Source: Prevotella sp. (GTDB lineage Bacteria > Bacteroidota > Bacteroidia > Bacteroidales > Dysgonomonadaceae). Taken from it: 64,000 bases of DNA. Position 1 is the stretch's first letter; every line of letters starts with the position of its first letter. Below are positions 1-64,000 of this stretch, piece after piece. The stretch is taken from the NCBI GenBank assembly GCA_031285625.1, contig JAITVV010000070.1, positions 41,532 through 105,531 on the forward strand. Reading direction: 5' to 3'. The notes beneath the pieces were generated by a model. The model did not search any database. It was not told where the DNA came from and was given only the letters and a program-made list of their open reading frames with translations. The translations under genes and the position numbers were made by a program.

Positions 1-1586
1 GCTTCGCGAACAATATTGTACTGGTCTTCACCAGATTCATCTTTTCCCAGATATTGTTTTATTCCGAACGTTTTATATCGTAATGCTTTATTTGCATGAT
101 AATAATCGAACGAAAAATGTCCTTTTACCGACAAGCCTTTTGTTATCAGGCGCGACAAATCCCATGTAAGTCCGGCTGTAGACTGTATAGTCGTCAAACG
201 TTCGTCGGAATACCCGGTCTCGGTAGACTGCCCCCATGGATTGGAACCGATATAGGTAGGTATGCCTGCTATACTGCCGTCGGGATTGGTTTTAGGGAAA
301 ATGATAGGGCCTGTATCGCGCAAACCGTCGAAGATACCGGCAGCACCAGCACCAGGATAAGTACGGTCGTCAATAATACCGCCAACACCTAATTCTACGA
401 TTAAATCTCTGCTCAGGTTTATATCCACATTGGAACGATAATTGTATCGCGCTACCCCTGCATTCGTATTATGTTCATTAGCGGGATTAGTCCTATATAT
501 ACCTGTTTGATTAGAATATCCAAGGTTTACATAGTAACGTACGATTTCACTACCGCCGGTTACACTCAGGTTATTTATCGTTTGAAATGAATTCGGTTTC
601 AGAACTTCGTCTATCCAATCCACATTGGGATAGAGGTAAGGGTCGGATCCTGTGCGGAATTTCTCCAGCTCTTCGGATGTCCAGCGGGCAGGTTTGCCCA
701 CATTTGCCAATCCCTCGTTCATTAATGAGGCATATTGGTAACCGTCTATATAATTCCTTTGAGACAAGCTAGTAAGAATAGCCATCTCTGTACGGAACGA
801 AACCTGAGGTTTTCCTTGTTTACCTCTCTTGGTGGTAATCAAGATAACCCCATTGGCCCCTTTTACCCCATACACAGCTGTCGCTGAGGCATCTTTAAGC
901 ACTGATAAGCTTTCTACCTCGTCCGGGTTGACAGTACCTATAGAACGTTCTATACCATCTACCAATACCAACGGATTTTTTGCACCCCATGTTGCCATAC
1001 CGCGGATATATATATTTGCAGCATCAAATCCCGGTTCACCGGATGTTTGTCGGGTAATAATCCCCGGCATACGCCCCGACAGGGCATTGGGTAATGAAGT
1101 AGTTGCAGTTCGTTTAATTTCGGCGGGCGCAATATTCGAAATCGAGCCAACAACACTCACTTTCTTTTGGGTACCATAACCCACTACAACCACCTCATCC
1201 ATCAGATTCTGGTCGCTGCTCATTGTTATGTTTATTTCTGTTCTTCCTCTTAATGGTTCTTCCGTCGTTACCAATCCGACATAGCTGTAAACTATTATTG
1301 CATCGGTAGGCACATCAAACGAATATCGTCCTTCAGCATCGGTAAAAGTACCTACAACGGTACCTTTCACCGTTACGGTCACTCCAGGTAGAATGTCTCC
1401 TAAGTCATCCTTTACAATCCCGGATACTTTTATTTTACCTCCATCATTATTCTGAGCATTTACCATTACAGGCAATAATGCCAACGAAAATATGATGCAG
1501 AATATCACTTTATGCAGATCGTGCATCTTCCATCTTCCAATAAGTACATTGGTTCCGGACTTTCTGTGAGTAGTTCGTTTTTTCAT
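1..1586 (-). CDS. SusC/RagA-type TonB-dependent outer-membrane receptor, N-terminal part (cut by window edge)
   Basis: Reading leftward from an ATG at 1586, about 528 codons stay open to the window edge, so only the N-terminal half is present. After a hydrophobic signal segment ending near NAQ (residues 25-45) comes a carboxypeptidase-regulatory-like domain (about 50-130). Next is the VVVGYGTQKK stretch typical of SusC proteins and a plug domain with AVYGVKGANGVILITTKRG. SusC proteins form the outer-membrane channel for oligosaccharides together with a SusD lipoprotein, driven by TonB. Any SusD gene would lie to the left, outside the window. The adjoining glycan genes suggest that it imports their substrate, which is inference. 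The family call is secure and the substrate unknown. Confidence 0.93.
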   Translation of the reverse strand, partial: MKKRTTHRKSGTNVLIGRWKMHDLHKVIFCIIFSLALLPVMVNAQNNDGGKIKVSGIVKDDLGDILPGVTVTVKGTVVGTFTDAEGRYSFDVPTDAIIVYSYVGLVTTEEPLRGRTEINITMSSDQNLMDEVVVVGYGTQKKVSVVGSISNIAPAEIKRTATTSLPNALSGRMPGIITRQTSGEPGFDAANIYIRGMATWGAKNPLVLVDGIERSIGTVNPDEVESLSVLKDASATAVYGVKGANGVILITTKRGKQGKPQVSFRTEMAILTSLSQRNYIDGYQYASLMNEGLANVGKPARWTSEELEKFRTGSDPYLYPNVDWIDEVLKPNSFQTINNLSVTGGSEIVRYYVNLGYSNQTGIYRTNPANEHNTNAGVARYNYRSNVDINLSRDLIVELGVGGIIDDRTYPGAGAAGIFDGLRDTGPIIFPKTNPDGSIAGIPTYIGSNPWGQSTETGYSDERLTTIQSTAGLTWDLSRLITKGLSVKGHFSFDYYHANKALRYKTFGIKQYLGKDESGEDQYNIVRE

Positions 1587-2142
1587 AGATTTTGGTTTTT
1601 ATACAATGTATTTTTTAATAGATTATAGTTTATTAATTTCTAAACGCAGAGTTGAGTATATCGGATAACTTATCTGGGCTTCATTGTATTACTTTAAATC
1701 AGGGGTAGGATTTGGGTAAAACAATTGTGAATTCCATGTATAATAGATTATGTAAATCAAAAATAAAAACTATCTGATAGTCCTATTTCTCAATTTTATA
1801 TGGTTTTTATATTTTCAAATAATTATATATAAAGTTCGTTCGTGTTTAAAAATTTGAATAACAGACATTTATTCAAATATTATTATCATGCTTTTATATA
1901 AATCAGATAGGAAAACACAAGCTTGGAAATATGCCTAATGAGTAGATCTTTAAAAAAATTAGAATAATTTTTTGATTCAAAAAATATATGAAGGGAATCA
2001 ACTTGTTAAAAAAGGGCTTTAATTTGCAACAATATTAAAAACACAAAAAATAGTATCACAGATTTTTTTAATTAAGAATATTATTCCTTATATTTAGATG
2101 TAATCCCAGATAATCTATTAGAGTTTAATAGATATTCTTATA
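1587..2142. other. Divergent AT-rich intergenic region
   Basis: This 556-base gap separates the leftward SusC gene from the rightward ribokinase gene and must carry both promoters. A minus-strand TATTTTTG (complement of 1758-1765) fits the Bacteroidetes -7 box TAnnTTTG, but I see no -33 box at the usual spacing. I found no gene, strong hairpin or riboswitch signature. Confidence 0.5.
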
Positions 2143-3078
2143 ATGAAGACACGTATATCTAACAGTACTATGAAAGCACCAAAAATTGTCGTAATCGGTA
2201 GTTCCAACACCGATATGATTGTAAAAGCAAAGCAGCTGCCTGTTCCCGGAGAAACTATTTTAGGGGAGAATTTCATTATAAACCCCGGAGGTAAAGGTGC
2301 CAATCAGGCTATAGCTGCCAAAAGATTGGGGGGAGATATTACCTTTATAACTAAAGTGGGCAATGATCTTTTTGGGATGCAGGCGTTTGAAATTTATCGT
2401 TCAGAATATATAAATACCGGTTATGTATTTAAGGACCCGGATAATCCATCAGGTGTTGCACTTATCTCTGTAGATTCGATGGGCGAAAATTGTATAATCG
2501 TTGCCGGGGGATCAAACATGCGACTTTCACCGGAAGATATAGATAAAGCTGAAGAAGCTATTAAAGAATGTGACTTGGTTCTGATACAACTGGAGATTCC
2601 ATTGGAAACTGTGGAATACGCTGTAGATCTGGCTCATCGCCATGGTAAAAAGGTTATATTGAACCCTGCACCTGCAACATCTTTAAGTAATGACCTATTA
2701 AAAAAGTTGTATGCCATTCTTCCTAATAGAATAGAGGCACAGATGCTTTCGGGAATCCAGGTTACAGATGAAAAATCAGCTTATGAAGCCTCTCATGCTA
2801 TAAGCAAAAAAGGAATTGATAATGTAGTGATTACACTCGGTAAAGCAGGTGCGTTTGTGAAAGAGGATGATAACTATCGGATGATACCTGCAAAAGAAGT
2901 TGAAACAATTGATACAACCGGGGCAGGAGATGTTTTCTGTGGCGCTATCAGCGTATATTTATCTGAAGGATATTCATTAATGGATTCTGTAGCATTTGCA
3001 AATATGGCTGCATCAATATCTGTAACCAGAATAGGTGCGCAAAGTGCGATTCCTTTCAGACGGGAAGTATTTTTATAA
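2143..3078 (+). CDS. rbsK: Ribokinase (PfkB family carbohydrate kinase), copy 1
   Basis: This cytoplasmic kinase would phosphorylate ribose or a related pentose at the 5-hydroxyl using ATP. The sugar-binding PfkB signature NPGGKGANQA lies near residue 48, and DTTGAGD at residues 257-263 ends in the catalytic Asp. Length (311 residues) is normal. The ORF begins at ATG 2143, but an in-frame ATG at 2170 gives a start (MKAPKIVVIGSSN) that aligns with the paralogue at 13665 (MKKIVVIGSSN), so the first nine codons may not be translated. It meets the convergent MFS gene with only four bases between them, leaving no room for a terminator. Ribokinase is the best family fit, but other pentoses or deoxyribose are possible substrates. 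Confidence 0.9.
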   Translation: MKTRISNSTMKAPKIVVIGSSNTDMIVKAKQLPVPGETILGENFIINPGGKGANQAIAAKRLGGDITFITKVGNDLFGMQAFEIYRSEYINTGYVFKDPDNPSGVALISVDSMGENCIIVAGGSNMRLSPEDIDKAEEAIKECDLVLIQLEIPLETVEYAVDLAHRHGKKVILNPAPATSLSNDLLKKLYAILPNRIEAQMLSGIQVTDEKSAYEASHAISKKGIDNVVITLGKAGAFVKEDDNYRMIPAKEVETIDTTGAGDVFCGAISVYLSEGYSLMDSVAFANMAASISVTRIGAQSAIPFRREVFL

Positions 3079-3082
3079 AAGT

Positions 3083-4237
3083 CTATGCTGTGGGCTTTTT
3101 TATCATAAATCCGCAAAAACATAGATATAAAGCACAAATAGCAATTATAATTACCGAACCTGTTTGGCTACCTATCAGTCCGGTACATTTAGCCATCAAA
3201 GGAGAGGTAACTGCTCCTCCTGCAACACCAGTAAGTAATAATCCTGAAATCTCATTGTTTTTTTGCGGTTCGGTTTGTAATGCAATTGAAAAAAGAATGG
3301 AAAAGACACAAGAACATGTAAAGGCAATAATGACTACCAAGGCTATTATAGAAAAATAAGAATCAGCAAATAGTAAACCGGTAACAGCCAATATAGCGAT
3401 GATTATATTGATACGGTAATATTTTATTTCGGATACCCGGACTAACAAAAACATACCTAAAAACGATCCGAGACTTCTTGCTCCAAAATACCAACTGGTA
3501 CCATACCCTGCCACCTCTTTATTTAGCCCAACTCTTTCCATCAAAATTTTAGGCGTTGCAATGTTCATTCCTACATCCAGCCCTACGATGCATAATATTC
3601 CCAGAAAGAGAAGTATGATTTTTTTATTCTTTAATAATTGCAATGATGGACCGATAGAGGTAACTTGTTCTTGAACAACTTCTTTATCAATCTGTGTGAA
3701 ATAGAGCCAGACAAAAGAGATTAAAGAAATAACAGCATATACAGGGAATAATATTTCCCAAGTGCCGAACTTTAAAGAAAAAAATCCGGCTAGCAAAGGT
3801 CCCATAAATGCTGAAAGTGCTTTTATCAACTGACCCGCTGTTAGTGTACTTGTAAGCATCTTACCCTGAACAATATTCGATAGCAAAGGATTTAATGATA
3901 CCTGCATAAAAGTATTTCCGATACCCAGCATAGCAAAGGCTATATAACATGTAACTGGTGTAAAACGGACAAAGGGAATCACCATACCAATAAAAGTAAC
4001 TACCATACTGATAAGTACAATGTTCTTACGTCCTATTTTATTCATAAATATGGCTGTTGGAATAGAAAAAATCAGGAACCAGAAGAAAACCATGGTTGGT
4101 AAAAATCCGGCCTGTGTCTCTGTCCAATCAAACTGTACTTTTGCATACGTAACCGATATTCCAATGATGTCGGCAAAGCCCATTACAAAAAAGCCAAAAA
4201 GCAACGGTATAAGTTTTACAGTAGTCTTGCTATCCAT
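3083..4237 (-). CDS. MFS sugar permease, FucP-like
   Basis: This 384-residue inner-membrane protein has about twelve hydrophobic segments and looks like a fucose/glucose-galactose-type proton symporter of the major facilitator superfamily. The N-terminus (LLFGFFVMGFADIIGI) and the MNKIGRKN loop between helices 2 and 3 are family features. It is the last gene of the minus-strand corrinoid operon, 14 bases after the activation-domain gene. In context it probably imports the sugar or glycoside processed by that operon; this is inference. The substrate is not readable from sequence. Confidence 0.82.
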   Translation of the reverse strand: MDSKTTVKLIPLLFGFFVMGFADIIGISVTYAKVQFDWTETQAGFLPTMVFFWFLIFSIPTAIFMNKIGRKNIVLISMVVTFIGMVIPFVRFTPVTCYIAFAMLGIGNTFMQVSLNPLLSNIVQGKMLTSTLTAGQLIKALSAFMGPLLAGFFSLKFGTWEILFPVYAVISLISFVWLYFTQIDKEVVQEQVTSIGPSLQLLKNKKIILLFLGILCIVGLDVGMNIATPKILMERVGLNKEVAGYGTSWYFGARSLGSFLGMFLLVRVSEIKYYRINIIIAILAVTGLLFADSYFSIIALVVIIAFTCSCVFSILFSIALQTEPQKNNEISGLLLTGVAGGAVTSPLMAKCTGLIGSQTGSVIIIAICALYLCFCGFMIKKPTA

Positions 4238-4251
4238 TATAATTAAAGGTA

Positions 4252-4956
4252 TTATTTCCGTTTTTTTCTATATATGCACATCTCCAATTCGCAAAGCTGA
4301 CATCCATATGCAGTATATTTTACATTTTTTCCACAACCAATGACTCCACTGATCGACTTCGATGGAATCATTAACGATGATGGTGTTAATTTTACACCGC
4401 AAGGATTGTCTGGAAGCATAGAAAATACCTTAGCTTGTTCGTTTGTATTCCAATTACAATAACCCGGGCTATAGCGATTTGTTATGTTCATTCCTCTTGT
4501 TTTCATTTCTTCAGAAATATGTTCCTGTATGATATCCATTGCTTTTTCTACAATAATATTTCCGAGTATATCTACGAAGTAAGCTTTAACAAGTTCATTG
4601 GTGTTGATATATTCCTTATACTGTTGGGTAATGCCATGGCCCGATGTACAGACGAAAACAATAAGTTGTTCCGCATTTCTTAATTGACGGGCAATTTTAC
4701 TTCCACAATTAAATTCTAAGCTATCCGCAGAAAATTCTTTTTTTCCGATGGATACTGTATCTAAGATTCTGTACAGAGCACTGGCTTTTGAAATGTTTTT
4801 CCCGATAGAAATTACTTCTTCCATTTCGGAAAGGAATGGTTCATAAGAAGGCACGGAAGCGTCTGACGTCTCAAAAAAATCTTCGGGATTTATTTGAAGG
4901 CGTTCATATGAAATCTCACTTTCATAAATTTCTATGCTACTAATGTTTCCAGCCAT
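4252..4956 (-). CDS. MetH activation-domain-like protein (corrinoid reactivation candidate) with C-terminal Cys cluster
   Basis: The C-terminal half resembles the AdoMet-binding activation domain of cobalamin-dependent methionine synthase: RYSPGY (residues 161-166) fits the RxxxGY motif that binds AdoMet, followed by CGVKLTPSSLMIPSKS. In MetH this domain remethylates oxidised cob(II)alamin with AdoMet and an electron donor. Here it stands alone at 234 residues and overlaps the upstream corrinoid-protein gene by 25 bases, which argues that it reactivates that protein. Four late cysteines (208, 219, 222, 227; spacing C-x10-C-x2-C-x4-C) are not part of the MetH domain as I know it and could bind an iron-sulfur cluster. 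No separate RamA or RACo-type activator is visible in the operon. Confidence 0.85.
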   Translation of the reverse strand: MAGNISSIEIYESEISYERLQINPEDFFETSDASVPSYEPFLSEMEEVISIGKNISKASALYRILDTVSIGKKEFSADSLEFNCGSKIARQLRNAEQLIVFVCTSGHGITQQYKEYINTNELVKAYFVDILGNIIVEKAMDIIQEHISEEMKTRGMNITNRYSPGYCNWNTNEQAKVFSMLPDNPCGVKLTPSSLMIPSKSISGVIGCGKNVKYTAYGCQLCELEMCIYRKKRK

Positions 4957-5603
4957 TTTACAGATTCTTGCGGATCACGGCCAAAGCCATCTGCCCCGAT
5001 CGAGGATGCATATTCGGCGCTTACGGGAGCTCCTCCTACTATGACTTTTGTTTGAGGTGATATTTCTTTGATTTTCTGAATAGCAGGGCCCATATTACTC
5101 ATAGTGGTTGTTAACAGAGCAGAGATTCCAATAACGGCATCAGGATATTTTTGCAGTGTATCAATAAACTTCTCACTGGAAACATCTACACCAAGGTCGA
5201 TAACTTCCCATCCTGCACCCTCAATCATCATTCCGCATAAGTTTTTACCAATGTCGTGAAGGTCTCCCAGGATTGTCCCTAGAATGAAAGTTCCTTTACG
5301 CTTCACCTCTCCTGATACGAAATAAGGTTTAAGATGTGCCATAGAGGCATTCATCGCTCTTGCAGATATTAGCATCTGAGGAACGAAAATTTTATTCTCA
5401 GTGAAACGTTGTCCTACAATATCCATTCCCGGCACTAAGGCCTCATTCATAATATCAGACGGACTGATTCCTGTATCTAAAGCCTCTTTTGTCAGTTCGT
5501 CGGCACCAGGCATCCCTTTCATTTCGGGAGGAAAAGGAGTTGCTGCATTGATCTTTCCGGCTACAATGCAACTTTTCAATTGGTTTAATATTTCATTATT
5601 CAT
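4932..5603 (-). CDS. Corrinoid (methyltransferase cobalamin-binding) protein, MtaC/MtbC-like
   Basis: This 223-residue cytoplasmic protein carries a methyl group on bound cobalamin between two methyltransferases. A helical cap domain (about residues 1-95) is followed by a Rossmann-like B12 domain with GDLHDIGKN. Asp114-x-His116-x-x-Gly119 is the classic DxHxxG motif, with His116 as the lower cobalt ligand. Further B12-domain landmarks are GISALLTTTM and VIVGGAPVS. It lies in an operon just after two UroD-fold methyltransferase-like genes and overlaps the activation-domain gene by 25 bases. Proteins of this type serve methanol, methylamine, glycine betaine and methyl-ether demethylation. Which methyl donor is used here is unknown. 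Confidence 0.95.
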   Translation of the reverse strand: MNNEILNQLKSCIVAGKINAATPFPPEMKGMPGADELTKEALDTGISPSDIMNEALVPGMDIVGQRFTENKIFVPQMLISARAMNASMAHLKPYFVSGEVKRKGTFILGTILGDLHDIGKNLCGMMIEGAGWEVIDLGVDVSSEKFIDTLQKYPDAVIGISALLTTTMSNMGPAIQKIKEISPQTKVIVGGAPVSAEYASSIGADGFGRDPQESVKWLETLVA

Positions 5604-5625
5604 ATCATTCTGTTTTTGTTAGTTC

Positions 5626-6687
5626 TTATTGTCTTTCTCTTCTTCTTATTTCTTTTACAGCATCGGTCATTGCTTTAAAACCTTCAATACTCATATAGTC
5701 AGGAATCGAATTGCCGGATCCCAACCCATATCCATTTGCGTTTTTCCTGAAGCGTACACCGTCCTCTAATACTTTCTCGAAAACAACATCATAAGGATTA
5801 AGAATCAGGTAATTCATATCGAATCCACCAAAGAGGCCTATTTGATCAGAATATTTTTCAATCCATGTATCAAAAGGACAAATCTGATCTTCATTAGAAT
5901 GTTTGGCATCGATACCAAGTGCAAGGATATCGGGCATAATTTCGAAAATATTACCACAACAATGCAGGAGAAACTTTTTATTCACACTGTGGGCAACATC
6001 AACTACCCGTTTGTGTTGGGGCAGAACGAACTTCCTGAATGTATCAGGTTCGAGCATAGTAGCAGTTTTATGCCCCATATCGTCACCCATTCTGTAAAAG
6101 ACAAAAATGTCATCATACTCTTTTACCATCTTAGACCATAGTTCAACAAACAAATCTCCGATCCGAATAAAAAGATCGGCAAATAAGTCCGGATCGATAT
6201 ATTGCATTACACATAAATTCTCGTACCCTACCAGATCCTGTGATGTTTCAAATATACCATAACCACAACCACCGTACGCTTTCATCCCTTTTGGCATAAC
6301 TTTTCGTATAGCCTCTAAACGGGGAGTGTATGTCTCCCAGAATATGCGGGGGATATCTCCGAATGGATACTTATTGAAATCGTCGCGCGTTTGAATAGGT
6401 CCAAGCATTCCACCCAGAATAGCTCCATGCCCCGGTAAAATCTCGCATATAGCTGCTTCATAGCTGAAAGCATCATATCCGTGATCTTTCCAAAAACCGA
6501 TATATTTCCTGAAATAATCTTCAAGTTCAGAAGAGTTATTTGAACTGATTTCTATTTTTTCACCTAAGTATTTTGAAACAAAGGGAGCATCAATGTTGTG
6601 TTCGTACAATGGCAGATAATCTGGTCTTTGGTTGTACATCACTTTCAGTATATTTGTATAGTCCGGCTGGAATTTTTGCTGACTCAT
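5626..6687 (-). CDS. UroD-fold methyltransferase-like protein (353 aa)
   Basis: This protein belongs to the uroporphyrinogen-decarboxylase superfamily, whose MtaA/MtbA/MtgB branch moves methyl groups to or from corrinoid proteins. The sequence LLHCCGN supplies His242 and Cys244 of the H-x-C zinc motif. The distal cysteine expected in S-G-C-D is replaced: the equivalent segment reads GSGNSIPDY (Asn326). Many UroD-like enzymes that demethylate the substrate, rather than methylate a thiol, have an altered metal site, so this may be the substrate-side enzyme (inference). It lies 22 bases before the corrinoid-protein gene and is probably translated from the same message. True haem-pathway uroporphyrinogen decarboxylase is unlikely in this company. 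Confidence 0.88.
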   Translation of the reverse strand: MSQQKFQPDYTNILKVMYNQRPDYLPLYEHNIDAPFVSKYLGEKIEISSNNSSELEDYFRKYIGFWKDHGYDAFSYEAAICEILPGHGAILGGMLGPIQTRDDFNKYPFGDIPRIFWETYTPRLEAIRKVMPKGMKAYGGCGYGIFETSQDLVGYENLCVMQYIDPDLFADLFIRIGDLFVELWSKMVKEYDDIFVFYRMGDDMGHKTATMLEPDTFRKFVLPQHKRVVDVAHSVNKKFLLHCCGNIFEIMPDILALGIDAKHSNEDQICPFDTWIEKYSDQIGLFGGFDMNYLILNPYDVVFEKVLEDGVRFRKNANGYGLGSGNSIPDYMSIEGFKAMTDAVKEIRRRERQ

Positions 6688-6738
6688 TATGATAAAATAT
6701 TAGTGTATTAATTAAGGTCACAGACCTATTTATTACTT

Positions 6739-7743
6739 TTACCTACTATGTGATTGGTTGTACTTCTTCACTGCATCAAAAAAAGCCAAAATATTTTCTT
6801 CAGGAATAAAAGGTGGAATGTCACACCCCGATGAAATAACAAAGTTTTTGTATAAGGATGTTTTCTCCAGTAATTCACTTGTGATACTTTGTACCTGCTC
6901 TCTGGAACCTTGTTTGAAAGTTACTACCGGGTCGATATTACCCATAACCAAAATATCGGAAGGACATTCTTTCAGCACCTGTAATATGTCTATTTTATTA
7001 CCAAAATGAAGTGCCTTCGCTCCACTTTTTATCATAGCATCCGTACATTGGCCTGTATTTCCGCAATTATGCAGAATAACCATGAAGTCTTCGTCTTGTA
7101 CCGCTTCTACGATTTTTTTTACAAATTCGGTGGAATAAGCCTGACAATCGTCATTTTGTAAAAGACCGGCTGCCGGTTCGGCTATTATTACCCCTGCTGT
7201 ACCTGTATCTTTCAGTGTCTGGCAATATTGAATAAGGAAAGATGTGCATTTTTCCAAAAGTAACAGTATTGTTTCAGGTTCGAGATAAATTGCCATCATT
7301 ATTTCCGACATATCGAATAACCTTCCTGCAAGCGAGTATGGCCCTATACAGCCCGACAAAACAGGTTTGTCCTTTATGTTTTCGGCGGCTAGCTTATTTG
7401 CCGAGAGATATGCAGGGATCCTGGCTGCTGAAAGTCCGGGTACCTGAAGATTCTCTACATCATTCATATTTGCCACTAAGCGGCCTATGACAGATGGAAC
7501 GTCGTCCTCAGGAAAAATAATTTCGGCACCGAATGCCTCTGCTTCAACAGTCAGATCCATTATAACTGTACATGCCGATGAATCATATTTCTCCGAAAGT
7601 GCTTTTATGGCTTTGTAATGTACGGTTCCATCCGTTACTGCATTCTTTACACTTTCTCCGATTATTTCCATCCCGGGATTTGTCATTATGGGTATAGCTA
7701 ACCGTGCCGTACTTTCTATTATATCATTTACGGATAATTTCAT
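6739..7743 (-). CDS. UroD-fold cobalamin:thiol methyltransferase-like protein (334 aa, MtaA/MtbA-like)
   Basis: Of the three UroD-fold proteins in the operon this is the only one with a full zinc triad: His225 and Cys227 in HNCGN, and Cys307 in SSGCDIPP. In MtaA/MtbA this zinc activates a thiol such as coenzyme M to accept the methyl group from methylcobamide. That makes it the best candidate for the acceptor-side methyltransferase, although the acceptor in a Bacteroidales cell is unknown (homocysteine or another thiol is possible). Gly-Asn-Ile-Asp-Pro (GNIDPV, from residue 268) is the usual UroD-family loop. It is 51 bases upstream of the next UroD-like gene and follows a perfect intercistronic hairpin. 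Confidence 0.9.
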   Translation of the reverse strand: MKLSVNDIIESTARLAIPIMTNPGMEIIGESVKNAVTDGTVHYKAIKALSEKYDSSACTVIMDLTVEAEAFGAEIIFPEDDVPSVIGRLVANMNDVENLQVPGLSAARIPAYLSANKLAAENIKDKPVLSGCIGPYSLAGRLFDMSEIMMAIYLEPETILLLLEKCTSFLIQYCQTLKDTGTAGVIIAEPAAGLLQNDDCQAYSTEFVKKIVEAVQDEDFMVILHNCGNTGQCTDAMIKSGAKALHFGNKIDILQVLKECPSDILVMGNIDPVVTFKQGSREQVQSITSELLEKTSLYKNFVISSGCDIPPFIPEENILAFFDAVKKYNQSHSR

Positions 7744-7778
7744 ATATAATCTATTTTATTATGGTTTCAGGTTGTTTA

Positions 7779-7820
7779 AAGAAGTTTTGCAATTTATTGC
7801 GGTTCATTGCAAAACTTCTT
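7779..7820 (-). other. Perfect 14-bp intercistronic hairpin
   Basis: AAGAAGTTTTGCAA at 7779-7792 is exactly complementary to 7807-7820, leaving a 14-base loop. It lies in the gap between the GH38-like gene and the 334-residue methyltransferase gene. No T-tract follows on the minus strand, so a partial attenuator, mRNA processing site or 3'-end stabiliser fits better than a full terminator. Confidence 0.7.
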
Positions 7821-7828
7821 ATGGTCAA

Positions 7829-10381
7829 TTAATAACTACCTGTTAACCTCTGAGGAGTATTCAAATATTTATTTACAATAGCATCTTCCCTTGCTTTAGG
7901 ATTATTCATAATTGGCATAGGGATGTAATATGAATCGGTAATATCCCTTACTTTTTCTACCGATGGTTTTCCTTTGTCGAAGGTCAGGTCAAATTCAAAA
8001 GTCATTTCACCTGGTGAGTCTACACAGAAGTTAACCACCCATAAATTATTATATAACATGCCGAATAATTCATTCACATTTTCAGGTGCATTTTGCAATT
8101 TTTTACCCATGCTATGTCCGCCAAAGTTGACTATTGGAATATCACCCGACGACCAGATACGTGTACCGTCCTGTGAGTCATATTTTACCCAGCTATCTAT
8201 TACAAAGAAGTCTTTACATGAGTTCGGAATCTGGTCTTTATATAATTCGTAAGGCATACCACCATTTGTTGCAACAGGTTGCTTGCATCCTTTTGGGAAA
8301 GGGAACCTGGCATAAAATACTTCCGGTGCGATAGAAGAAATCCTGTCAAAGAAAACATTTACTTTTGCCCGTGGTATTTCCTTAAATATTTCAACTTCCC
8401 TGCGCATGCTTTTCAGTCGTGGATGTTCCATATCCTGAGAAATAATCCATGAATACGGTGTTTCCCTTACCTTGGCTTTATTTTGGGGTTTAGCCCAATT
8501 GATTTCTGTTATATCTTCCCATTTTTTGAGCCGCTTCTCGTCTTCCCAATGCATATAAACATCACCTTGCGAGTAGCGATCCATATCATTTACATTGACT
8601 ACCATAAAGTCTGCCAGTCCTTCTGTAAAGAGAGGTTCGTCCATACCTTTCCATTTCGCAGAAGTTATCCAGTTGTTCTTATCGAATGTAAGTTCAGGCA
8701 AATCAGTTTTTACTTCTGTTGCTTTTACTTCAGATGTTTCCAGCATAAAGTGGGTATATGAATTAGCAGGCATATTATTTATCCAGAACCATGCCTGAGT
8801 GCCGCCCGGAACGGCTTCGCGGCTTGTATTTAAGTTCTCATCCACTACCCAACGCCAAACATAATCGCCTTCTTTGAATAAAGGATATGTTTCATTGGTT
8901 TTTACATCTCGTACCGATTTGTAGTCCACTTCCCTGAAACCAACTACATCCAGTTTTACCCAGCCTGTATAAGAAGCATTGGATACATTTGAAACATACA
9001 GGCCTTCGTCCATATCGGTAAATTTATTACGAACTAACTGGCCCAGTAAGTATTTACTCCTTTCCCATGGACGATAGGCAAAACTGCCTTTTTCGTTCAA
9101 TTGTCCCAGGGTATATAAACTGTAAGGGTAATCAGATGTTTCGTTAGAACCATATGTATGTTCAAAATAACGGCATAATAAACGGTTGATATCTTTCAAT
9201 TCTGTTTTAGCTCCATCATTCAATGTGCCCCATAACGGCGATTTTATGGCTTTGGTATTATATACTCCACGACGGGCCACTTGCATTTCGCGTGGCATGG
9301 ATGCACCTCCAAACGCCCACCAGTCCTGCCATTCACCTTCATAGGTTTCCAATTTGTCTCCAACTTCTTTTTCGATATTCTTCATGGCTTCGCCTGCTGT
9401 TTTCATTCTAAGCACCGGCTTAAGTCCCATTTCATTCCATTTGTTGATAAATGTAAGTAGCTGAGGCATAGGGCCATCATTATCGCATCGCCATTCGTTA
9501 GTAAATGTCAGCGTAAGGAATGGATAGTCATAACCTTTATCACGCAAATCCTTCAGCCTTTTGATACATACTTCGTGCGATTCACGCATCGATGCTTCGT
9601 CGGTAAGAAGTATATTTCCGTTTCGTGGCCATGTTGTTTGTGTATTGGCATATTCACGTTGCTGTAAACGCCACTCACGTTCGGCAAAAAAGAGGTAACC
9701 TTGCCAGTATGGATATCCAGACCAAACCAATAGTTTACGGCTATCAGGCATTTTCCACCAGAATGCGCCTGGCTGCTCTACCGGAGAACCTCCCCAATGC
9801 TGATTGATTCCCATCCACACATAGTTTATATCCCTGTCCAGCAGTTTTGTTGCTGCTATGCGGGGAAAACCATTTACATCATGTTGCATTCCCACTTTTA
9901 TATCCAGCTGGGTACGTATTTCTTCAGGTATCCAGTTCAGCATCTCATCCCATTGCTCCGAACTGGCATAAGGATGTATATGGAAAGGCATGGCATTGAT
10001 ACCGATCTGCTTATTTTTTATCATTTTCAGCATATCATTTCTACGCTTTTCAGTAGTCTCTACCCACCAAGAATAAAATGGGTCGAGTGCTTCAACTGTC
10101 CATACAAAACGACTTTCAGGTTTTTCGTTTTGTGACTGTAAGGCTAAATCCAAAGCTACATCTATAAACCTTTTATGCAAGTCGATATCAACAAGCGCAT
10201 GATCGGTATAACCATAGTCGGTATGTGTTACATGCACAATATCTATGTATTTAAAATCCAGAGTATCTTTTCCTTCAATGCTGCTATCGCTTTCGGCTAT
10301 ATTCTCAGTTTTAGTGTTACAACTGAAGAATAGAAATAGAAATAATAAGCCGCTCAGCAGTTTACTAATAGTAGATTTCAT
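7829..10381 (-). CDS. GH38-like glycosidase lipoprotein (DUF5054 type)
   Basis: This is an 850-residue exported protein. The N-terminus has a hydrophobic stretch ending in FLFFSC, so Cys21 is a likely lipid-anchored residue. HVTHTDYGYTDH follows, with His53-x-Asp55 matching the zinc-binding HxD of family 38 alpha-mannosidases. QHDVNGFP (Asp168) is placed like the GH38 nucleophile segment. The rest is rich in Trp and Tyr and ends in a beta-rich region, as in DUF5054 proteins. It probably removes a sugar (perhaps mannose) from a glycan at the cell surface or in the periplasm. It sits inside the corrinoid operon, between two UroD-like genes, which ties methyl transfer to glycan breakdown. Activity and linkage are unproven. 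Confidence 0.78.
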   Translation of the reverse strand: MKSTISKLLSGLLFLFLFFSCNTKTENIAESDSSIEGKDTLDFKYIDIVHVTHTDYGYTDHALVDIDLHKRFIDVALDLALQSQNEKPESRFVWTVEALDPFYSWWVETTEKRRNDMLKMIKNKQIGINAMPFHIHPYASSEQWDEMLNWIPEEIRTQLDIKVGMQHDVNGFPRIAATKLLDRDINYVWMGINQHWGGSPVEQPGAFWWKMPDSRKLLVWSGYPYWQGYLFFAEREWRLQQREYANTQTTWPRNGNILLTDEASMRESHEVCIKRLKDLRDKGYDYPFLTLTFTNEWRCDNDGPMPQLLTFINKWNEMGLKPVLRMKTAGEAMKNIEKEVGDKLETYEGEWQDWWAFGGASMPREMQVARRGVYNTKAIKSPLWGTLNDGAKTELKDINRLLCRYFEHTYGSNETSDYPYSLYTLGQLNEKGSFAYRPWERSKYLLGQLVRNKFTDMDEGLYVSNVSNASYTGWVKLDVVGFREVDYKSVRDVKTNETYPLFKEGDYVWRWVVDENLNTSREAVPGGTQAWFWINNMPANSYTHFMLETSEVKATEVKTDLPELTFDKNNWITSAKWKGMDEPLFTEGLADFMVVNVNDMDRYSQGDVYMHWEDEKRLKKWEDITEINWAKPQNKAKVRETPYSWIISQDMEHPRLKSMRREVEIFKEIPRAKVNVFFDRISSIAPEVFYARFPFPKGCKQPVATNGGMPYELYKDQIPNSCKDFFVIDSWVKYDSQDGTRIWSSGDIPIVNFGGHSMGKKLQNAPENVNELFGMLYNNLWVVNFCVDSPGEMTFEFDLTFDKGKPSVEKVRDITDSYYIPMPIMNNPKAREDAIVNKYLNTPQRLTGSY

Positions 10382-10424
10382 CGTATTTTAATTTAAGTTA
10401 TTATTAAGCTAAAATTTTCAAAAT

Positions 10425-11480
10425 TCAGTACACGCCATATTGCTTGACAGTTTCAATAAGGCAAAGCACATTTTCAGTCGGAATATTATCGTGGATACTG
10501 TGATCGGTGGAAATGATATATCCGCCACCGGATGCAGCCTCATTCAGACATTCCAAAACTTCATTCTTCACATCATCGCTGTTAGCCGATTCCATTGTCA
10601 CCTTGTTGTTCACATTCCCTATCGGGGTGATTCTTCCTTTGTATGTATCTTTCACTTTCTTCAAATCCATACCTGCAGCCCTTTCTACAGGGTGTAAGGC
10701 ATTAATGCCGCAATCAGCCAGATCGTCGATCACGTCCCATATCTGTCCGTCGTTATGCATAATAAAAGGTAATCCATATGCTTTTACAGCTTGTACCAGA
10801 CGTTTGAAATAAGGTATGAAAAATTCCCTGAATTGTTCGGGTGCTATCAATAATCCATTTGTCCCACCCCAATCGTCAGATATCTGTACACAATCTACAC
10901 CGCCTTCTTTGACAGCCAGTTCTAAAGCCTCCAGTGCCCATTTCAGGTATGCTTCATTGATTTCGTGAATAAGGTCAGGATCGGTAAACATGTTTATTGA
11001 AAAAGTTTCCATATCCATAATATACCATGAAAGCATTGTAAAAGGTCCTAATAAACCAAGAACAACAGCTAAATCTGATTCGTTAGCAGCCAGTACATCT
11101 TTCAAGATACGTGTCCGGTATGGTGTATCTACTTCAGGTAATTTGTAATTTTCCCAATCTTCGCGGCATTTTACCGGGGCACCGATCTGAGCAATAATAG
11201 GCCAGCCGTTTTTCCGGTATGTTACTTCCCATTCATCCTTATAGATCTCATCCTTTTCGTGCGGAGTTTCTTCTATTCCACAAAAACCGTTTATAGGAGT
11301 CCATATAGTATCGATACCCAATTTTGCAGCCAGTTCTACCTGAGCTTTTCCATCATACAATATGGTATTATATCCCAATAATTCTTTTTGTAGTTTCAGG
11401 CTAAATAAATGTTCGTGAATAGGAACCCTGTCTGGTGTTCCCCCGGTGAGGGCAGTTAAAAATCTTTCACGTGATGTCAT
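10425..11480 (-). CDS. UroD-fold methyltransferase-like protein (first gene of corrinoid operon)
   Basis: I chose the ATG at 11480 because MTSRERFLTALTGGTPDRVP is the standard UroD-superfamily opening. An ATG at 11519 would add 13 residues without homology. The zinc H-x-C motif is changed to His-Asn-Asp (MHNDGQ, residues 242-244 from this start), and the distal Cys region reads STDHSIHDNIP with no cysteine. The protein therefore cannot hold the MtaA-type zinc site and may bind the methylated substrate instead, as the UroD-like O-demethylase components of acetogens do (inference). It heads the seven-gene operon, 43 bases before the GH38-like gene. Confidence 0.87.
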   Translation of the reverse strand: MTSRERFLTALTGGTPDRVPIHEHLFSLKLQKELLGYNTILYDGKAQVELAAKLGIDTIWTPINGFCGIEETPHEKDEIYKDEWEVTYRKNGWPIIAQIGAPVKCREDWENYKLPEVDTPYRTRILKDVLAANESDLAVVLGLLGPFTMLSWYIMDMETFSINMFTDPDLIHEINEAYLKWALEALELAVKEGGVDCVQISDDWGGTNGLLIAPEQFREFFIPYFKRLVQAVKAYGLPFIMHNDGQIWDVIDDLADCGINALHPVERAAGMDLKKVKDTYKGRITPIGNVNNKVTMESANSDDVKNEVLECLNEAASGGGYIISTDHSIHDNIPTENVLCLIETVKQYGVY

Positions 11481-11519
11481 GGTGTTCCGATTAATTTGGT
11501 TACAATTTATAGGTATCAA

Positions 11520-11841
11520 ATCTTAAGTTCAGCTAGCATTTTTATAAGATTTTCCGGTAGTGTATTTCATTAGCTAGCCAGCAAAAAAACTCTAAGCAAA
11601 TATAAATTCTTTACTACCCTTAAATTCACCAAATATTACCTAAAACAATAATCTCAAACTATTAAAAAATCATATATAATGTTTTTAATACCTAATTATC
11701 AATTAGTTATATTTTGTTTTTTTATTCATTATTATAATTATTAAGAAAATGGCCAGTAGATAAGTAATTATTTTATTTTCTACTTTTACAAAAAGCAAAG
11801 AACGCTCCCCATCATTTTTTCCAACAATAAATTTTTATAAA
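11520..11841. other. Divergent regulatory gap between the corrinoid operon and the plus-strand glycan genes
   Basis: The gap contains no gene. It is very AT-rich with several T and A runs. I looked for a cobalamin riboswitch in front of this B12-dependent operon and did not see the conserved B12 box (GCCACTG) or its folded arms. A minus-strand -7 box is annotated separately. Confidence 0.5.
11597..11604 (-). promoter_or_regulatory. Candidate -7 promoter element of the corrinoid operon
   Basis: The minus strand reads TATATTTG, a perfect TAnnTTTG Bacteroidetes -7 box, about 117 bases ahead of the first gene's chosen start. No clear -33 TTTG lies at the usual 19-21 base spacing; the nearest is 25 bases away. 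Confidence 0.45.
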
Positions 11842-13395
11842 ATGAAAAAGATAGATTCTGTTATTTCATTGTTGCATTCGTTATCCAAATCGGAGAAGAA
11901 GCATATTACTTTACATGTCTTGAGTGGAAATGAAAACAAAGATTATTTGATTATTTACGATCTTATAATCAATCAGAAAATATATGATACACAGAGTATC
12001 AAAATGGAATTTACGAAATCAAAACCAACCGGTTCTTTTGAGATTGCAGTTCATTATTTATATGATAAAATACTCAATTCTCTATTGATGCTTCGTAAAA
12101 AGAAGGACATAGTGTATGATTTGTTTCAAATAATAAGTAAAGTGAGGATGTTGTACGAGCGTTCCTTATTTCATGAATGCTTCGAGCTGCTTTCCGAAGC
12201 GATTGAAATGGCCCGGAAATACCAATATTACGAAATATTGATAATTGCCTTAAGGCTTGAGTTGGAATATTTGTTCCGCCTCAATTTTCCGGACATATCG
12301 GAACAGGAACTATATCATAGGCATTATGAGCTGGGTGATGCTATAAAAAACATTCGAAATATCACGGAACAATCTTCTCTTCATGATACATTGAAATACC
12401 GGTTGATATATAAAGGAAGCATTCGTACAGATAAACAAAAGCGAGAAATGAATGACCTGATGGTTAGCGAATTTTATATTGCCGCATCTACAGAAAGTAA
12501 AAACAATTTTGAAATAAAAAAGAACCACCAGTTGTTTCAATCAAGCTATTTGATGGGTGTCGGTGATTTCAATTCAGCTTTAGAAACTCTGAAAGAACTA
12601 AATAGGGTCTTCGAAAATAATCCGGAGCACTGGGCAAATCCTCCAATCTACTATATGTCGGTATTGGAAGGTATATTGAGTAGCTTACGCTTCTATGGCA
12701 ACTATGAAGAAATGGGATATTATGTCGAAAAACTGAAAATTTTAGCTGAATCGTCATCGGTAGAATTTAAAGTAAATACCTTATGTCTGGTTTTCCAATA
12801 TGAATTGTTTCCTTGGCTAGATAAAGGTGATTATGAGAAATGTAAGGAGATTATAGAAGAGTATGATGAACGTTTGTTCAGTAAAGAAAGCTGGTTAAAT
12901 CCTATCCGGCTCAGTGAATTAATATTGTATACCTCGATAGTACATATTGGAATGAAAGAATTTTCTAAGGCAAAGAAACGTTTGAATAGTCTTTTATTTG
13001 ATCGGTTTATGGATTATTTACCTATTAAAAAGATAATCCGCCTCATGCGTCTGATTGTTTATTATGAATTGGGTGATTTTGATTTGATCAGATTTGAAAC
13101 ACGTTCTATCAAAAGAGGGATGACCAATAAAAAAGAGCCACATTACAGAACAGAGCATATGTTGCTTTGGTTTCTTAATAATGAAAATCTGCCTGTCTTT
13201 AACAAAGACAAAGATGATTTGTGGAAAAAAATTTCTAATCAACTTACCGAATGGCAGGATAACCGTTATGAGCGCCAGATATTATATTTATTTGATTTTA
13301 CTGCATGGATAGAAGCTAAAATCTTTAAGAAGCCACTTTCTACAATAATGGAAAAAAATTTTGAAGAAAAAATGAAAAATAATACACAGCATTAA
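11842..13395 (+). CDS. Cytoplasmic helical-repeat (TPR-like) protein, function unknown
   Basis: This 517-residue protein has no signal peptide or membrane segment and is built from successive amphipathic helices. Segments such as YERSLFHECFELLSEAIEMA and MGVGDFNSALETLKELNR look like degenerate tetratricopeptide repeats. It is rich in Lys, Glu, Leu and Tyr and ends in a charged tail. I do not recognise a catalytic or DNA-binding motif. It stands first on the plus strand, divergent from the corrinoid operon and 269 bases before the second ribokinase. A scaffold or regulatory role at this locus is possible but unsupported by any motif. Confidence 0.8.
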   Translation: MKKIDSVISLLHSLSKSEKKHITLHVLSGNENKDYLIIYDLIINQKIYDTQSIKMEFTKSKPTGSFEIAVHYLYDKILNSLLMLRKKKDIVYDLFQIISKVRMLYERSLFHECFELLSEAIEMARKYQYYEILIIALRLELEYLFRLNFPDISEQELYHRHYELGDAIKNIRNITEQSSLHDTLKYRLIYKGSIRTDKQKREMNDLMVSEFYIAASTESKNNFEIKKNHQLFQSSYLMGVGDFNSALETLKELNRVFENNPEHWANPPIYYMSVLEGILSSLRFYGNYEEMGYYVEKLKILAESSSVEFKVNTLCLVFQYELFPWLDKGDYEKCKEIIEEYDERLFSKESWLNPIRLSELILYTSIVHIGMKEFSKAKKRLNSLLFDRFMDYLPIKKIIRLMRLIVYYELGDFDLIRFETRSIKRGMTNKKEPHYRTEHMLLWFLNNENLPVFNKDKDDLWKKISNQLTEWQDNRYERQILYLFDFTAWIEAKIFKKPLSTIMEKNFEEKMKNNTQH

Positions 13396-13664
13396 TTCTC
13401 ATCTTTTTAGTTGAATTTACAAAATGTAGATTTATATAAAAATGCAGATCAACGTATATATATAAAATTAATATTCAATTAATTACAAATAATTTTTATA
13501 ATAAAACCAAATTTGAATTATATAAATAGCAATTTTTTAGTCATTATCTAGTAAATACTCACTATATATTTGATATTAATTAAATCAATATATGAAAATG
13601 CGATGAAAAATCCACATAAAAATCGCAATACTCATCATTAAGAAACATAATTATTTACTAATAC

Positions 13665-14561
13665 ATGAAAAAAATAGTTGTTATAGGAAGTAGTAATACA
13701 GATATGGTAATAAAGTCTGATAAATTGCCAAACCCGGGCGAAACAATCCTGGGTGGAGAATTTTTGCTAAATCCCGGAGGTAAAGGGGCTAATCAGGCAG
13801 TAACTGCTGCAAGACTTGGTGGAAAAGTCACATTTATTGCAAAAATAGGCAGTGATGCATTTGGCAAAAATTCAATAAATCTATATTCGTCCGAAGGTAT
13901 AAATACCGAATTTATTTTTTCTGATCCGGAAAAGCCGTCAGGTGTAGCATTAATAAATGTAAATGAAAGTGGTGAGAATTGTATTGTAGTAGCTCCGGGT
14001 GCTAATGGCTTATTATCGGTAGAAGATATAGAAAAAGCGAAATATGAGATTGAATCTGCCGATATCTTATTAATGCAACTGGAAATCCCTCTATCTGTGG
14101 TTGAGTATTCCGCTAAGCTGGCATACGAAAAAGGTATAAAGGTTATTCTGAATCCGGCTCCGGCCAATGAACTTTCTAACTCCTTACTAAAATGTCTGTA
14201 TATTATAACACCAAATAAGAATGAAGCGGAGGCACTCTCGGGAATAAAAATAACTGATATCGAAAGTGCAAAAAGTGCAGCTGCAGTAATAAGAGAAAAA
14301 GGAGTTGACACAGTAATAATTACGATGGGCGAATTAGGCGCTATCATTTGTGATGACCAACTTCATCAAATCCCTGCCGTAAACGTAAAAACAGTGGATA
14401 CAACAGCTGCGGGTGATGTATTTAATGGAGCTTTATCAGTGGCGCTGGCTGAAGATAAAAGCATAGTGGATGCAGTAATATTTGCCTGTAAATGTGCTGC
14501 GCTGTCGGTGACCAAACTAGGTGCCCAGTCATCTATTCCCTACCGGAACAATATTGTTTGA
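13665..14561 (+). CDS. rbsK: Ribokinase (PfkB family), copy 2
   Basis: This 298-residue paralogue of the kinase at 2143 shares long near-identical blocks with it, including VVIGSSNTDM, NPGGKGANQA and VILNPAPA. The catalytic motif is DTTAAGD (residues 245-251), the same form as in E. coli RbsK, while copy 1 has DTTGAGD. It would make ribose 5-phosphate, or phosphorylate a similar pentose, in the cytoplasm. The GH13-like gene starts 35 bases later, so the kinase likely leads a plus-strand sugar-use operon. Having one kinase at each end of the divergent locus suggests duplication, possibly with specialised substrates. Confidence 0.92.
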   Translation: MKKIVVIGSSNTDMVIKSDKLPNPGETILGGEFLLNPGGKGANQAVTAARLGGKVTFIAKIGSDAFGKNSINLYSSEGINTEFIFSDPEKPSGVALINVNESGENCIVVAPGANGLLSVEDIEKAKYEIESADILLMQLEIPLSVVEYSAKLAYEKGIKVILNPAPANELSNSLLKCLYIITPNKNEAEALSGIKITDIESAKSAAAVIREKGVDTVIITMGELGAIICDDQLHQIPAVNVKTVDTTAAGDVFNGALSVALAEDKSIVDAVIFACKCAALSVTKLGAQSSIPYRNNIV

Positions 14562-14596
14562 AATAATATAAACCTATAAATCAAATACAAAATTAT

Positions 14597-17233
14597 ATGC
14601 GTAGTTTTTTATTTTTTATTTTAGTCATACTGGTTTCAATGAAGCCATTTGCTGTATTCCCAGGAGAGCAAAACCAAAATCTGTCTCTGTCCGGAATGGT
14701 AACGGCATCATCTAATGCCGGAAAGCAATATCATGAGAAGAATGTTGCCGATAATAACATGGAAACTTTATGGAAGGCAAAAAAGTCAAATGCAGAACAA
14801 TGGTTGCTTATCGATCTGAAGAGTAATTATGCATTAAATAAGATAAGCCAGACTTTTGGAAATACGGCTGTCTGGAAATTCAAGATTGAAGGTTCTGTAG
14901 ATAAACAGAATTGGACAATGCTGGTTGATAAAACAAAGGGCGCCTCAGGAATATCATTTGCCGAAAGTGTGTCCGGGGTTTACCGTTATGTACGGTTAAC
15001 AATATCCGGATCCGGTAACAATGATATTGCTTCATCAGCCGAATTTGCAATCTATGGAACCGATAAGGGTACTAATATTGCCTTGGGTAAATATTTTAAC
15101 ACTCATGTGCGACAAGAAGGCTTCGAACCGGAAAAAGCACTTGATGGCGATATTGCGACATATTGGAGAGCATCGAATACCTATCCGCAGACGTTGACTT
15201 TAGATTTGAGAAGAATGTGCATGATTACCGGGGTAAGACAGGTGTTTAAGCAGCATGACATATGGAAATTTAAAATAGAAGGATCAAAGGACAACCAGCA
15301 ATGGGATAGCCTGTTAGATAACTCACAAGGCGATAGGGGATTCGATTTCTCTACTTCTGTTTCGGGTGACTACCATTTTATCCGGTTAACCATTCTGGAA
15401 TCTTCATCAGGGTATATTGCCAATAGTTGCGAATTTTGTGTCTACGGATTCGAATCGGACAATAATGAAGTAAAGCCGCTCCGTAAGAATCTGGCTTATA
15501 ATACAGCAGCATCTACTTCTTCATTCGACCGGAACGACTATTCGCAATATAAAGCTTTGGATGGTAATGAGCATACATTCTGGCGCGCCGACGATACATC
15601 AATGCCGCAATGGCTATTGGTTGATTTAGGAAACTCATGCCAAATCGATGAAATAAGCCAGGTATTTACAAATGAGGATACATGGAAGTTTAAAATTGAG
15701 GCTTCGAACGATAAAGATAACTGGACAGAAATAGCTGATGAAACGGCCGGTTATACAGGTTCCCGTTACTCAAAGGCTATGAATGGCTATTATCGTTACG
15801 TAAAGATTACTATAACAGATGCTGAAAATAAAAACCGGGCCGGAAGTAAGGAATTAGCTATATATGGTACGGGATCTCCCAAGACAGCAAAATGGTGGGA
15901 AGATAAGTCCGGAATGTCACGCTATTATCCAAAATTCTATAAGCAGACTTTTCCATCCATTATCGACAGTTTAGATATTATTCAGGCACAGGGATATAAT
16001 ATTCTCGAATTCTCAGCTCCTTACGAGGGCGATCCTGAAGTATGGGGAGGTTTGGGAGCTACCAACAATTATGCTATCGATCCTTCGATAGGCACAATGG
16101 AAGATTTTGAACGCTTACTCAGGGAAGCTCACGCCCGTGACATGAAGGTTATCTTCTTCGGAAATGTAGGTTATTGCTGGCATGAAGCTCCTTTTTTCCA
16201 AAAAGCATGTGACGATGAGAGGAATAAAGTAAACAGCAAAGAACGCAAATGGTTCCATTTTAGCCAGACAAAACATAGCGACAGTTGGTTCTGGAGCGAG
16301 AGAGCCCAGGCATATTACTATTCATTCTGGGGTAATTCTGATGGTGCAGAAGGGCGTATACCTAATTATAATTTCAACAATCAGGAATGGCGCGATGAAT
16401 GTGTGAACTATCTTAATTTTTGGTCGAATAAAGGTGTTGACGGACTATTGCTTGATGCTCCCGGAGCCTATGATGGTATCAATGATGCCATTATAGAAGA
16501 AAATATAGTGAAGGTTCTTAACCGTCATGGTATAGTTACTAATGCTGAAGGTTCAGGGGATGTATATCATTGGATGCACCGTTTCGGATTCAACAGTATA
16601 CAGGGATTTGATGTATATGGCTGGGGTGGAGGTAAGCGAAGTGATATACTTGCCGGGCGAAAGACAAATACCCCTCAGGGACTGGATAAAAAACTAAAGG
16701 AGTACAGAGACATGGCAAATGCTTTTAATGGTGTTACCATAACTCCTCCGATGTGGGAAATACCTGCTACTGAAGATGAACGGATATTTGAAGTTGCTTA
16801 TCTGACAACTTTAGGAACCATCTTTGTAAATCATTACGGGGATCATCACCGTGACTATATCGCACAATTTATTATGAGCAAATGGCCTCTTGAAAAGCAA
16901 AAAGAATTCTATGATCTTGTTCGCACCCAGAATAGCTATATTGGACTGGCTCCTTACGGACAACGCATGTGTTTGCCTACAAATGACGATGAAAAATATA
17001 CGGCATTCAAGAGAACCAATAAGGATGGAAAAGTTTCGGCACTCGTTATCTTCAACTTTCAGGATGCAGAAAGTACTATATCTGTCGATCTTAGAAACTC
17101 TGGGATAGACCATTCACACACACCTATCGATTTGTTGACAGGGAAAGCGGCCAAACCGATCACTTCCGATAAATATGCAGTTTCTGTACCTGCCTATGGA
17201 TATCTGATTTTGGGTGTGGAAAACGAAATGTAA
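14597..17233 (+). CDS. Secreted GH13-like glycosidase with three N-terminal F5/8 type C (CBM32-like) domains
   Basis: This 878-residue protein has an N-terminal hydrophobic export signal (about residues 1-22). Three discoidin-type sugar-binding domains follow (about 30-155, 160-290, 300-430), each with a repeated WKFKIE core and a YRYV/YHFI-RLTI strand. From about 435 the chain reads as an alpha-amylase-type barrel. GVDGLLLDAP carries the expected nucleophile Asp620, NAEGSG the acid Glu651, and NHYGDHH the third carboxylate Asp749. A small beta domain closes the protein. It would bind and cleave an alpha-linked glycan outside the cytoplasm. The GH13 assignment rests on motif order. Subfamily and linkage are unknown. 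A large inverted repeat lies just downstream. Confidence 0.85.
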   Translation: MRSFLFFILVILVSMKPFAVFPGEQNQNLSLSGMVTASSNAGKQYHEKNVADNNMETLWKAKKSNAEQWLLIDLKSNYALNKISQTFGNTAVWKFKIEGSVDKQNWTMLVDKTKGASGISFAESVSGVYRYVRLTISGSGNNDIASSAEFAIYGTDKGTNIALGKYFNTHVRQEGFEPEKALDGDIATYWRASNTYPQTLTLDLRRMCMITGVRQVFKQHDIWKFKIEGSKDNQQWDSLLDNSQGDRGFDFSTSVSGDYHFIRLTILESSSGYIANSCEFCVYGFESDNNEVKPLRKNLAYNTAASTSSFDRNDYSQYKALDGNEHTFWRADDTSMPQWLLVDLGNSCQIDEISQVFTNEDTWKFKIEASNDKDNWTEIADETAGYTGSRYSKAMNGYYRYVKITITDAENKNRAGSKELAIYGTGSPKTAKWWEDKSGMSRYYPKFYKQTFPSIIDSLDIIQAQGYNILEFSAPYEGDPEVWGGLGATNNYAIDPSIGTMEDFERLLREAHARDMKVIFFGNVGYCWHEAPFFQKACDDERNKVNSKERKWFHFSQTKHSDSWFWSERAQAYYYSFWGNSDGAEGRIPNYNFNNQEWRDECVNYLNFWSNKGVDGLLLDAPGAYDGINDAIIEENIVKVLNRHGIVTNAEGSGDVYHWMHRFGFNSIQGFDVYGWGGGKRSDILAGRKTNTPQGLDKKLKEYRDMANAFNGVTITPPMWEIPATEDERIFEVAYLTTLGTIFVNHYGDHHRDYIAQFIMSKWPLEKQKEFYDLVRTQNSYIGLAPYGQRMCLPTNDDEKYTAFKRTNKDGKVSALVIFNFQDAESTISVDLRNSGIDHSHTPIDLLTGKAAKPITSDKYAVSVPAYGYLILGVENEM

Positions 17234-17257
17234 AGACTTTAATAATGAAGTCGTCTC

Positions 17258-17409
17258 GACTTTTTAAACACAGAGTAAAAGGAGTAACACGGAGTTTTTA
17301 GACTTTATAGCAGGAAACAGATGTATTTTAAAGATAAATATTCACTTTTTTGTCATGTAGTGTACATTTTTTACTCCGTGGAACTCTGTGAGACTCCGTG
17401 TTAAAAGTC
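17258..17409. repeat. Imperfect inverted repeat, 43-nt arms
   Basis: The arm 17258-17300 matches the reverse complement of 17367-17409 with few differences. Both contain AACACAGAG/AACACGGAG and CACGGAGT units, and 66 bases separate them. The sequence resembles interspersed ACACGGAGT-type repeats found between genes in Bacteroidetes and other phyla. It fills the gap between the GH13-like gene and the permease gene and could fold into a large stem-loop in the transcript. Confidence 0.75.
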
Positions 17410-17482
17410 AAGATGAATTCAATAGAATATCTAATTGAAGTAAAACACTATCTATATTGTTAACAATTAAATAGAATAGAAT

Positions 17483-18493
17483 ATGTTTATTGTAGAAAGC
17501 TACCCTTTAGCAATATTATTTTGTGTAATAACAATGCTGTGTTGGGGTTCATGGGGAAATACACAAAAGTTAGCCGCTAAAACATGGCGATACGAGCTGT
17601 TTTATTGGGACTACGTGATTGGCATTGTAATTTTATCCGTAATACTTGGCTTCACACTTGGAAGTTTTGGTGAAGAGGGTAGAAGCTTTATCGAAGACCT
17701 GAAGCAAGTAAGCGGATCTATGGTTTTAAGTGCCATTATCGGAGGTATTGTGTTCAATGCTGCTAATATATTATTGTCTGCGTCTATTTCGCTGGCAGGT
17801 ATGTCTGTCGCATTCCCATTAGGAGTAGGGCTGGCTTTGGTTTTGGGCGTATTCATTAATTATTTAAATACACCAAAAGGAGATCCGGTTATTTTATTTC
17901 TGGGTGTAGCTCTGATTGTAATTGCCATAATATTTAACGGCATTGCTTCCGGGAAAATGACTAAAAGCAGCGAAGAGATGAAAACTAGGAAAAAAGGAAT
18001 AATCATCGCTGTTTGTGCAGGTATCCTTATGTCATTCTTCTACAGATTTGTGGCACGTGCTATGGATTTGGATAATTTCGAAAATCCTACTCCGGGCATG
18101 ATGACTCCTTATTCTGCATTTTTTGTATTCTCGCTTGGAATATTAGCAAGTAACTTCCTGTTTAATACATTGGTTATGAAGAAACCATTTGTTGGTGGCC
18201 CTGTCACTTATTCCGAATATTTCAAAGGTAATGCTAAAACACACATGGTAGGAATATTGGGCGGTTTGATATGGGGGTTGGGTACCGCTTTCAGTTATAT
18301 AGCAGCAGGCAAGGCCGGAGCTCCCATATCATATGCATTAGGTCAGGGAGCACCTATGATCGCCGCACTGTGGGGAGTCTTTGTCTGGAACGAATTTAAA
18401 GGAGCTAATAAGACAGTTAATATATTACTTACATGCATGTTTATTCTGTTTATATCGGGACTGGGACTTATTGTGGTTTCAGGAGGAAATTAG
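17483..18493 (+). CDS. GRP-type (DMT superfamily) sugar uptake permease, RbsU/RhaT-like
   Basis: This 336-residue protein has about ten hydrophobic helices and two similar halves. The start (ILFCVITMLCWGSWGNTQKL) and the late GLIWGLGTAFSYIA are typical of the glucose/ribose porter group of the drug/metabolite transporter superfamily. It would bring a monosaccharide across the inner membrane by proton symport. With ribokinases nearby, ribose or another pentose is a reasonable cargo, though related proteins carry rhamnose or ureides. It follows the GH13-like gene after the inverted repeat and precedes the two GH172 genes. Confidence 0.83.
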   Translation: MFIVESYPLAILFCVITMLCWGSWGNTQKLAAKTWRYELFYWDYVIGIVILSVILGFTLGSFGEEGRSFIEDLKQVSGSMVLSAIIGGIVFNAANILLSASISLAGMSVAFPLGVGLALVLGVFINYLNTPKGDPVILFLGVALIVIAIIFNGIASGKMTKSSEEMKTRKKGIIIAVCAGILMSFFYRFVARAMDLDNFENPTPGMMTPYSAFFVFSLGILASNFLFNTLVMKKPFVGGPVTYSEYFKGNAKTHMVGILGGLIWGLGTAFSYIAAGKAGAPISYALGQGAPMIAALWGVFVWNEFKGANKTVNILLTCMFILFISGLGLIVVSGGN

Positions 18494-18533
18494 TTAATCT
18501 ATAGGATTAGGATTTGAATTAGGTGTTTAAAGT

Positions 18534-18592
18534 AAAAGGTGACAAAGTGAAAATGCAAAGAGGGGTTAAAGCTGTAACTTTTGTCACCTTTT
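18534..18592. repeat. Inverted repeat with GGTGACAAA / TTTGTCACC arms
   Basis: AAAAGGTGACAAA at 18534-18546 is perfectly complementary to 18580-18592, with a 33-base loop. It lies between the permease and the first GH172 gene. The TTTTGTCACCTTTT arm resembles the TTTTGTCACTTTTT elements found near 50.3 and 50.6 kb. An mRNA hairpin or a protein-binding site are both possible. Confidence 0.65.
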
Positions 18593-18632
18593 CGATTATC
18601 GATCGAAGTCTAATATTTTAAAAATATTAATT

Positions 18633-19811
18633 ATGAAAAGAAAAATTCTTACGCATCTCTTTCTTATCATATTTTTATTGGTAGGCAACTCTGTTTTTTC
18701 TCAAGATTTTGCTGGGGATCTCAGTAGCCTGATCACTATAAAAAAAGATATGAAAAGCCGCCGTATCAGCACGGCAGACCCAACAGGTAACAATCATGAC
18801 AATACAGGGTTAATCAAGATTGGAGATAAGAAGGTAATCGAGATTGAAGGATCTGGAATCATCAATCATATCTGGATGACGATTGCTCCCTGGGATATGA
18901 GGCGAAATGATATTATTTTACGCATATATTGGGATGGAAATGACTATCCTTCAGTTGAATCACCGCTGGCTGCATTCTTTGGAAACGGCTGGGACGAAAA
19001 ATATAATTATGCATCTTTGCCGCTGGCAGTAGGACCTGCCGACGGAACAGGTATGGTATCTTATTTTCAGATGCCATTTAAAAACGGAGCTAAAATAGAA
19101 ATTGAAAATCAGGCAGATCGAAATATCGACTGTATATATTTCTATATAGATTATGTGGAAATGAATGAGCTACCTGATTATATAGGTCGTTTCCATGCAT
19201 GGTACAATCATAAATTAACAGAAGCATTGCCAGAAGGCGAGACCGAATGGGGGGTTGTCGGCACAATGGAAAACAATGTAGATGGTGCCAGAAATTATGT
19301 TTTCATCGATACTAAGGGAAAAGGACATTTTGTAGGTATCAACTATTATGTACATTGCCCTTCTCCGATGTGGTATGGCGAAGGAGACGATATGTTTTTT
19401 ATAGATGGTGAAAAACGGGCATCGATTTTAGGTACGGGAACCGAAGACTTTTTCAATACCTCGTGGTGTCCCAAAACACTTTTCGCTCATCCTTATTACG
19501 GGTATGCCAGAGTAAATAATGAGATTGGCTGGCTGGGAAGGACACATGTATACAGGTTTTTTGTTTCAGATCCAATATATTTTGACAAATCGCTAAAAGG
19601 TACTATCGAGCATGGTCATAACAATAATCTGACACTCGATATCGGTACTGTAGCATACTGGTACCAAAGTGAAGCGGGCATATTACCTCCGGCACCAACG
19701 AAAGAACAACGTGCTCCTAAAGCATTCATTATCGATCGTGATATACATAAGTGGCGTCATGAATGGAGAAAGAGTAAAGGAAATAGTTCTACATTGTGGG
19801 GTAATGAATAA
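18633..19811 (+). CDS. GH172 (DUF2961) glycosidase, short form
   Basis: This 392-residue exported protein has a clear signal peptide ending near VFSQ (residue 24). The DUF2961 core includes IEGSGIINHIWMTIAPW, DGTGMVSYFQMPF and GTGTEDFFNTSW, with Glu271 and Glu326 (in TIEHG) as the likely catalytic pair. Family GH172 contains enzymes acting on D-arabinofuranosides and difructose anhydrides, and members from Dysgonomonas have been shown to act on mycobacterial D-arabinan. The neighbouring second GH172 gene and the ribokinases suggest release and use of a furanose sugar (inference). The family call is firm and the substrate open. Confidence 0.88.
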   Translation: MKRKILTHLFLIIFLLVGNSVFSQDFAGDLSSLITIKKDMKSRRISTADPTGNNHDNTGLIKIGDKKVIEIEGSGIINHIWMTIAPWDMRRNDIILRIYWDGNDYPSVESPLAAFFGNGWDEKYNYASLPLAVGPADGTGMVSYFQMPFKNGAKIEIENQADRNIDCIYFYIDYVEMNELPDYIGRFHAWYNHKLTEALPEGETEWGVVGTMENNVDGARNYVFIDTKGKGHFVGINYYVHCPSPMWYGEGDDMFFIDGEKRASILGTGTEDFFNTSWCPKTLFAHPYYGYARVNNEIGWLGRTHVYRFFVSDPIYFDKSLKGTIEHGHNNNLTLDIGTVAYWYQSEAGILPPAPTKEQRAPKAFIIDRDIHKWRHEWRKSKGNSSTLWGNE

Positions 19812-19976
19812 TTAAAGCTAATCATTAGTATAACTTAGATATTGGTTACTTCTTGTCATTCTGAACATAGTGAAGAATCTCTTCTCTTCTATCTATGAAA
19901 AATGGGTTGGGATGTTTCACTCCGTTCAACATGACAAAGAGAATTGAACGTAAAATAACTATATCAAATTTTAAAG
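19811..19976. other. Gap between the two GH172 genes, mostly a dispersed palindrome
   Basis: About 165 bases separate the two GH172 genes. Roughly half is the palindromic repeat annotated at 19853-19938. The remainder is AT-rich with no gene or clear -7 box. Confidence 0.4.
19853..19938. repeat. Imperfect palindromic repeat (TGTCATTCTGAAC type)
   Basis: TTGTCATTCTGAACATAGTG at the left edge pairs with the reverse complement of the right edge, which reads TTGTCATGTTGAACGGAGTG. Arms are about 28 bases with a 30-base centre. Repeats of this kind (a GTCATTCTGAAC... element) are dispersed between genes in many bacterial genomes. Here it lies between the two GH172 genes and may form a stem-loop in their message. 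Confidence 0.78.
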
Positions 19977-22067
19977 ATGAAATATCGGTTTGCAGTCAGT
20001 CTGTCTATTGTCTTAATCACTTTATTTTCATTATCCTGTGATAATGAAAATAAAGAAATAACCTTTCTTTCCTTATTGCATGAGATGACTGATAGAGAGT
20101 CTACCAGCAAATATCCCGATCCGTACTATACAGCTAAGCAGTTTAGCAGCTATGATCGTGCTTCGGATACTGCCAGAATAGGATCTTTCTACTGGTTTGC
20201 AAACTGGGATTTTAGCCAGTTTTTACGTACGGAAGAAAATAATGGACGAAGGGAATTTGTATTGTTCGATGCGGAGGGTCCGGGAGCTGTTGTAAGATTC
20301 TGGATAACTGTAGCCCATTATAATGACAATGGTATACTACGGTTCTATCTGGATAAGTCGGAAAAACCTGTGATAGAAGGTGAAGTACTATCTCTTATTA
20401 GTGGTGGAAAACTGGTAGGTGATCCTTTGTCGGTATCTGTTTCCGAAACAACACCCTACAAACAGAGAGGGCATAATTTGTACCTGCCCATTCCTTATTC
20501 ACGACATTGTAAGATAACATATGAAACGCCCGGAATTATTGAAGCAGGAAGAAAACCTCCAGGTGAAAATTTTTTCTATAGTGTTGCATATAGGACTTAT
20601 GAAGAAGGTACTGACGTAAAAAGCTTTACAATGGAAGATCTGTTGCTCTATTCCGAAGATATAAAACTAACGCAGCAAAAACTTAAATCGGAACCTGATT
20701 TTTCCAATTTTACCAAAACAGAATCTGAAACTAAAAATATAAAAAGCAAGGATTCTGAAAATATGGTTTCTTTAGCAGGTACAAAAGCAATCAAAGGTAT
20801 CTCTGTTAAACTCACTGCCGAAGATTACGAACAAGCTTTGCGTTCGACAATACTTAAGATATCGTTTGATGGAAACCAGTCGGTATGGGCACCGGTAGGT
20901 GACTTTTTTGCAACAGGAAACCGTCTTTCTCCTTACCGTTCTTTTTATACTACTGTAACAGGAGATTCGATATTAGACTGTTATTGGGTGATGCCATTTA
21001 AAGACAAATGTGAAATTTCTCTGGAAAACTTAAACGGTAAACCTGTACAGGCATCACTTACAGTCTATTCATCGAATACCAAATGGGATAAAAACAGTAT
21101 GTATTTCGGTGCCGGATGGACAGAATATAACCGTAAGCACACGGGCGAAAAAAGGAGTATAGATGGATCGTATGGAGCCAGTGATATTAATTTTGTTACA
21201 CTTAATGGCAAAGGTATTTATGTGGGAGATGCTGTAACCATCTTCAACCCGATAGGTGACTGGTGGGGCGAAGGTGATGAGAAAGTATATGTGGATGGTG
21301 AAAGTTTTCCCTCGTTTTTCGGAACAGGGACAGAAGACTATTATGGTTATGCATGGTGTCTGCCAAACTTTTTTGAGCATCCGTTTATTGGCCAACCTGA
21401 TGGGCAGGGTGCATACCAACCCGGCCATGTCTCGAACCTGCGCTATAGGGGATTGGATGGGATCACTTTTGATAAATCCATTATATTTGATATGGAATTC
21501 TGGCATCAGGGTGGTACATATATAAACTATGCTGTGACGACTTATTGGTACATGTTGCCCGGAGGTAAAACCAACCGAAAGGAAGAGACTGCATTAGCTT
21601 CCTTGCCTATTGTAAAACATAAAAATGAACTGGTTAGCAATGTTCCTGACGAAAATGGGATCATTGAAGGCGAATACCTGAATATTAAAGTTCAGGGCGG
21701 TATGGAAAGAACCCAAAGCCTTATTGACTTTGAATGGCGCAACGGTACTCAATTCATCTGGCGCGAAGCTAATACGGGCGATATTGCATGGCTCGGGTTT
21801 GTAGCAAAAGATGAAGGTGTATATCAAATTAACTTTGAAATGACAACTGCTACAGACTATGGAAGGTTTGCACTTTACATTAACGATAAATTGGTAGAAC
21901 AGTCATTTAATGCATATAGCTCTGTATTGCAGATGAAAACCCTTATTTTGAAAAATATACAGCTTAGAAAAGGAGAGAATATATTAAAGGTGGTACAATT
22001 ACAGAGAGATCCGAAGGCTGTAAATACATTATTCGGACTGGATTATATGACTCTTATTAAAAAATAA
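19977..22067 (+). CDS. GH172 (DUF2961) glycosidase lipoprotein, long form
   Basis: This 696-residue lipoprotein carries the lipobox FSLSC near residue 20, so it is probably anchored to a membrane. The DUF2961 core holds GTGTEDYYGYAWC with Glu453 and DMEFWHQGG with Glu507, matching the catalytic positions of its shorter neighbour. A C-terminal beta domain (about 565-696), ending in NTLFGLDYMTL, looks like a carbohydrate-binding module. Two GH172 enzymes of different size in one locus may attack different linkages or ends of the same furanoside polymer. The downstream hairpin at 22195 probably terminates the transcript. Confidence 0.87.
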   Translation: MKYRFAVSLSIVLITLFSLSCDNENKEITFLSLLHEMTDRESTSKYPDPYYTAKQFSSYDRASDTARIGSFYWFANWDFSQFLRTEENNGRREFVLFDAEGPGAVVRFWITVAHYNDNGILRFYLDKSEKPVIEGEVLSLISGGKLVGDPLSVSVSETTPYKQRGHNLYLPIPYSRHCKITYETPGIIEAGRKPPGENFFYSVAYRTYEEGTDVKSFTMEDLLLYSEDIKLTQQKLKSEPDFSNFTKTESETKNIKSKDSENMVSLAGTKAIKGISVKLTAEDYEQALRSTILKISFDGNQSVWAPVGDFFATGNRLSPYRSFYTTVTGDSILDCYWVMPFKDKCEISLENLNGKPVQASLTVYSSNTKWDKNSMYFGAGWTEYNRKHTGEKRSIDGSYGASDINFVTLNGKGIYVGDAVTIFNPIGDWWGEGDEKVYVDGESFPSFFGTGTEDYYGYAWCLPNFFEHPFIGQPDGQGAYQPGHVSNLRYRGLDGITFDKSIIFDMEFWHQGGTYINYAVTTYWYMLPGGKTNRKEETALASLPIVKHKNELVSNVPDENGIIEGEYLNIKVQGGMERTQSLIDFEWRNGTQFIWREANTGDIAWLGFVAKDEGVYQINFEMTTATDYGRFALYINDKLVEQSFNAYSSVLQMKTLILKNIQLRKGENILKVVQLQRDPKAVNTLFGLDYMTLIKK

Positions 22068-22194
22068 TATCTGTCGAACTGGATGTCTTGCCAAGTAATT
22101 ATACAGGTTTAGCCTCTGCAACGGAGCAATGAAATAGCAGGTTTTTTATTGTTTTTATCTGTTACTTTCAATGATGAACTTGTATATAGACAAT

Positions 22195-22229
22195 TTTATC
22201 CTGCCAACATTCATTATTGGCAGGATAAA
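22195..22229. terminator. Convergent terminator hairpin
   Basis: TTTATCCTGCCAA at 22195-22207 pairs perfectly with 22217-22229 around a 9-base loop. It lies between the converging GH172 and DUF3667 genes. T and A runs on either side allow termination from both directions. Confidence 0.8.
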
Positions 22230-22255
22230 TATCATTTTGGGATATTGACGAAATC

Positions 22256-23005
22256 TTACAGTTTCAGATCAAAGTGGCTTAATATTATAAAAGCGGCAGC
22301 TATAATAACAAGCATTAGTATCAATGCCAAAAACAGACCTAATATTACCTTACTAATGGCGGTTAACCATGAAGAAGTCTTAAAAAATTGCACTAATCCC
22401 CATATAACATATATTTCAGACAAAACAAATACAAGCTTATATATTAAGATTGACTTTGTAAAATAGATTATGGGATAAAAGATCAGCAAAATAAGAATTC
22501 TGGCACCACTTATATAAGAAAAAAGAACAAGGTGTTCTATATAATTATAACGTTGTTTATGAAATAACAAATAGGTAAAAAAAGCGTAAAACGGTATAAG
22601 TACCAATAAGACTAAAGAGTAGTGTTCGAAATACCAATTATAGACAGGAATATACTCTAAGACAATATTCCCGTCATGTTTATTCATTTCCTCTAATGGG
22701 AAGAAGTGAAAAAAATGAAATATGAGGCTATAAATAACTCCCCAGACAATAAGGAATAAGAATGGCTTGGTGTATTTCACCCTTTTTCCTGCCAGATAGT
22801 TTTTTATGGTCATACCCGGTCTTAGCAACAGTTCTTTTGTAGTATATAGCAAGCCCTTATTGATATGTAATAATCCATATTGTAACTCTTCCGCCAAATG
22901 TTTAGCATTTACGCGAGAAGTACGGGCAGATTGTCCGCATTTACTACAGAAATTATCATTTAGTACATTATTACAATTCAAACAATGGCGAACATTCTTA
23001 TGCAT
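22256..23005 (-). CDS. DUF3667 membrane protein with N-terminal zinc ribbon
   Basis: The first 25 residues hold two CxxC pairs (CLNC and CSKC) that form a small zinc ribbon. A conserved segment about TTKELLLRPGMTIKNYLAGKR then leads to four or five transmembrane helices. This layout fits DUF3667, common in Bacteroidetes, whose function is not known. At 249 residues it is of usual length. It stands alone, convergent with the GH172 gene and divergent from prfB. Confidence 0.85.
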   Translation of the reverse strand: MHKNVRHCLNCNNVLNDNFCSKCGQSARTSRVNAKHLAEELQYGLLHINKGLLYTTKELLLRPGMTIKNYLAGKRVKYTKPFLFLIVWGVIYSLIFHFFHFFPLEEMNKHDGNIVLEYIPVYNWYFEHYSLVLLVLIPFYAFFTYLLFHKQRYNYIEHLVLFSYISGARILILLIFYPIIYFTKSILIYKLVFVLSEIYVIWGLVQFFKTSSWLTAISKVILGLFLALILMLVIIAAAFIILSHFDLKL

Positions 23006-23105
23006 CCGTTATGAAAATTATTTAATATATAAAACAGTATTCCATTAAATTGGTTTAACACGATTTCTAATTCTCATATGAATGATATAATTTAGTACTC
23101 TGTGA

Positions 23106-23136
23106 TTGTCTCATACATGTTTTTTTAATACATTTG
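23106..23136 (+). promoter_or_regulatory. Bacteroidetes-type promoter of prfB
   Basis: TTG at 23106-23108 (-33 box) is followed after 20 bases by TACATTTG at 23129-23136 (-7 box). This is close to the TTTG-N19-21-TAnnTTTG consensus, and the start codon lies 37 bases downstream. Confidence 0.75.
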
Positions 23137-23173
23137 CACCTCAAAATATTTTGAATAACTAAATTATAATCTT

Positions 23174-24287
23174 ATGATTACTGCAGACCAACTCAAAGAA
23201 GTGTTGGAGCGCGAGGACGCGCTGAGGAGGCATCTTTGACGTCGATGCGAAAAAAATACAACTTGAAGAAGAAGAATTAAGGACCCAGGCTCCGGGATTT
23301 TGGGATGATGCAAAAACAGCTGAAGCCCAAATGAAAATTATCCGCGGATTGAAAGGCTGGATACAAGGATATACCGAAGTAAAAGGAGCTACCGAAGAGC
23401 TACAACTCGCTTTTGACTTTCTTAAAGAAGGAATAACTTCTGAGGAAGAGGTTGATGAAGCATATAAAAAAGCATTGGAACTGGTTGAAAATCTTGAGTT
23501 AAAGAACATGCTTCGCCGCGAAGAGGATAAACTCGGAGCCGTACTAAAGGTGAATAGTGGCGCAGGAGGAACCGAAGGGCAGGATTGGGCATCCATGCTA
23601 TTCCGCATGTATCAGCGCTGGTGCGAAGCTAAAGGTTATAAAATCACTATAACAAACTGGCAGGATGGAGATGAAGCCGGTATAAAAACAGCCACTTTGC
23701 AAGTAGAAGGTGAATATGCCTATGGATATTTAAAATCCGAAAACGGAGTTCATCGCCTTGTACGGGTATCGCCCTACAACGCACAGGGGAAACGCATGAC
23801 ATCTTTTGCATCGGTATATGTGGTTCCATTAGTAGATGACACTATCGAAATTGAAGTTAATCAGTCCGATATTACCTGGGATACATTCCGCTCAAGCGGT
23901 GCAGGAGGACAAAATGTAAATAAAGTAGAAACAGGAGTCCGTCTACACTACAAATACAAAGATCCTGATACCGGGGAAGATAAAGAGATTGTAATAGAAA
24001 ATACCGAAAGCCGTTCCCAATTTGGAAATAAGGATAATGCAATACGACTATTGAAGTCGCAGCTTTACGAAATGGAGCTGGAAAGACGTAGCCGTGAGCA
24101 ATCGAAAATAGAAGCCGGGAAGAAAAAAATAGAGTGGGGATCACAAATCCGCAGCTATGTTTTTGATGACAGGCGGGTTAAAGATCACCGCACAAATTAC
24201 CAAACATCTAATGTAAACGCTGTGATGGACGGGGACTTAGATGATTTTATAAAAGCATACTTAATGGAGTACGGCGAAGAAGCCTGA
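23174..24287 (+). CDS. prfB: Peptide chain release factor 2, expressed by programmed +1 frameshift
   Basis: Translation starts at ATG 23174 and meets TGA at 23237-23239 after 21 codons. The site reads CTT TGA C with AGGAGG three bases before CTT, the classic autoregulatory RF2 frameshift signal. Slipping forward one base continues as DVDAKKIQLEEEEL and stays open to 24287, giving about 370 residues. The C-terminal part has GAGGQNVNK, whose GGQ loop triggers peptide release. The stop-codon reading loop is SPY (VSPYNAQGKRMTSFAS) instead of the usual SPF. RF2 ends translation at UGA and UAA, and low RF2 levels favour the frameshift. The early stop is therefore regulation and not damage. Confidence 0.97.
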
Positions 24288-24311
24288 TCCACTCACTAAA
24301 AAACCTTAATT

Positions 24312-27083
24312 ATGACCAGGAAGACATATCTGAAATGTGTCTTTCTTGGTATTGCATTTTTATTATTGGCAATACCGGGAAATGCACAAAAAAAAGTATT
24401 GGACCATACGGTTTACGACTCATGGAAGAGTATCTCTAACACAGGAATAACAAATGATGGTAGTTTCTCAGTTTGTGTGGTGAAAGAGCAGGAAGGAGAC
24501 GAATATTTGTTAATTAACAACCTGAAAACGAATAAAAGTTTTATTGTTCCACGTGCATACACTTTCTCCATATCTCCCGACCAGAAATCTGTTATAGCTA
24601 AGATAAAAGCGCCTTTCGCAGACATACGTCAGGCTAAAATAAAAAAAACAGCTGATGAGAAAATGCCTAAAGATTCACTGGCTATCATTATACTTAAAGA
24701 TTTCTCAGTGACTAAAATACCTAATGTAAAAGATTATCGGACGGGGAAAGATTTTTCTGAATATATTGCCTATACTATCGATGATTCGGCCAAAGTAAAA
24801 GATAAAAAAGAGATCAAAGCGCGAACTTTGGTTCTTCGTAATCTACACACTGCAAAAGAAGATACAATAAAACATACTACAGAATACCTGTTTAGCCGCA
24901 ATGGAAAAAGCTTTTCTACAATACTAAAGCCAAGTGAAAAAGACTCGATTAACAAACCTGCGGTTTTGTTTGTAAATTTATCTAACCTTTCAAAGGATAC
25001 TGTATCTCTGGGGAAAACAATCTATAAAAGTATTTCTTTATCCGAGTCGGGAAGTAAGCTAATATTCCTTGCAACGACTGACAGCCTGAAAAAAGAAATA
25101 AAAGAGTACAATCTCTTCTATTTCGATTCAAGTATGGATTCGGCAAAATTAATAGCTGATAAGAATAAAAATGGGATACCCGATAAATGGTCCATTAGTG
25201 ATAACTACAGACCAACATTTAGTAAAAACGAGAAGCGTTTACTAATGGGTATTGCTCCTATAGTATTACCTAAAGACACGACTATCCCTGACTTTGAAAA
25301 AGCACAGCTGGACCTATGGCATTGGCAAGAACCGCAAATCCAGCCGATGCAACTGGTACAAAAAGAAAAAAAGCTAAAGCAAACATATCTTTCCTATATA
25401 GACTTAAACAATGAGCAGTTCTATCAACTGGGCACTGAAGAGATTCCTGAAATAACCATTTCTGATGAGAATAATGGTAGATATGCATGGGGAACTTCGA
25501 ATTTAAGATATCAGTTGGAATCACAATGGGATGTTTGGGCCAATTCAACAAATGATATATGGTTATTTGACTTAGAGAATAACACAAAGAAGCAAATAAA
25601 GACAGGGCTGAGATCAGTATTATATTTTTCACCTCAAGGAAATTATCTGGCTTGGTATAATCCTGAGGATAGAAAATATTATGCTTATTCTTCAGAAACA
25701 GGAAAAGAAACCTGCCTGACAGATAAGTTAAATATAAACTTCTGGAATGAAAAAACTGATACTCCTATGTTACCATATCCTTATGGCATTGCAGCATGGA
25801 TGGATGGTGATAAATACATACTTGCTTATGACAAATATGATATATGGAAACTTGATCCTAGAGGTATACAGAAACCCGAAAACTTGACGAAAAATATTGG
25901 GCGTGAAAAGAAGGTCAGGCTTCGTTATATCAAAACCGATCCGGAAAGCCGATTTATAAAACCAGATGAGAAGCTATTGTTGAGAGCTTTTGATGAAACA
26001 ACTAAGGAGACAGGCCTCTATGAACTCTACAAATCGAAGCTGATCTCTCTGAAAATGGACAAATACACCTATTCCATACCGGTAAAAGCAAAAGACAAAG
26101 AAGTATATTGTTTCACAAAAGGCAACTTCAATACATCGCCCGACTTGTACATAACCTATGATTTATGGAAAACAGAAACAAAATTGTCTGACATTAATCC
26201 TCAAATGAAAGAATATAACTGGGGGACAGCTGAATTAATGTCATGGACTATGTTTGATGGTAAGCCGACTCAAGGTATCATATATAAGCCTGAAAATTTT
26301 GATCCTACAAAAAAATATCCGGTAATGGTTTATTTTTATGAACAACATACCGATAATCTTTATCAACACTTTCCTCCTGCGCCAAGTCGTTCTATCATCA
26401 ACATTCCATTCTATTGCAGCAGAGGATATATTGTATTCACCCCTGATATTGTATACACAACAGGACATCCTGGAGAGAATGCCTACAATGCGATTGTTTC
26501 AGGAGCACAGGAGCTTGCCAAGAATCCGTGGGTAGATAAAGACAACATGGCCCTCCAAGGCCAGAGCTGGGGTGGATACCAGACTGCATATCTGATAACA
26601 CGTACAAATATGTTTAAAGCAGCTGGAGCAGGAGCTCCTGTTTCCAATATGTTCAGTGCCTATGGTGGAATCAGGTGGGATACGGGAATGAGCCGCCAAT
26701 TCCAGTATGAGCAAACACAATCCCGCATCGGTGCTACCATGTGGGAAGCACCCGAGTTATATAAGGAAAACTCTCCTATATTTTTTGCAGACAAAGTACA
26801 AACACCATTATTGATCATGCACAATGACAAAGATGGAGCCGTGCCATGGTATCAGGGAATAGAATATTTTATGGCTCTTCGCCGTTTGGGAAAACCGGTC
26901 TGGATGCTGCAATACAACAATGAGGCCCATAACCTGAAAGAAAGAAGAAATTGCAAAGACTTATCAATACGCCTGCAACAATTCTTTGATCACTACCTGA
27001 AAGGTGATCCCATGCCCGTTTGGATGAAAACCGGAGTTCCGGCCATAGAAAAAGGCAAAACATATGGATTTGAATTGGAATAA
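24312..27083 (+). CDS. S9-family (prolyl oligopeptidase-like) serine peptidase, exported
   Basis: This 923-residue protein has an N-terminal signal peptide (FLGIAFLLLAIPGNAQ). A long WD/beta-propeller-like region (about 30-640) precedes an alpha/beta-hydrolase domain. The nucleophile is Ser752 in GQSWGGY; the triad is completed by the Asp in MHNDKDGAVPW and the His in NNEAHNLKE. Such peptidases cleave short peptides, often after proline or with dipeptidyl specificity, in the periplasm. It starts 24 bases after prfB and could be partly cotranscribed. The exact S9 subfamily is not settled. Confidence 0.92.
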   Translation: MTRKTYLKCVFLGIAFLLLAIPGNAQKKVLDHTVYDSWKSISNTGITNDGSFSVCVVKEQEGDEYLLINNLKTNKSFIVPRAYTFSISPDQKSVIAKIKAPFADIRQAKIKKTADEKMPKDSLAIIILKDFSVTKIPNVKDYRTGKDFSEYIAYTIDDSAKVKDKKEIKARTLVLRNLHTAKEDTIKHTTEYLFSRNGKSFSTILKPSEKDSINKPAVLFVNLSNLSKDTVSLGKTIYKSISLSESGSKLIFLATTDSLKKEIKEYNLFYFDSSMDSAKLIADKNKNGIPDKWSISDNYRPTFSKNEKRLLMGIAPIVLPKDTTIPDFEKAQLDLWHWQEPQIQPMQLVQKEKKLKQTYLSYIDLNNEQFYQLGTEEIPEITISDENNGRYAWGTSNLRYQLESQWDVWANSTNDIWLFDLENNTKKQIKTGLRSVLYFSPQGNYLAWYNPEDRKYYAYSSETGKETCLTDKLNINFWNEKTDTPMLPYPYGIAAWMDGDKYILAYDKYDIWKLDPRGIQKPENLTKNIGREKKVRLRYIKTDPESRFIKPDEKLLLRAFDETTKETGLYELYKSKLISLKMDKYTYSIPVKAKDKEVYCFTKGNFNTSPDLYITYDLWKTETKLSDINPQMKEYNWGTAELMSWTMFDGKPTQGIIYKPENFDPTKKYPVMVYFYEQHTDNLYQHFPPAPSRSIINIPFYCSRGYIVFTPDIVYTTGHPGENAYNAIVSGAQELAKNPWVDKDNMALQGQSWGGYQTAYLITRTNMFKAAGAGAPVSNMFSAYGGIRWDTGMSRQFQYEQTQSRIGATMWEAPELYKENSPIFFADKVQTPLLIMHNDKDGAVPWYQGIEYFMALRRLGKPVWMLQYNNEAHNLKERRNCKDLSIRLQQFFDHYLKGDPMPVWMKTGVPAIEKGKTYGFELE

Positions 27084-27250
27084 AATGGTATTAAATTAGT
27101 TATATTTGTAATTAATATACAGGACCTTATTTTCGTCAATGAGTGACTTTATCAAGTATATGAACAATCTGATATAGAAGGTAGTTATAAGAGACTATTA
27201 AACTTTTAATTAATTTACATGTCTAAGTATTTAAAACATACAAAACAAAT

Positions 27251-27889
27251 ATGAAAACAAGACTATTTACACTGATAACTCTTTTTACCTTTATACTTTC
27301 TGCGTCTGCTCAGGATGCCCGTTCAATTCTGGATAAGGCTTCAGAAGCATATAGTAAAGCCGGTGCGGTAACTGTTACATTTACACTAGACTCTAAAGAC
27401 ACCAAAGCGAAAACAACTTATAGCTATGATGGTAAAGCATTTATGAAGGGTGATAAATTTAAACTGGAGATACCTGATGCCGTTACCTGGTTTGATGGAA
27501 CAACACAATGGGTATATGTAAAAGATACTGAAGAGGTAAACATAAGCAATCCTACCGGAGAGGAGCTTCAGGGTATCAGTCCATCTGTACTTTTCAGTAT
27601 ATATAAGAAAGGATATAATCTGACATATAAAGGAGAAAAAAAATTAGGAGGGAAAACTGTACAGGAGGTTGAGCTTACCCCTCAGAAGAAAAATGCTGAT
27701 ATAGCAAAGATCGTAGTACAAATAGATAAAGCCAACAATACCTTTCATAAAATAAGCCTGACAGATAAAGTTGGTATGCTGAATTCATTGACTATAAATA
27801 GCTATCAAACAGGTGGTAATATACCTGATTCTACATTCTCATTTAATAAAAAAGAATATCCTAGAGCGGAAATTGTAGACCTCAGGTAA
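27251..27889 (+). CDS. LolA-like periplasmic lipoprotein carrier protein
   Basis: This 212-residue protein has a signal peptide ending near SASAQ (residue 20). The mature part resembles LolA: ARSILDKASEAYSKAG, then a beta-sheet cup with GDKFKLEIPDAVTWFDGTTQWVYV and a conserved SPSVLFSIYKKGY turn. LolA ferries lipoproteins from the inner membrane to the outer membrane. Bacteroidetes have several LolA-like proteins, so this may be the general carrier or a specialised paralogue. It is 167 bases after the peptidase gene. Confidence 0.85.
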   Translation: MKTRLFTLITLFTFILSASAQDARSILDKASEAYSKAGAVTVTFTLDSKDTKAKTTYSYDGKAFMKGDKFKLEIPDAVTWFDGTTQWVYVKDTEEVNISNPTGEELQGISPSVLFSIYKKGYNLTYKGEKKLGGKTVQEVELTPQKKNADIAKIVVQIDKANNTFHKISLTDKVGMLNSLTINSYQTGGNIPDSTFSFNKKEYPRAEIVDLR

Positions 27890-27935
27890 AATAGATTGTA
27901 TTTATCTATCCATAAAAAAATAGAAATGGATAAAT

Positions 27936-27966
27936 TTTGATCACATAAATTTATTCTATATCTTTA
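27936..27966 (+). promoter_or_regulatory. Promoter candidate of trxB
   Basis: TTTG at 27936-27939 is followed after 19 bases by TATCTTTA at 27959-27966, one base off the TAnnTTTG -7 consensus. The trxB start is 31 bases downstream. Confidence 0.6.
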
Positions 27967-27997
27967 CATAAAATATAAACAAAACATATAAAACAGC

Positions 27998-28939
27998 ATG
28001 AACGAAAAAGTACGTTGCCTTATTATCGGCTCAGGTCCTGCAGGTTATACTGCTGCGATCTATGCATCGAGAGCAAACTTATCACCCGTGTTATATGAAG
28101 GGATACAACCCGGAGGGCAGTTAACGACCACTACAGAAGTGGAAAACTTTCCCGGATATCCTGAAGGTATTACTGGTCCCGAATTGATGGAGGACTTGAA
28201 AAAACAAGCTAGCCGTTTTGGGGCAGATATTCGTTTTGGAATTGCTACTGCTGTAGACTTCACAAGTTATCCCAGAAAAGTAACAATTGATGGGGAGAAA
28301 GTAATCGAAACAGATACTGTTATAATTGCCACGGGAGCCAGTGCTAAATACTTAGGTCTTCCTGATGAATCAAAATATGCAGGAATGGGAGTCTCTGCCT
28401 GTGCAACCTGTGATGGCTTTTTCTATCGTAAGAAAACTGTAGCCGTTGTTGGAGGTGGCGATACCGCTTGTGAAGAAGCGATCTATCTGGCAGGTCTTGC
28501 AGAAAAGGTATATCTAATTGTTCGTAAGCCATTTCTTCGTGCATCGAAGGTAATGCAAGACAGAGCTATGCAAAATCCAAAGATTGAGATTCTATTTGAA
28601 TGTAATGCAGTAGGCTTATTCGGTGATAACGGGGTTGAAGGAGCCCACATCGTAAAACATCAGGGAGAAGCTAACGAAGAAAAATTCGATATTAAAATTG
28701 ATGGATTCTTCCTTGCAATAGGACATAAACCAAATACAGATATATTTAAAGATCAGATTAATCTGGATTCGGTAGGATATATTATTACAACTCCAGGAAC
28801 GCCTAAGACATGCGTTGAAGGTATTTTTGCTGCAGGAGATGTGGCAGACCCTACTTATCGACAGGCTATAACTGCAGCAGGTAGTGGTTGTCAGGCAGCT
28901 ATAGAAGCAGAAAGATATTTAAGCGAAAGAGGATTATAA
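27998..28939 (+). CDS. trxB: Thioredoxin-disulfide reductase
   Basis: This is a 313-residue cytoplasmic flavoprotein that reduces thioredoxin with NADPH. The FAD-binding GSGPAGYTAAIYASRA is near the start, the redox-active CATC (in SACATCDGFF) near residue 134, the NADPH-binding GGGDTACEEA follows, and the C-terminal FAD segment reads GIFAAGDV. Length is normal. It has its own promoter candidate and a shared terminator with the converging ffh gene. Confidence 0.97.
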   Translation: MNEKVRCLIIGSGPAGYTAAIYASRANLSPVLYEGIQPGGQLTTTTEVENFPGYPEGITGPELMEDLKKQASRFGADIRFGIATAVDFTSYPRKVTIDGEKVIETDTVIIATGASAKYLGLPDESKYAGMGVSACATCDGFFYRKKTVAVVGGGDTACEEAIYLAGLAEKVYLIVRKPFLRASKVMQDRAMQNPKIEILFECNAVGLFGDNGVEGAHIVKHQGEANEEKFDIKIDGFFLAIGHKPNTDIFKDQINLDSVGYIITTPGTPKTCVEGIFAAGDVADPTYRQAITAAGSGCQAAIEAERYLSERGL

Positions 28940-28956
28940 CTCTATATTGTGTGATA

Positions 28957-28991
28957 GAAAAGAGCCGGATTATAGTATAATCCGGCTCTTT
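28957..28991. terminator. Bidirectional terminator between trxB and ffh
   Basis: A 17-bp perfect palindrome (arms 28957-28973 and 28975-28991, core GAGCCGGATT) has an A-run on the left and a T-run on the right. It would end both converging transcripts. Confidence 0.9.
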
Positions 28992-29013
28992 TAATTTAAT
29001 ATATTTATCCTTA

Positions 29014-30333
29014 TTATCGTCTCATTTTTGGCATATTGCCACCTTTCATCTGAGTCATCATTTTCATCATTTTACGGGTCTGATCAAATTGCTTGATCAA
29101 TTTATTTACCTCTTGTATAGATGTTCCGCTACCACTGGCAATGCGTTGACGGCGGCTACCATTCAATATCTCAGGGTTTGAACGTTCTTTTGGCGTCATC
29201 GAATAGATAATAGCTTCAATGCTTTTGAATGCATCATCGTCAATGTCAAGATCTTTAATAGCTTTACCAACCCCCGGTATCATAGATGCCAGATCTTTCA
29301 GGTTACCCATTTTCTTGATCTGCTGTATTTGTCCGATGAAATCGTTAAAGTCAAACTGATTTTTTGCTATCTTCTTTTGCAGACGGCGTGCTTCTTCCTC
29401 ATCATATTGTTCCTGTGCTCTTTCTACAAGTGAAACAATATCACCCATACCGAGGATACGGTCAGCCATACGTTCAGGATGGAAAACATCAAGTGCATCC
29501 ATTTTTTCACCTGTACCTACAAATTTAATAGGCTTATCAACAACTGAGCGTATAGAAAGTGCAGCACCACCACGGGTATCACCATCAAGCTTTGTTAATA
29601 CAACACCATTAAAATTTAATCTGTCATTGAATTCTTTAGCTGTATTCACAGCATCCTGGCCTGTCATTGAGTCTACAACAAAGAGAATTTCGTCGGGTTT
29701 TACAGCATCTTTGATAGCTGTAATTTCTTTCATCATCTCTTCGTCGATAGCTAAACGACCTGCAGTATCTATAATAACAAGATCGTTACCATTCTGTTTA
29801 GCTTGCTTGATACCATTCTGGGCAATCTGCACAGGATTTTTATTACCTTCTTCGAAGTATACAGGAACACCTATTTGTTCTCCGAGTATCTTTAACTGCT
29901 CAATAGCTGCAGGACGATAAACGTCACCGGCAACTAGTAATGGATTTTTACCTTTTTTCGATTTGAGCATTTTGGCCAGCTTTCCCGAGAAAGTTGTCTT
30001 TCCCGAGCCTTGTAAACCGGACATTAAAATAATGGCAGGGTTTCCTTTCAGATTTACGTCTGCGGCTGTACCTCCCATTAATGCAGCTAGTTCATCATGA
30101 ACTATTTTTACCATCAACTGCTCCGGTTTAACGGCTGTAAGTACATTTTGTCCTAAAGCCTTTTCTTTTACAGTTTCAGTAAATTGTTTTGCTGTTTTAT
30201 AGTTGACGTCGGCATCCAATAGCGCACGACGTACATCTTTTAGCGTTTCTGCTACATTTATCTCGGTGATTTTACCTTCACCTTTCAGAATTTTAAACGA
30301 ACGTTCTAATCTACTACTTAGACTTTCAAACAT
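29014..30333 (-). CDS. ffh: Signal recognition particle protein Ffh (SRP54)
   Basis: This 439-residue GTPase binds the SRP RNA and guides nascent membrane proteins to FtsY. The N domain is followed by the G domain with [21 protein letters not shown] and [12 protein letters not shown]. The C-terminal M domain ends in a methionine-rich tail ([18 protein letters not shown]). All core motifs are intact. A minus-strand -7 box lies upstream at 30464. Confidence 0.97.
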
Positions 30334-30463
30334 ATTGTATGGTTGTTATTTATATTCAAAATTAAGGACTCGTACCTATTTGTTATCCATCCAAGTATAA
30401 CTATGGATGACAGTGATAACTATGAATGTGAGTTTTAATAATTAACGCCTACTTATAGGTGCA

Positions 30464-30471
30464 CAAAGATA
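30464..30471 (-). promoter_or_regulatory. Candidate -7 element of ffh
   Basis: The minus strand reads TATCTTTG, a perfect TAnnTTTG match, about 130 bases before the ffh start. No -33 box is evident at the right spacing. Confidence 0.45.
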
Positions 30472-30577
30472 TAAACTTTTGGTATAAAGTAAAAAACTCA
30501 TTATAGTTTTCTTATATATGAAGTTACAAACTATATAATAACTTTGATGTGGACTAGAATTATATCATCGCAAAATA

Positions 30578-30610
30578 GAAAAGCTGCCTAAATATGTTAG
30601 GCAGCTTTTC
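30578..30610 (-). terminator. Terminator after ino1
   Basis: GAAAAGCTGCCTA at 30578-30590 pairs with 30598-30610 around a 7-base loop, and T-rich sequence follows on the minus strand. It lies 20 bases past the ino1 stop codon and probably ends the long minus-strand run. Confidence 0.82.
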
Positions 30611-30629
30611 ATTATTATAAGATTATTGT

Positions 30630-31925
30630 TTAATCAATAAAATCTACTGTTTCTTCTCCAATCATTTTGCGAAGTGTATTTTTTAGCTTCACGTATTGGA
30701 TAAACAGGTCATGTTCTGCTATCTTGCTTGGTTCATGCATTGGGCTCTTGAAGTAGAATGACAGCCAATCCTGGATTCCACTCATACCTGCACGCTTAGC
30801 TAAGTCTGAGAATAACACAAGGTCAAGGCAAAGAGGTGCAGCAAGAATTGAGTCTTTACAAAGGAAGTCTACTTTCATTTGCATTTTATAGCCTAACCAG
30901 CCGAAAAGGTCGATATTATCCCATCCTTCTTTATCGTCATTGCGAGGAGGGTAATAATTGATACGAACCTTGTGGTAAACATTACCGTAAAGTTCCGGAT
31001 ATAATTCTGGCTGAAGAATATTATCAATAACCGAAAGTTTTGATTCTTCTTTAGTTTTGAATGAACCCGGATCGTCAAGTACTTCTCCGTCACGATTACC
31101 AAGAATATTGGTAGAGAACCATCCGTTAAGACCAAGCATACGAGTCTTGAACATAGGAGACAGTACTGTCTTCAACATTGTCTGGCCTGTTTTGAAGTCT
31201 TTTCCGCAAATCGGAGTCTGAGTTTTAGCAGCAAGTTCCCACATAGCAGGAATATCAACTGTCAGGTTAGGTGCGCCATTGATATATGGGATACCCATAG
31301 ATACCACTGCATATGCATAAACGTTTGAAGGAGCGATATCTTTATGATTTTCCTTCATACCCTTTTCTAAGGCAGCAAGCGACTTGTGAACTTCTCCAAG
31401 TGGTGTAAATACTTCTGTACTACCGCACCAGATAACCACGATACGGTCGCAATTATTTTCTTTCTTGAAATTTTCGATGTCTTGTTTTACCTGTTCCATC
31501 AAATCCCATTTTGTAGGAGCCGATTTCACCCATGTGCCATGAAGACGCTTAACAAAGTCCTGATCGAAAACAGCTTTCATTGGCTTGATAGCTTCCATTT
31601 CGTCTTTTACTTTGTCCAAATCATCTCTTGTTAAAACATCAGCATGTTTTGCAGCTTCGTAAGCATTTTCTTCAAAGATATCCCATCCTCCGAAAACAAC
31701 ATCCTTTAGATCTGCTAAAGGCACTGCATCCTTAATTTTAGGGAAGCGGTTTTCTTCTCTTTTCCCTAAACGCATTGTAGCCAATTGAGTAATTGACCCT
31801 ACAGGAACCCCTTGTCCTTTACGTGTTAATAACGTTCCTGCCATGAATGTTGTAGCAACCGCTCCAACACCAATTGTTAGAATACCAAGTTTACCCTTGG
31901 CTTCTTTCACTTGTACTTTTTCCAT
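30630..31925 (-). CDS. ino1: myo-Inositol-1-phosphate synthase
   Basis: This 431-residue NAD-dependent cytoplasmic enzyme turns glucose 6-phosphate into inositol 1-phosphate. The dinucleotide-binding GVGAVATTFMAG is near the N-terminus, and the family core KTGQTMLKTVLSPMFKTR lies in the middle, followed by NWFS-type NGWFSTNILGNRDG. It is the last gene of the inositol-lipid-like set and ends at a strong terminator. The companion genes (CDP-alcohol phosphotransferase, HAD, nucleotidyltransferase) resemble the B. thetaiotaomicron inositol-lipid locus around BT_1522-BT_1526, so the product probably feeds membrane inositol lipids. Confidence 0.95.
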   Translation of the reverse strand: MEKVQVKEAKGKLGILTIGVGAVATTFMAGTLLTRKGQGVPVGSITQLATMRLGKREENRFPKIKDAVPLADLKDVVFGGWDIFEENAYEAAKHADVLTRDDLDKVKDEMEAIKPMKAVFDQDFVKRLHGTWVKSAPTKWDLMEQVKQDIENFKKENNCDRIVVIWCGSTEVFTPLGEVHKSLAALEKGMKENHKDIAPSNVYAYAVVSMGIPYINGAPNLTVDIPAMWELAAKTQTPICGKDFKTGQTMLKTVLSPMFKTRMLGLNGWFSTNILGNRDGEVLDDPGSFKTKEESKLSVIDNILQPELYPELYGNVYHKVRINYYPPRNDDKEGWDNIDLFGWLGYKMQMKVDFLCKDSILAAPLCLDLVLFSDLAKRAGMSGIQDWLSFYFKSPMHEPSKIAEHDLFIQYVKLKNTLRKMIGEETVDFID

Positions 31926-32190
31926 TTTGTTAATTTAATTTTAAAATACACTGCAACCCGCAGCAATCCTTTAAACTGGAGATCTTACTTCATCGGGATA
32001 TTATCTCCTTCATCCATAAAACCCTATATAATAGTATAGCTTCAGTGAAAATCTGTTTTATTTTATTCTCCCAACCCGGGCTTTTCTACCATACAAACGG
32101 CATCCATTATTAAAACAAATAGTCATTCTGACTCTACAATATTATCAAAGTATCCAAGTAAGGTCGTTAGACCTTTTCATTACTTTTCTT

Positions 32191-32916
32191 TCAATCTAAT
32201 TGAAAGGCAGCCTTCAACTCCATGAAGTCTGTTATGATCAGATCCGCAGTCGCATCTTCATCGTCGTCGCCCCATCCGAGCCCTTTAAGCCAGATAGTCT
32301 GACAACCATTCTTCGATGCAGGAACAATGTCCTTTGTATAAGAATCTCCAATAACCACTATTGAAGAACCTGGTAAGCCCAGCTTATCCACTCCTAATCC
32401 AAATATAGCAGGATCAGGCTTTCTTACACCCACAACGGCTGACTCTATAATATCATCAAAGTATTCAAGTAATCCAAAATCGCTAATCACAGCTTGTACA
32501 TTTCCGTAGAAATTTGAAACCAATACCATTGGATAACGATTTTTAAGTGCAGTAAGCAAACTTTTCTCCTTACTTATCAAATTCCTGACAAAGTTATAAC
32601 ATTGATCGGAAATAGCAATACTAAAATTAATTGATATGTCGTTTTTAGTTAAAAAGCCTTTCTCTATCAAGTAATTGATTTGTAAATCGACTTTCTTTTT
32701 GAGTAGAATATGAAAATTGTCTTCCGGAAGTATGACAAGATTTGTTGCCAGATAACGCTCTGCATATACATAAGCTTCGCGAAACTGCTCTTTGGTCACT
32801 GGCACTTTCTGATCTTGGTATGATTCCCACAATACTTCAGCCCAGTGTTTACCATTACTGTCAATGGTTCCTCCGTAGTCGAAGATTATACCCTTTACTT
32901 TTGCTAAGTCAAACAT
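32191..32916 (-). CDS. HAD-superfamily hydrolase, inositol-lipid phosphatase candidate
   Basis: This 241-residue protein has the four HAD motifs: FDYGGTID with the nucleophile Asp, VSNFYGN, VRKPDPAIFGL with the motif III lysine, and VIGDSYTKDI. Motif I is DYGGT in place of DxDGT, so the usual general-acid Asp is a Gly. It lies between ino1 and the GNAT gene in the inositol-lipid set, where a phosphatase of phosphatidylinositol phosphate would fit (inference). A simple phosphosugar or nucleotide phosphatase cannot be excluded. Confidence 0.82.
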   Translation of the reverse strand: MFDLAKVKGIIFDYGGTIDSNGKHWAEVLWESYQDQKVPVTKEQFREAYVYAERYLATNLVILPEDNFHILLKKKVDLQINYLIEKGFLTKNDISINFSIAISDQCYNFVRNLISKEKSLLTALKNRYPMVLVSNFYGNVQAVISDFGLLEYFDDIIESAVVGVRKPDPAIFGLGVDKLGLPGSSIVVIGDSYTKDIVPASKNGCQTIWLKGLGWGDDDEDATADLIITDFMELKAAFQLD

Positions 32917-32982
32917 AATAATTATTTAGTTTCAGTTGGCAAAACTATTACTTTTTATTGAAATGCCATATTGGATTTGAAA

Positions 32983-33468
32983 TTATATATACTTTTCCAT
33001 CATACAAACCTGAAAGGGCAGATGTTCAAAAGTTTTTATAGCGGATGTCTTATAACCTTGTTTGCTATACCATTCTTTGAGTCTGGTATTAGATTCGATC
33101 AATCCTATAGATATACGTTTCCCATCGAGTTCTTTTATTCTATTTGATGCAAAATCCATTAATTCCAGGCCAATACCTAAATGCCTCTGAGTAGGAATTA
33201 CAGCCAGTTTTTCGATATAGAATGTACCCAGTGTGCTTAATGATCTTTCTATTGCAATGAATCCCAGACTTTCATTATTATCTTCATAAACATAAAACTC
33301 TCTGTTCTCAGTTAATTGGGATTTGAGTTCATCGCAGGTAATAAAAGCATTATTGGTTGGACTGTTTTCTTTTGTTAACCCAAACTCTTGTGCTATTGTA
33401 GCGAAAGCATTATTCAATAGATGTGTTAACGCTGCAAAATCATCAGATATATCAATTTTCCTAATCAT
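32983..33468 (-). CDS. GNAT-family N-acetyltransferase
   Basis: I start this gene at the ATG at 33468 (MIRKIDISDDF), which overlaps the upstream gene by 8 bases. An upstream ATG at 33522 would add 18 residues inside the neighbour's coding region. The GNAT core is clear: FYIEKLAVIPTQRHLGIGLELMDFA carries the acetyl-CoA-binding R-x-x-G-x-G/A loop (QRHLGIG), and LKEWYSKQGYKT is the usual closing motif. It would move an acetyl group to an amine on an unknown small molecule or protein. Confidence 0.85.
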   Translation of the reverse strand: MIRKIDISDDFAALTHLLNNAFATIAQEFGLTKENSPTNNAFITCDELKSQLTENREFYVYEDNNESLGFIAIERSLSTLGTFYIEKLAVIPTQRHLGIGLELMDFASNRIKELDGKRISIGLIESNTRLKEWYSKQGYKTSAIKTFEHLPFQVCMMEKYI

Positions 33469-34384
33469 TATCGTATTTACCACCTTTGATATCAATAATG
33501 AACTGTTTACAGATCTTCTCATGTCTGGTTACCATGTAGACAAGTAAAATATTCAGAACAGTCAACTCGAATACAAAGTATAACCATGGCCAGCCGATCA
33601 GTATTGATATAAAGAGTGCAATAGCTCTGGTATTAAACGAAAGAATATTGGTATATTTCATCAAAGGAAGGCTTTTCACTCTAAAGTCTTTTCTAAATGA
33701 CTCTGGCGCTACCTCTCCAAATTTCTCTTTGAGTATCTTGAATAATATCTGAAGCTTTGGTGATCTGTTTTCCTGATCAGTAGTGTAATTCCGGTAAAAG
33801 AATACAACTAATTTCCCCCAGAAATTCTTTTTCCATGACAGCTCTTTGAATTTAACAGTCAATTCTACAGAATTGTCTAGTTCACTGCCTGATTTTCCTT
33901 TCAGAAACAATAAATGTACATTCCGGTAATAATCGGCCATTTCAGCCTGCTTAGAGTGAAAATAACCTGTTACGCAAGCCAGAACCCAAATCCAACCTCC
34001 CCATTCAGGATAGAGACGAAGACAAATAGCTATATAAATAGCACCAAACCATAAATTCCCAGCAAAGCCGTCTAATACACGCCCCAATGCCGAAAATTGC
34101 TTGGTCATACGAGCAAGCTGTCCGTCAGCACTGTCATAGGAATTAGCCCAAACTAATAGGAATATACCTAAGATAGAGATCCAGATATTATCAAAATAAA
34201 AACAAACTCCGGCACCGATTCCTAAGAATATGCTGGCTATTGTCACAGTATTAGGTGTAACACCCAGTTTCTGGAATAAGAGTGCCCAACGATATCCAAT
34301 CGGCCGGTAGAAATGTATGTCTATAAATTCCTCTGTATCTGTAGATTTAAGTGTAGACTCAAGTGAGGGTTGCTTATTCTCCAT
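33461..34384 (-). CDS. CDP-alcohol phosphatidyltransferase, phosphatidylinositol(phosphate) synthase candidate
   Basis: This 307-residue integral membrane enzyme shows the family motif in DSADGQLARMTKQF and then ALGRVLDGFAGN: D-x2-D-G-x2-A-R-x8-G-x3-D-x3 and then Gly where the fourth Asp is expected. Several hydrophobic helices surround it. It would join a CDP-activated group to an alcohol at the inner membrane, most likely making an inositol lipid given ino1 in the same run. The altered last Asp is striking, as that residue is the usual catalytic base, and it may be replaced by a nearby residue. It lies 20 bases after the ATP-grasp gene. Confidence 0.87.
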   Translation of the reverse strand: MENKQPSLESTLKSTDTEEFIDIHFYRPIGYRWALLFQKLGVTPNTVTIASIFLGIGAGVCFYFDNIWISILGIFLLVWANSYDSADGQLARMTKQFSALGRVLDGFAGNLWFGAIYIAICLRLYPEWGGWIWVLACVTGYFHSKQAEMADYYRNVHLLFLKGKSGSELDNSVELTVKFKELSWKKNFWGKLVVFFYRNYTTDQENRSPKLQILFKILKEKFGEVAPESFRKDFRVKSLPLMKYTNILSFNTRAIALFISILIGWPWLYFVFELTVLNILLVYMVTRHEKICKQFIIDIKGGKYDND

Positions 34385-34404
34385 TTATTACCTGATTACA
34401 AATC

Positions 34405-35268
34405 TTATTTATCCTTTATAATTTGTTTATGAATGCATTCTGCAATTTTCGGGGCTGCTTCGTCTCTGCACGGAGCAAAGCTGGGCCAGTCATTGAAGTC
34501 GATAATCTTAAAAGAACCATCTTCTGCAACAACACAGTCTCCACCATAGACTTTCACATCCAGTATTTCCCCTGCTTTATCACAAGCTTTCTTCAAGCTT
34601 TCCACATCGAAGGGAAACTGGTGTGCCTCACCATTGATCTTTTCAAGACCAAATTTACTATGGCTTAAATCAAAAGGGTAGAACCAATAAAAAAAGTCGG
34701 TATCAGCTACACCATAGAATTTTACTAAATCGCCAACCAGGTGTTCGTTGATAACTGCATTTGGAATATCACGCAGTGAGAATTCTTTCAATATCGATTT
34801 TACTTCAGGAATATTACGTGCATAGGTTACATCTTCGCGATGAATTGCATGAGAGTCTCCCCTCTTAATCCAGAATGCTTCTGCACCCATCTCTATTAAG
34901 CCTTGTGTAGGATCATCAGCTACATCGATAATGATACTAGCCGGATATGGTATATTGTTTTCAAGCAACATACGTGTCATTGCTTCGCGTGTGCAGTTTT
35001 CGATACCTGTTCCCGGATTAATTATTATAGCCCCTTCTTTTTCGCGTTGTTTCAATCGCTTAATGGTCGTTTTATCACGAGCCATATTGAAAATATACTT
35101 TTCTTTCTCTTCACTTAAAACAAATTCCGCTTCGGTATATTCTCTTACTTCATAATCCATATTTCTAAGGCATTCAGCTGTAAGGCTGAATATCATGCCA
35201 TCATTACCAATATGGTTGGGAGAATACTTTGTTTTTCTCTTTATTCCTGCAACTTTTATTTTCGACAT
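34405..35268 (-). CDS. ATP-grasp-fold protein of the inositol-lipid set
   Basis: This 287-residue cytoplasmic protein has the ATP-grasp pattern: an N-terminal lobe, FWIKRGDSHAIH in the ATP-binding lobe, and the metal-binding IIDFNDWPSF near the end, preceded by YGGDCVVAEDGS. ATP-grasp enzymes ligate carboxylates to amines or phosphorylate inositol phosphates (ITPK type). It lies between the nucleotidyltransferase and CDP-alcohol phosphotransferase genes with gaps of 20-26 bases. A role in making or modifying an inositol-lipid head group is possible, but no substrate can be read from the sequence. Confidence 0.8.
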   Translation of the reverse strand: MSKIKVAGIKRKTKYSPNHIGNDGMIFSLTAECLRNMDYEVREYTEAEFVLSEEKEKYIFNMARDKTTIKRLKQREKEGAIIINPGTGIENCTREAMTRMLLENNIPYPASIIIDVADDPTQGLIEMGAEAFWIKRGDSHAIHREDVTYARNIPEVKSILKEFSLRDIPNAVINEHLVGDLVKFYGVADTDFFYWFYPFDLSHSKFGLEKINGEAHQFPFDVESLKKACDKAGEILDVKVYGGDCVVAEDGSFKIIDFNDWPSFAPCRDEAAPKIAECIHKQIIKDK

Positions 35269-35294
35269 ATTGTTTAGAGATCCCCTTCTCCTAT

Positions 35295-35990
35295 TTAGTT
35301 ATTTATAAAATATTCTGCCTTCTTTATATCTTCTGCATGGTCCACATCTACTATTTTTGCAAATGGATATGCCTTTAATTGCAGTTTATCTGCAACTAGT
35401 TGACGTTGGAAATTCCGCATTCGAGATTGTCCTGATTCCAAACAGGATTCTAAAGTATCAATTGCTTTAGGTGTTAATCCATAAATTCCGCCCGAAATAT
35501 ATTTACTGTTTTCCGACTGATCTAGAAAACCTGTTATCGTCATCGTTTCATCAACGTCAACATATAATGGTTTCTCATCATCTATAAAGTCTGTGACAGC
35601 CATCATACCGTCACTTTCCGAATCATTTATGAATGATTGGATATATCTTGAAAATTCCTCTTCTTTAAAAATTGTGTCTACCGTTGTCAAGCAAAATTTA
35701 CCATCTCTGAGAAAATTGCGAAGTTCAAAAAAGCTATGCATAGAACTGGGGGTGGACTTTACCACAACATTAAATGGCACATCCAGTTTCAGATTAGATA
35801 TGTAGTCTTGTACCTGTACCATTTCTTCATTTACAATAATACTGATCGAAGTAGCATCATTTTTCAGAAAAATATCTATCAACCGGCGAATCATTTCTGT
35901 ACCGTTAAGCTTCACCAAAGGCTTTGGCAAAGTAACACCTTCTTGAGCAAGTCTGGACCCTTCTCCGGCTGCTATAATAGCATAATTCAT
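35295..35990 (-). CDS. NTP-transferase (sugar/inositol-phosphate nucleotidyltransferase-like)
   Basis: This 231-residue protein opens with IIAAGEGSRL and TLPKPLVKLNG, the signature of nucleotidyltransferases that activate sugar or polyol phosphates. VDT (TTVDTIF) and SGGIYG follow as metal- and product-binding landmarks. In this company it could make CDP-inositol from inositol 1-phosphate, as in the inositol-phosphate cytidylyltransferases of thermophiles, but that is inference. It begins the inositol-lipid set, 34 bases after pdxA. Confidence 0.82.
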   Translation of the reverse strand: MNYAIIAAGEGSRLAQEGVTLPKPLVKLNGTEMIRRLIDIFLKNDATSISIIVNEEMVQVQDYISNLKLDVPFNVVVKSTPSSMHSFFELRNFLRDGKFCLTTVDTIFKEEEFSRYIQSFINDSESDGMMAVTDFIDDEKPLYVDVDETMTITGFLDQSENSKYISGGIYGLTPKAIDTLESCLESGQSRMRNFQRQLVADKLQLKAYPFAKIVDVDHAEDIKKAEYFINN

Positions 35991-36023
35991 ATATTTTAAC
36001 TATTTTTTAACTAAATAAAGCGA

Positions 36024-37106
36024 CTACTCATCTTCTTTAGTTAGATCTATATTTTCATCCCCACCTCTTTCCACATATAACTTCTTCAATGGATTGGCAA
36101 ACGCTTTATCATATTCTTTCCTGTTCTCGAAAGTATCGATAGCCATATATATAGCTTGGCGAAACGATTCTTCAGAAGCTTTATTTTGTCCTGCTATATC
36201 GTATGCGGTACCGTGTGCAGGAGATGTGCGTATAATAGGCAATCCGGCTGTAAAGTTTACCCCGTCTTCCATTGCCAGTGTTTTGAATGGAGCCAGCCCC
36301 TGATCGTGATACATTGCCAAAATACCATCAAACCGGGAGAATTCACCTGAACCAAAGAATCCATCGGCAGAATAAGGTCCGAAACAAAGGATTTTTTTAT
36401 CCTGTAATTCCCTAAGGGCCGGAGTAATAATCTCGTTCTCCTCATTTCCCAACAATCCGTTTTCACCGGCATGAGGATTTAAGGATAAAACGGCAATACG
36501 TGGTTTCCCTATCCGGAAATCACGTTTGAGGCTTTTTTCAAAACGTATTGCTGTCTCTATAATTTTTTCTTTTGTTAAAGACTTTGGCACTTCGGATAAA
36601 GGAATATGTCCCGTGACCAGTGCAATGCGTAACGAATCTTTCACAAGAATCATCAGGCTTTTGTCACCATCTTTGCCAAAACGTTCCTCCAAATATTCGG
36701 TATGTCCCGGAAAGTGAAAATCTTCGCGTTGGATATTATGTTTATTTATAGGAGCTGTAACAAGTACATCTATAATTTCATTTTTGAGGTCTGCAACAGC
36801 TTTTTCTAAAGACTGATAAGCAGCCTCACCCGCAACAGGTGTAGACTGTCCAAGTTCAACCTTAGTTTCCTCATTAATGCAATTTACAATGTTTACTTTA
36901 TTTATTGTCGCATCTTTTGCATTACTTATCTGGTTGAAAACTACGGTTTGTAGTTCCATTGCTTTACGATGGTAGGCAGCAACTTTTGCTGAACCATATA
37001 TAACAGGAATACATATTTCAGCCATGCGGATATCCGCAAAGGTTTTAAGGATAACTTCGTATCCTATACCGTTTATATCACCTTGTGTAATTCCTACTTT
37101 TATCAT
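36024..37106 (-). CDS. pdxA: 4-Hydroxythreonine-4-phosphate dehydrogenase
   Basis: This 360-residue enzyme of pyridoxal-phosphate synthesis oxidises 4-phosphohydroxy-threonine with NAD. The start IGITQGDINGIGYEV-like segment, FPGHTEYLEERFG, LSLNPHAGENG and YHDQGLAPFKTLA (with metal-binding His residues) are all present. It follows rlmN by 18 bases in the long minus-strand run. All motifs are intact. Confidence 0.96.
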   Translation of the reverse strand: MIKVGITQGDINGIGYEVILKTFADIRMAEICIPVIYGSAKVAAYHRKAMELQTVVFNQISNAKDATINKVNIVNCINEETKVELGQSTPVAGEAAYQSLEKAVADLKNEIIDVLVTAPINKHNIQREDFHFPGHTEYLEERFGKDGDKSLMILVKDSLRIALVTGHIPLSEVPKSLTKEKIIETAIRFEKSLKRDFRIGKPRIAVLSLNPHAGENGLLGNEENEIITPALRELQDKKILCFGPYSADGFFGSGEFSRFDGILAMYHDQGLAPFKTLAMEDGVNFTAGLPIIRTSPAHGTAYDIAGQNKASEESFRQAIYMAIDTFENRKEYDKAFANPLKKLYVERGGDENIDLTKEDE

Positions 37107-37124
37107 AGTCTTTTGTTTCTTATA

Positions 37125-38159
37125 TCAATCCTTTACTTCCTTACTTTTCATTGTCGACAACATGCCACATGCTGCAAAAATATCTTCTCCCCGTGAAGCA
37201 CGTATCGTACTGGTAACACCTTTACTAGTCAGATAATCACGGAAAGCTTCCATTTTTTCCTTCGTTGATGTTTTCAGATCAACATTAGGGATTGCATGAA
37301 AACGGATAAGGTTTACCCTACACTCGATTCCCCGAAGCATCTGTGCTAATTCTTTAGCATGCACCAAAGAATCATTAAAATTATCAAACATTATATATTC
37401 GAAAGACAACCGCCGTTGCTTTGTCCAGTCATATTGTCTTAGTAAATCCATCACCCCGAGTATTGGGAATGCCTTTTCGGCAGGCATAATAGATAGACGC
37501 TGTTCTTTTTCGGGGCTGTGGATACTGATTGCCAGATGTGCATTACTCTCATCCAAAAAACGTTTCAATTTAGGGGTAACCCCTGTTGTCGAAACTGTTA
37601 TCCGTTTTGGACTCCATGCCATGCCATAGTCGGCAGTCATTATATCGAGTGTCTTTTTTAGTTCTTCGTAATTATCCAGAGGCTCACCCATTCCCATGAA
37701 AACTACATTGGTCAACTTCTCGGCCTCACGAACCGAATAGAGCTGATTTAAAATTTCATTGGCTGTCAGATTTCCATTAAATCCTTGCTTTCCTGTCATA
37801 CAGAACAAACAATTCATTTTACAGCCCACTTGTGAAGACACACAAAGCGTTGCCCTGTCATCTTCAGGTATCATAACGGCTTCGATAAGTTTATCTTTTT
37901 CCGTTTTGAATAAGTATTTTACTGTACCATCTACCGATTGTTGAAACTCAAGTGGATTATATCTGCCCACATCATATTTCTCGGCTAACAGTGCTCTGTT
38001 AGCTACAGAAATATTTGTCATTTCATCAATTGATGATACACCCTTTTTATATACCCAATCAGCAATCTGCTTTGCAGCAAATCTGGGTAAACCACACTCA
38101 CCTGTAACACCATAGAACTCATCTATAGTCATTCCGAGTAAGTGCTTTTTCTCTGTCAT
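37125..38159 (-). CDS. rlmN: Dual-specificity 23S rRNA/tRNA adenine-C2 methyltransferase
   Basis: This 344-residue radical SAM enzyme methylates A2503 of 23S rRNA and A37 of some tRNAs. The cluster-binding CKMNCLFC (C-x3-C-x2-C) follows LCVSSQVG, and GMGEPLDNYEEL is the SAM-domain GE motif. A late Cys in ACGMLS is the methyl-carrying residue of the family. It sits between pgi and pdxA with a hairpin in the gap before it. Confidence 0.96.
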   Translation of the reverse strand: MTEKKHLLGMTIDEFYGVTGECGLPRFAAKQIADWVYKKGVSSIDEMTNISVANRALLAEKYDVGRYNPLEFQQSVDGTVKYLFKTEKDKLIEAVMIPEDDRATLCVSSQVGCKMNCLFCMTGKQGFNGNLTANEILNQLYSVREAEKLTNVVFMGMGEPLDNYEELKKTLDIMTADYGMAWSPKRITVSTTGVTPKLKRFLDESNAHLAISIHSPEKEQRLSIMPAEKAFPILGVMDLLRQYDWTKQRRLSFEYIMFDNFNDSLVHAKELAQMLRGIECRVNLIRFHAIPNVDLKTSTKEKMEAFRDYLTSKGVTSTIRASRGEDIFAACGMLSTMKSKEVKD

Positions 38160-38173
38160 ATGTTGTAATAGCT

Positions 38174-38214
38174 ATTAGCTGATAGCCGCTAGAAACTAAC
38201 GGCTAAAAGCTAAT
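38174..38214. repeat. Short interspersed hairpin upstream of rlmN
   Basis: ATTAGCTGATAGCCG pairs with CGGCTAAAAGCTAAT across an 11-base loop (7 + 5 paired bases with a 3-base internal mismatch). It lies in the gap between pgi and rlmN. AGCTATTAGC-type hairpins occur between genes in related genomes. No T-tract follows, so it is probably not a full terminator. Confidence 0.6.
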
Positions 38215-38220
38215 GGTTTA

Positions 38221-39567
38221 TTATATTCTTTTCTTAATCTCTGCACTCTCTTTTTCAAAACCCGGTTTATCAAGAAGAGCAAACATATTTTTCTTATAAG
38301 CTTCTACTCCCGGTTGATCGAATGGATTTACATTCAATATATATCCACTGATACCACACGCTTTTTCGAAGAAATAAAGCAACTGACCAATGCTATACTC
38401 ATCCAGTTTAGGAAGCTCTACTTTAATATTAGGAACACCACCATCTACGTGAGCAATCTGAGTACCAAGTTCCGCCATTTTGTTTACGAAATCGATACGC
38501 TTTCCTGCCAGGAAGTTCAATCCGTCAAGATTTTCCTCATCTGTTGGAACTGTCAATGTCTCATTCGGTTGAGCCACAGAAACTACTGTTTCGAAAATTG
38601 AACGCTCACCTTCCTGTATCCATTGCCCCATAGAATGCAGGTCGGCAGTAAAATCTACAGCAGCATTAAAGATGCCTTTGTTTTCTTTACCTTCGCTTTC
38701 ACCATAAAGCTGTTTCCACCATTCTGCTATATAGTGCAATTTAGGGTTGAAGTTAGCTAGGATTTCTATTTTCTTTCCTTTTTTGTATAATTCGTTACGT
38801 GTAACAGCATATATTTCTGCAATGTTTTTTTCGAAAGGAACAGACGGAGCAGTTTCTTTCTCCATATATGCAGCTCCTGCCACCAACTGTTTGATATCAA
38901 TGCCTGCCAAAGCGATAGGAAGTAATCCTACCGGAGTGAGAACTGAATAACGACCACCAACATTATCAGGAATTACATATTTCTTATATCCCTCTTTTGT
39001 AGCTAAAGTAAACAAAGCTCCACGCGCTGCATCTGTAATAGCTACAATACGATGTTTTGCTTCATCCTTCCCAACCGTTTTTTCAAGTTCTGCTTTAAGG
39101 ATACGGAAAGCCAAAGCCGGTTCAGTAGTTGTTCCTGATTTGGATATATTGATAATACCGAAAGATTTGCCTTTTAGGTAAGCTAATAATTCTACAATAT
39201 AATCTTCACCTATATTATTTCCTGCATATAAAATCACAGGATTTTTGCGGTCTTTTTGTAACCAGTCAAATGCATTTGATAATGAATCTATCACTGCTCT
39301 TGAACCAAGATAGCTACCTCCGATACCGACAAGAACGATTACTTCGCATTTTGCCTTCAGTGCAGCAGCTGTATCTTCAATATCTTTAAGTTGTGCATCA
39401 GTAATTGAAGAAGGAAGATTTAACCACCCTAAGAAATCGTTTCCTTTTCCTGAACCATTGTGCAATGCTTCGTTGCTTTTTTTTGCAAGTGCAGCATGAT
39501 TATTAATATCAGTCTGGCTTATAAAGCCTAGTGTTTTGCTAATGTCTAATTTGATAACCTTATCCAT
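38221..39567 (-). CDS. pgi: Glucose-6-phosphate isomerase
   Basis: This 448-residue enzyme is the shorter, Bacillus-like type. It interconverts glucose 6-phosphate and fructose 6-phosphate in glycolysis. [16 protein letters not shown] and [15 protein letters not shown] are phosphate-binding segments, and [14 protein letters not shown] is the PGI signature. It shares its operon with gpsA and ends 61 bases before rlmN. Its substrate also feeds ino1 in the same run. Confidence 0.97.
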
Positions 39568-39598
39568 AACCTTTATTTATTTTAATATTTACTCAATT

Positions 39599-39964
39599 CT
39601 AATCCCATTCTATATCATCCCCTTCTTCTCTTACGATACGATATAATTCATCCTCGTTTTCGATAAGAGATTTGATAATTTCAATAAATTTATCAGCACG
39701 AACTTCATTTTCGGGAGTCAGCTCATAATGTGCAACATACGAACCCGATTCAGGATCACTATCCAGACCTGTTAGTACATCCGGATGATGTTTTGTGAGA
39801 TAATAGTTAAAAAAAGCATCCCAATTATAACCATTCATATAAGCCTCGTCATTAATCTCTTCCATTTTTTGACCTATGGCAAATACTTTATCTGTTTCAT
39901 TCTCAAACCAGACACTTATAGAATTGTATTCTTTACTTATGTTTTTTCTAACGTATTCCTTCAT
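39599..39964 (-). CDS. Small acidic protein, Imm51-like (tentative)
   Basis: This 121-residue acidic, soluble protein has EAYMNGYNWDAFFNYYL and DVLTGLDSDPESGSYVAHY, which recall the Imm51 immunity-protein family. No signal peptide is present. It is packed between gpsA (2-base gap) and pgi (31-base gap), with no toxin gene nearby, so a housekeeping role may be more likely than immunity. The family match is from memory of the pattern and is not secure. Confidence 0.72.
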   Translation of the reverse strand: MKEYVRKNISKEYNSISVWFENETDKVFAIGQKMEEINDEAYMNGYNWDAFFNYYLTKHHPDVLTGLDSDPESGSYVAHYELTPENEVRADKFIEIIKSLIENEDELYRIVREEGDDIEWD

Positions 39965-39966
39965 GC

Positions 39967-40965
39967 TTATTTAAGTATTTGTTCTCTTAATATCTTTATT
40001 TCTTCACGTGCAGGAGAATTTTCATACAGAACGCGATAAACCATATCGGCAATAGGGATATTGATGTTATACTTTTCATTAATTTCCATAATGCATTTGA
40101 TACCGAAATAGCCTTCTGCTATCATTTGCATTTCAATCTGCGCTGCCTTTACTGAATATCCTTTTCCGATCATGGATCCGAATGTACGGTTACGGCTGAA
40201 GCTTGAATAGCTTGTTACAAGGAGGTCCCCAAGATAGGCAGAATCCTGTATACGCCTTTCTATCGGAGAAACAATATCCACGAAACGCTCCATTTCTGAT
40301 ATTGCATTACAAACCAAAACAGCCTGAAAGTTATCGCCATACTTTAATCCATGACAAATACCGGAAGCTATGGCATATACATTTTTCAATACTGCTGCGA
40401 GCTCTATACCTGCAACATCTTCGGATACCGATGCACGTACAAACCTGTTGTTGAAAACCTGTGCAATTGCCTGTGCTTTTTCAATATCTGTGCATGCAAT
40501 AGTGGGGTATGTCAGTCGTTCCAAAGCTATTTCTTCTGCGTGGCAAGGGCCACCTACAATAGCCATATTCTCAGCCGGAACATTATAATATTGACTTAAA
40601 TAATCGGTAACTAATAAATTTTCAGGAGGGATAATTCCTTTTATTGCAGAAATTATAAATTTATCACTGATTCCTGTTTTGAGTTTTTCGAGATGTCCTT
40701 TGAGGAAAGGGGAAGGAACTGCCAGAACCAATGTATCGGATTCTTCTACGACCTGAGTAATATCTGAGTAAAATGTAATTCTGTCCAAATTAAATTCGAC
40801 ATTTGATAAATAAGACGGATTATGTCCCGTTTTCTTAAAATCAACTATCTGTTCGGGGCGACGTATGTACCAGTTGATATGCTTTTCGTGATTAAGCATA
40901 ATTTTGGCTAGCGCAGTAGCCCATGTACCACCTCCTAAAATTGCAATTTTCCCTGGAAAACTCAT
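39967..40965 (-). CDS. gpsA: NAD(P)-dependent glycerol-3-phosphate dehydrogenase
   Basis: This 332-residue enzyme makes sn-glycerol 3-phosphate for phospholipids from dihydroxyacetone phosphate. The nucleotide-binding ILGGGTWATALAKIM is at the N-terminus. ISAIKGI, GGPCHAEEIA, AAVLKNVYAIASGICHG (catalytic Lys) and LVTSYSSFSRNRTFG follow in order. It lies 33 bases after lysS and 2 bases before the small acidic gene. Confidence 0.97.
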   Translation of the reverse strand: MSFPGKIAILGGGTWATALAKIMLNHEKHINWYIRRPEQIVDFKKTGHNPSYLSNVEFNLDRITFYSDITQVVEESDTLVLAVPSPFLKGHLEKLKTGISDKFIISAIKGIIPPENLLVTDYLSQYYNVPAENMAIVGGPCHAEEIALERLTYPTIACTDIEKAQAIAQVFNNRFVRASVSEDVAGIELAAVLKNVYAIASGICHGLKYGDNFQAVLVCNAISEMERFVDIVSPIERRIQDSAYLGDLLVTSYSSFSRNRTFGSMIGKGYSVKAAQIEMQMIAEGYFGIKCIMEINEKYNINIPIADMVYRVLYENSPAREEIKILREQILK

Positions 40966-40998
40966 GTATTTACAATTTAGTGAAACAATTCCGGGTGA

Positions 40999-42726
40999 TT
41001 AATTAATCTTTTTCACCCAGCCTTCAACAACATCTACTGATGGTAAAGCCAAATCCAATTTGAATTTTTTATTAACATCCCCGATATCCTGCCTTACTTT
41101 CTGAGGATTTACATCCTTCATACTTTCAACAGTGAAATAACCTGCTTTCTGGATAACAGGAACTAATTCTTCAGGGATTCCTAACTCTATATATTTAGAT
41201 GGAACATCTTTTTTAGGTGCTTTTTCAGGACGCATCTGAGGGAAGAACATTACCTCCTGTATACTTTCCTGCCCTGTCATAAACATTACCAGACGATCCA
41301 TACCGATACCGATACCGCTTGTAGGAGGCATACCATATTCCAAAGCGCGCAGGAAGTCCTGATCGATAAACATGGCTTCGTCATCTCCCTTTTCAGACAA
41401 TTTCAGCTGATCTTCAAACCGTGCACGTTGGTCGATAGGGTCATTCAGCTCCGAATAAGCATTTGCAAGCTCTTTACCATTCACCATCAATTCGAAGCGC
41501 TCTGTCAGGTCCGGATTGTTGCGGTGTTTTTTGGTAAGAGGAGACATTTCTACCGGATAATCTATGATAAAGGTTGGCTGAATATAATTGCCTTCGCATT
41601 TTTCGCCGAAAATGGCATCTATCAGTTTCCCCTTACCCATAGTTTCATCCTGCTCTATATCTAGCTGCTTACAAACATCACGCAGCTGGTCTTCATTCAT
41701 AGCGCTTATATCGATGCCTGTAAAATGTTTGATAGAATCAATCATTGTCACACGTGGATAAGGCGCTTTGTAATCAATTTCATTATTGCCCATTTTCACT
41801 TTAGTAGTGCCATGGACATCTACACAGATTTTCTCCAACATGCGCTCGGTAAAATCCATCATCCAGTTGTAGTCTTTATATGCAGCATAAAATTCCATAA
41901 CGGTAAATTCAGGATTATGAGTCCTGTCCATACCTTCGTTACGGAAGTTACGTGAAAATTCATATACGCCATCGAATCCACCAACAATAAGACGTTTCAG
42001 ATAAAGTTCGTTTGCAATACGCAGATACAAAGGAATATCCAAAGCATTATGGTGTGTGATAAACGGACGCGCTGTAGCACCGCCGGGGATACTTTGCAGT
42101 ACCGGAGTATCAACTTCTATGTATCCGTGCCCGTTAAGGAACTCACGCATAGAGTTAAATACCTTTGTTCTTTTAATGAATACATCTTTTACATCATCGT
42201 TGACGATAAGATCGACATAGCGTTGACGGTAGCGTTGCTCCGGATCGGAGAATCCATCATAAGTAACACCATCTTTTACTTTAACAACAGGAAGCGGACG
42301 AAGCGATTTACCCAGTACAGTCATTTCTTCTGCATGTACAGATATTTCTCCCATCTGTGTACGGAAAACAAAACCTTTGATTCCCACAAAATCGCCTATA
42401 TCAAGTAGTTTCTTAAAGACAGTATTGTAAAGATCCTTGTTCTCAGTCGGACAAAGGTCGTCACGGGAAATATATACTTGTATACGTCCTTCTGAATCTT
42501 GTAATTCCATAAAAGACGCCTTACCCATGATGCGGCGACTCATAATTCTACCGGCTATTGATACATAACGTTTTTCCGCTTCATCCTTAAAACTATTCAG
42601 AATTTCAGTAGAATATGCGTTGACTTCATACAATGCTGCCGGATATGGTTCAATACCTAATGCCCTTAATTCATCTAAACTTTGTCTGCGAATAATTTCC
42701 TGTTCGCTTAATTCTAATATATTCAT
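40999..42726 (-). CDS. lysS: Lysyl-tRNA synthetase, class II
   Basis: This 575-residue enzyme has an OB-fold anticodon-binding domain (about 55-160, [14 protein letters not shown]). The class II core follows, with motif 2 [20 protein letters not shown] and motif 3 [12 protein letters not shown]. It is about 70 residues longer than the E. coli enzyme because of a C-terminal helical extension (from about 505), a feature seen in Bacteroidetes. It opens the long minus-strand run. Confidence 0.97.
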
Positions 42727-42790
42727 TATTAATCTATCTTCAGATTTTGTATTTCGATATAAAAACTCTTTACGTATGAGAATAACCCCG

Positions 42791-42798
42791 CAAAGTTA
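42791..42798 (-). promoter_or_regulatory. Candidate -7 element of lysS
   Basis: The minus strand reads TAACTTTG, matching TAnnTTTG, 65 bases before the lysS start. A TTTG lies 13 bases further up, closer than the usual 19-21. Confidence 0.45.
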
Positions 42799-42989
42799 AA
42801 AAATTTAATTACAAATCATCATTTTATATTTTACTTAAATTGATGATACTGTATTATAATTTATTTTTAACAAGAAATAAGAGAAAGAATATATTAGAAA
42901 GAATTTATCCTTTAAGAACTCTTCAGCCGTAAATCTATATTAAGATATTCCGGAAATTCATGATCCATCCTGAAATATGAAGATAAAAA

Positions 42990-44258
42990 CTAGTTGCGTG
43001 CCTTAACACACCTTACGGTTTGCAATTGCCATATTGCTTGCGCTCCTCTGGCTATCTTATTTCCATTGGGCGTATCAGCCGAAGAGAATCCGCGTCCCCA
43101 AACAGATCTATCACTTACCGTCCCCCTCAACTTCACGTTTGAGCTAGTCCAAAAAGACGCAAATGATCCGTAATAAGACTGGGGTTGGGGTATGGTTCCG
43201 GTAGGAGATCCCATATAACCGACTTCAAGGACATTAAACCCTGTAAACTTTGAGAATCCTTTGTAAGTTGTTCCCGATGGCAATGTATAACCCACCGGTG
43301 TGCATTGTGACTCAAACAAGTGTCCGGCAGTTCCTCTGAAATAATCATCCAGTTCTCCAGAATTTGTTTCATAACTATTATCCCACACACCAGGTGTTGT
43401 CTGTGTAGTATATAATTCAGGATGTTCCAGTATTTGCTTTTCCAGATCAAGCCAGTCGCGATCGCTTGGCAAACGCCAGCCATTGGGACAAATCCCCTGA
43501 ACTGTACTATATTGATCAGGGCCTGGAGCCACGCCTGACTCCACTATATCAGAGTATACCCCGGCACTTGCTGCTGCCCATGAATAATAGAGACCTATGC
43601 CATAATCTTTGTATTTATCGTAAAATATCCGGTCGTGAGCAATAACTCCTGTATGTGCTCCATAATCTACAGGGTTTGTTGGGAAATAATATACTTTTTC
43701 CAAAGTAATGGTAGTGCTAGTGATATTTGAGGCGCCAACTCTTCCTGTCGGTATTGTCCCCTGAACTTCAGCCTGGGTATCATATGTCGTTTCTTCCAGA
43801 TTCTCTATCATCCATTCTCCGGCAGTGCCAAAAGTAGCTGTTTTATACACTCTGCCACTTATCCCTTTTACAGTACTCCCTGTCCATTTATTTAGTTTAA
43901 TCCATTTATTTCCATTCCATGTATGCACACCTTTACTATCTCCTGTATACCCCAGACATTGATTCATATTATACACAACCAATCCAGTATGCAAAGCATC
44001 CTGCTCACTCTTTTTTTCGGGAGTATCATATTTGTTATCTGGATCCGGAGAGAACATTGGATACAGATTATTAATATCAGTTAGCTGTACCCGGGGCAAA
44101 ACGAGCCCTTTAGCTGAATTTTCTCCACTTAAATTCTCCTCTTTCAATTGCAAAAGAGCACCTGTTTCCGGGGCCTCTTCCAAACCAATAGTAACTTGTG
44201 AATAAAGTATAGCTGTATTTAAAAATATAAGTAACGATAATATGAATAATGATTTCAT
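42990..44258 (-). CDS. Exported FISUMP-domain protein
   Basis: This 422-residue protein has a signal peptide ending near ILYSQ (residue 20). The C-terminal half carries the FISUMP (Fibrobacter succinogenes major paralogous) domain, marked by YYSWAAASAGV, CPNGWRLPSDRDWLDL, FWTSS and the closing VRCVKAR. The domain is related to C-type-lectin-like surface folds. Bacteroidetes encode many such proteins on the cell surface, with unknown ligands. It stands alone, divergent from the MATE gene. Confidence 0.88.
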   Translation of the reverse strand: MKSLFILSLLIFLNTAILYSQVTIGLEEAPETGALLQLKEENLSGENSAKGLVLPRVQLTDINNLYPMFSPDPDNKYDTPEKKSEQDALHTGLVVYNMNQCLGYTGDSKGVHTWNGNKWIKLNKWTGSTVKGISGRVYKTATFGTAGEWMIENLEETTYDTQAEVQGTIPTGRVGASNITSTTITLEKVYYFPTNPVDYGAHTGVIAHDRIFYDKYKDYGIGLYYSWAAASAGVYSDIVESGVAPGPDQYSTVQGICPNGWRLPSDRDWLDLEKQILEHPELYTTQTTPGVWDNSYETNSGELDDYFRGTAGHLFESQCTPVGYTLPSGTTYKGFSKFTGFNVLEVGYMGSPTGTIPQPQSYYGSFASFWTSSNVKLRGTVSDRSVWGRGFSSADTPNGNKIARGAQAIWQLQTVRCVKARN

Positions 44259-44366
44259 TCCTGTAGTTTGTTGATATTATTTTTCAAACAATCGACTCAG
44301 GTTAATGTTCACTAAAAATGATAATTTATTTTATAGAAAAAGATTTAATAGCAGCGGGTGTTTTTG

Positions 44367-44374
44367 TACCTTTG
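44367..44374 (+). promoter_or_regulatory. Candidate -7 element of the MATE-tldD operon
   Basis: TACCTTTG matches TAnnTTTG, 48 bases before the MATE start. A weak TTTA lies 19 bases upstream in the -33 position. Confidence 0.6.
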
Positions 44375-44422
44375 CACCCTCAAAGATGGGAGTGCGCTCC
44401 TTAATTTAAAAGTATTTTTTAG

Positions 44423-45793
44423 ATGTTGAAAACAGCAAATATTGAGGAACTACAGAATAAAAAAATAAGCAAACTACTTTGGCAATATGCTTTGCCCGCT
44501 ATCGTGGGAACGATGGTAAATGCATTGTACAATATTATCGACCGTATCTATATCGGGCATGGCCCTAACCTGGGAGACCATGCAATCGGTGGTTTGGGGA
44601 TCGTTTTGCCAATAATGAATCTGACTGCTGCAGTAGGTATGCTGGTCGGTGCAGGTTCAGCCAGCCGTATATCCATTTGTCTGGGGCGTGGTGATAAAGA
44701 AACGGCAGAAAAGATTATCGGAAACTCATTTCTACTGACTATATTATTAACAGGAACATTAGTAACCGGGCTTTTTATGTTTCTTGACCCCATACTGATG
44801 CGGATCGGAGCTACAGAAGAGACATTTCCTTATGCAAAGGAATTTTTGCTTTATTATCTGCCTGGTAACATCTTTTTAACGATGTGCTTTAACTTTAATA
44901 GTATGATGCGTGCATCGGGCTATCCTACCAAAGCTATGTATACAATGCTGATTGGGGTGATCGCTAATATTATTATAGCTCCAATTTTTATTTTCTGGCT
45001 CGAGTGGGGTATAAAGGGCGCTGCCATAGCTACTATTATTTCCATGTTTATAGGGTTGTGCTTTGTGATGTACCACTTTATGAACAAAAACAGCATGTTG
45101 CGACTACGGAAAAAGAATATAGGACTGAATCCAAAGATTGTATGGGCTATTGCCAGTATAGGTATGTCTCCTTTTTTTATACAGATTGCTGCGTCTATTG
45201 TGGTATTCTTCATCAATCACAATCTGAAAACTTATGGCGGAAATATAGCTATAGAAGCTTATGCCATCGCTAATACCCTGGTGATGATAATCATAATGAT
45301 TATGGTAGGACTTACTCAGGGAATGCAGCCTATTGTCGGTTACAATTATGGTGCTAAGCGAATCGAAAGGGTAAAAGAAACATTATTTTATACCATCAAG
45401 GTGGGTGTTGTAGTCGGATGTGTAGGACTGGTAATAGGCATGTTATTGCCCGATCTGGTAGTTAAACCATTTAATCCGTCTGCACCTCTGGCTGCAGAGA
45501 CAGCAAAGGCTTTACGCATTGTGACTATTATGTTACCTTTAGTCGGATACCAGATAGTGGTTACAAATTTTTTCCAGTGTATCGGTATGGCCGGGAAATC
45601 TATATTCCTAAGTCTTACCCGTCAATTCCTGTTGCTACTACCGGCATTATTTATTTTACCCAAAATTTTTGGAATAGATGGAGTATGGTATTCTCTACCC
45701 ACAGCGGATTTTCTCGCAACCGTACTGACTGCAATATTGTTTATATGGCAGGTAAAATCATTTAAGAAGATGGAAGCATCCGATAGATTATAA
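44423..45793 (+). CDS. MATE-family efflux transporter
   Basis: This 456-residue inner-membrane protein has twelve predicted helices in two similar halves. LLWQYALPAIVGTMVNALYN opens the first and ASIGMSPFFIQIAAS the second, and GMQPIVGYNYGAKR is the conserved MATE loop. MATE proteins export cationic drugs or metabolites using sodium or proton gradients. The tldD gene starts one base after its stop, so they are translated from one message. Confidence 0.94.
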   Translation: MLKTANIEELQNKKISKLLWQYALPAIVGTMVNALYNIIDRIYIGHGPNLGDHAIGGLGIVLPIMNLTAAVGMLVGAGSASRISICLGRGDKETAEKIIGNSFLLTILLTGTLVTGLFMFLDPILMRIGATEETFPYAKEFLLYYLPGNIFLTMCFNFNSMMRASGYPTKAMYTMLIGVIANIIIAPIFIFWLEWGIKGAAIATIISMFIGLCFVMYHFMNKNSMLRLRKKNIGLNPKIVWAIASIGMSPFFIQIAASIVVFFINHNLKTYGGNIAIEAYAIANTLVMIIIMIMVGLTQGMQPIVGYNYGAKRIERVKETLFYTIKVGVVVGCVGLVIGMLLPDLVVKPFNPSAPLAAETAKALRIVTIMLPLVGYQIVVTNFFQCIGMAGKSIFLSLTRQFLLLLPALFILPKIFGIDGVWYSLPTADFLATVLTAILFIWQVKSFKKMEASDRL

Positions 45794-45794
45794 T

Positions 45795-47219
45795 ATGATA
45801 GATCTAAATAGACAAAATATACTTCAACATTTTTCAGTAAATGAAAATGATTTGATAAGAGTGATAAATGAAGCCCTTGATAAGGGAGGTGATTATGCCG
45901 ATTTGTTTTTTGAGCATACATTCAGCAACAACATTTCATTACGCGACGGTGAGGTTAACAGAGCCTCTTCCAATATCGACTTTGGAGTGGGAGTAAGGGT
46001 CATATCAGGTGATCAGACCGGATATGCCTATGTAGAAAATACTGAAATTAAAGATTTGCTTAAAGCGGCACAAACAGCAGCCAGCATAGCTTCTGCACCA
46101 CTTAAGGTTAATCCGATAGAAATAAAAGAAACTCATTTCAAGAATTATTATAAAATCCAGCGTTCATGGCTCGATGTATCCGTTGCTGATAAAAAATCTT
46201 TTGTGCAAAAGCTGAATGACCGCATATTTGAATTGGACGCACGGGTGATTAAAGCATCGGTAAGCCTGAATGATTCTACATCATATATTCTTTTCTTTAA
46301 TTCCGAAGGTATCCTCACATGGGATTACCGCCCGATGAGTATTATGTACGGATCGTGTACTATGGATCAAGAGGGAAGAATAGAGAATGGCTATGCATCC
46401 CGGGCGTATCGTAAAGGATTTGAATTTCTGAATAATGATCTGATCGAAACACTGGCAAAAGAGGCAGTAGAGCAAACATCTCTTATGTTTGAAGCAATAA
46501 AGCCCAAAGGCGGTGAAATGCCGGTAGTTATGGGTGCGGGTAGTTCAGGTATTCTCTTGCATGAGGCTATCGGGCATACTTTTGAGGCTGATTTTAACCG
46601 GAAAAATGTTTCTATTTTTTCAGACCAATTGGGAAAACAGATATGTTCAGCTAATATCAATGTCGTTGATGACGGCACAATAGATAATACACGTGGTGCT
46701 ATCAACTTTGACGACGAGGGAGTTGAAAGCCAGAAAACGTACATAGTAAAGAATGGTATTCTGGAAAGCTATCTGCATGACAGGATCAGCGCCAAACACT
46801 ATAATGTATCACCTACAGGAAACGGACGTCGTCAGTCATTCCGTTATGCTCCGTTACCACGTATGAGGGTAACATATATGGAAGAGGGAAATACTTCCGA
46901 GGCAGATATTATTGCATCTGTAAAACAAGGCGTATATGTAGATAATTTTACTAACGGGCAGGTGCAGATAGGAGCAGGTGATTTTACGTTCTTTGTAAAG
47001 ACCGGCTACCTGATTGAAAACGGAAAACTTACACAACCAATAAAGGATATCAATATAATCGGCAATGGCCCCAAAGCCCTTGCGGATATTACAATGGTGG
47101 GCAATAACCTGAAGATAGATGAAGGTGCATGGACCTGCGGAAAAGATGGGCAGGGAGTTCCTGTAGGGCAGGGTTTGCCCTCGGTTTTAGTCAGTAGGTT
47201 AACAGTTGGGGGAGAATAA
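45795..47219 (+). CDS. tldD: TldD-type metallopeptidase subunit
   Basis: This 474-residue protein is the catalytic half of the TldD/TldE peptidase, which degrades unfolded peptides and matures some peptide antibiotics. The zinc motif HExxxH is present as HEAIGHTFEADF (near residue 254), and GVYVDNFTNGQVQIGAGDF and the final DGQGVPVGQGLPS are family landmarks. Its partner TldE is encoded at 50762, separated by a GNAT and an outer-membrane protein gene. It follows the MATE gene by one base. Confidence 0.94.
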   Translation: MIDLNRQNILQHFSVNENDLIRVINEALDKGGDYADLFFEHTFSNNISLRDGEVNRASSNIDFGVGVRVISGDQTGYAYVENTEIKDLLKAAQTAASIASAPLKVNPIEIKETHFKNYYKIQRSWLDVSVADKKSFVQKLNDRIFELDARVIKASVSLNDSTSYILFFNSEGILTWDYRPMSIMYGSCTMDQEGRIENGYASRAYRKGFEFLNNDLIETLAKEAVEQTSLMFEAIKPKGGEMPVVMGAGSSGILLHEAIGHTFEADFNRKNVSIFSDQLGKQICSANINVVDDGTIDNTRGAINFDDEGVESQKTYIVKNGILESYLHDRISAKHYNVSPTGNGRRQSFRYAPLPRMRVTYMEEGNTSEADIIASVKQGVYVDNFTNGQVQIGAGDFTFFVKTGYLIENGKLTQPIKDINIIGNGPKALADITMVGNNLKIDEGAWTCGKDGQGVPVGQGLPSVLVSRLTVGGE

Positions 47220-47238
47220 TCCTTAATACACTTCATTT

Positions 47239-47793
47239 ATGATCTATATTGAGACTTCTCATTTATTATTACGGGATTGGAAAGAGGAAGATATAGAACC
47301 TTTTGCTAAAATGAATTGCGACCCGCATGTGATGAAATATTTCCTTAAACCACTGACAGAACGTGAATCTTTCGATTTTTATAAGAGGATACAGGACGAG
47401 TTCAATCAGTACAAATATGGGTTATATGCAATAGAAAAAAAGGAAAATGGTGCTTTTATAGGATATACCGGCTTTCATAGATTTGATTTTGATACAGATT
47501 TTGCACCGGGCGTTGAAATAGGCTGGCGTATAAGATATGAGGACTGGAATAAAGGTTATGCTACTGAAGCTGCAAAAGGCTGCCTGTCATACGCGAAAGA
47601 TAATCTGCCGTTTGATACAATATATTCCTTCACCTCTCTTCATAACAAAAGTTCGGAAAAGGTGATGCAAAAAATCGGCATGGAGAAAATAAGAACATTC
47701 CTCCATCCGGCAGTACCGGATAATCATCCATTGAAAGAACATATTCTTTATAAAATAAAATTACCTCTCCGGATATCACATCCAAAGAGGTAA
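47239..47793 (+). CDS. GNAT-family N-acetyltransferase (RimJ/RimL-like)
   Basis: This 184-residue protein has the RimJ/L pattern: LLLRDWKEEDIEPF near the start, GVEIGWRIRYEDWNKGYATEA with the acetyl-CoA-binding loop, and TSLHNKSSEKVMQKIGM. It would acetylate an amine on a protein or small molecule. It lies 19 bases after tldD. Its last eleven codons, including the stop, lie inside a 36-base sequence that is repeated exactly at 50311, so the original C-terminus may have been changed. Confidence 0.9.
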   Translation: MIYIETSHLLLRDWKEEDIEPFAKMNCDPHVMKYFLKPLTERESFDFYKRIQDEFNQYKYGLYAIEKKENGAFIGYTGFHRFDFDTDFAPGVEIGWRIRYEDWNKGYATEAAKGCLSYAKDNLPFDTIYSFTSLHNKSSEKVMQKIGMEKIRTFLHPAVPDNHPLKEHILYKIKLPLRISHPKR

Positions 47794-47818
47794 CAAATCT
47801 GTGAACACAATTACTAAG
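47761..47818. repeat. Direct repeat copy 1 (with hairpin), left of the barrel gene
   Basis: The first 36 bases (47761-47796) are identical to 50311-50346, and after a small gap AACACAATTACTAAG is shared again. Inside, TTACCTCT pairs with AGAGGTAA and GGAT with ATCC, giving a hairpin without a T-tract. This copy overlaps the end of the GNAT gene. Confidence 0.85.
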
Positions 47819-47835
47819 TTTCTATAAGAAAAAAT

Positions 47836-50139
47836 CTATAGTATTCCTTTATCTGAATCAGCATTATCGAGGCTCTTCTTTCCAGCCTCATGTTTCCTCC
47901 CGAAAGACATATTCCAAGAAAAGCGAAGATAGAACATATGCCCGTTTTCTTTAATATAGCTCCATGACTTGGAAGGTTTTATGTCTGAGATATTTTTACT
48001 TCCTGCACTCCAGTAGTCACCGAATGGTAAACTCATCCCCAGCGAAAGCTTTGCTTCCTTATATTTATATCCGGTTTCTATATAACTCCACTCTTCCCCA
48101 TACCAAATAGTCTCGCCCCACAGCTCCTTATACCTGGTATTCATTCCTGCTACTAAGTGGTAGTTTTTATATTGTAAGTTAGAACGTATACCGCCATATA
48201 TCATATTGTAAGTATGAGCCTTACCTTTATAGGACTTAAAAATGGAACGTTGAGGTTGAACCCATCCACTTAATGTCCATATGTCTTTTATCAGTCTTAC
48301 TGTAAGATTTGTACTCCATGATAAATATTCCTGACTTTTTTGATTATCTGAAAATGAGATTATCTTGTCATCTTCTATACTAAAGGTACTGATTATAGGT
48401 TTATGATATCTAATGTAATTCAGACTGGTATTCAAGTCAAAGATACCTTTACTGTAATTCAGGGTTAGCCTGTTCCGGTAGCTGTTGTAAGGCTTCAATC
48501 CAGGATTTCCTCTATTTATCTGATAAGTGTCTGTCTGTTGTTCTACATCACTTAATTGACCTAGTGACGGGGTACGGGTGTCTACAATAAATGAATATTT
48601 AAGAGATAAATTATCATTCATAGAATAGCTTAGTTGTACAGAAGGCCTGAACGTATGATAAGTAGCACTCTCGTCACCTTCTTTATACCAGATACGCGAA
48701 CCTCCAATACCTAAAGTATATCCCAGTTTTTTGGCAATTTTCCCCTGTATTTGCGCAAATAGGTAAGATTCCGCATTTTTCATTTTAGTTTGAGTATCCG
48801 TATCACCTTCATAGGTATTGTCTGCAACCCCTTGTGTATGTTTTACTCCTGAAACAAAAGACAGGTTTTCAAACTGTTTTTCATAAACGGCCTCACCTAT
48901 AACCGAATACTTATTTCCATTTATTTTATTGAAAATATCAGATAGCGCTTCAGTTCCTTCAGTCTCTTTGTACTTACGCTCACTATCTGAATTGATATAC
49001 GTCCCCACAAGATTCACGGCCAGTGATTGTTTGTTTTTCAATTCGTGACGGTAGTATATATCAAGAACAGGAGTATAGTCGTTCCCTTTATTCCTTCCCG
49101 TAGCAAATGTCTGACCTATATCATTCGAATACATTATATTATATGAATTGGCATTCTTATAATTATAAAACTGATTCTTAAACAATACATTAAAGACATA
49201 CTTATCCGGTTTGGTCAGATTATATGAAAAATTCAGATACTGATATTCATAGTTCATCGGCGCATATACTCCCTTCTGATCCCTTATTATTTGGTTATCA
49301 GTAAAATTAAGAGTTTCAGTCTGGTCAGACCATCTCTTATCATACGACCTGTAACTAATGTAATAATTAAGACCAAACTCAGATGCTTTATAGTTTGTCT
49401 TAAATGCAAGATTATCATCTCCAAAACCTATATAAGGTGAGTTTCTTCCATCTACTGACACGTAGCCTCCATAGTTTTTTTGCCTGTCTACAATCAGATT
49501 CAAAACTGCACCTACGTTTTCATTCCCGAAACGGACTCCCGGTTCTTCAAAAAATTCGATACGCAAGATATCCTGTGGTCTCAGGGCAACTACCTCCTGT
49601 ACTGAAGCCCTGACTCCATTGATACGCAATTGTACTTCTTCGTTTCCAATTTTTATTGTCCGGTTGACAGGATCGATATTTAGCCTGGGTATCGACATAT
49701 TACTCATCAGATCAAATGCATTTACAGATGTTTTTATTTGCATCGAATCCGGCATAATAATCTGGCGGTCTACTCTATTTATAATACGGTTACCTGTAAC
49801 TGTAACTTCTCCCAATGCCTTCGATTCTTCCTGTAGCTCTATATCTCCCAGATCAATATTTGAGATCAGATTACTAATCTTTATGAAAGCAGTTTTATAT
49901 CCTATAAATGAAGCTTTTATCATATAGTCTTGTTTGGGGAATTGTCCTGCAATGAGAAATACTCCAGTTGTATCTGTCTGGCAGCCACTTACATAAGAAG
50001 AATCTGCTTTGAGTAATACGGCTGTAACGAACTCTACAGGCTTTTTTGTGTTTATATCTATAATACGCCCTTTTATATCAATTGCCTGGGCAGATATGCA
50101 AATGATAGTAAATAAAAATAAGGATAACGTGACTTTCAT
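47836..50139 (-). CDS. TonB-receptor-like outer-membrane beta-barrel protein
   Basis: This 767-residue protein has a signal peptide (ISAQA, residue 19), then a carboxypeptidase-regulatory-like domain (about 20-100, with GRIIDINTKKPVEFVTAVLL). A plug domain (about 105-235) contains VRINGVRA-like LRINGVRASVQEV and PGVRFGNENVGAVLNLIV. About 500 residues of Tyr/Asn-rich beta strands make up the barrel. It is more like the outer-membrane beta-barrel/TonB group than classical SusC, and no SusD partner is present. The gene interrupts the tldD-tldE order, on the opposite strand, with direct repeats on both sides. Cargo is unknown. Confidence 0.9.
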   Translation of the reverse strand: MKVTLSLFLFTIICISAQAIDIKGRIIDINTKKPVEFVTAVLLKADSSYVSGCQTDTTGVFLIAGQFPKQDYMIKASFIGYKTAFIKISNLISNIDLGDIELQEESKALGEVTVTGNRIINRVDRQIIMPDSMQIKTSVNAFDLMSNMSIPRLNIDPVNRTIKIGNEEVQLRINGVRASVQEVVALRPQDILRIEFFEEPGVRFGNENVGAVLNLIVDRQKNYGGYVSVDGRNSPYIGFGDDNLAFKTNYKASEFGLNYYISYRSYDKRWSDQTETLNFTDNQIIRDQKGVYAPMNYEYQYLNFSYNLTKPDKYVFNVLFKNQFYNYKNANSYNIMYSNDIGQTFATGRNKGNDYTPVLDIYYRHELKNKQSLAVNLVGTYINSDSERKYKETEGTEALSDIFNKINGNKYSVIGEAVYEKQFENLSFVSGVKHTQGVADNTYEGDTDTQTKMKNAESYLFAQIQGKIAKKLGYTLGIGGSRIWYKEGDESATYHTFRPSVQLSYSMNDNLSLKYSFIVDTRTPSLGQLSDVEQQTDTYQINRGNPGLKPYNSYRNRLTLNYSKGIFDLNTSLNYIRYHKPIISTFSIEDDKIISFSDNQKSQEYLSWSTNLTVRLIKDIWTLSGWVQPQRSIFKSYKGKAHTYNMIYGGIRSNLQYKNYHLVAGMNTRYKELWGETIWYGEEWSYIETGYKYKEAKLSLGMSLPFGDYWSAGSKNISDIKPSKSWSYIKENGHMFYLRFSWNMSFGRKHEAGKKSLDNADSDKGIL

Positions 50140-50210
50140 TTTTTTTAATTGATTGTATTTAACTATTATAACGAAGAAGAAAATGAAGTGTTACAATGGA
50201 TCTCTTTTCC

Positions 50211-50305
50211 GGTTAAAAATTGTCTAATAGAAAGATTATATAATGTTGGATGAGTTACATTTATAAGAGAGTAAAAAAGATGTCACTTTTGTCACTTTTT
50301 ATAAT
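50211..50305. repeat. Dispersed ~95-bp repeat, copy 1
   Basis: The unit begins GGTTAAAAATTGTCTAATAG, has AAAGATTATA and AGTTACATT in the middle, and ends TGTCACTTTTGTCACTTTTT. A second copy with the same block order lies 320 bases to the right. The end consists of two TGTCACTTTT direct half-sites one helical turn apart, a layout typical of protein-binding sites. Confidence 0.8.
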
Positions 50306-50310
50306 TGAGG

Positions 50311-50364
50311 TTACCTCTCCGGATATCACATCCAAAGAGGTAACAAGTAAACACAATTACTAAG
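50311..50364. repeat. Direct repeat copy 2, right of the barrel gene
   Basis: This copy matches 47761-47818: 36 identical bases, then AACACAATTACTAAG after a shorter gap. Here it is intergenic, between the two 95-bp modules. The two copies bracket the barrel gene in the same orientation. Confidence 0.85.
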
Positions 50365-50530
50365 CTCTACTAAACTTAGTATTACCATTTCTTTGACATA
50401 GATAAAATATCATGCCCTTACAAAGCTAAGGGATGTTTTTCCAGCCGGACAATAAGTTAAATCTTATGTCGTATATGTGTCATAGATAGGGATATATTTG
50501 TCATAATAAGATATTGGGTATATCAACAGA

Positions 50531-50629
50531 GGGTTAGAAATTGTTTAATAGAAAGATTATAACACCTAAGAAAGTTACATTGAAAAAATAATGCAAAAAG
50601 TGTCACTTTTGTCACTTTTTTATCATAAT
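50531..50629. repeat. Dispersed ~95-bp repeat, copy 2
   Basis: This copy shares GGTTAGAAATTGTTTAATAG, AAAGATTATA, AAGTTACATT and the exact TGTCACTTTTGTCACTTTTT end with copy 1. Differences cluster in the middle. It lies about 107 bases before the tldE -7 box. Confidence 0.8.
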
Positions 50630-50735
50630 GCGTTATTTACAAACCATTTAACCCGTTGGAGTCAGATCCATATGTGTTACTTTTTTTGAAGTGCAAGATT
50701 TAGAGCTTTTTAGCTGCATTTAGAGTAAATCTGTG

Positions 50736-50743
50736 TACTTTTG
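50736..50743 (+). promoter_or_regulatory. Candidate -7 element of tldE
   Basis: TACTTTTG matches TAnnTTTG, 18 bases before the tldE start codon. No good -33 box is seen. Confidence 0.5.
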
Positions 50744-50761
50744 CAGACATAATAAAAAAAG

Positions 50762-52081
50762 ATGATTGATAAACAATATAAAGATACAGCACAATGGGCT
50801 ATGGAACTGGCTTTAAAAAATGGATGCCATGCCGCCCGGGTATCAATTATAACAGCAAACAACAACTCGTTTGAGTATAGGAATACACAGCTTGACAGGC
50901 TGCATCAGAGTTCAGAAAACAAGCTATATATAGAGCTATTCATAGATGGACGATATGCATCGTTTTCAACAAACAGAATAGAAAAAGGGGAGCTGGAATC
51001 ATTTATCAAAGAGGGAATTATTTCTACAAAATATCTGGCTGAAGACACTTGCCGTCAACTACCTGATACTGGTAGATATTATATAAATAATGGCAATGAC
51101 CTCGATTTGTATGATGCTTCTTTCGATAAGATAACTACTGACTGTAAACTGGATATAGCCAAGCAGGCTGTAGAAGAAATTTATCAGTCGGATGGCCGTA
51201 TAATATCTGTTTCCTCATCTTATGATGATGGTGTAGGAGCAGAATATATGATAGCCAGCAATGGTTTTGAAGGAGAGAGTATTGATTCTGCTTTTAATCT
51301 GTCAGTTGAAGTATCTTTAAAAACAGAAGGTGACGCCAGGGCTGAATCTTTCTGGTACGATAATGCTGTATATTGGGATGACCTGAAAAAAACGGGCATA
51401 GGTAAAACAGCTCTCGAACGTGCTCTCCGGAAAATAGGACAACGAAAAATCCAATCCGGAAAATATGATATGCTTCTGGATAATACGACAGCCTCACGTC
51501 TGTTGTCACCTCTGATCAATGCTATGTTTGGCGCTGCATTACAACAGAAAAACTCATTCCTGATAGATAAGCTTGGAGAACAGATCACGTCTGATAAGTT
51601 AACACTTAAAGACACTCCCCATCTTCAGCGTTCATTCGGGTCAAGGTGGTTTGATGGAGAAGGAGTAGCTACAAAAGATATGCTGATCTTAGATAAAGGA
51701 GTTTTGCAAACCTATTTTATAGATACTTATAATTCTCTCAAAATGAACGTCTCCCCTACTATCGCTTCACCCTCTATAATTCAAACTAAATTAGGGGCTA
51801 AAGGTTTTGATGATATTCTCAGGACTGTACAAAAAGGAATTTGGGTAACGGGATTTAATGGTGGTAACAGTAATCCTACTACGGGTGATTTTTCATTCGG
51901 GGTCGAAGGATTTTTCGTTGAAAACGGTATTCCATCTACACCTGTCAGTGAAATGAATATTACAGGCAACATTCTTTCTCTTTGGAAGAATCTTGCTGAG
52001 GTAGGAAATGATCCTCGTCCTACTTCTTCATGGCGTATGCCTTCATTATTGTTTAATGATGTAAATTTTAGCGGTCTGTAA
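50762..52081 (+). CDS. tldE: TldE/PmbA-type peptidase subunit
   Basis: This 439-residue protein is of the PmbA/TldE family and lacks the HExxxH zinc motif, as expected for the non-catalytic partner of TldD. Family segments include DGVGAEYMIASNGFEG, GKYDMLLDNTTASRLLSPL, RWFDGEGVATKDM and GNSNPTTGDFSFGVEGFFVENG. The heterodimer would work in the cytoplasm. The GHL10 gene starts one base after its stop. Confidence 0.93.
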   Translation: MIDKQYKDTAQWAMELALKNGCHAARVSIITANNNSFEYRNTQLDRLHQSSENKLYIELFIDGRYASFSTNRIEKGELESFIKEGIISTKYLAEDTCRQLPDTGRYYINNGNDLDLYDASFDKITTDCKLDIAKQAVEEIYQSDGRIISVSSSYDDGVGAEYMIASNGFEGESIDSAFNLSVEVSLKTEGDARAESFWYDNAVYWDDLKKTGIGKTALERALRKIGQRKIQSGKYDMLLDNTTASRLLSPLINAMFGAALQQKNSFLIDKLGEQITSDKLTLKDTPHLQRSFGSRWFDGEGVATKDMLILDKGVLQTYFIDTYNSLKMNVSPTIASPSIIQTKLGAKGFDDILRTVQKGIWVTGFNGGNSNPTTGDFSFGVEGFFVENGIPSTPVSEMNITGNILSLWKNLAEVGNDPRPTSSWRMPSLLFNDVNFSGL

Positions 52082-52082
52082 C

Positions 52083-53534
52083 ATGAAACTATTGCGGTTA
52101 ATACTTATTTTCATCATATTCCCCTCATTATTATTTGCTCAAATTCCGGCAACGGAAGTCAGGGCAGTATGGTTGACAACCAACTGGGGGCTCGACTGGC
52201 CTGCACAGGGCACCAGTGTACAATCCCAGAAAGAACAGTTATGCAGGATACTGGATCAGTTACAGGAGGCAAACTTCAATACAGTACTTTTTCAGACAAG
52301 AGCTCAGGGACGTGTATTTTATAAATCGAAAATAGAGCCGCTGAGCCCGTTTTTTAATCATGGCAACAATTTTGACCCTTTGGCTTTTGCCGTAGAAGAG
52401 TGTCACAAAAGAGGAATAGAGTGTCATGCATGGGTTATAGCCTTTCCCATGGAGAAAGCAACAGTAAAATATACAGGAAAGGGTAAGCGAAAAAAGAGTA
52501 CAGTAGTACAGGACAAGCCTTCATATTATAAAAGTGTAGGGAACACGTGGTATCTTGATCCCGGAAGGCCTGAAACAAGAAATCTTATTGTCTCCTTAGT
52601 TAAGGAGATTGTCTCCAATTATGATGTGGATGGCATTCATTTCGACTATATCCGATACCCTAGTAATACACGAAAATTTCCTGATGAAGATACATACCAG
52701 AAATATGGTAATGGACAAAATATCTATGACTGGCGACGCGACAATATAAATACATTGATATCAGAAACGTATGATGCTATAAAATCCATAAAGAAATGGG
52801 TGCAGGTAAGTAGTTCTCCTTTAGGACGATACAAAGTGCTGCCTGATGTCTCCCCAAATGATGGATGGACTGCCTATGAGACTGTCTTTCAGGATGCAGG
52901 CTATTGGATGAAAAACGATAAACATGATCTTGTTTTTCCCATGATGTATTATCGCGAACATAATTTTTATCCTTTTCTCGATGATTGGGTTTCAAATTCG
53001 AACGGACGGATTGTAGTACCCGGACTAGGAGTTTACCAGATGGATGAGCAAAGCTGGCCATTGCAGGACATTACAGACCAGATGAAGTACATCCGCGACA
53101 AGAATGTGAAAGGGGCAGCCTATTTCAGGACAGGTAATATATTGAGCAACCTTAAAGGAGTAATGGATTCTATACGGGCATATTATGCTACTCCGGCTAA
53201 ATTACCTCCATTAACATGGCTGAATAATGTAGCTCCAAATTCTCCTGTTAATCTGCAAGTATATAAGGATAACCACCATCTTAATATCAAATGGGATGCA
53301 CCTGATGAGGAGGAGGATTTTACCTATACCATATACGCCTCACCGATAGAATCTGTAGATACGGATAAGGGTGGCAATATTCTGGTAACAGGCTTACGTA
53401 CCAATAGCTATTCTTTTCCTGTGAGGGATGGAGAGTTCGGTTATTACTATACTGTTACTGCATCAGATAGGTATCACAACGAAAGTGTTATTGCTTTCCC
53501 AGCATTTTTCTCACATTCGTTGAATGAACAATAA
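52083..53534 (+). CDS. Exported GHL10-type glycosidase-like protein with C-terminal Fn3-like domain
   Basis: This 483-residue protein has a signal peptide (residues 1-19, ending LLFAQ). A GHL10 barrel (PF02638-type) follows: EVRAVWLTTNWGLDWP, FNTVLFQTRAQG and VDGIHFDYIRYPS, with the characteristic Asp. From about 390 a fibronectin-III-like beta domain ends the protein. Related proteins are linked to peptidoglycan or other envelope glycans, but most have no proven activity. It follows tldE with a one-base gap and converges with folK, whose stop codon lies immediately beyond its own. Confidence 0.9.
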   Translation: MKLLRLILIFIIFPSLLFAQIPATEVRAVWLTTNWGLDWPAQGTSVQSQKEQLCRILDQLQEANFNTVLFQTRAQGRVFYKSKIEPLSPFFNHGNNFDPLAFAVEECHKRGIECHAWVIAFPMEKATVKYTGKGKRKKSTVVQDKPSYYKSVGNTWYLDPGRPETRNLIVSLVKEIVSNYDVDGIHFDYIRYPSNTRKFPDEDTYQKYGNGQNIYDWRRDNINTLISETYDAIKSIKKWVQVSSSPLGRYKVLPDVSPNDGWTAYETVFQDAGYWMKNDKHDLVFPMMYYREHNFYPFLDDWVSNSNGRIVVPGLGVYQMDEQSWPLQDITDQMKYIRDKNVKGAAYFRTGNILSNLKGVMDSIRAYYATPAKLPPLTWLNNVAPNSPVNLQVYKDNHHLNIKWDAPDEEEDFTYTIYASPIESVDTDKGGNILVTGLRTNSYSFPVRDGEFGYYYTVTASDRYHNESVIAFPAFFSHSLNEQ

Positions 53535-54017
53535 TTATTTCAACTCAGATTTTAACTGATCGATTGTCTTATGCAGAACCGGATGTACATAATCCCCAGC
53601 TATCTCAGCCAGAGGTAACAGTACGAAGGCTCTTTCGTGAAGATGCGGGTGAGGTAAAATAAGCTGAGGATATTCAACTATCTCATAGTCAAACAGGAGC
53701 AAGTCAATATCAATAATCCTGTCTGCATAGATTTTATCATGGGATTTTACGTTTCGTCCCATCTCTTTTTCTATAGTTTGCGTTGCCTGCAATAGCTCTA
53801 GTGGGAGTAGTTTTGTTTCTACTTTGCATGCGGCATTTAGAAACTGATTTTCAGAGTCGAATCCTACAGGGTCAGTTATATAAAAAGCGGAAGTGGCAAT
53901 CACTTTGCCAATCCGCTCCTCTATCTTATTTATTGCATGATCGAGATTCTCTCCTCTGTCTCCCAAGTTGGAACCGAGTCCTAAAAATACATCATGCATA
54001 TTCTCTTTGTTATGCAT
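53535..54017 (-). CDS. folK: 6-Hydroxymethyl-7,8-dihydropterin pyrophosphokinase
   Basis: This 160-residue folate-pathway enzyme transfers pyrophosphate from ATP to hydroxymethyl-dihydropterin. FLGLGSNLGDRGENL, FLNAACKVET and DRIIDIDLLLFDYE (metal-binding Asp pair), with LPHPHLHERAFVL, are all present. The start could also be the ATG at 53999 (MHDVFLGLGSN), which fits the family better. It overlaps the end of queA by one base. Confidence 0.96.
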   Translation of the reverse strand: MHNKENMHDVFLGLGSNLGDRGENLDHAINKIEERIGKVIATSAFYITDPVGFDSENQFLNAACKVETKLLPLELLQATQTIEKEMGRNVKSHDKIYADRIIDIDLLLFDYEIVEYPQLILPHPHLHERAFVLLPLAEIAGDYVHPVLHKTIDQLKSELK

Positions 54018-55066
54018 TAAACTATAAGCATTGCATCACCATATGTACCGAACTTGTATTTCTCCTTTACAGCCAGTTCGTATATATCCATGATGCGGTC
54101 ATAACCACCAAAGGCAGCTGTCATCATTAATAGTGTCGATTGAGGCAAATGGAAGTTGGTTACCATGGAATCAGCTATACCAAAATCATATGGAGGGAAT
54201 ATAAACTTATTTGTCCATCCTTCATTTGTTTTCAGATGCCCGTCTGTACTTACGATTGTCTCTATAGCTCGCATTACAGATGTGCCCACTGCACATACAC
54301 GATGATTGTTATCCTTCGCATTGTTAACAATGTCGGCCGCATCCTGAGTGATCTGTAATTGCTCAGAATCCATCTTATGTTTAGTTAGATCTTCAACATC
54401 GATATCACGGTAGTTACCCAATCCTGAATGTAAAGTTATATAAGCGAAGTCCACACCCTTTATCTCCAGACGTTTCAGTAATTCACGACTGAAATGAAGG
54501 CCGGCAGCAGGAGCTACAACAGCACCCTCATTTTTGGCGAAGATTGTCTGATAGCGATCTTTATCTTCCGGTTCTTCTCCTCTGTTCAGGTATTTTGGAA
54601 TCGGAGTTTCGCCCAATGCATAAAGAGCTTTTCTAAACTCTTCGGATGGCCCGTCATATAAGAAACGTAGAGTGCGTCCGCGGGATGTTGTGTTGTCTAT
54701 AACTTCGGCAACCATAGAATCGTCATCGCCAAAATATAGCTTGTTTCCGATACGTATCTTGCGGGCTGGATCTACTAATACATCCCATAAGTGGAATTCT
54801 TCATTCAGTTCACGAAGAAGAAACACCTCTATAGTGGCTCCGGTTTTTTCTTTGTTACCATACAGACGCGCAGGAAAAACCTTTGTGTCATTAAAAACAA
54901 ATACATCTTTATCATTAAAATATCCTATAATATCTTTAAAGACTTTATGTTCTATTTCACCAGTCTTTCGGTCAAGAACCAATAAACGTGATTCATCCCT
55001 GTTTTTTGCCGGATGAGTGGCAATCAATTCCTCTGGAAGGTCAAATCTGAATTGAGATAGTTTCAT
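54017..55066 (-). CDS. queA: S-adenosylmethionine:tRNA ribosyltransferase-isomerase
   Basis: This 349-residue enzyme builds epoxyqueuosine on t[27 protein letters not shown] opens it; [39 protein letters not shown] and the closing [10 protein letters not shown] are the QueA landmarks. It is 22 bases after truB and overlaps folK by one base. Confidence 0.97.
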
Positions 55067-55088
55067 ATCTGTATCTAATATTTATTAT

Positions 55089-55781
55089 TTACTCTATAAT
55101 TAACGCATTCACAAATTCTTCAATCTGTTCACCATTGATACATTGGTCAAGGGTGACTTCTCCTATTCGTGTGCGTTCCAGCGCTGTCAGATGGGCTCCT
55201 GAATCAAGAGCTGTTCCTATATCGCGAGCCAATGCTCTAATGTAAGTTCCCTTACTGCATACAACCCTTACTTTTATTTCAGGAAAAGAATAGTCTAACA
55301 GTTCTATTTCATCTATAACCAGTAATTTGGGCTTTAGTTCTATTTCCTGCCCTTCTCTTGCAAACTCGTAAGCTCTCTTACCATCTACTTTGCAGGCAGA
55401 ATATGTTGGCGGTACCTGCTGTATTTCCCCTATAAACTCTTTTAGTTTTTGTTCTACCAGATCTTTGGTGATATGCTCAGTCGGGTAAGTTGCATCTATA
55501 TCAGTTTCCAAGTCAAAAGATGGAGTGGTGGCACCCAGTTTTACTGTTGCAATATATTCTTTAGTCTGATACTGGAAGGTTTCTATCAGTTTGGTTTTCT
55601 TTCCGGTACAGATAATCATAACTCCTGTAGCCAATGGATCGAGAGTACCAGCATGACCGACTTTCAGTTTACTAACACCCAACTTGCGACAAAGTTTATT
55701 CCTCAATTTACGAACCAGGGTAAACGATGTCCAGTTCAACGGCTTATTTATGTATAAGACCTCTCCGGAGATAAAATCCAT
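55089..55781 (-). CDS. truB: tRNA pseudouridine-55 synthase
   Basis: This 230-residue enzyme makes pseudouridine 55 in tRNA. The catalytic Asp is in GHAGTLDPLATGVMI, preceded by KPLNWTSF and KLKVGHAG, and the later CSKGTYIRALARDIG is a second TruB motif. It is the short form without a PUA domain. Its first base overlaps the stop of uppP. Confidence 0.97.
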   Translation of the reverse strand: MDFISGEVLYINKPLNWTSFTLVRKLRNKLCRKLGVSKLKVGHAGTLDPLATGVMIICTGKKTKLIETFQYQTKEYIATVKLGATTPSFDLETDIDATYPTEHITKDLVEQKLKEFIGEIQQVPPTYSACKVDGKRAYEFAREGQEIELKPKLLVIDEIELLDYSFPEIKVRVVCSKGTYIRALARDIGTALDSGAHLTALERTRIGEVTLDQCINGEQIEEFVNALIIE

Positions 55782-56635
55782 TATATAATTGTTAATTCGT
55801 GTCCTGTAAGCAATAGTGCTAACAAGATACCTCCTAAAATAATACGATACCAGCCAAATAGTTTAAAGCCATATTTGGTTACAAATCCTATAAAGAATTT
55901 GATAGCTAATAATGCTACAATAAATGCCACAACGTTACCAAGAAGCAATACTCCTATATTCTCTTGTAAAAGGGGTAAACCTGTATCGGATAATATCAAT
56001 TTTAGCAGTTTATATCCGGTTGCCGCTGCCATAGTGGGAACAGCCAGAAAGAATGAGAACTCTGCTGCATTTTTACGGCTCAATCCACGGCTCATACCCC
56101 CAACGATAGTTGCCATAGAACGGGATACTCCCGGTATCATTGCTATACATTGATAAAAGCCTATAATAATAGCGTTCTTGTATGTGATCTCCTGTTCACC
56201 CTCCTCAGGTCTGTTGAACCATCTGTCAACAAATAACATCAGGATACCTCCTAATACTAACATAATAGCTACAACAGTTACATTCTCAAGAAGCTCATCT
56301 ATTTTATCACTAAATATAAGACCTAAGAATGCTGCGGGAAGAAATCCGGCTATAAGTTTCCAATAAAATTCATATTTGTATGCAATGAAATTCACAAAGC
56401 TGCTATGCTCCGATCTGGGTTTGTCAGTTCTAAACCGGAAGAAACGCTTCCAATACAGAACAATTACCGATAGGATTGCTCCAAACTGTATGATAACAGT
56501 AAATGCTTTAACAAACTCATTGCTCTCAATCCCTAAAAGGTTTTGAGCAATAATCATATGTCCGGTTGAGGACACCGGTAGAAATTCAGTTAGTCCCTCT
56601 ACTATGGCAATGATGATTGCCTCAATAATACTCAT
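55781..56635 (-). CDS. uppP: Undecaprenyl-diphosphatase
   Basis: This 284-residue integral membrane enzyme recycles the lipid carrier of cell-wall synthesis. [18 protein letters not shown] near the N-terminus and [17 protein letters not shown] are the two BacA catalytic motifs. Eight or so helices are seen. It lies between the DUF3098 gene and truB. Confidence 0.97.
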
Positions 56636-56656
56636 TATAATTTATCTGTTTTGTGA

Positions 56657-56914
56657 TTAGTCGCGTTCTTTCTTCTCATCAGGCAGTTCTTTGCTGCGGG
56701 GATACAGTACTCCTACTATCATCAGAAGAAATCCTGCCAGACAAACCATAGGAGCTACAACAATCCTTTTTGTGCTGAATATATCCGGTTCAAATCCACT
56801 TTCTATACTTGACGATGGTCCGGTCATAAGGATGAACCCCAAGATGATAACAACTATTGATACTGCACAGATAATGTAGTTTAGCTTGCCAAATGCAAAA
56901 TCTTTTTTGTCCAT
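56657..56914 (-). CDS. DUF3098 small membrane protein
   Basis: This 85-residue protein has two hydrophobic helices (about 12-30 and 48-68) joined by a polar loop with FEPDIFSTKRIVVAP, and a charged tail. The pattern and its place between ftsX and uppP fit DUF3098, a conserved Bacteroidetes neighbour of ftsX. Function is unknown. A link to FtsX or division is guessed from position only. Confidence 0.88.
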   Translation of the reverse strand: MDKKDFAFGKLNYIICAVSIVVIILGFILMTGPSSSIESGFEPDIFSTKRIVVAPMVCLAGFLLMIVGVLYPRSKELPDEKKERD

Positions 56915-56920
56915 ATCTTA

Positions 56921-57814
56921 TTATATGTGATAAAGTTTATTTGTAGTCATTCTTAAATATCTGTTGACAGCAAATGCCGTAGCAAATGCTGCAATAAGTA
57001 TTCCAAAGACAACAACAAGTCCATATACGATCAACAATTCGTACATTTTTACTATCGATATTGTTTCAGGAATCACATTAGTTACGTAGTATACCACTCC
57101 TGTTATAGCCAGATTGGCTAGAATGGCAGCGATGATACCACTTAATATCATTCTCCACATAAACGGCCATCGTATAAATGAATTGGTAGCACCTACCAGT
57201 TGCATTGTGTTGATGAGAAAACGTTTGGAGTATATATTCAATTGGATAATACTTCTTATCAGGGTAAACGATATAAGTATAAGGATGACTACAAGTATAA
57301 TAAGGATAGTACCTATCAGCGAGAGTTTAGAATTTGCATTCATGATATCACTCTCATTATATACTATATTATTTACAATAGTTCCACCCTTTATGCTTCC
57401 ACTTTTCAGGCTGGCTTCTACTTTTTTTATGCTATCTGTATTTACATATTCGGATTTTATGAAGACATCAAAATATGCATGAGCCGGATTGTAACCTAAG
57501 ACCTCTTCCGGATCGCGTCCCAGATCTTCCACCAGCTGTTTTTTAGCTTCATCTTTACTTATGTATACAACCGATTTTACATAGGGGTTAGCATTCAGCT
57601 CTTTTTGGATCTTATTAATAGACGCCTCTTCTATATTCTCTGATAACTCAATCGAAATACCCATACTCTCTTTCAGATAGGAGCTGATACCATTTGCTGT
57701 GAATCCGACTAAAAAGGTCAGTCCCAGTAGAAAAAGGACAAGAGTTATACTAATGGTAGTAATGACCCCTGCAGTGAAAAAAGATATCGTTTTATACTGA
57801 TGTTTGTCAGACAT
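56921..57814 (-). CDS. ftsX: Cell division ABC-type permease subunit FtsX
   Basis: I place the start at ATG 57814 (MSDKHQYKTISFF); the reading frame extends to a TTG at 57829, which is unlikely to be used. The resulting 297-residue protein has one N-terminal helix, a periplasmic domain (SINKIQKELNANPYVKSVVYISKDEA) and three C-terminal helices, the FtsX layout. With FtsE it signals to cell-wall hydrolases at the division site. ftsE is not in the window. The DUF3098 gene follows after six bases. Confidence 0.94.
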   Translation of the reverse strand: MSDKHQYKTISFFTAGVITTISITLVLFLLGLTFLVGFTANGISSYLKESMGISIELSENIEEASINKIQKELNANPYVKSVVYISKDEAKKQLVEDLGRDPEEVLGYNPAHAYFDVFIKSEYVNTDSIKKVEASLKSGSIKGGTIVNNIVYNESDIMNANSKLSLIGTILIILVVILILISFTLIRSIIQLNIYSKRFLINTMQLVGATNSFIRWPFMWRMILSGIIAAILANLAITGVVYYVTNVIPETISIVKMYELLIVYGLVVVFGILIAAFATAFAVNRYLRMTTNKLYHI

Positions 57815-57980
57815 ATTGTACAGAGACAATTAAGAAGTATTTAGTATATGGGTATACAACACCCAAATTCGCTGCAAAGAAACAAAATAAATACATCTTA
57901 CAGTACTATTTTTGTTTTTTTTAATAAATAAGTCTTTGTAGTCAATAGTTTTAGGTACATTATCGATAAAAATAATGTCG

Positions 57981-57988
57981 TATATTTG
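57981..57988 (+). promoter_or_regulatory. Candidate -7 element of galM
   Basis: TATATTTG is a perfect TAnnTTTG box, 44 bases before the galM start. The -33 region lacks a clear TTTG. Confidence 0.55.
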
Positions 57989-58032
57989 CAATTAACATAT
58001 TTGAAAAAGGAATCATAAAATCTAAAAAGATC

Positions 58033-59103
58033 ATGCAAATAACAAAATCGGGATTACACCCAGCAGGTTTTTCGGGCAAGGTTGATGGTAAAGATGTACA
58101 GATGTACGTTCTTACCAATAGTAACGGATCAGAAGCTACAGTCATTAACTATGGTGCAAAAATAGTTTCATTATCTATTCCAGATAAAAATGGGAAGTTG
58201 GTCGATGTAGTTCTTGGACATAACAATCTGAATGAATATCTTAATTCGGAAGAGCCATATTTTGGAGCAGTGTGTGGCCGTACCGGAAACCGCATAGCTA
58301 AAGGACAATTTGCACTGGAAGGTGTTACATATAAATTAGCTATAAATAATGGACCTAATAACTTACATGGAGGCTTGAAAGGGTTTAATGCCGTAGTTTG
58401 GGATGCAAAGCAGATAGACAACCAAACTTTAGAGTTAACTTATCTTGCAAAAGATGGAGAAGAAGGTTTTCCTGGAAATCTGAATGTAAAGATGATTTAC
58501 AAGCTAACTGATGAGAATGAATTCTCAATAGAATACCAAGCGACCACGGATAAAACAACAATATTAAACCTAACAAACCACTCATATTTCAATTTATCGG
58601 GTGAGGGCGATGCGAGTGTAAACGATCATATACTTGTAATGCATGCATCTACTTATTTACCAACAGATGACACAGCTATTCCTTATGGAGATCCTGAACC
58701 TGTGAAAGATACTCCATTTGACTTTACTACTCCTCATACCATTGGAGAAAGAATAGAAGATGACTTTGAGCAGTTACATTTTGGTAAAGGATATGACCAT
58801 ACAATGGTGCTTGACAAAAAAGAAGGAGAACTGGCTTTGGCTGTAGAATGTTATTCCCCAAAGACAGGTATCCAAATGAATATATCGACTACCGAGCCTG
58901 GAGTACAAATATACACAGGAAACTGGATGTCTGGTAATTTTGAAGGTAAGCACGGGCACCGTTACCCTATGCGTGCTGCAGTTTGCTTCGAAACACAACA
59001 TTTTCCTGATAGTATAAATAAGCCAGCTTATCCAAGTGTAATATTAAAACCCGGTGAAACTTTTAGTAGTAAAACCGTTCATCATTTTTCAGTGAAAAAA
59101 TAA
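58033..59103 (+). CDS. galM: Aldose 1-epimerase (mutarotase)
   Basis: This 356-residue enzyme interconverts the anomers of aldoses such as galactose and glucose. VCGRTGNRIAKGQF, NLHGGLKGFNAVVW, LTNHSYFNLSGEG with a catalytic His, and the catalytic Glu in AAVCFETQHFPDS are in the usual order. It has no signal peptide, so it is probably cytoplasmic. It converges with coaA at a clear terminator. Confidence 0.96.
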   Translation: MQITKSGLHPAGFSGKVDGKDVQMYVLTNSNGSEATVINYGAKIVSLSIPDKNGKLVDVVLGHNNLNEYLNSEEPYFGAVCGRTGNRIAKGQFALEGVTYKLAINNGPNNLHGGLKGFNAVVWDAKQIDNQTLELTYLAKDGEEGFPGNLNVKMIYKLTDENEFSIEYQATTDKTTILNLTNHSYFNLSGEGDASVNDHILVMHASTYLPTDDTAIPYGDPEPVKDTPFDFTTPHTIGERIEDDFEQLHFGKGYDHTMVLDKKEGELALAVECYSPKTGIQMNISTTEPGVQIYTGNWMSGNFEGKHGHRYPMRAAVCFETQHFPDSINKPAYPSVILKPGETFSSKTVHHFSVKK

Positions 59104-59106
59104 TAT

Positions 59107-59141
59107 AATAATCCCCTGCAGTTATCCTACAGGGGATTATT
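59107..59141. terminator. Bidirectional terminator between galM and coaA
   Basis: AATAATCCCCTG at 59107-59118 pairs perfectly with 59130-59141 around an 11-base loop, with A/T-rich flanks. It lies directly between two converging genes. Confidence 0.9.
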
Positions 59142-59156
59142 TCTATATTCAAATAT

Positions 59157-60098
59157 CTATTTTCTCAATGTGACGTAATCTACTGCATGTCCTTCCCCTT
59201 TGTGCAAAACCAGACTTGCTCGTCCTCTTGTAGGGAGTATATTTTTACGCAGATTTTTACGGTTAATCTCGCGCCAGATTGTTTTCGATGTCTTCAAGGC
59301 GTCCTCTTCAGATAGTTCTGCATAGTGCCGGAAATATGATCTTGGATTAGTAAACGCTCCTTCCCTTAATTTCATAAAGCGGGAAACATACCAATCTTCG
59401 AGTTGCTGCTCATCAGCATCTACATATATAGAGAAATCCACATAATCCGAAACGAAAACTCTTGGTTTCTCATTTGGATAATCCATTCCGCTTTGTAAAA
59501 CATTCAGTCCTTCCAGGATCAGAATATCCGGTTGATTTATTTCTTCATACACATCCGGAATAACATCATAAATCAGATGGGAATATCTGGGCACTTTTAG
59601 TTCTTTTTTGCCTGATTTGATGTCTGTGACAAATTTCAGCAAACATTTTATATCATACGACTGAGGGAATCCTTTTTTTAACATCATACCTTTTTCCTCC
59701 AATACTGCATTTGGATACAAGAATCCGTCTGTTGTAACCAGGGATACACGTGTATTTTCCTTCCATCGGCTCAGCAGTGCCTGTAATACACGGGCAGTGG
59801 TACTTTTTCCTACAGATACACTACCTGCAATACCTATAATGAAAGGGATTTTCTGCGCCTCCTGTTTCAAGAATTTCATTAAAACGGATTGCCTGCTAGT
59901 TCGTGCATTTACATAGTAGCTCAGCAGGCGAGAGAGCGGTAGATATATATCTTCAACTTCATCAATTGATAACTTATCATCAATACCTTGCAGAGTAAGT
60001 AATTCTTCGTAGGTGAGGGTCATAGGTTCAGAATCACGTAGTGCCGCCCATTGCTCACGAGAGAACTGCATATAAGGACTGGTCGGGATTGCTTTCAT
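59157..60098 (-). CDS. coaA: Pantothenate kinase, type I
   Basis: This 313-residue enzyme starts coenzyme A synthesis by phosphorylating pantothenate. The P-loop is [18 protein letters not shown], followed by [27 protein letters not shown] and LEGLNVLQ. It keeps all type I motifs. A minus-strand -7 box lies just upstream. Confidence 0.97.
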
Positions 60099-60117
60099 TT
60101 ATTTGCATTTAATGGAG

Positions 60118-60125
60118 CAAAGGTA
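60118..60125 (-). promoter_or_regulatory. Candidate -7 element of coaA
   Basis: The minus strand reads TACCTTTG, matching TAnnTTTG, 20 bases before the coaA start. No -33 box is seen at the right spacing. Confidence 0.5.
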
Positions 60126-60498
60126 TAGAAAAGTAATAAGTTATTAATATAAATTATCATACTATTATATACCAGTAAGTCCCAAGATTCACACCTCAGA
60201 ACTTACTAAAATCTAATCTTAAAAACAATTATCATAATAGTGTTATATGATATTATTATCAATACGAATACTATGCCATTATTATTATCTATTTTATATT
60301 TAATACATTAAGGGGTTATTACTCTTGTTAAGTGTAAAAAAATATTACACTTATTATAATTCTCTTTACAGTTGTATTCTGTAATTTCCATTTTGAATTC
60401 CAATTGGTTATTATAGAATCTTTTCTTGAAGATTTAGACTATTTCGAGTCCATAGATTTAAATGATGATTATCTTTATGCCTTTACGTTAAATATATT
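60126..60498. other. AT-rich gap upstream of the APH-family gene
   Basis: Roughly 370 bases hold no gene with a normal start. One frame is open from 60338 to 60502 (about 54 codons, ending DDYLYAFTLNIL) without an ATG; its TGA overlaps the next gene's ATG as ATGA. It may be a gene remnant or chance. Confidence 0.4.
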
Positions 60499-61356
60499 AT
60501 GAAGAAAAGTAAAGAATTGACTATTGTAAAAGAGTTGACGAATATAGGCGATGAAAGCAACATTGTTTTGAACGAAGTTGGTTGGACAAGCCGTGTCTAT
60601 ATTGTAAACAATGGTAAGACTGTTTTTAAATTTTTAAAGAATAAACAATATCAAGAAGAATTTAAACATGAAATAAATATTTTGATGTTAATTAAAGAAC
60701 ACAAGTTCAATGTGAAGATTCCCTTGATTAGTAAGTTAGGAGTAGATAATGCTTATATAGCATTTGATGGATTGATAGGCAAATCAATGACAAAAGAACT
60801 TGTAGATAAATTAACTGAAGAGCAAAGGAGAAACATAGGTACACAAATAGGGCTATTCTTAAAAACGCTCCATAAAATCAACTATAAAGGCAAAAGTCCA
60901 AACAGCGAAGGCGATATAATTGAATGGCTTCAAAATTCATTTAATAAAAGAAAACATACACTAAAAAGATATTTTAGTGATAATGAACTTGTTACTATTG
61001 AAAGTTTGGTGGCAGCTTTCCCGCAAAAGTCGCAAGAATTTGGTATAGAACAAGTCTTTTGCCATGGCGACTTAGGATACAATAATATTTTACTAAACGA
61101 TAATTTTGATGTAGGTGTGATAGACTTTGGTGATGCAGGTTACAATGATATATCATATGATTTCGTTGGATTAGAGGATGATGATATGTTGGATGCAGCA
61201 ATTTTAGCATATGATGGAGATGAGATTTTGAGAAAGAAAATAGAAATACGCCGAAAGTTGTTACCACTTATGGAAATGTTGTTTTTGATTGATAAAAAGG
61301 ATAAAGAGGGGGTTCGACAATGTGTAGAAAGAATGCGTGTACGTTTGAAAATGTAA
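60499..61356 (+). CDS. Aminoglycoside-phosphotransferase-family kinase
   Basis: This 285-residue cytoplasmic protein has the APH/choline-kinase fold. The N-lobe includes VFKFLKNKQYQEEFKHEI. The catalytic loop is CHGDLGYNNILL (Brenner-type HGDxxxxN), and VIDFGDAG is the metal-binding motif. It may phosphorylate an aminoglycoside, another antibiotic or a small metabolite. Resistance is not implied by sequence alone. Codon use is very AT-rich compared with housekeeping neighbours, and a truncated acetyltransferase follows, so this pair looks acquired. Confidence 0.87.
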   Translation: MKKSKELTIVKELTNIGDESNIVLNEVGWTSRVYIVNNGKTVFKFLKNKQYQEEFKHEINILMLIKEHKFNVKIPLISKLGVDNAYIAFDGLIGKSMTKELVDKLTEEQRRNIGTQIGLFLKTLHKINYKGKSPNSEGDIIEWLQNSFNKRKHTLKRYFSDNELVTIESLVAAFPQKSQEFGIEQVFCHGDLGYNNILLNDNFDVGVIDFGDAGYNDISYDFVGLEDDDMLDAAILAYDGDEILRKKIEIRRKLLPLMEMLFLIDKKDKEGVRQCVERMRVRLKM

Positions 61357-61398
61357 GGATCTACATAGAATAACTATCTTTGAGTAGAAATATTTATT

Positions 61399-61626
61399 AT
61401 GATAACCTATAAAAATGAAATCCCTTCTATTGAATCTTTCTTTATACTCTACAAATCAACAGGGTGGGATAAAAAAGGGAGGAAACAGAAAAATCAATTG
61501 TATGATTGTTTGAAAAATAGTTGGTATATGGTTGTAGCTTATTACAATAATGAATTAGTTGGGTGTGGAAGAATAATTTCAGATGGATATTTACATGCAT
61601 TTATAACAGAATTAATTTTATCCTAA
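61399..61626 (+). pseudogene. Truncated GNAT acetyltransferase
   Basis: The 75-residue ORF holds only the N-terminal half of a GNAT protein: YMVVAYYNNELVGCGRIISD and YLHAFITELIL, ending where the acetyl-CoA-binding loop should begin. A TAA at 61624 closes the frame. The next stretch in another frame (FYPKDKSIKTV) is short and also stops. Without the acetyl-CoA site it should be inactive. Confidence 0.7.
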
Positions 61627-61656
61627 AGATAAAAGTATCAAAACTGTATAATCAAA

Positions 61657-61697
61657 AGACAACAGATTAGTACTAACTAGGTACTAATTTGTTGTCT
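61657..61697. terminator. Terminator-like hairpin between the GNAT fragment and the DUF892 gene
   Basis: The 17-base arm 61657-61673 (AGACAACAGATTAGTAC) pairs with 61681-61697 with one mismatch and a 7-base loop. It lies between converging genes. T-tracts are weak. Confidence 0.7.
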
Positions 61698-61721
61698 AAA
61701 TGAGACTAACTACGATTAATC

Positions 61722-62240
61722 TTATTCCTTTGCAGCCTTTTCATTTACAGAATCTTCTGCAATCTTTGTCAAAGAGACATCGGTGTCCTTCTCATTCTGA
61801 AGTATCTCTTCAAGTAATCTTTCCACTTCTTTATGCTTCATGTGGCGTGCGAATATTCTCAATGTACCGTAAGTTGCTATTTCATAATGTTCTGCTTTTT
61901 GTGCAGCCAATATCAAACCGGCATCACGGGTAAAGGTATCTTTATCAGTATCATCAATAATACTGTCTGCTTCCTTCAGTAAACCCTCCATAGCATCACA
62001 CTTCTTAGCCTCTGCCTTTTCTCCGAGTATTTCAAATACTTTTTCTACTTTCTTTATTTGTTCCTGAGTCTCTCTTGCATGCTTCTCGAAAGCCATTGCC
62101 AGCTCTTTACTGGTAGATGCTTTTTGCAGTTTTGGCAAAGCTTTTGCTAAATGTTGCTCAGCCCAATAAATATCCTTTAACTCATCTACAAAGAACTCAT
62201 GGAATTCTGAATCTTCCATTCCTTTATTTTTATTATCCAT
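61722..62240 (-). CDS. DUF892 (YciE/YciF-type) ferritin-like protein
   Basis: This 172-residue four-helix protein has FFVDELKDIYWAEQHLAKALPKL at the start and ILAAQKAEHYEIATYGTLRIFA in the third helix, holding the Glu and His residues that bind a di-iron site. YciF-type proteins respond to osmotic or oxidative stress. It ends at a terminator-like hairpin and follows a small Lys-rich gene and a manganese catalase gene, suggesting one stress-linked unit. Confidence 0.93.
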   Translation of the reverse strand: MDNKNKGMEDSEFHEFFVDELKDIYWAEQHLAKALPKLQKASTSKELAMAFEKHARETQEQIKKVEKVFEILGEKAEAKKCDAMEGLLKEADSIIDDTDKDTFTRDAGLILAAQKAEHYEIATYGTLRIFARHMKHKEVERLLEEILQNEKDTDVSLTKIAEDSVNEKAAKE

Positions 62241-62271
62241 CGTTTATAAATTTAAATTAGTTATCAATACG

Positions 62272-62311
62272 AAAAAACATAACTGCCTTCTTTAAAATTT
62301 CCTCCGAAGGC
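62272..62311 (-). terminator. Intrinsic terminator after the small Lys/Ser/Thr-rich gene
   Basis: On the minus strand GCCTTC (62306-62311 region) pairs with GAAGGC (62285-62290 region), and TTTTTT follows at 62272-62277. It lies 28 bases past the small gene and 32 bases before the DUF892 gene, so the DUF892 gene may rely on its own promoter or on read-through. Confidence 0.65.
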
Positions 62312-62338
62312 GATTGCTTAACAGTAAATCTTGCTAAG

Positions 62339-62479
62339 TTATTTTTTAGAAGATTTATTGTTTTTAGTGCTACTACTTTTTGAAGCAGTTGGAGTAGTTG
62401 TTTTCTTTGCTGTACTTTTTGTCTGGCTTGAACTTGTCTGAGCCTTTGTTGTACTTTTTAAATCTTTTTTTGAGTCCAT
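62339..62479 (-). CDS. 46-residue Lys/Ser/Thr-rich basic protein
   Basis: An ATG at 62479 starts a 46-codon frame ending at TAA 62339. The protein begins MDSKKDLKSTTKAQTSSS and is almost wholly Lys, Ser and Thr, with repeated KSTAKK and SSSTK units and no hydrophobic residues to speak of. It is probably disordered and could bind nucleic acid like the basic tails of H1-type proteins. Its place 17 bases after the manganese catalase gene suggests cotranscription. Function is unknown; coding potential rests on position, start codon and bias. Confidence 0.65.
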   Translation of the reverse strand: MDSKKDLKSTTKAQTSSSQTKSTAKKTTTPTASKSSSTKNNKSSKK

Positions 62480-62496
62480 AATTTCGAGTTTTTAAA

Positions 62497-63447
62497 TTAA
62501 TTACCTTTTGAATTACTATTATACTCACTCCATTGAATATCCTTCTCCGAAGTAGAATTTTTGATTTCCTGACTTTTTTGCTTACTGATTTTCTTATCCA
62601 TTTCCCGAACTGTTTTTTCGGTACGGTCTGTTCCGGTAGACTCTAATTCTGTAAGTCCATTAGATTGCAGTACACAATCCTGAACATTATCGATATATTG
62701 CCATTCTTCTTTTAATCTCGAACTCTTACCTTCGTTCCAAGGTCCGCGGGTATCATCTCCTTTCGACATGTTGAAATAAAGATTACTATATTTCGGATTG
62801 CCTTGTAATACTCCGGGTGGAAAGTTCGGCTCTATTGTAGCTAACGCTGCTTCAAACTGTTGGAAGTGTACAATCTCCCGTGTCATCAAGAAACTCAATG
62901 TTTCTTTTACATACGGATCATCTGTATATTTGAAAAGATATTCGTATACAATTTTTGCCCTCGACTCAGCTGCTATATTGGATCGCAAGTCAACTGTAGG
63001 CTCTCCGTTTGCATTTACATAACTACCACACCATGGTATGCCATTACTATCGGTAAGCATAGGCGATCCGCCTGATAAAACTCCGAACTGTGGATTAATA
63101 GTAGCTGCATGAATAAAGTCTTCCTTAGCCGATTTTCCTTTCATCGTTTCATTGATCTCCGCTTCATCGGCCATATCCTTCAATTCACCGTTTATTCCGG
63201 TAAGTAGCATCTGGATAGTAGCACCAACGATTTCAAGATGGCTTAGCTCTTCTGCTGCAATATCCATCAGCAAATCATAAATTTCAGGATGAGGATTTTT
63301 ACAGGCAAATGCTTGTACAAAATACTGCATAGCCGCCTTTAATTCTCCATTACCTCCGCCAAATTGTTCCAGCAAGAGTCGTGCAAACCGTGGATCAGGT
63401 TTGGATACCCTTGCATTAAACTGTAATTCTTTTACATGATAAATCAT
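62497..63447 (-). CDS. Manganese (non-haem) catalase
   Basis: This 316-residue enzyme splits hydrogen peroxide at a dimanganese site. The ferritin-like core has FGGGNGELKAAMQYFVQAF, AAEELSHLEIVGATIQML with ligand Glu and His, and MTREIVHFQQFEAAL with the second Glu/His pair. A polar, Lys/Ser-rich tail (about 255-316) follows the catalytic domain. It heads the minus-strand stress set. Confidence 0.95.
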   Translation of the reverse strand: MIYHVKELQFNARVSKPDPRFARLLLEQFGGGNGELKAAMQYFVQAFACKNPHPEIYDLLMDIAAEELSHLEIVGATIQMLLTGINGELKDMADEAEINETMKGKSAKEDFIHAATINPQFGVLSGGSPMLTDSNGIPWCGSYVNANGEPTVDLRSNIAAESRAKIVYEYLFKYTDDPYVKETLSFLMTREIVHFQQFEAALATIEPNFPPGVLQGNPKYSNLYFNMSKGDDTRGPWNEGKSSRLKEEWQYIDNVQDCVLQSNGLTELESTGTDRTEKTVREMDKKISKQKSQEIKNSTSEKDIQWSEYNSNSKGN

Positions 63448-63900
63448 ATGACCTTCTATTTTAAGTTAATTAAAAACCGGGAATGAAAGTTTACCACCTA
63501 AATTATTACCTAGGATAATTTATACTATAGTAGCAAGCTTTTTTGTAACATTTAAACAGTAGAAAAAACGGAATAGTTTTTCAGAAAAAGTTAAATAACA
63601 AAATTTAATATACACATTTACAGATTGTTATATGTGTAATTTATTCTTTTTTAAAGAAGTCTGTTGTTTTGATTTTAATTTTTTAACACATAGTTTCTAT
63701 GTAAAAATAAATTTAACTCACTAAGAAAGAAGAGGTTATTTGTGAGTCTGAAAAAACACTATAATTGTTACTTAAACTAATTATAACGAGTTTGCAATGA
63801 TAAAAGTTTTTCATTCTTTACATTTCTTTGATTGTAAACATTTTATGCAAGAGTTGTGTTTTTATAGATATCAATATCTCTTGGAAAATCCAGTGAGCAT
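63448..63900. other. Upstream region of the manganese catalase gene
   Basis: About 450 AT-rich bases with no gene. The promoter of the catalase set should lie here, but I do not see a convincing TAnnTTTG with a spaced -33 box. Confidence 0.4.
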
Positions 63901-64000
63901 TGCCCCTCGTGCCAGTCTAAATTGACCCCATGTACCAAAATATGTTTGACCCTTTTCGCCAAAATAAAAATGTCCCCTGTCGGAATATAAACCAACAGGG
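63901..64000. mobile_element. End of an IS21-type insertion element (runs out of the window)
   Basis: Four related motifs recur at 22-24 base steps: TGCCCC (63901), TGACCCC (63923), TGACCC (63947) and TGTCCCC (63971); in the first three a CCA follows 5-7 bases later. Such iterated ends bind the IstA transposase of IS21-family elements. The transposase genes would lie to the right, so the family call rests on the repeats only. Confidence 0.55.

Follow-up and report, generated by a model that had tools for sequence, protein, structure and literature searches.

A corrinoid methyl-transfer operon of Bacteroidota with a candidate role in removing methyl ethers from sugars

The window, a 64,000-nt stretch of a contig from a Dysgonomonas-like bacterium (Prevotella sp.) within which all positions below are given, contains a run of seven minus-strand genes (3083-11519) encoding an MFS permease, an activation protein (ACT), a corrinoid protein (COR), three UroD-family proteins (UroD_A, UroD_B and UroD_C) and a GH38 lipoprotein. 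We consider it rather likely that this operon performs the anaerobic, corrinoid-dependent removal of a methyl ether from a sugar. In the proposed mechanism, the GH38 lipoprotein would cleave a glycan to release an O-methylated sugar (O-methyl-mannose is the likeliest), which would enter the cell through the MFS protein. UroD_A and/or UroD_C would then move the methyl group to cob(I) on COR, leaving the free sugar for catabolism. UroD_B would take the methyl group from COR and hand it to a thiol acceptor; this is most likely homocysteine, which would yield methionine, and less likely sulfide. ACT would re-reduce COR after its fall to Co(II). The features are listed here with their Pfam matches, judged against curated cut-offs:

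3083..4237, minus strand: MFS, sugar-type permease (PF07690, MFS_1, 106.6 bits)
4252..4956, minus strand: ACT, stand-alone MetH-activation-like protein (PF02965, Met_synt_B12, 42.5 bits)
4932..5603, minus strand: COR, corrinoid methyl-carrier protein (PF02310, B12-binding, 85.8 bits; PF02607, B12-binding_2, 74.5 bits)
5626..6687, minus strand: UroD_A, proposed methyl-ether:corrinoid methyltransferase, MT1 (PF01208, URO-D, 70.4 bits)
6739..7743, minus strand: UroD_B, conserved back-end methyltransferase, MT2, with a thiol-type H-C-C site (PF01208, 185.1 bits)
7829..10381, minus strand: GH38-family lipoprotein, proposed alpha-mannosidase-like glycosidase (PF01074, Glyco_hydro_38N, 36.0 bits)
10425..11480, minus strand: UroD_C, second proposed MT1 (PF01208, 132.2 bits)
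11481..11841, no strand: divergent intergenic region, probable operon promoter (lone -7-like motif)

An earlier note, made from the sequence alone, had described seven tightly spaced minus-strand genes with these protein families, and both points were borne out: all the Pfam matches exceed their cut-offs, and the genes, which we predict to be cotranscribed, are separated by 14 bases (MFS/ACT), -25 (ACT overlaps the end of COR), then 22, 51, 85 and 43. The UroD_C reading frame was listed from a TTG at 11519; aligned homologues begin at an internal ATG, and 11480 is thus probably the true start. The intergenic region holds one TATATTTG on the minus strand at 11604, whose pattern TAnnTTTG we take to be the Bacteroidetes -7 motif, and no match there has a properly spaced TTTG. 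No riboswitch or other known RNA reached the Rfam gathering level within the window. The intact DxHxxG site that had been claimed for the corrinoid protein reads GDLHDIGKN in COR. As also claimed, no operon protein matches MtaB or MttB, and MttB was not found anywhere in the genome. The genome has five URO-D (PF01208) matches, all within two corrinoid modules, the operon and a second on contig C95; the grouping in the operon is therefore not due to chance. The same distribution ruled out the UroD proteins as heme enzymes.

The three UroD proteins fall into different metal-site classes. In UroD_B, H225, C227 and C307 are invariant in 13 sequences, and H-C-C was found in 92/92 back-end UroD_B copies, a count of proteins of 291-459 aa that excludes duplicates and near-duplicates (L041, L042, L045, L047, L049, L052, L053 and L156). 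UroD_A has H-C-N in 13/13 sequences, while UroD_C has H-D-H and its group H-D-H or H-C-H in 4/4. UroD_B copies form a single clade (15 rows, support 100/100), apart from one that unites UroD_A, UroD_C and most UroD6 rows (support 100/97), in a midpoint-rooted tree with long-branch warnings whose 57 rows include 18 of the 96 UroD_B-scored proteins (15 back-end, 3 front-end) and 16 of the 31 UroD6. This split fits a published rule (PMC10418091) that assigns proteins with H-C-C to the S-methyltransferases and those that have lost it to the O-methyltransferases; the absence of H-C-C from UroD_A and UroD_C is as expected for O-demethylases. The rule is not clean, since H-C-C also occurs in the extra UroDs of L055, L126, L132 and L051 and in the families c25 (4/4) and c75 (2/2).

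Judging from these residues and its relatives, UroD_B is probably the second methyltransferase, a role suggested for it in the three loci that have MtaB as an exchangeable front end (L097 by Pfam; L107 and L117 by custom profile). Its best solved relative is 4ay7, and its nearest NCBIfam model is PRK06252, at 147.3 bits below the cut-off of 244; it also falls below three other curated cut-offs (139.3 vs 235.4, 132.3 vs 600 and 115.4 vs 400 bits). With UroD_B as the conserved back-end, UroD_A and UroD_C are therefore the candidate primary methyltransferases. The suggestion that a UroD-like member probably fills this role is thus narrowed to these two. UroD_A (AlphaFold pLDDT 88.2) has as its top Foldseek match 4ay8, a methanogen methylcobalamin:CoM methyltransferase. 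Its orthologues, 62-80% identical, occur in 8 of 392 other order-wide genomes searched; in two UroD_A loci (L161 and L162, 18-20 kb of sequence each) the core was not found. The sole close UroD_C orthologue found (64%, L165) lies not among glycan genes but next to those for an efflux protein and a cytochrome.

UroD_B, COR and ACT form a portable back-end in Bacteroidota, to which different front-end enzymes are joined. All 80 matches kept for this core are from Bacteroidota, where the module is widespread and not confined to this genome. ACT lies at most 3 kb from UroD_B in 67/80 named loci, 28 of which 80 have less than 20 kb of sequence, and the 3-kb limit misses farther COR genes in L088, L111, L124 and L135. 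Front ends include UroD6, accompanied by RhaT and rhamnose mutarotase in 6 loci, UroD_A, true MtaB and c5, a cryptic UroD-fold protein outside Pfam families that adjoins GH31/GH141. No recognised front end was found in 20/80 named loci (8/52 of those with at least 20 kb of sequence), two of which, L126 and L132, hold an extra UroD scored as UroD_B by custom profiles. The module is also present in Phocaeicola vulgatus ATCC 8482 (L087), a type strain whose species is common in the human gut.

Twelve other genomes of the family have a COR with 54-74% identity, which in one of them (G059) is split into two frames, and three further genomes have one with 34-45% identity. Among 56 sequences, conservation of D114, H116 and G119 in the DxHxxG site is 97% or higher. 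COR matches the metH model TIGR02082 at 128.6 bits, and COR and ACT, as single proteins, fall far below the whole-MetH cut-off. ACT matches the C-terminal half only of the Met_synt_B12 model (120-257/273), and S163, P164, G165, C167, W169, C219, C222 and C227 are invariant in 59 sequences. We propose that ACT is a corrinoid reactivase, possibly with an Fe-S site. It is the operon's activator and is neither RACo-type nor Ram/RACE-type; RACo-type genes (PF14574) are found in few relatives (L066, L067, L097, L102, L107 and L117).

The tie to glycan use that had been suggested for this module gains support from its relatives, which recur in carbohydrate operons. GH38, MFS, UroD, COR, UroD_B and ACT occur together in L055 and L126; L132 has GH92 with the same partners, and L100 combines GH92 with MFS, COR, ACT and UroD_B. 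The MFS relatives adjoining the mannosidases of these four modules are 37-44% identical to the permease. UroD_A adjoins GH92 in L155 and L098/L156, and L104 has a GH130-like protein just below its cut-off. The operon's GH38 protein scores 36.0 bits against a gathering cut-off of 25 and, read by eye, starts with a lipoprotein-like signal, FLFFSC. A 44% relative occurs in 1 of 392 other order-wide genomes; alignment by eye shows HTD and HDVNGF motifs in both proteins, presumably the GH38 HxD and nucleophile Asp catalytic residues. The GH38 protein had no match among PDB sequences at E 0.01.

GH31 (36/93 module loci vs 0/20 control regions), GH141 (22/93 vs 0/20) and SSF (39/93 vs 0/20) were more frequent around the module, in a comparison whose profiles were derived from these same module loci, favouring matches there, and in which several module loci are closely related and the controls come from the order's other genomes, partly the same ones. 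In the same sets, GH92 alone was not enriched (10/93 vs 1/20) and occurs with other front ends too; GH2, GH78, GH127, RhaT, rhaM, rhaM2, window-type MFS, SusC (14/93 vs 4/20) and SusD (13/93 vs 5/20) were not significant. A post hoc comparison linked MFS with mannosidases (5/14 vs 8/79, p=0.024). A comparison of Pfam neighbours, taken only as background, set 110/699 non-core genes against 113/268 control genes and displayed the top 25 families of each set.

For the methyl acceptor of UroD_B, the thiol-type site points to a thiol, probably homocysteine and less likely sulfide. The homocysteine-binding domain PF02574 is absent from the operon; in two relatives, one isolate and one MAG (L133 and L136), it is fused between c5 and COR. 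Both fusions still have UroD_B adjoining, and UroD_B may therefore use another thiol. Across Bacteroidota, we tentatively suggest a dismantled methionine synthase whose folate module has given way to sugar methyl-ether demethylases that can be exchanged for one another (UroD_A, UroD_C/UroD6, c5). Methyl groups from O-methyl-mannose, O-methyl-rhamnose, RG-II-type methyl sugars and other glycans would reach homocysteine via UroD_B or the fused homocysteine domain and feed methionine and SAM synthesis. It is unlikely that UroD_B or MetH instead passes the methyl to tetrahydrofolate, to be oxidised or used as C1 units. Tetrahydrofolate is the usual acceptor in the bacterial systems reviewed in PMC10418091, and the genome has MTHFR; however, in this 94% complete genome PF00809 was found only in DHPS and MetH, with no stand-alone MeTr-type protein and no MtrH-type (PF02007) match, and both the UroD_B site and the homocysteine-domain fusions speak against folate.

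It is improbable that the operon instead demethylates aryl methyl ethers in the manner of MtvB/MtoB, in which case GH38 would only take the sugar off a plant glycoside and the methoxylated aglycone would be the substrate. Known UroD-family O-demethylases take methoxy-aromatics (PMC8630106, PMC13222342) and an MFS transporter is induced together with the Mto system (PMC8630106). The operon's Pfam matches, however, include no aromatic-ring family, elsewhere the module lies beside genes for glycosidases, rhamnose transport and a mutarotase, ACT stands in place of a RACo-type activase, and the genome search gave no MeTr-type second methyltransferase. Still less probable is that UroD_B demethylates a methyl thioether or selenide, as part of an S- or Se-methyl system such as those of mlp gene clusters. 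UroD_B is nearest the MtaA/MtbA group and has H-C-C, like the type 1 MGC proteins (PMC10418091), but only one of the three operon UroDs carries this site, no sulfur or selenium family is among the operon matches, and the same UroD_B clade also accompanies MtaB.

The adjoining sugar genes, which the earlier note had read as a pointer to the substrate, form a ribose-use locus of two ribokinases and a BT2802-family protein that is probably incidental to the methyl operon: a genome of the same genus, G008, keeps RusR and two ribokinases together without it. The operon itself lacks SusC/SusD; on one side, a minus-strand pair lies just past a plus-strand ribokinase, and an ADP-ribosylglycohydrolase is also found farther out. 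That the substrate is 2-O-methyl-ribose from RNA, as this flanking locus and ribokinase-like genes (about 40%) in the UroD6 loci L050/L052 and in L129 might suggest, is very improbable given G008, an ill-fitting GH38 and the lack of ribokinase or RusR matches within the fetched flanks of the UroD_A loci examined.

Removal of a sugar methyl ether, the reading we prefer, would answer a recognised problem. Plant RG-II contains methyl-ether sugars, and the methyl group on such sugars can block their use. Such sugars are also known from the glycans of algae, mosses, invertebrates and mycobacteria, and a 2025 paper calls anaerobic sugar demethylation unsolved. The only sugar demethylase found in the open-access text available is a P450 monooxygenase (PMC10033563, PMC12316285). 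No described system of the present kind was found in the open-access literature, a weak negative as subscription literature was mostly outside its scope. The module supplies concrete genes, including those of P. vulgatus ATCC 8482, that make anaerobic sugar demethylation directly testable. Should homocysteine be the methyl acceptor, the module would also link glycan digestion with B12 and methionine in the gut.

Among known systems, Mtv (MtvABC, Moorella), Odm/Vdm (Acetobacterium) and Mto (MtoABCD, Methermicoccus) share a UroD-family primary methyltransferase with a separate corrinoid protein and activator. A RACo-type ATP-dependent activating enzyme is a feature of Mtv/Odm/Mto clusters. Compared with these, the operon has a primary UroD without H-C-C and a DxHxxG carrier, and lacks RACo and MeTr/MtrH-type proteins. 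As described in the parts of the sources available, Mto has an MFS transporter like the operon's; the substrates of these systems are methoxy-aromatics, whereas the operon has a glycosidase, and their second methyltransferase is MtvA/AcsE/MetH-like rather than UroD-type with H-C-C. MtaA/MtbA methylcobamide:CoM methyltransferases are of the UroD family with H-C-C like UroD_B, but UroD_B scores below the family cut-offs; to our knowledge, a coenzyme M pathway is not expected in Bacteroidota. COR and ACT are homologous to the corrinoid and activation domains of MetH, whereas the operon is without PF02574. According to Kountz & Balskus (PMC10418091), type 1 mlp clusters likewise combine several UroDs, a corrinoid protein and an activator without a folate methyltransferase, but their Mlp2 and Mlp3 nearly all have H-C-C (the operon has one with and two without), and they have a Ram/RACE activator and sulfur/selenium genes in place of a MetH-like ACT and glycan genes. 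Type 1 mlp identity was rejected on metal-site and activator features. P450-dependent demethylation of 6-O-methyl-galactose likewise removes the methyl ether of a sugar that comes from a glycan, but by a monooxygenase that releases formaldehyde with no corrinoid in the portions of PMC12316285 and PMC10033563 available. Finally, MtgBCDE of Ruegeria pomeroyi couples glycine betaine demethylation to methionine synthesis and is described in the available text of PMC12478193 with no mention of UroD proteins. It differs in its quaternary amine donor, MttB-family enzyme, pterin protein and aerobic marine setting, but resembles the operon in a methionine synthase split into modules and a shared corrinoid protein that links a methyl donor to homocysteine.

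The seven-gene minus-strand module described in the earlier note was borne out by the open reading frames of the window, and all seven proteins exceed the curated Pfam cut-offs. Seven packed ORFs were confirmed at 3083-11519 (-), matching these families:

MFS_1, permease
Met_synt_B12, the MetH-activation-like protein ACT (window 4252-4956)
B12-binding_2 and B12-binding, the corrinoid methyl-carrier COR
URO-D, three proteins (UroD_A, UroD_B and UroD_C)
Glyco_hydro_38N, proposed glycosidase

COR contains GDLHDIGKN and overlaps ACT by 25 bases. UroD_C probably starts at ATG 11480 instead of TTG 11519. Family profile searches of the operon proteins agreed with the note that neither MtaB nor MttB is present in the operon, and a genome-wide search of this 94% complete assembly (4.84 Mb, 96 contigs) also found no MttB. 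The genome has five URO-D matches, all within two corrinoid modules. The second module (contig C95, 8455-12067) reads UroD6-COR-ACT-UroD_B, where UroD6 is another UroD family, and has an AraC-type regulator, a GH16 protein and a SusC-like gene in its vicinity.

The search for this gene order in other genomes that the note had proposed revealed a core of COR, UroD_B and ACT recurring with changing partners. COR was matched in 92 of 101 genomes of the family at 1e-15, mostly in MetH-length frames; separate COR homologues were present in 12 other family genomes at 54-74% identity and in three more at 34-45%. In loci long enough to read, the three core genes keep company while other genes change. 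A UroD_B scan of named genomes gave at least 584 confirmed relatives, and the best 80 of these were all from Bacteroidota, one of them a Flavobacteriales MAG. Among these best 80 loci, COR lay within 3 kb of UroD_B or was fused to a front end (the proposed first methyltransferase) in 63, ACT was equally close in 67, and the fetched flanks of 60 contained a recognised methyltransferase of the front-end kind; among the 52 loci spanning 20 kb or more, 44 had one. A 57-protein UroD tree groups the 15 back-end UroD_B rows in a single clade (100/100) irrespective of front end and places UroD_A, UroD_C and 15 of the 16 UroD6 rows together in a second (100/97). Judged from these comparisons, the core is a portable unit around which front-end enzymes swap.

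Several front ends could be distinguished. First, UroD6 is accompanied by RhaT and L-rhamnose mutarotase genes in six loci (L058, L062, L064, L070, L078, L096). Second, UroD_A orthologues (62-80%) occur in 8 of 392 other order-wide genomes, with two distant ones at 32-33%; the core lies beside or near UroD_A in L104, L098/L156, L099, L159 and L160, was not found in the fetched loci L161, L162 and the distant L163 and L164, and is represented in L158 by divergent COR-like and UroD_B-like genes only, L155 and L157 being short contigs. Third, MtaB and RACo were detected by Pfam in L097 and by our own profiles in L107 and L117:

L097:5806-11517, COR-UroD_B-MtaB-RACo cluster, with a CobW-like gene
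L107, COR-UroD_B-MtaB-RACo cluster
L117, COR-UroD_B-MtaB-RACo cluster, with a CobW-like gene

MtaB is likely the donor enzyme in these three loci, so that UroD_B would be the second methyltransferase there. No folate methyltransferase was recognised beside the three clusters, which look like methanol systems in uncultured Bacteroidia.

The passage on UroD-family enzymes in PMC10418091 (Kountz & Balskus) describes S-methyltransferases with a His-Cys-Cys metal site and O-methyltransferases lacking one or both cysteines. In aligned columns, all 92 back-end UroD_B copies read H-C-C and all 13 UroD_A copies H-C-N; the four members of the UroD_C group have H-D-H or H-C-H, and of 31 UroD6 rows 27 have H-C-H or H-D-H, 3 H-D-F and 1 H-C-C. 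The extra UroD of L116 is H-D-G. Counter to this rule, two further UroD-like families, c25 (4/4) and c75 (2/2), are H-C-C, and this site recurs in the additional UroDs of L055, L126, L132 and L051, which are presumably front-end enzymes. The divergent c75 and c25 stand side by side in GH141 loci (L061:17370-18985, L063:18341-20545).

A fourth front end, c5 (~354 aa), had no match in the Pfam search. Its AlphaFold model (pLDDT 94.3) is closest, by Foldseek (E 8.3e-9, TM 0.60), to the methyltransferase 4ay8 and to UROD structures, and on this predicted structure c5 is a cryptic UroD-fold family. It is fused to COR in L087, L092, L093, L103, L109, L113, L119 (which stops at a contig end), L121 and L123, and two further proteins (the first two entries below) join c5 to both a PF02574 homocysteine domain and COR; the third entry is the operon around the L087 fusion:

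L133:13517-16657 (-), c5-homocysteine S-methyltransferase-COR protein, Prevotella MAG
L136:13958-16999 (-), c5-homocysteine S-methyltransferase-COR protein, Xylanibacter rarus isolate
L087:11967-19652 (-), Phocaeicola vulgatus ATCC 8482 operon, GH141-GH31-(c5-COR fusion)-SSF; UroD_B and ACT are encoded on the opposite strand

The L087 arrangement is repeated in L109 (B. salyersiae) and in L121 (B. xylanisolvens XB1A), whose c5 part is divided between two frames. GH31 is found in many c5 operons and GH141 often too, which suggests an RG-II-type methyl sugar as a possible substrate, these families presumably being tied to RG-II.

The L133 and L136 fusions would in effect be methionine synthases without a folate module. 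The only pterin-binding proteins of the window's own genome are dihydropteroate synthase (275.8 bits, cut-off 162.6) and a 1230-aa MetH, which holds the only PF02574 copy; MtrH was not found genome-wide (94% complete). ACT retains the SPG(Y) motif that marks the activation domain of MetH, and has four cysteines (C167, C219, C222, C227) invariant in 59 sequences, perhaps an Fe-S site. Together, the folate-enzyme inventory, the ACT features and the two fusions point to a thiol, most simply homocysteine, as the methyl acceptor. The homocysteine assignment is less secure because UroD_B also adjoins both fusions, and sulfide may instead accept the methyl group.

As to the sugar, the flanks did not provide the substrate clue that the note had seen in them:

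2143-3078, ribokinase
11842-13395, BT2802-family protein
13665-14561, ribokinase
18633-19811 and 19977-22067, a pair of DUF2961 (PF11175) proteins close to the ribose genes

The ribose-use genes bracket the operon, and beyond them come SusC, SusD and an ADP-ribosylglycohydrolase. RusR and two ribokinases are contiguous in a same-genus genome whose sole COR match is a MetH-length frame, and the ribokinase at 2143-3078 is 73% identical to the gene directly after RusR there (L200:13859-14788), so rearrangement of the ribose locus seems to have taken place around the methyl operon, and we read the operon's place as incidental. The closest GH38 relative, in L168, adjoins a DUF2961 protein that is 42% similar to the window protein at 19977-22067.

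The broader link to glycan use held: GH31 (36/93), GH141 (22/93) and SSF (39/93) occur in module loci, compared to 0/20 control regions for each, with no significant difference for GH92, GH78, GH2, SusC or SusD between the same sets. Mannoside-acting families recur, with GH38 in the window, L055 (same genus), L126 and L095, GH92 in L050, L098/L156, L100, L132 and L155, among others, and a GH130-like protein just below cut-off in L104. The order GH38-MFS-UroD-COR-UroD_B-ACT is kept in L055 and L126, the latter with a CobW-like gene preceding ACT. In a comparison picked post hoc, GH38 or GH92 was found in 5 of 14 module loci with a window-type MFS compared to 8 of 79 others (p=0.024). O-methyl-mannose is reported from N-glycans of microalgae, moss and apparently planarians, and from the methylmannose polysaccharide of mycobacteria.

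In the open-access literature searched, we found no description of this gene combination; the note, too, knew of no described system with this content in Bacteroidales. Published work describes UroD-type enzymes in corrinoid systems that act on methoxy-aromatics and chloromethane (PMC8630106, PMC13222342), glycine betaine as a methyl donor coupled to methionine via a shared corrinoid protein (PMC12478193), folate-independent, MetE-related methionine synthases (PMC7857596), and removal of sugar methyl ethers by a P450 (PMC12316285, PMC10033563). Since related systems are described and the combination itself was not found in these searches, we regard the operon, with moderate confidence, as a novel version of established corrinoid methyl-transfer chemistry.
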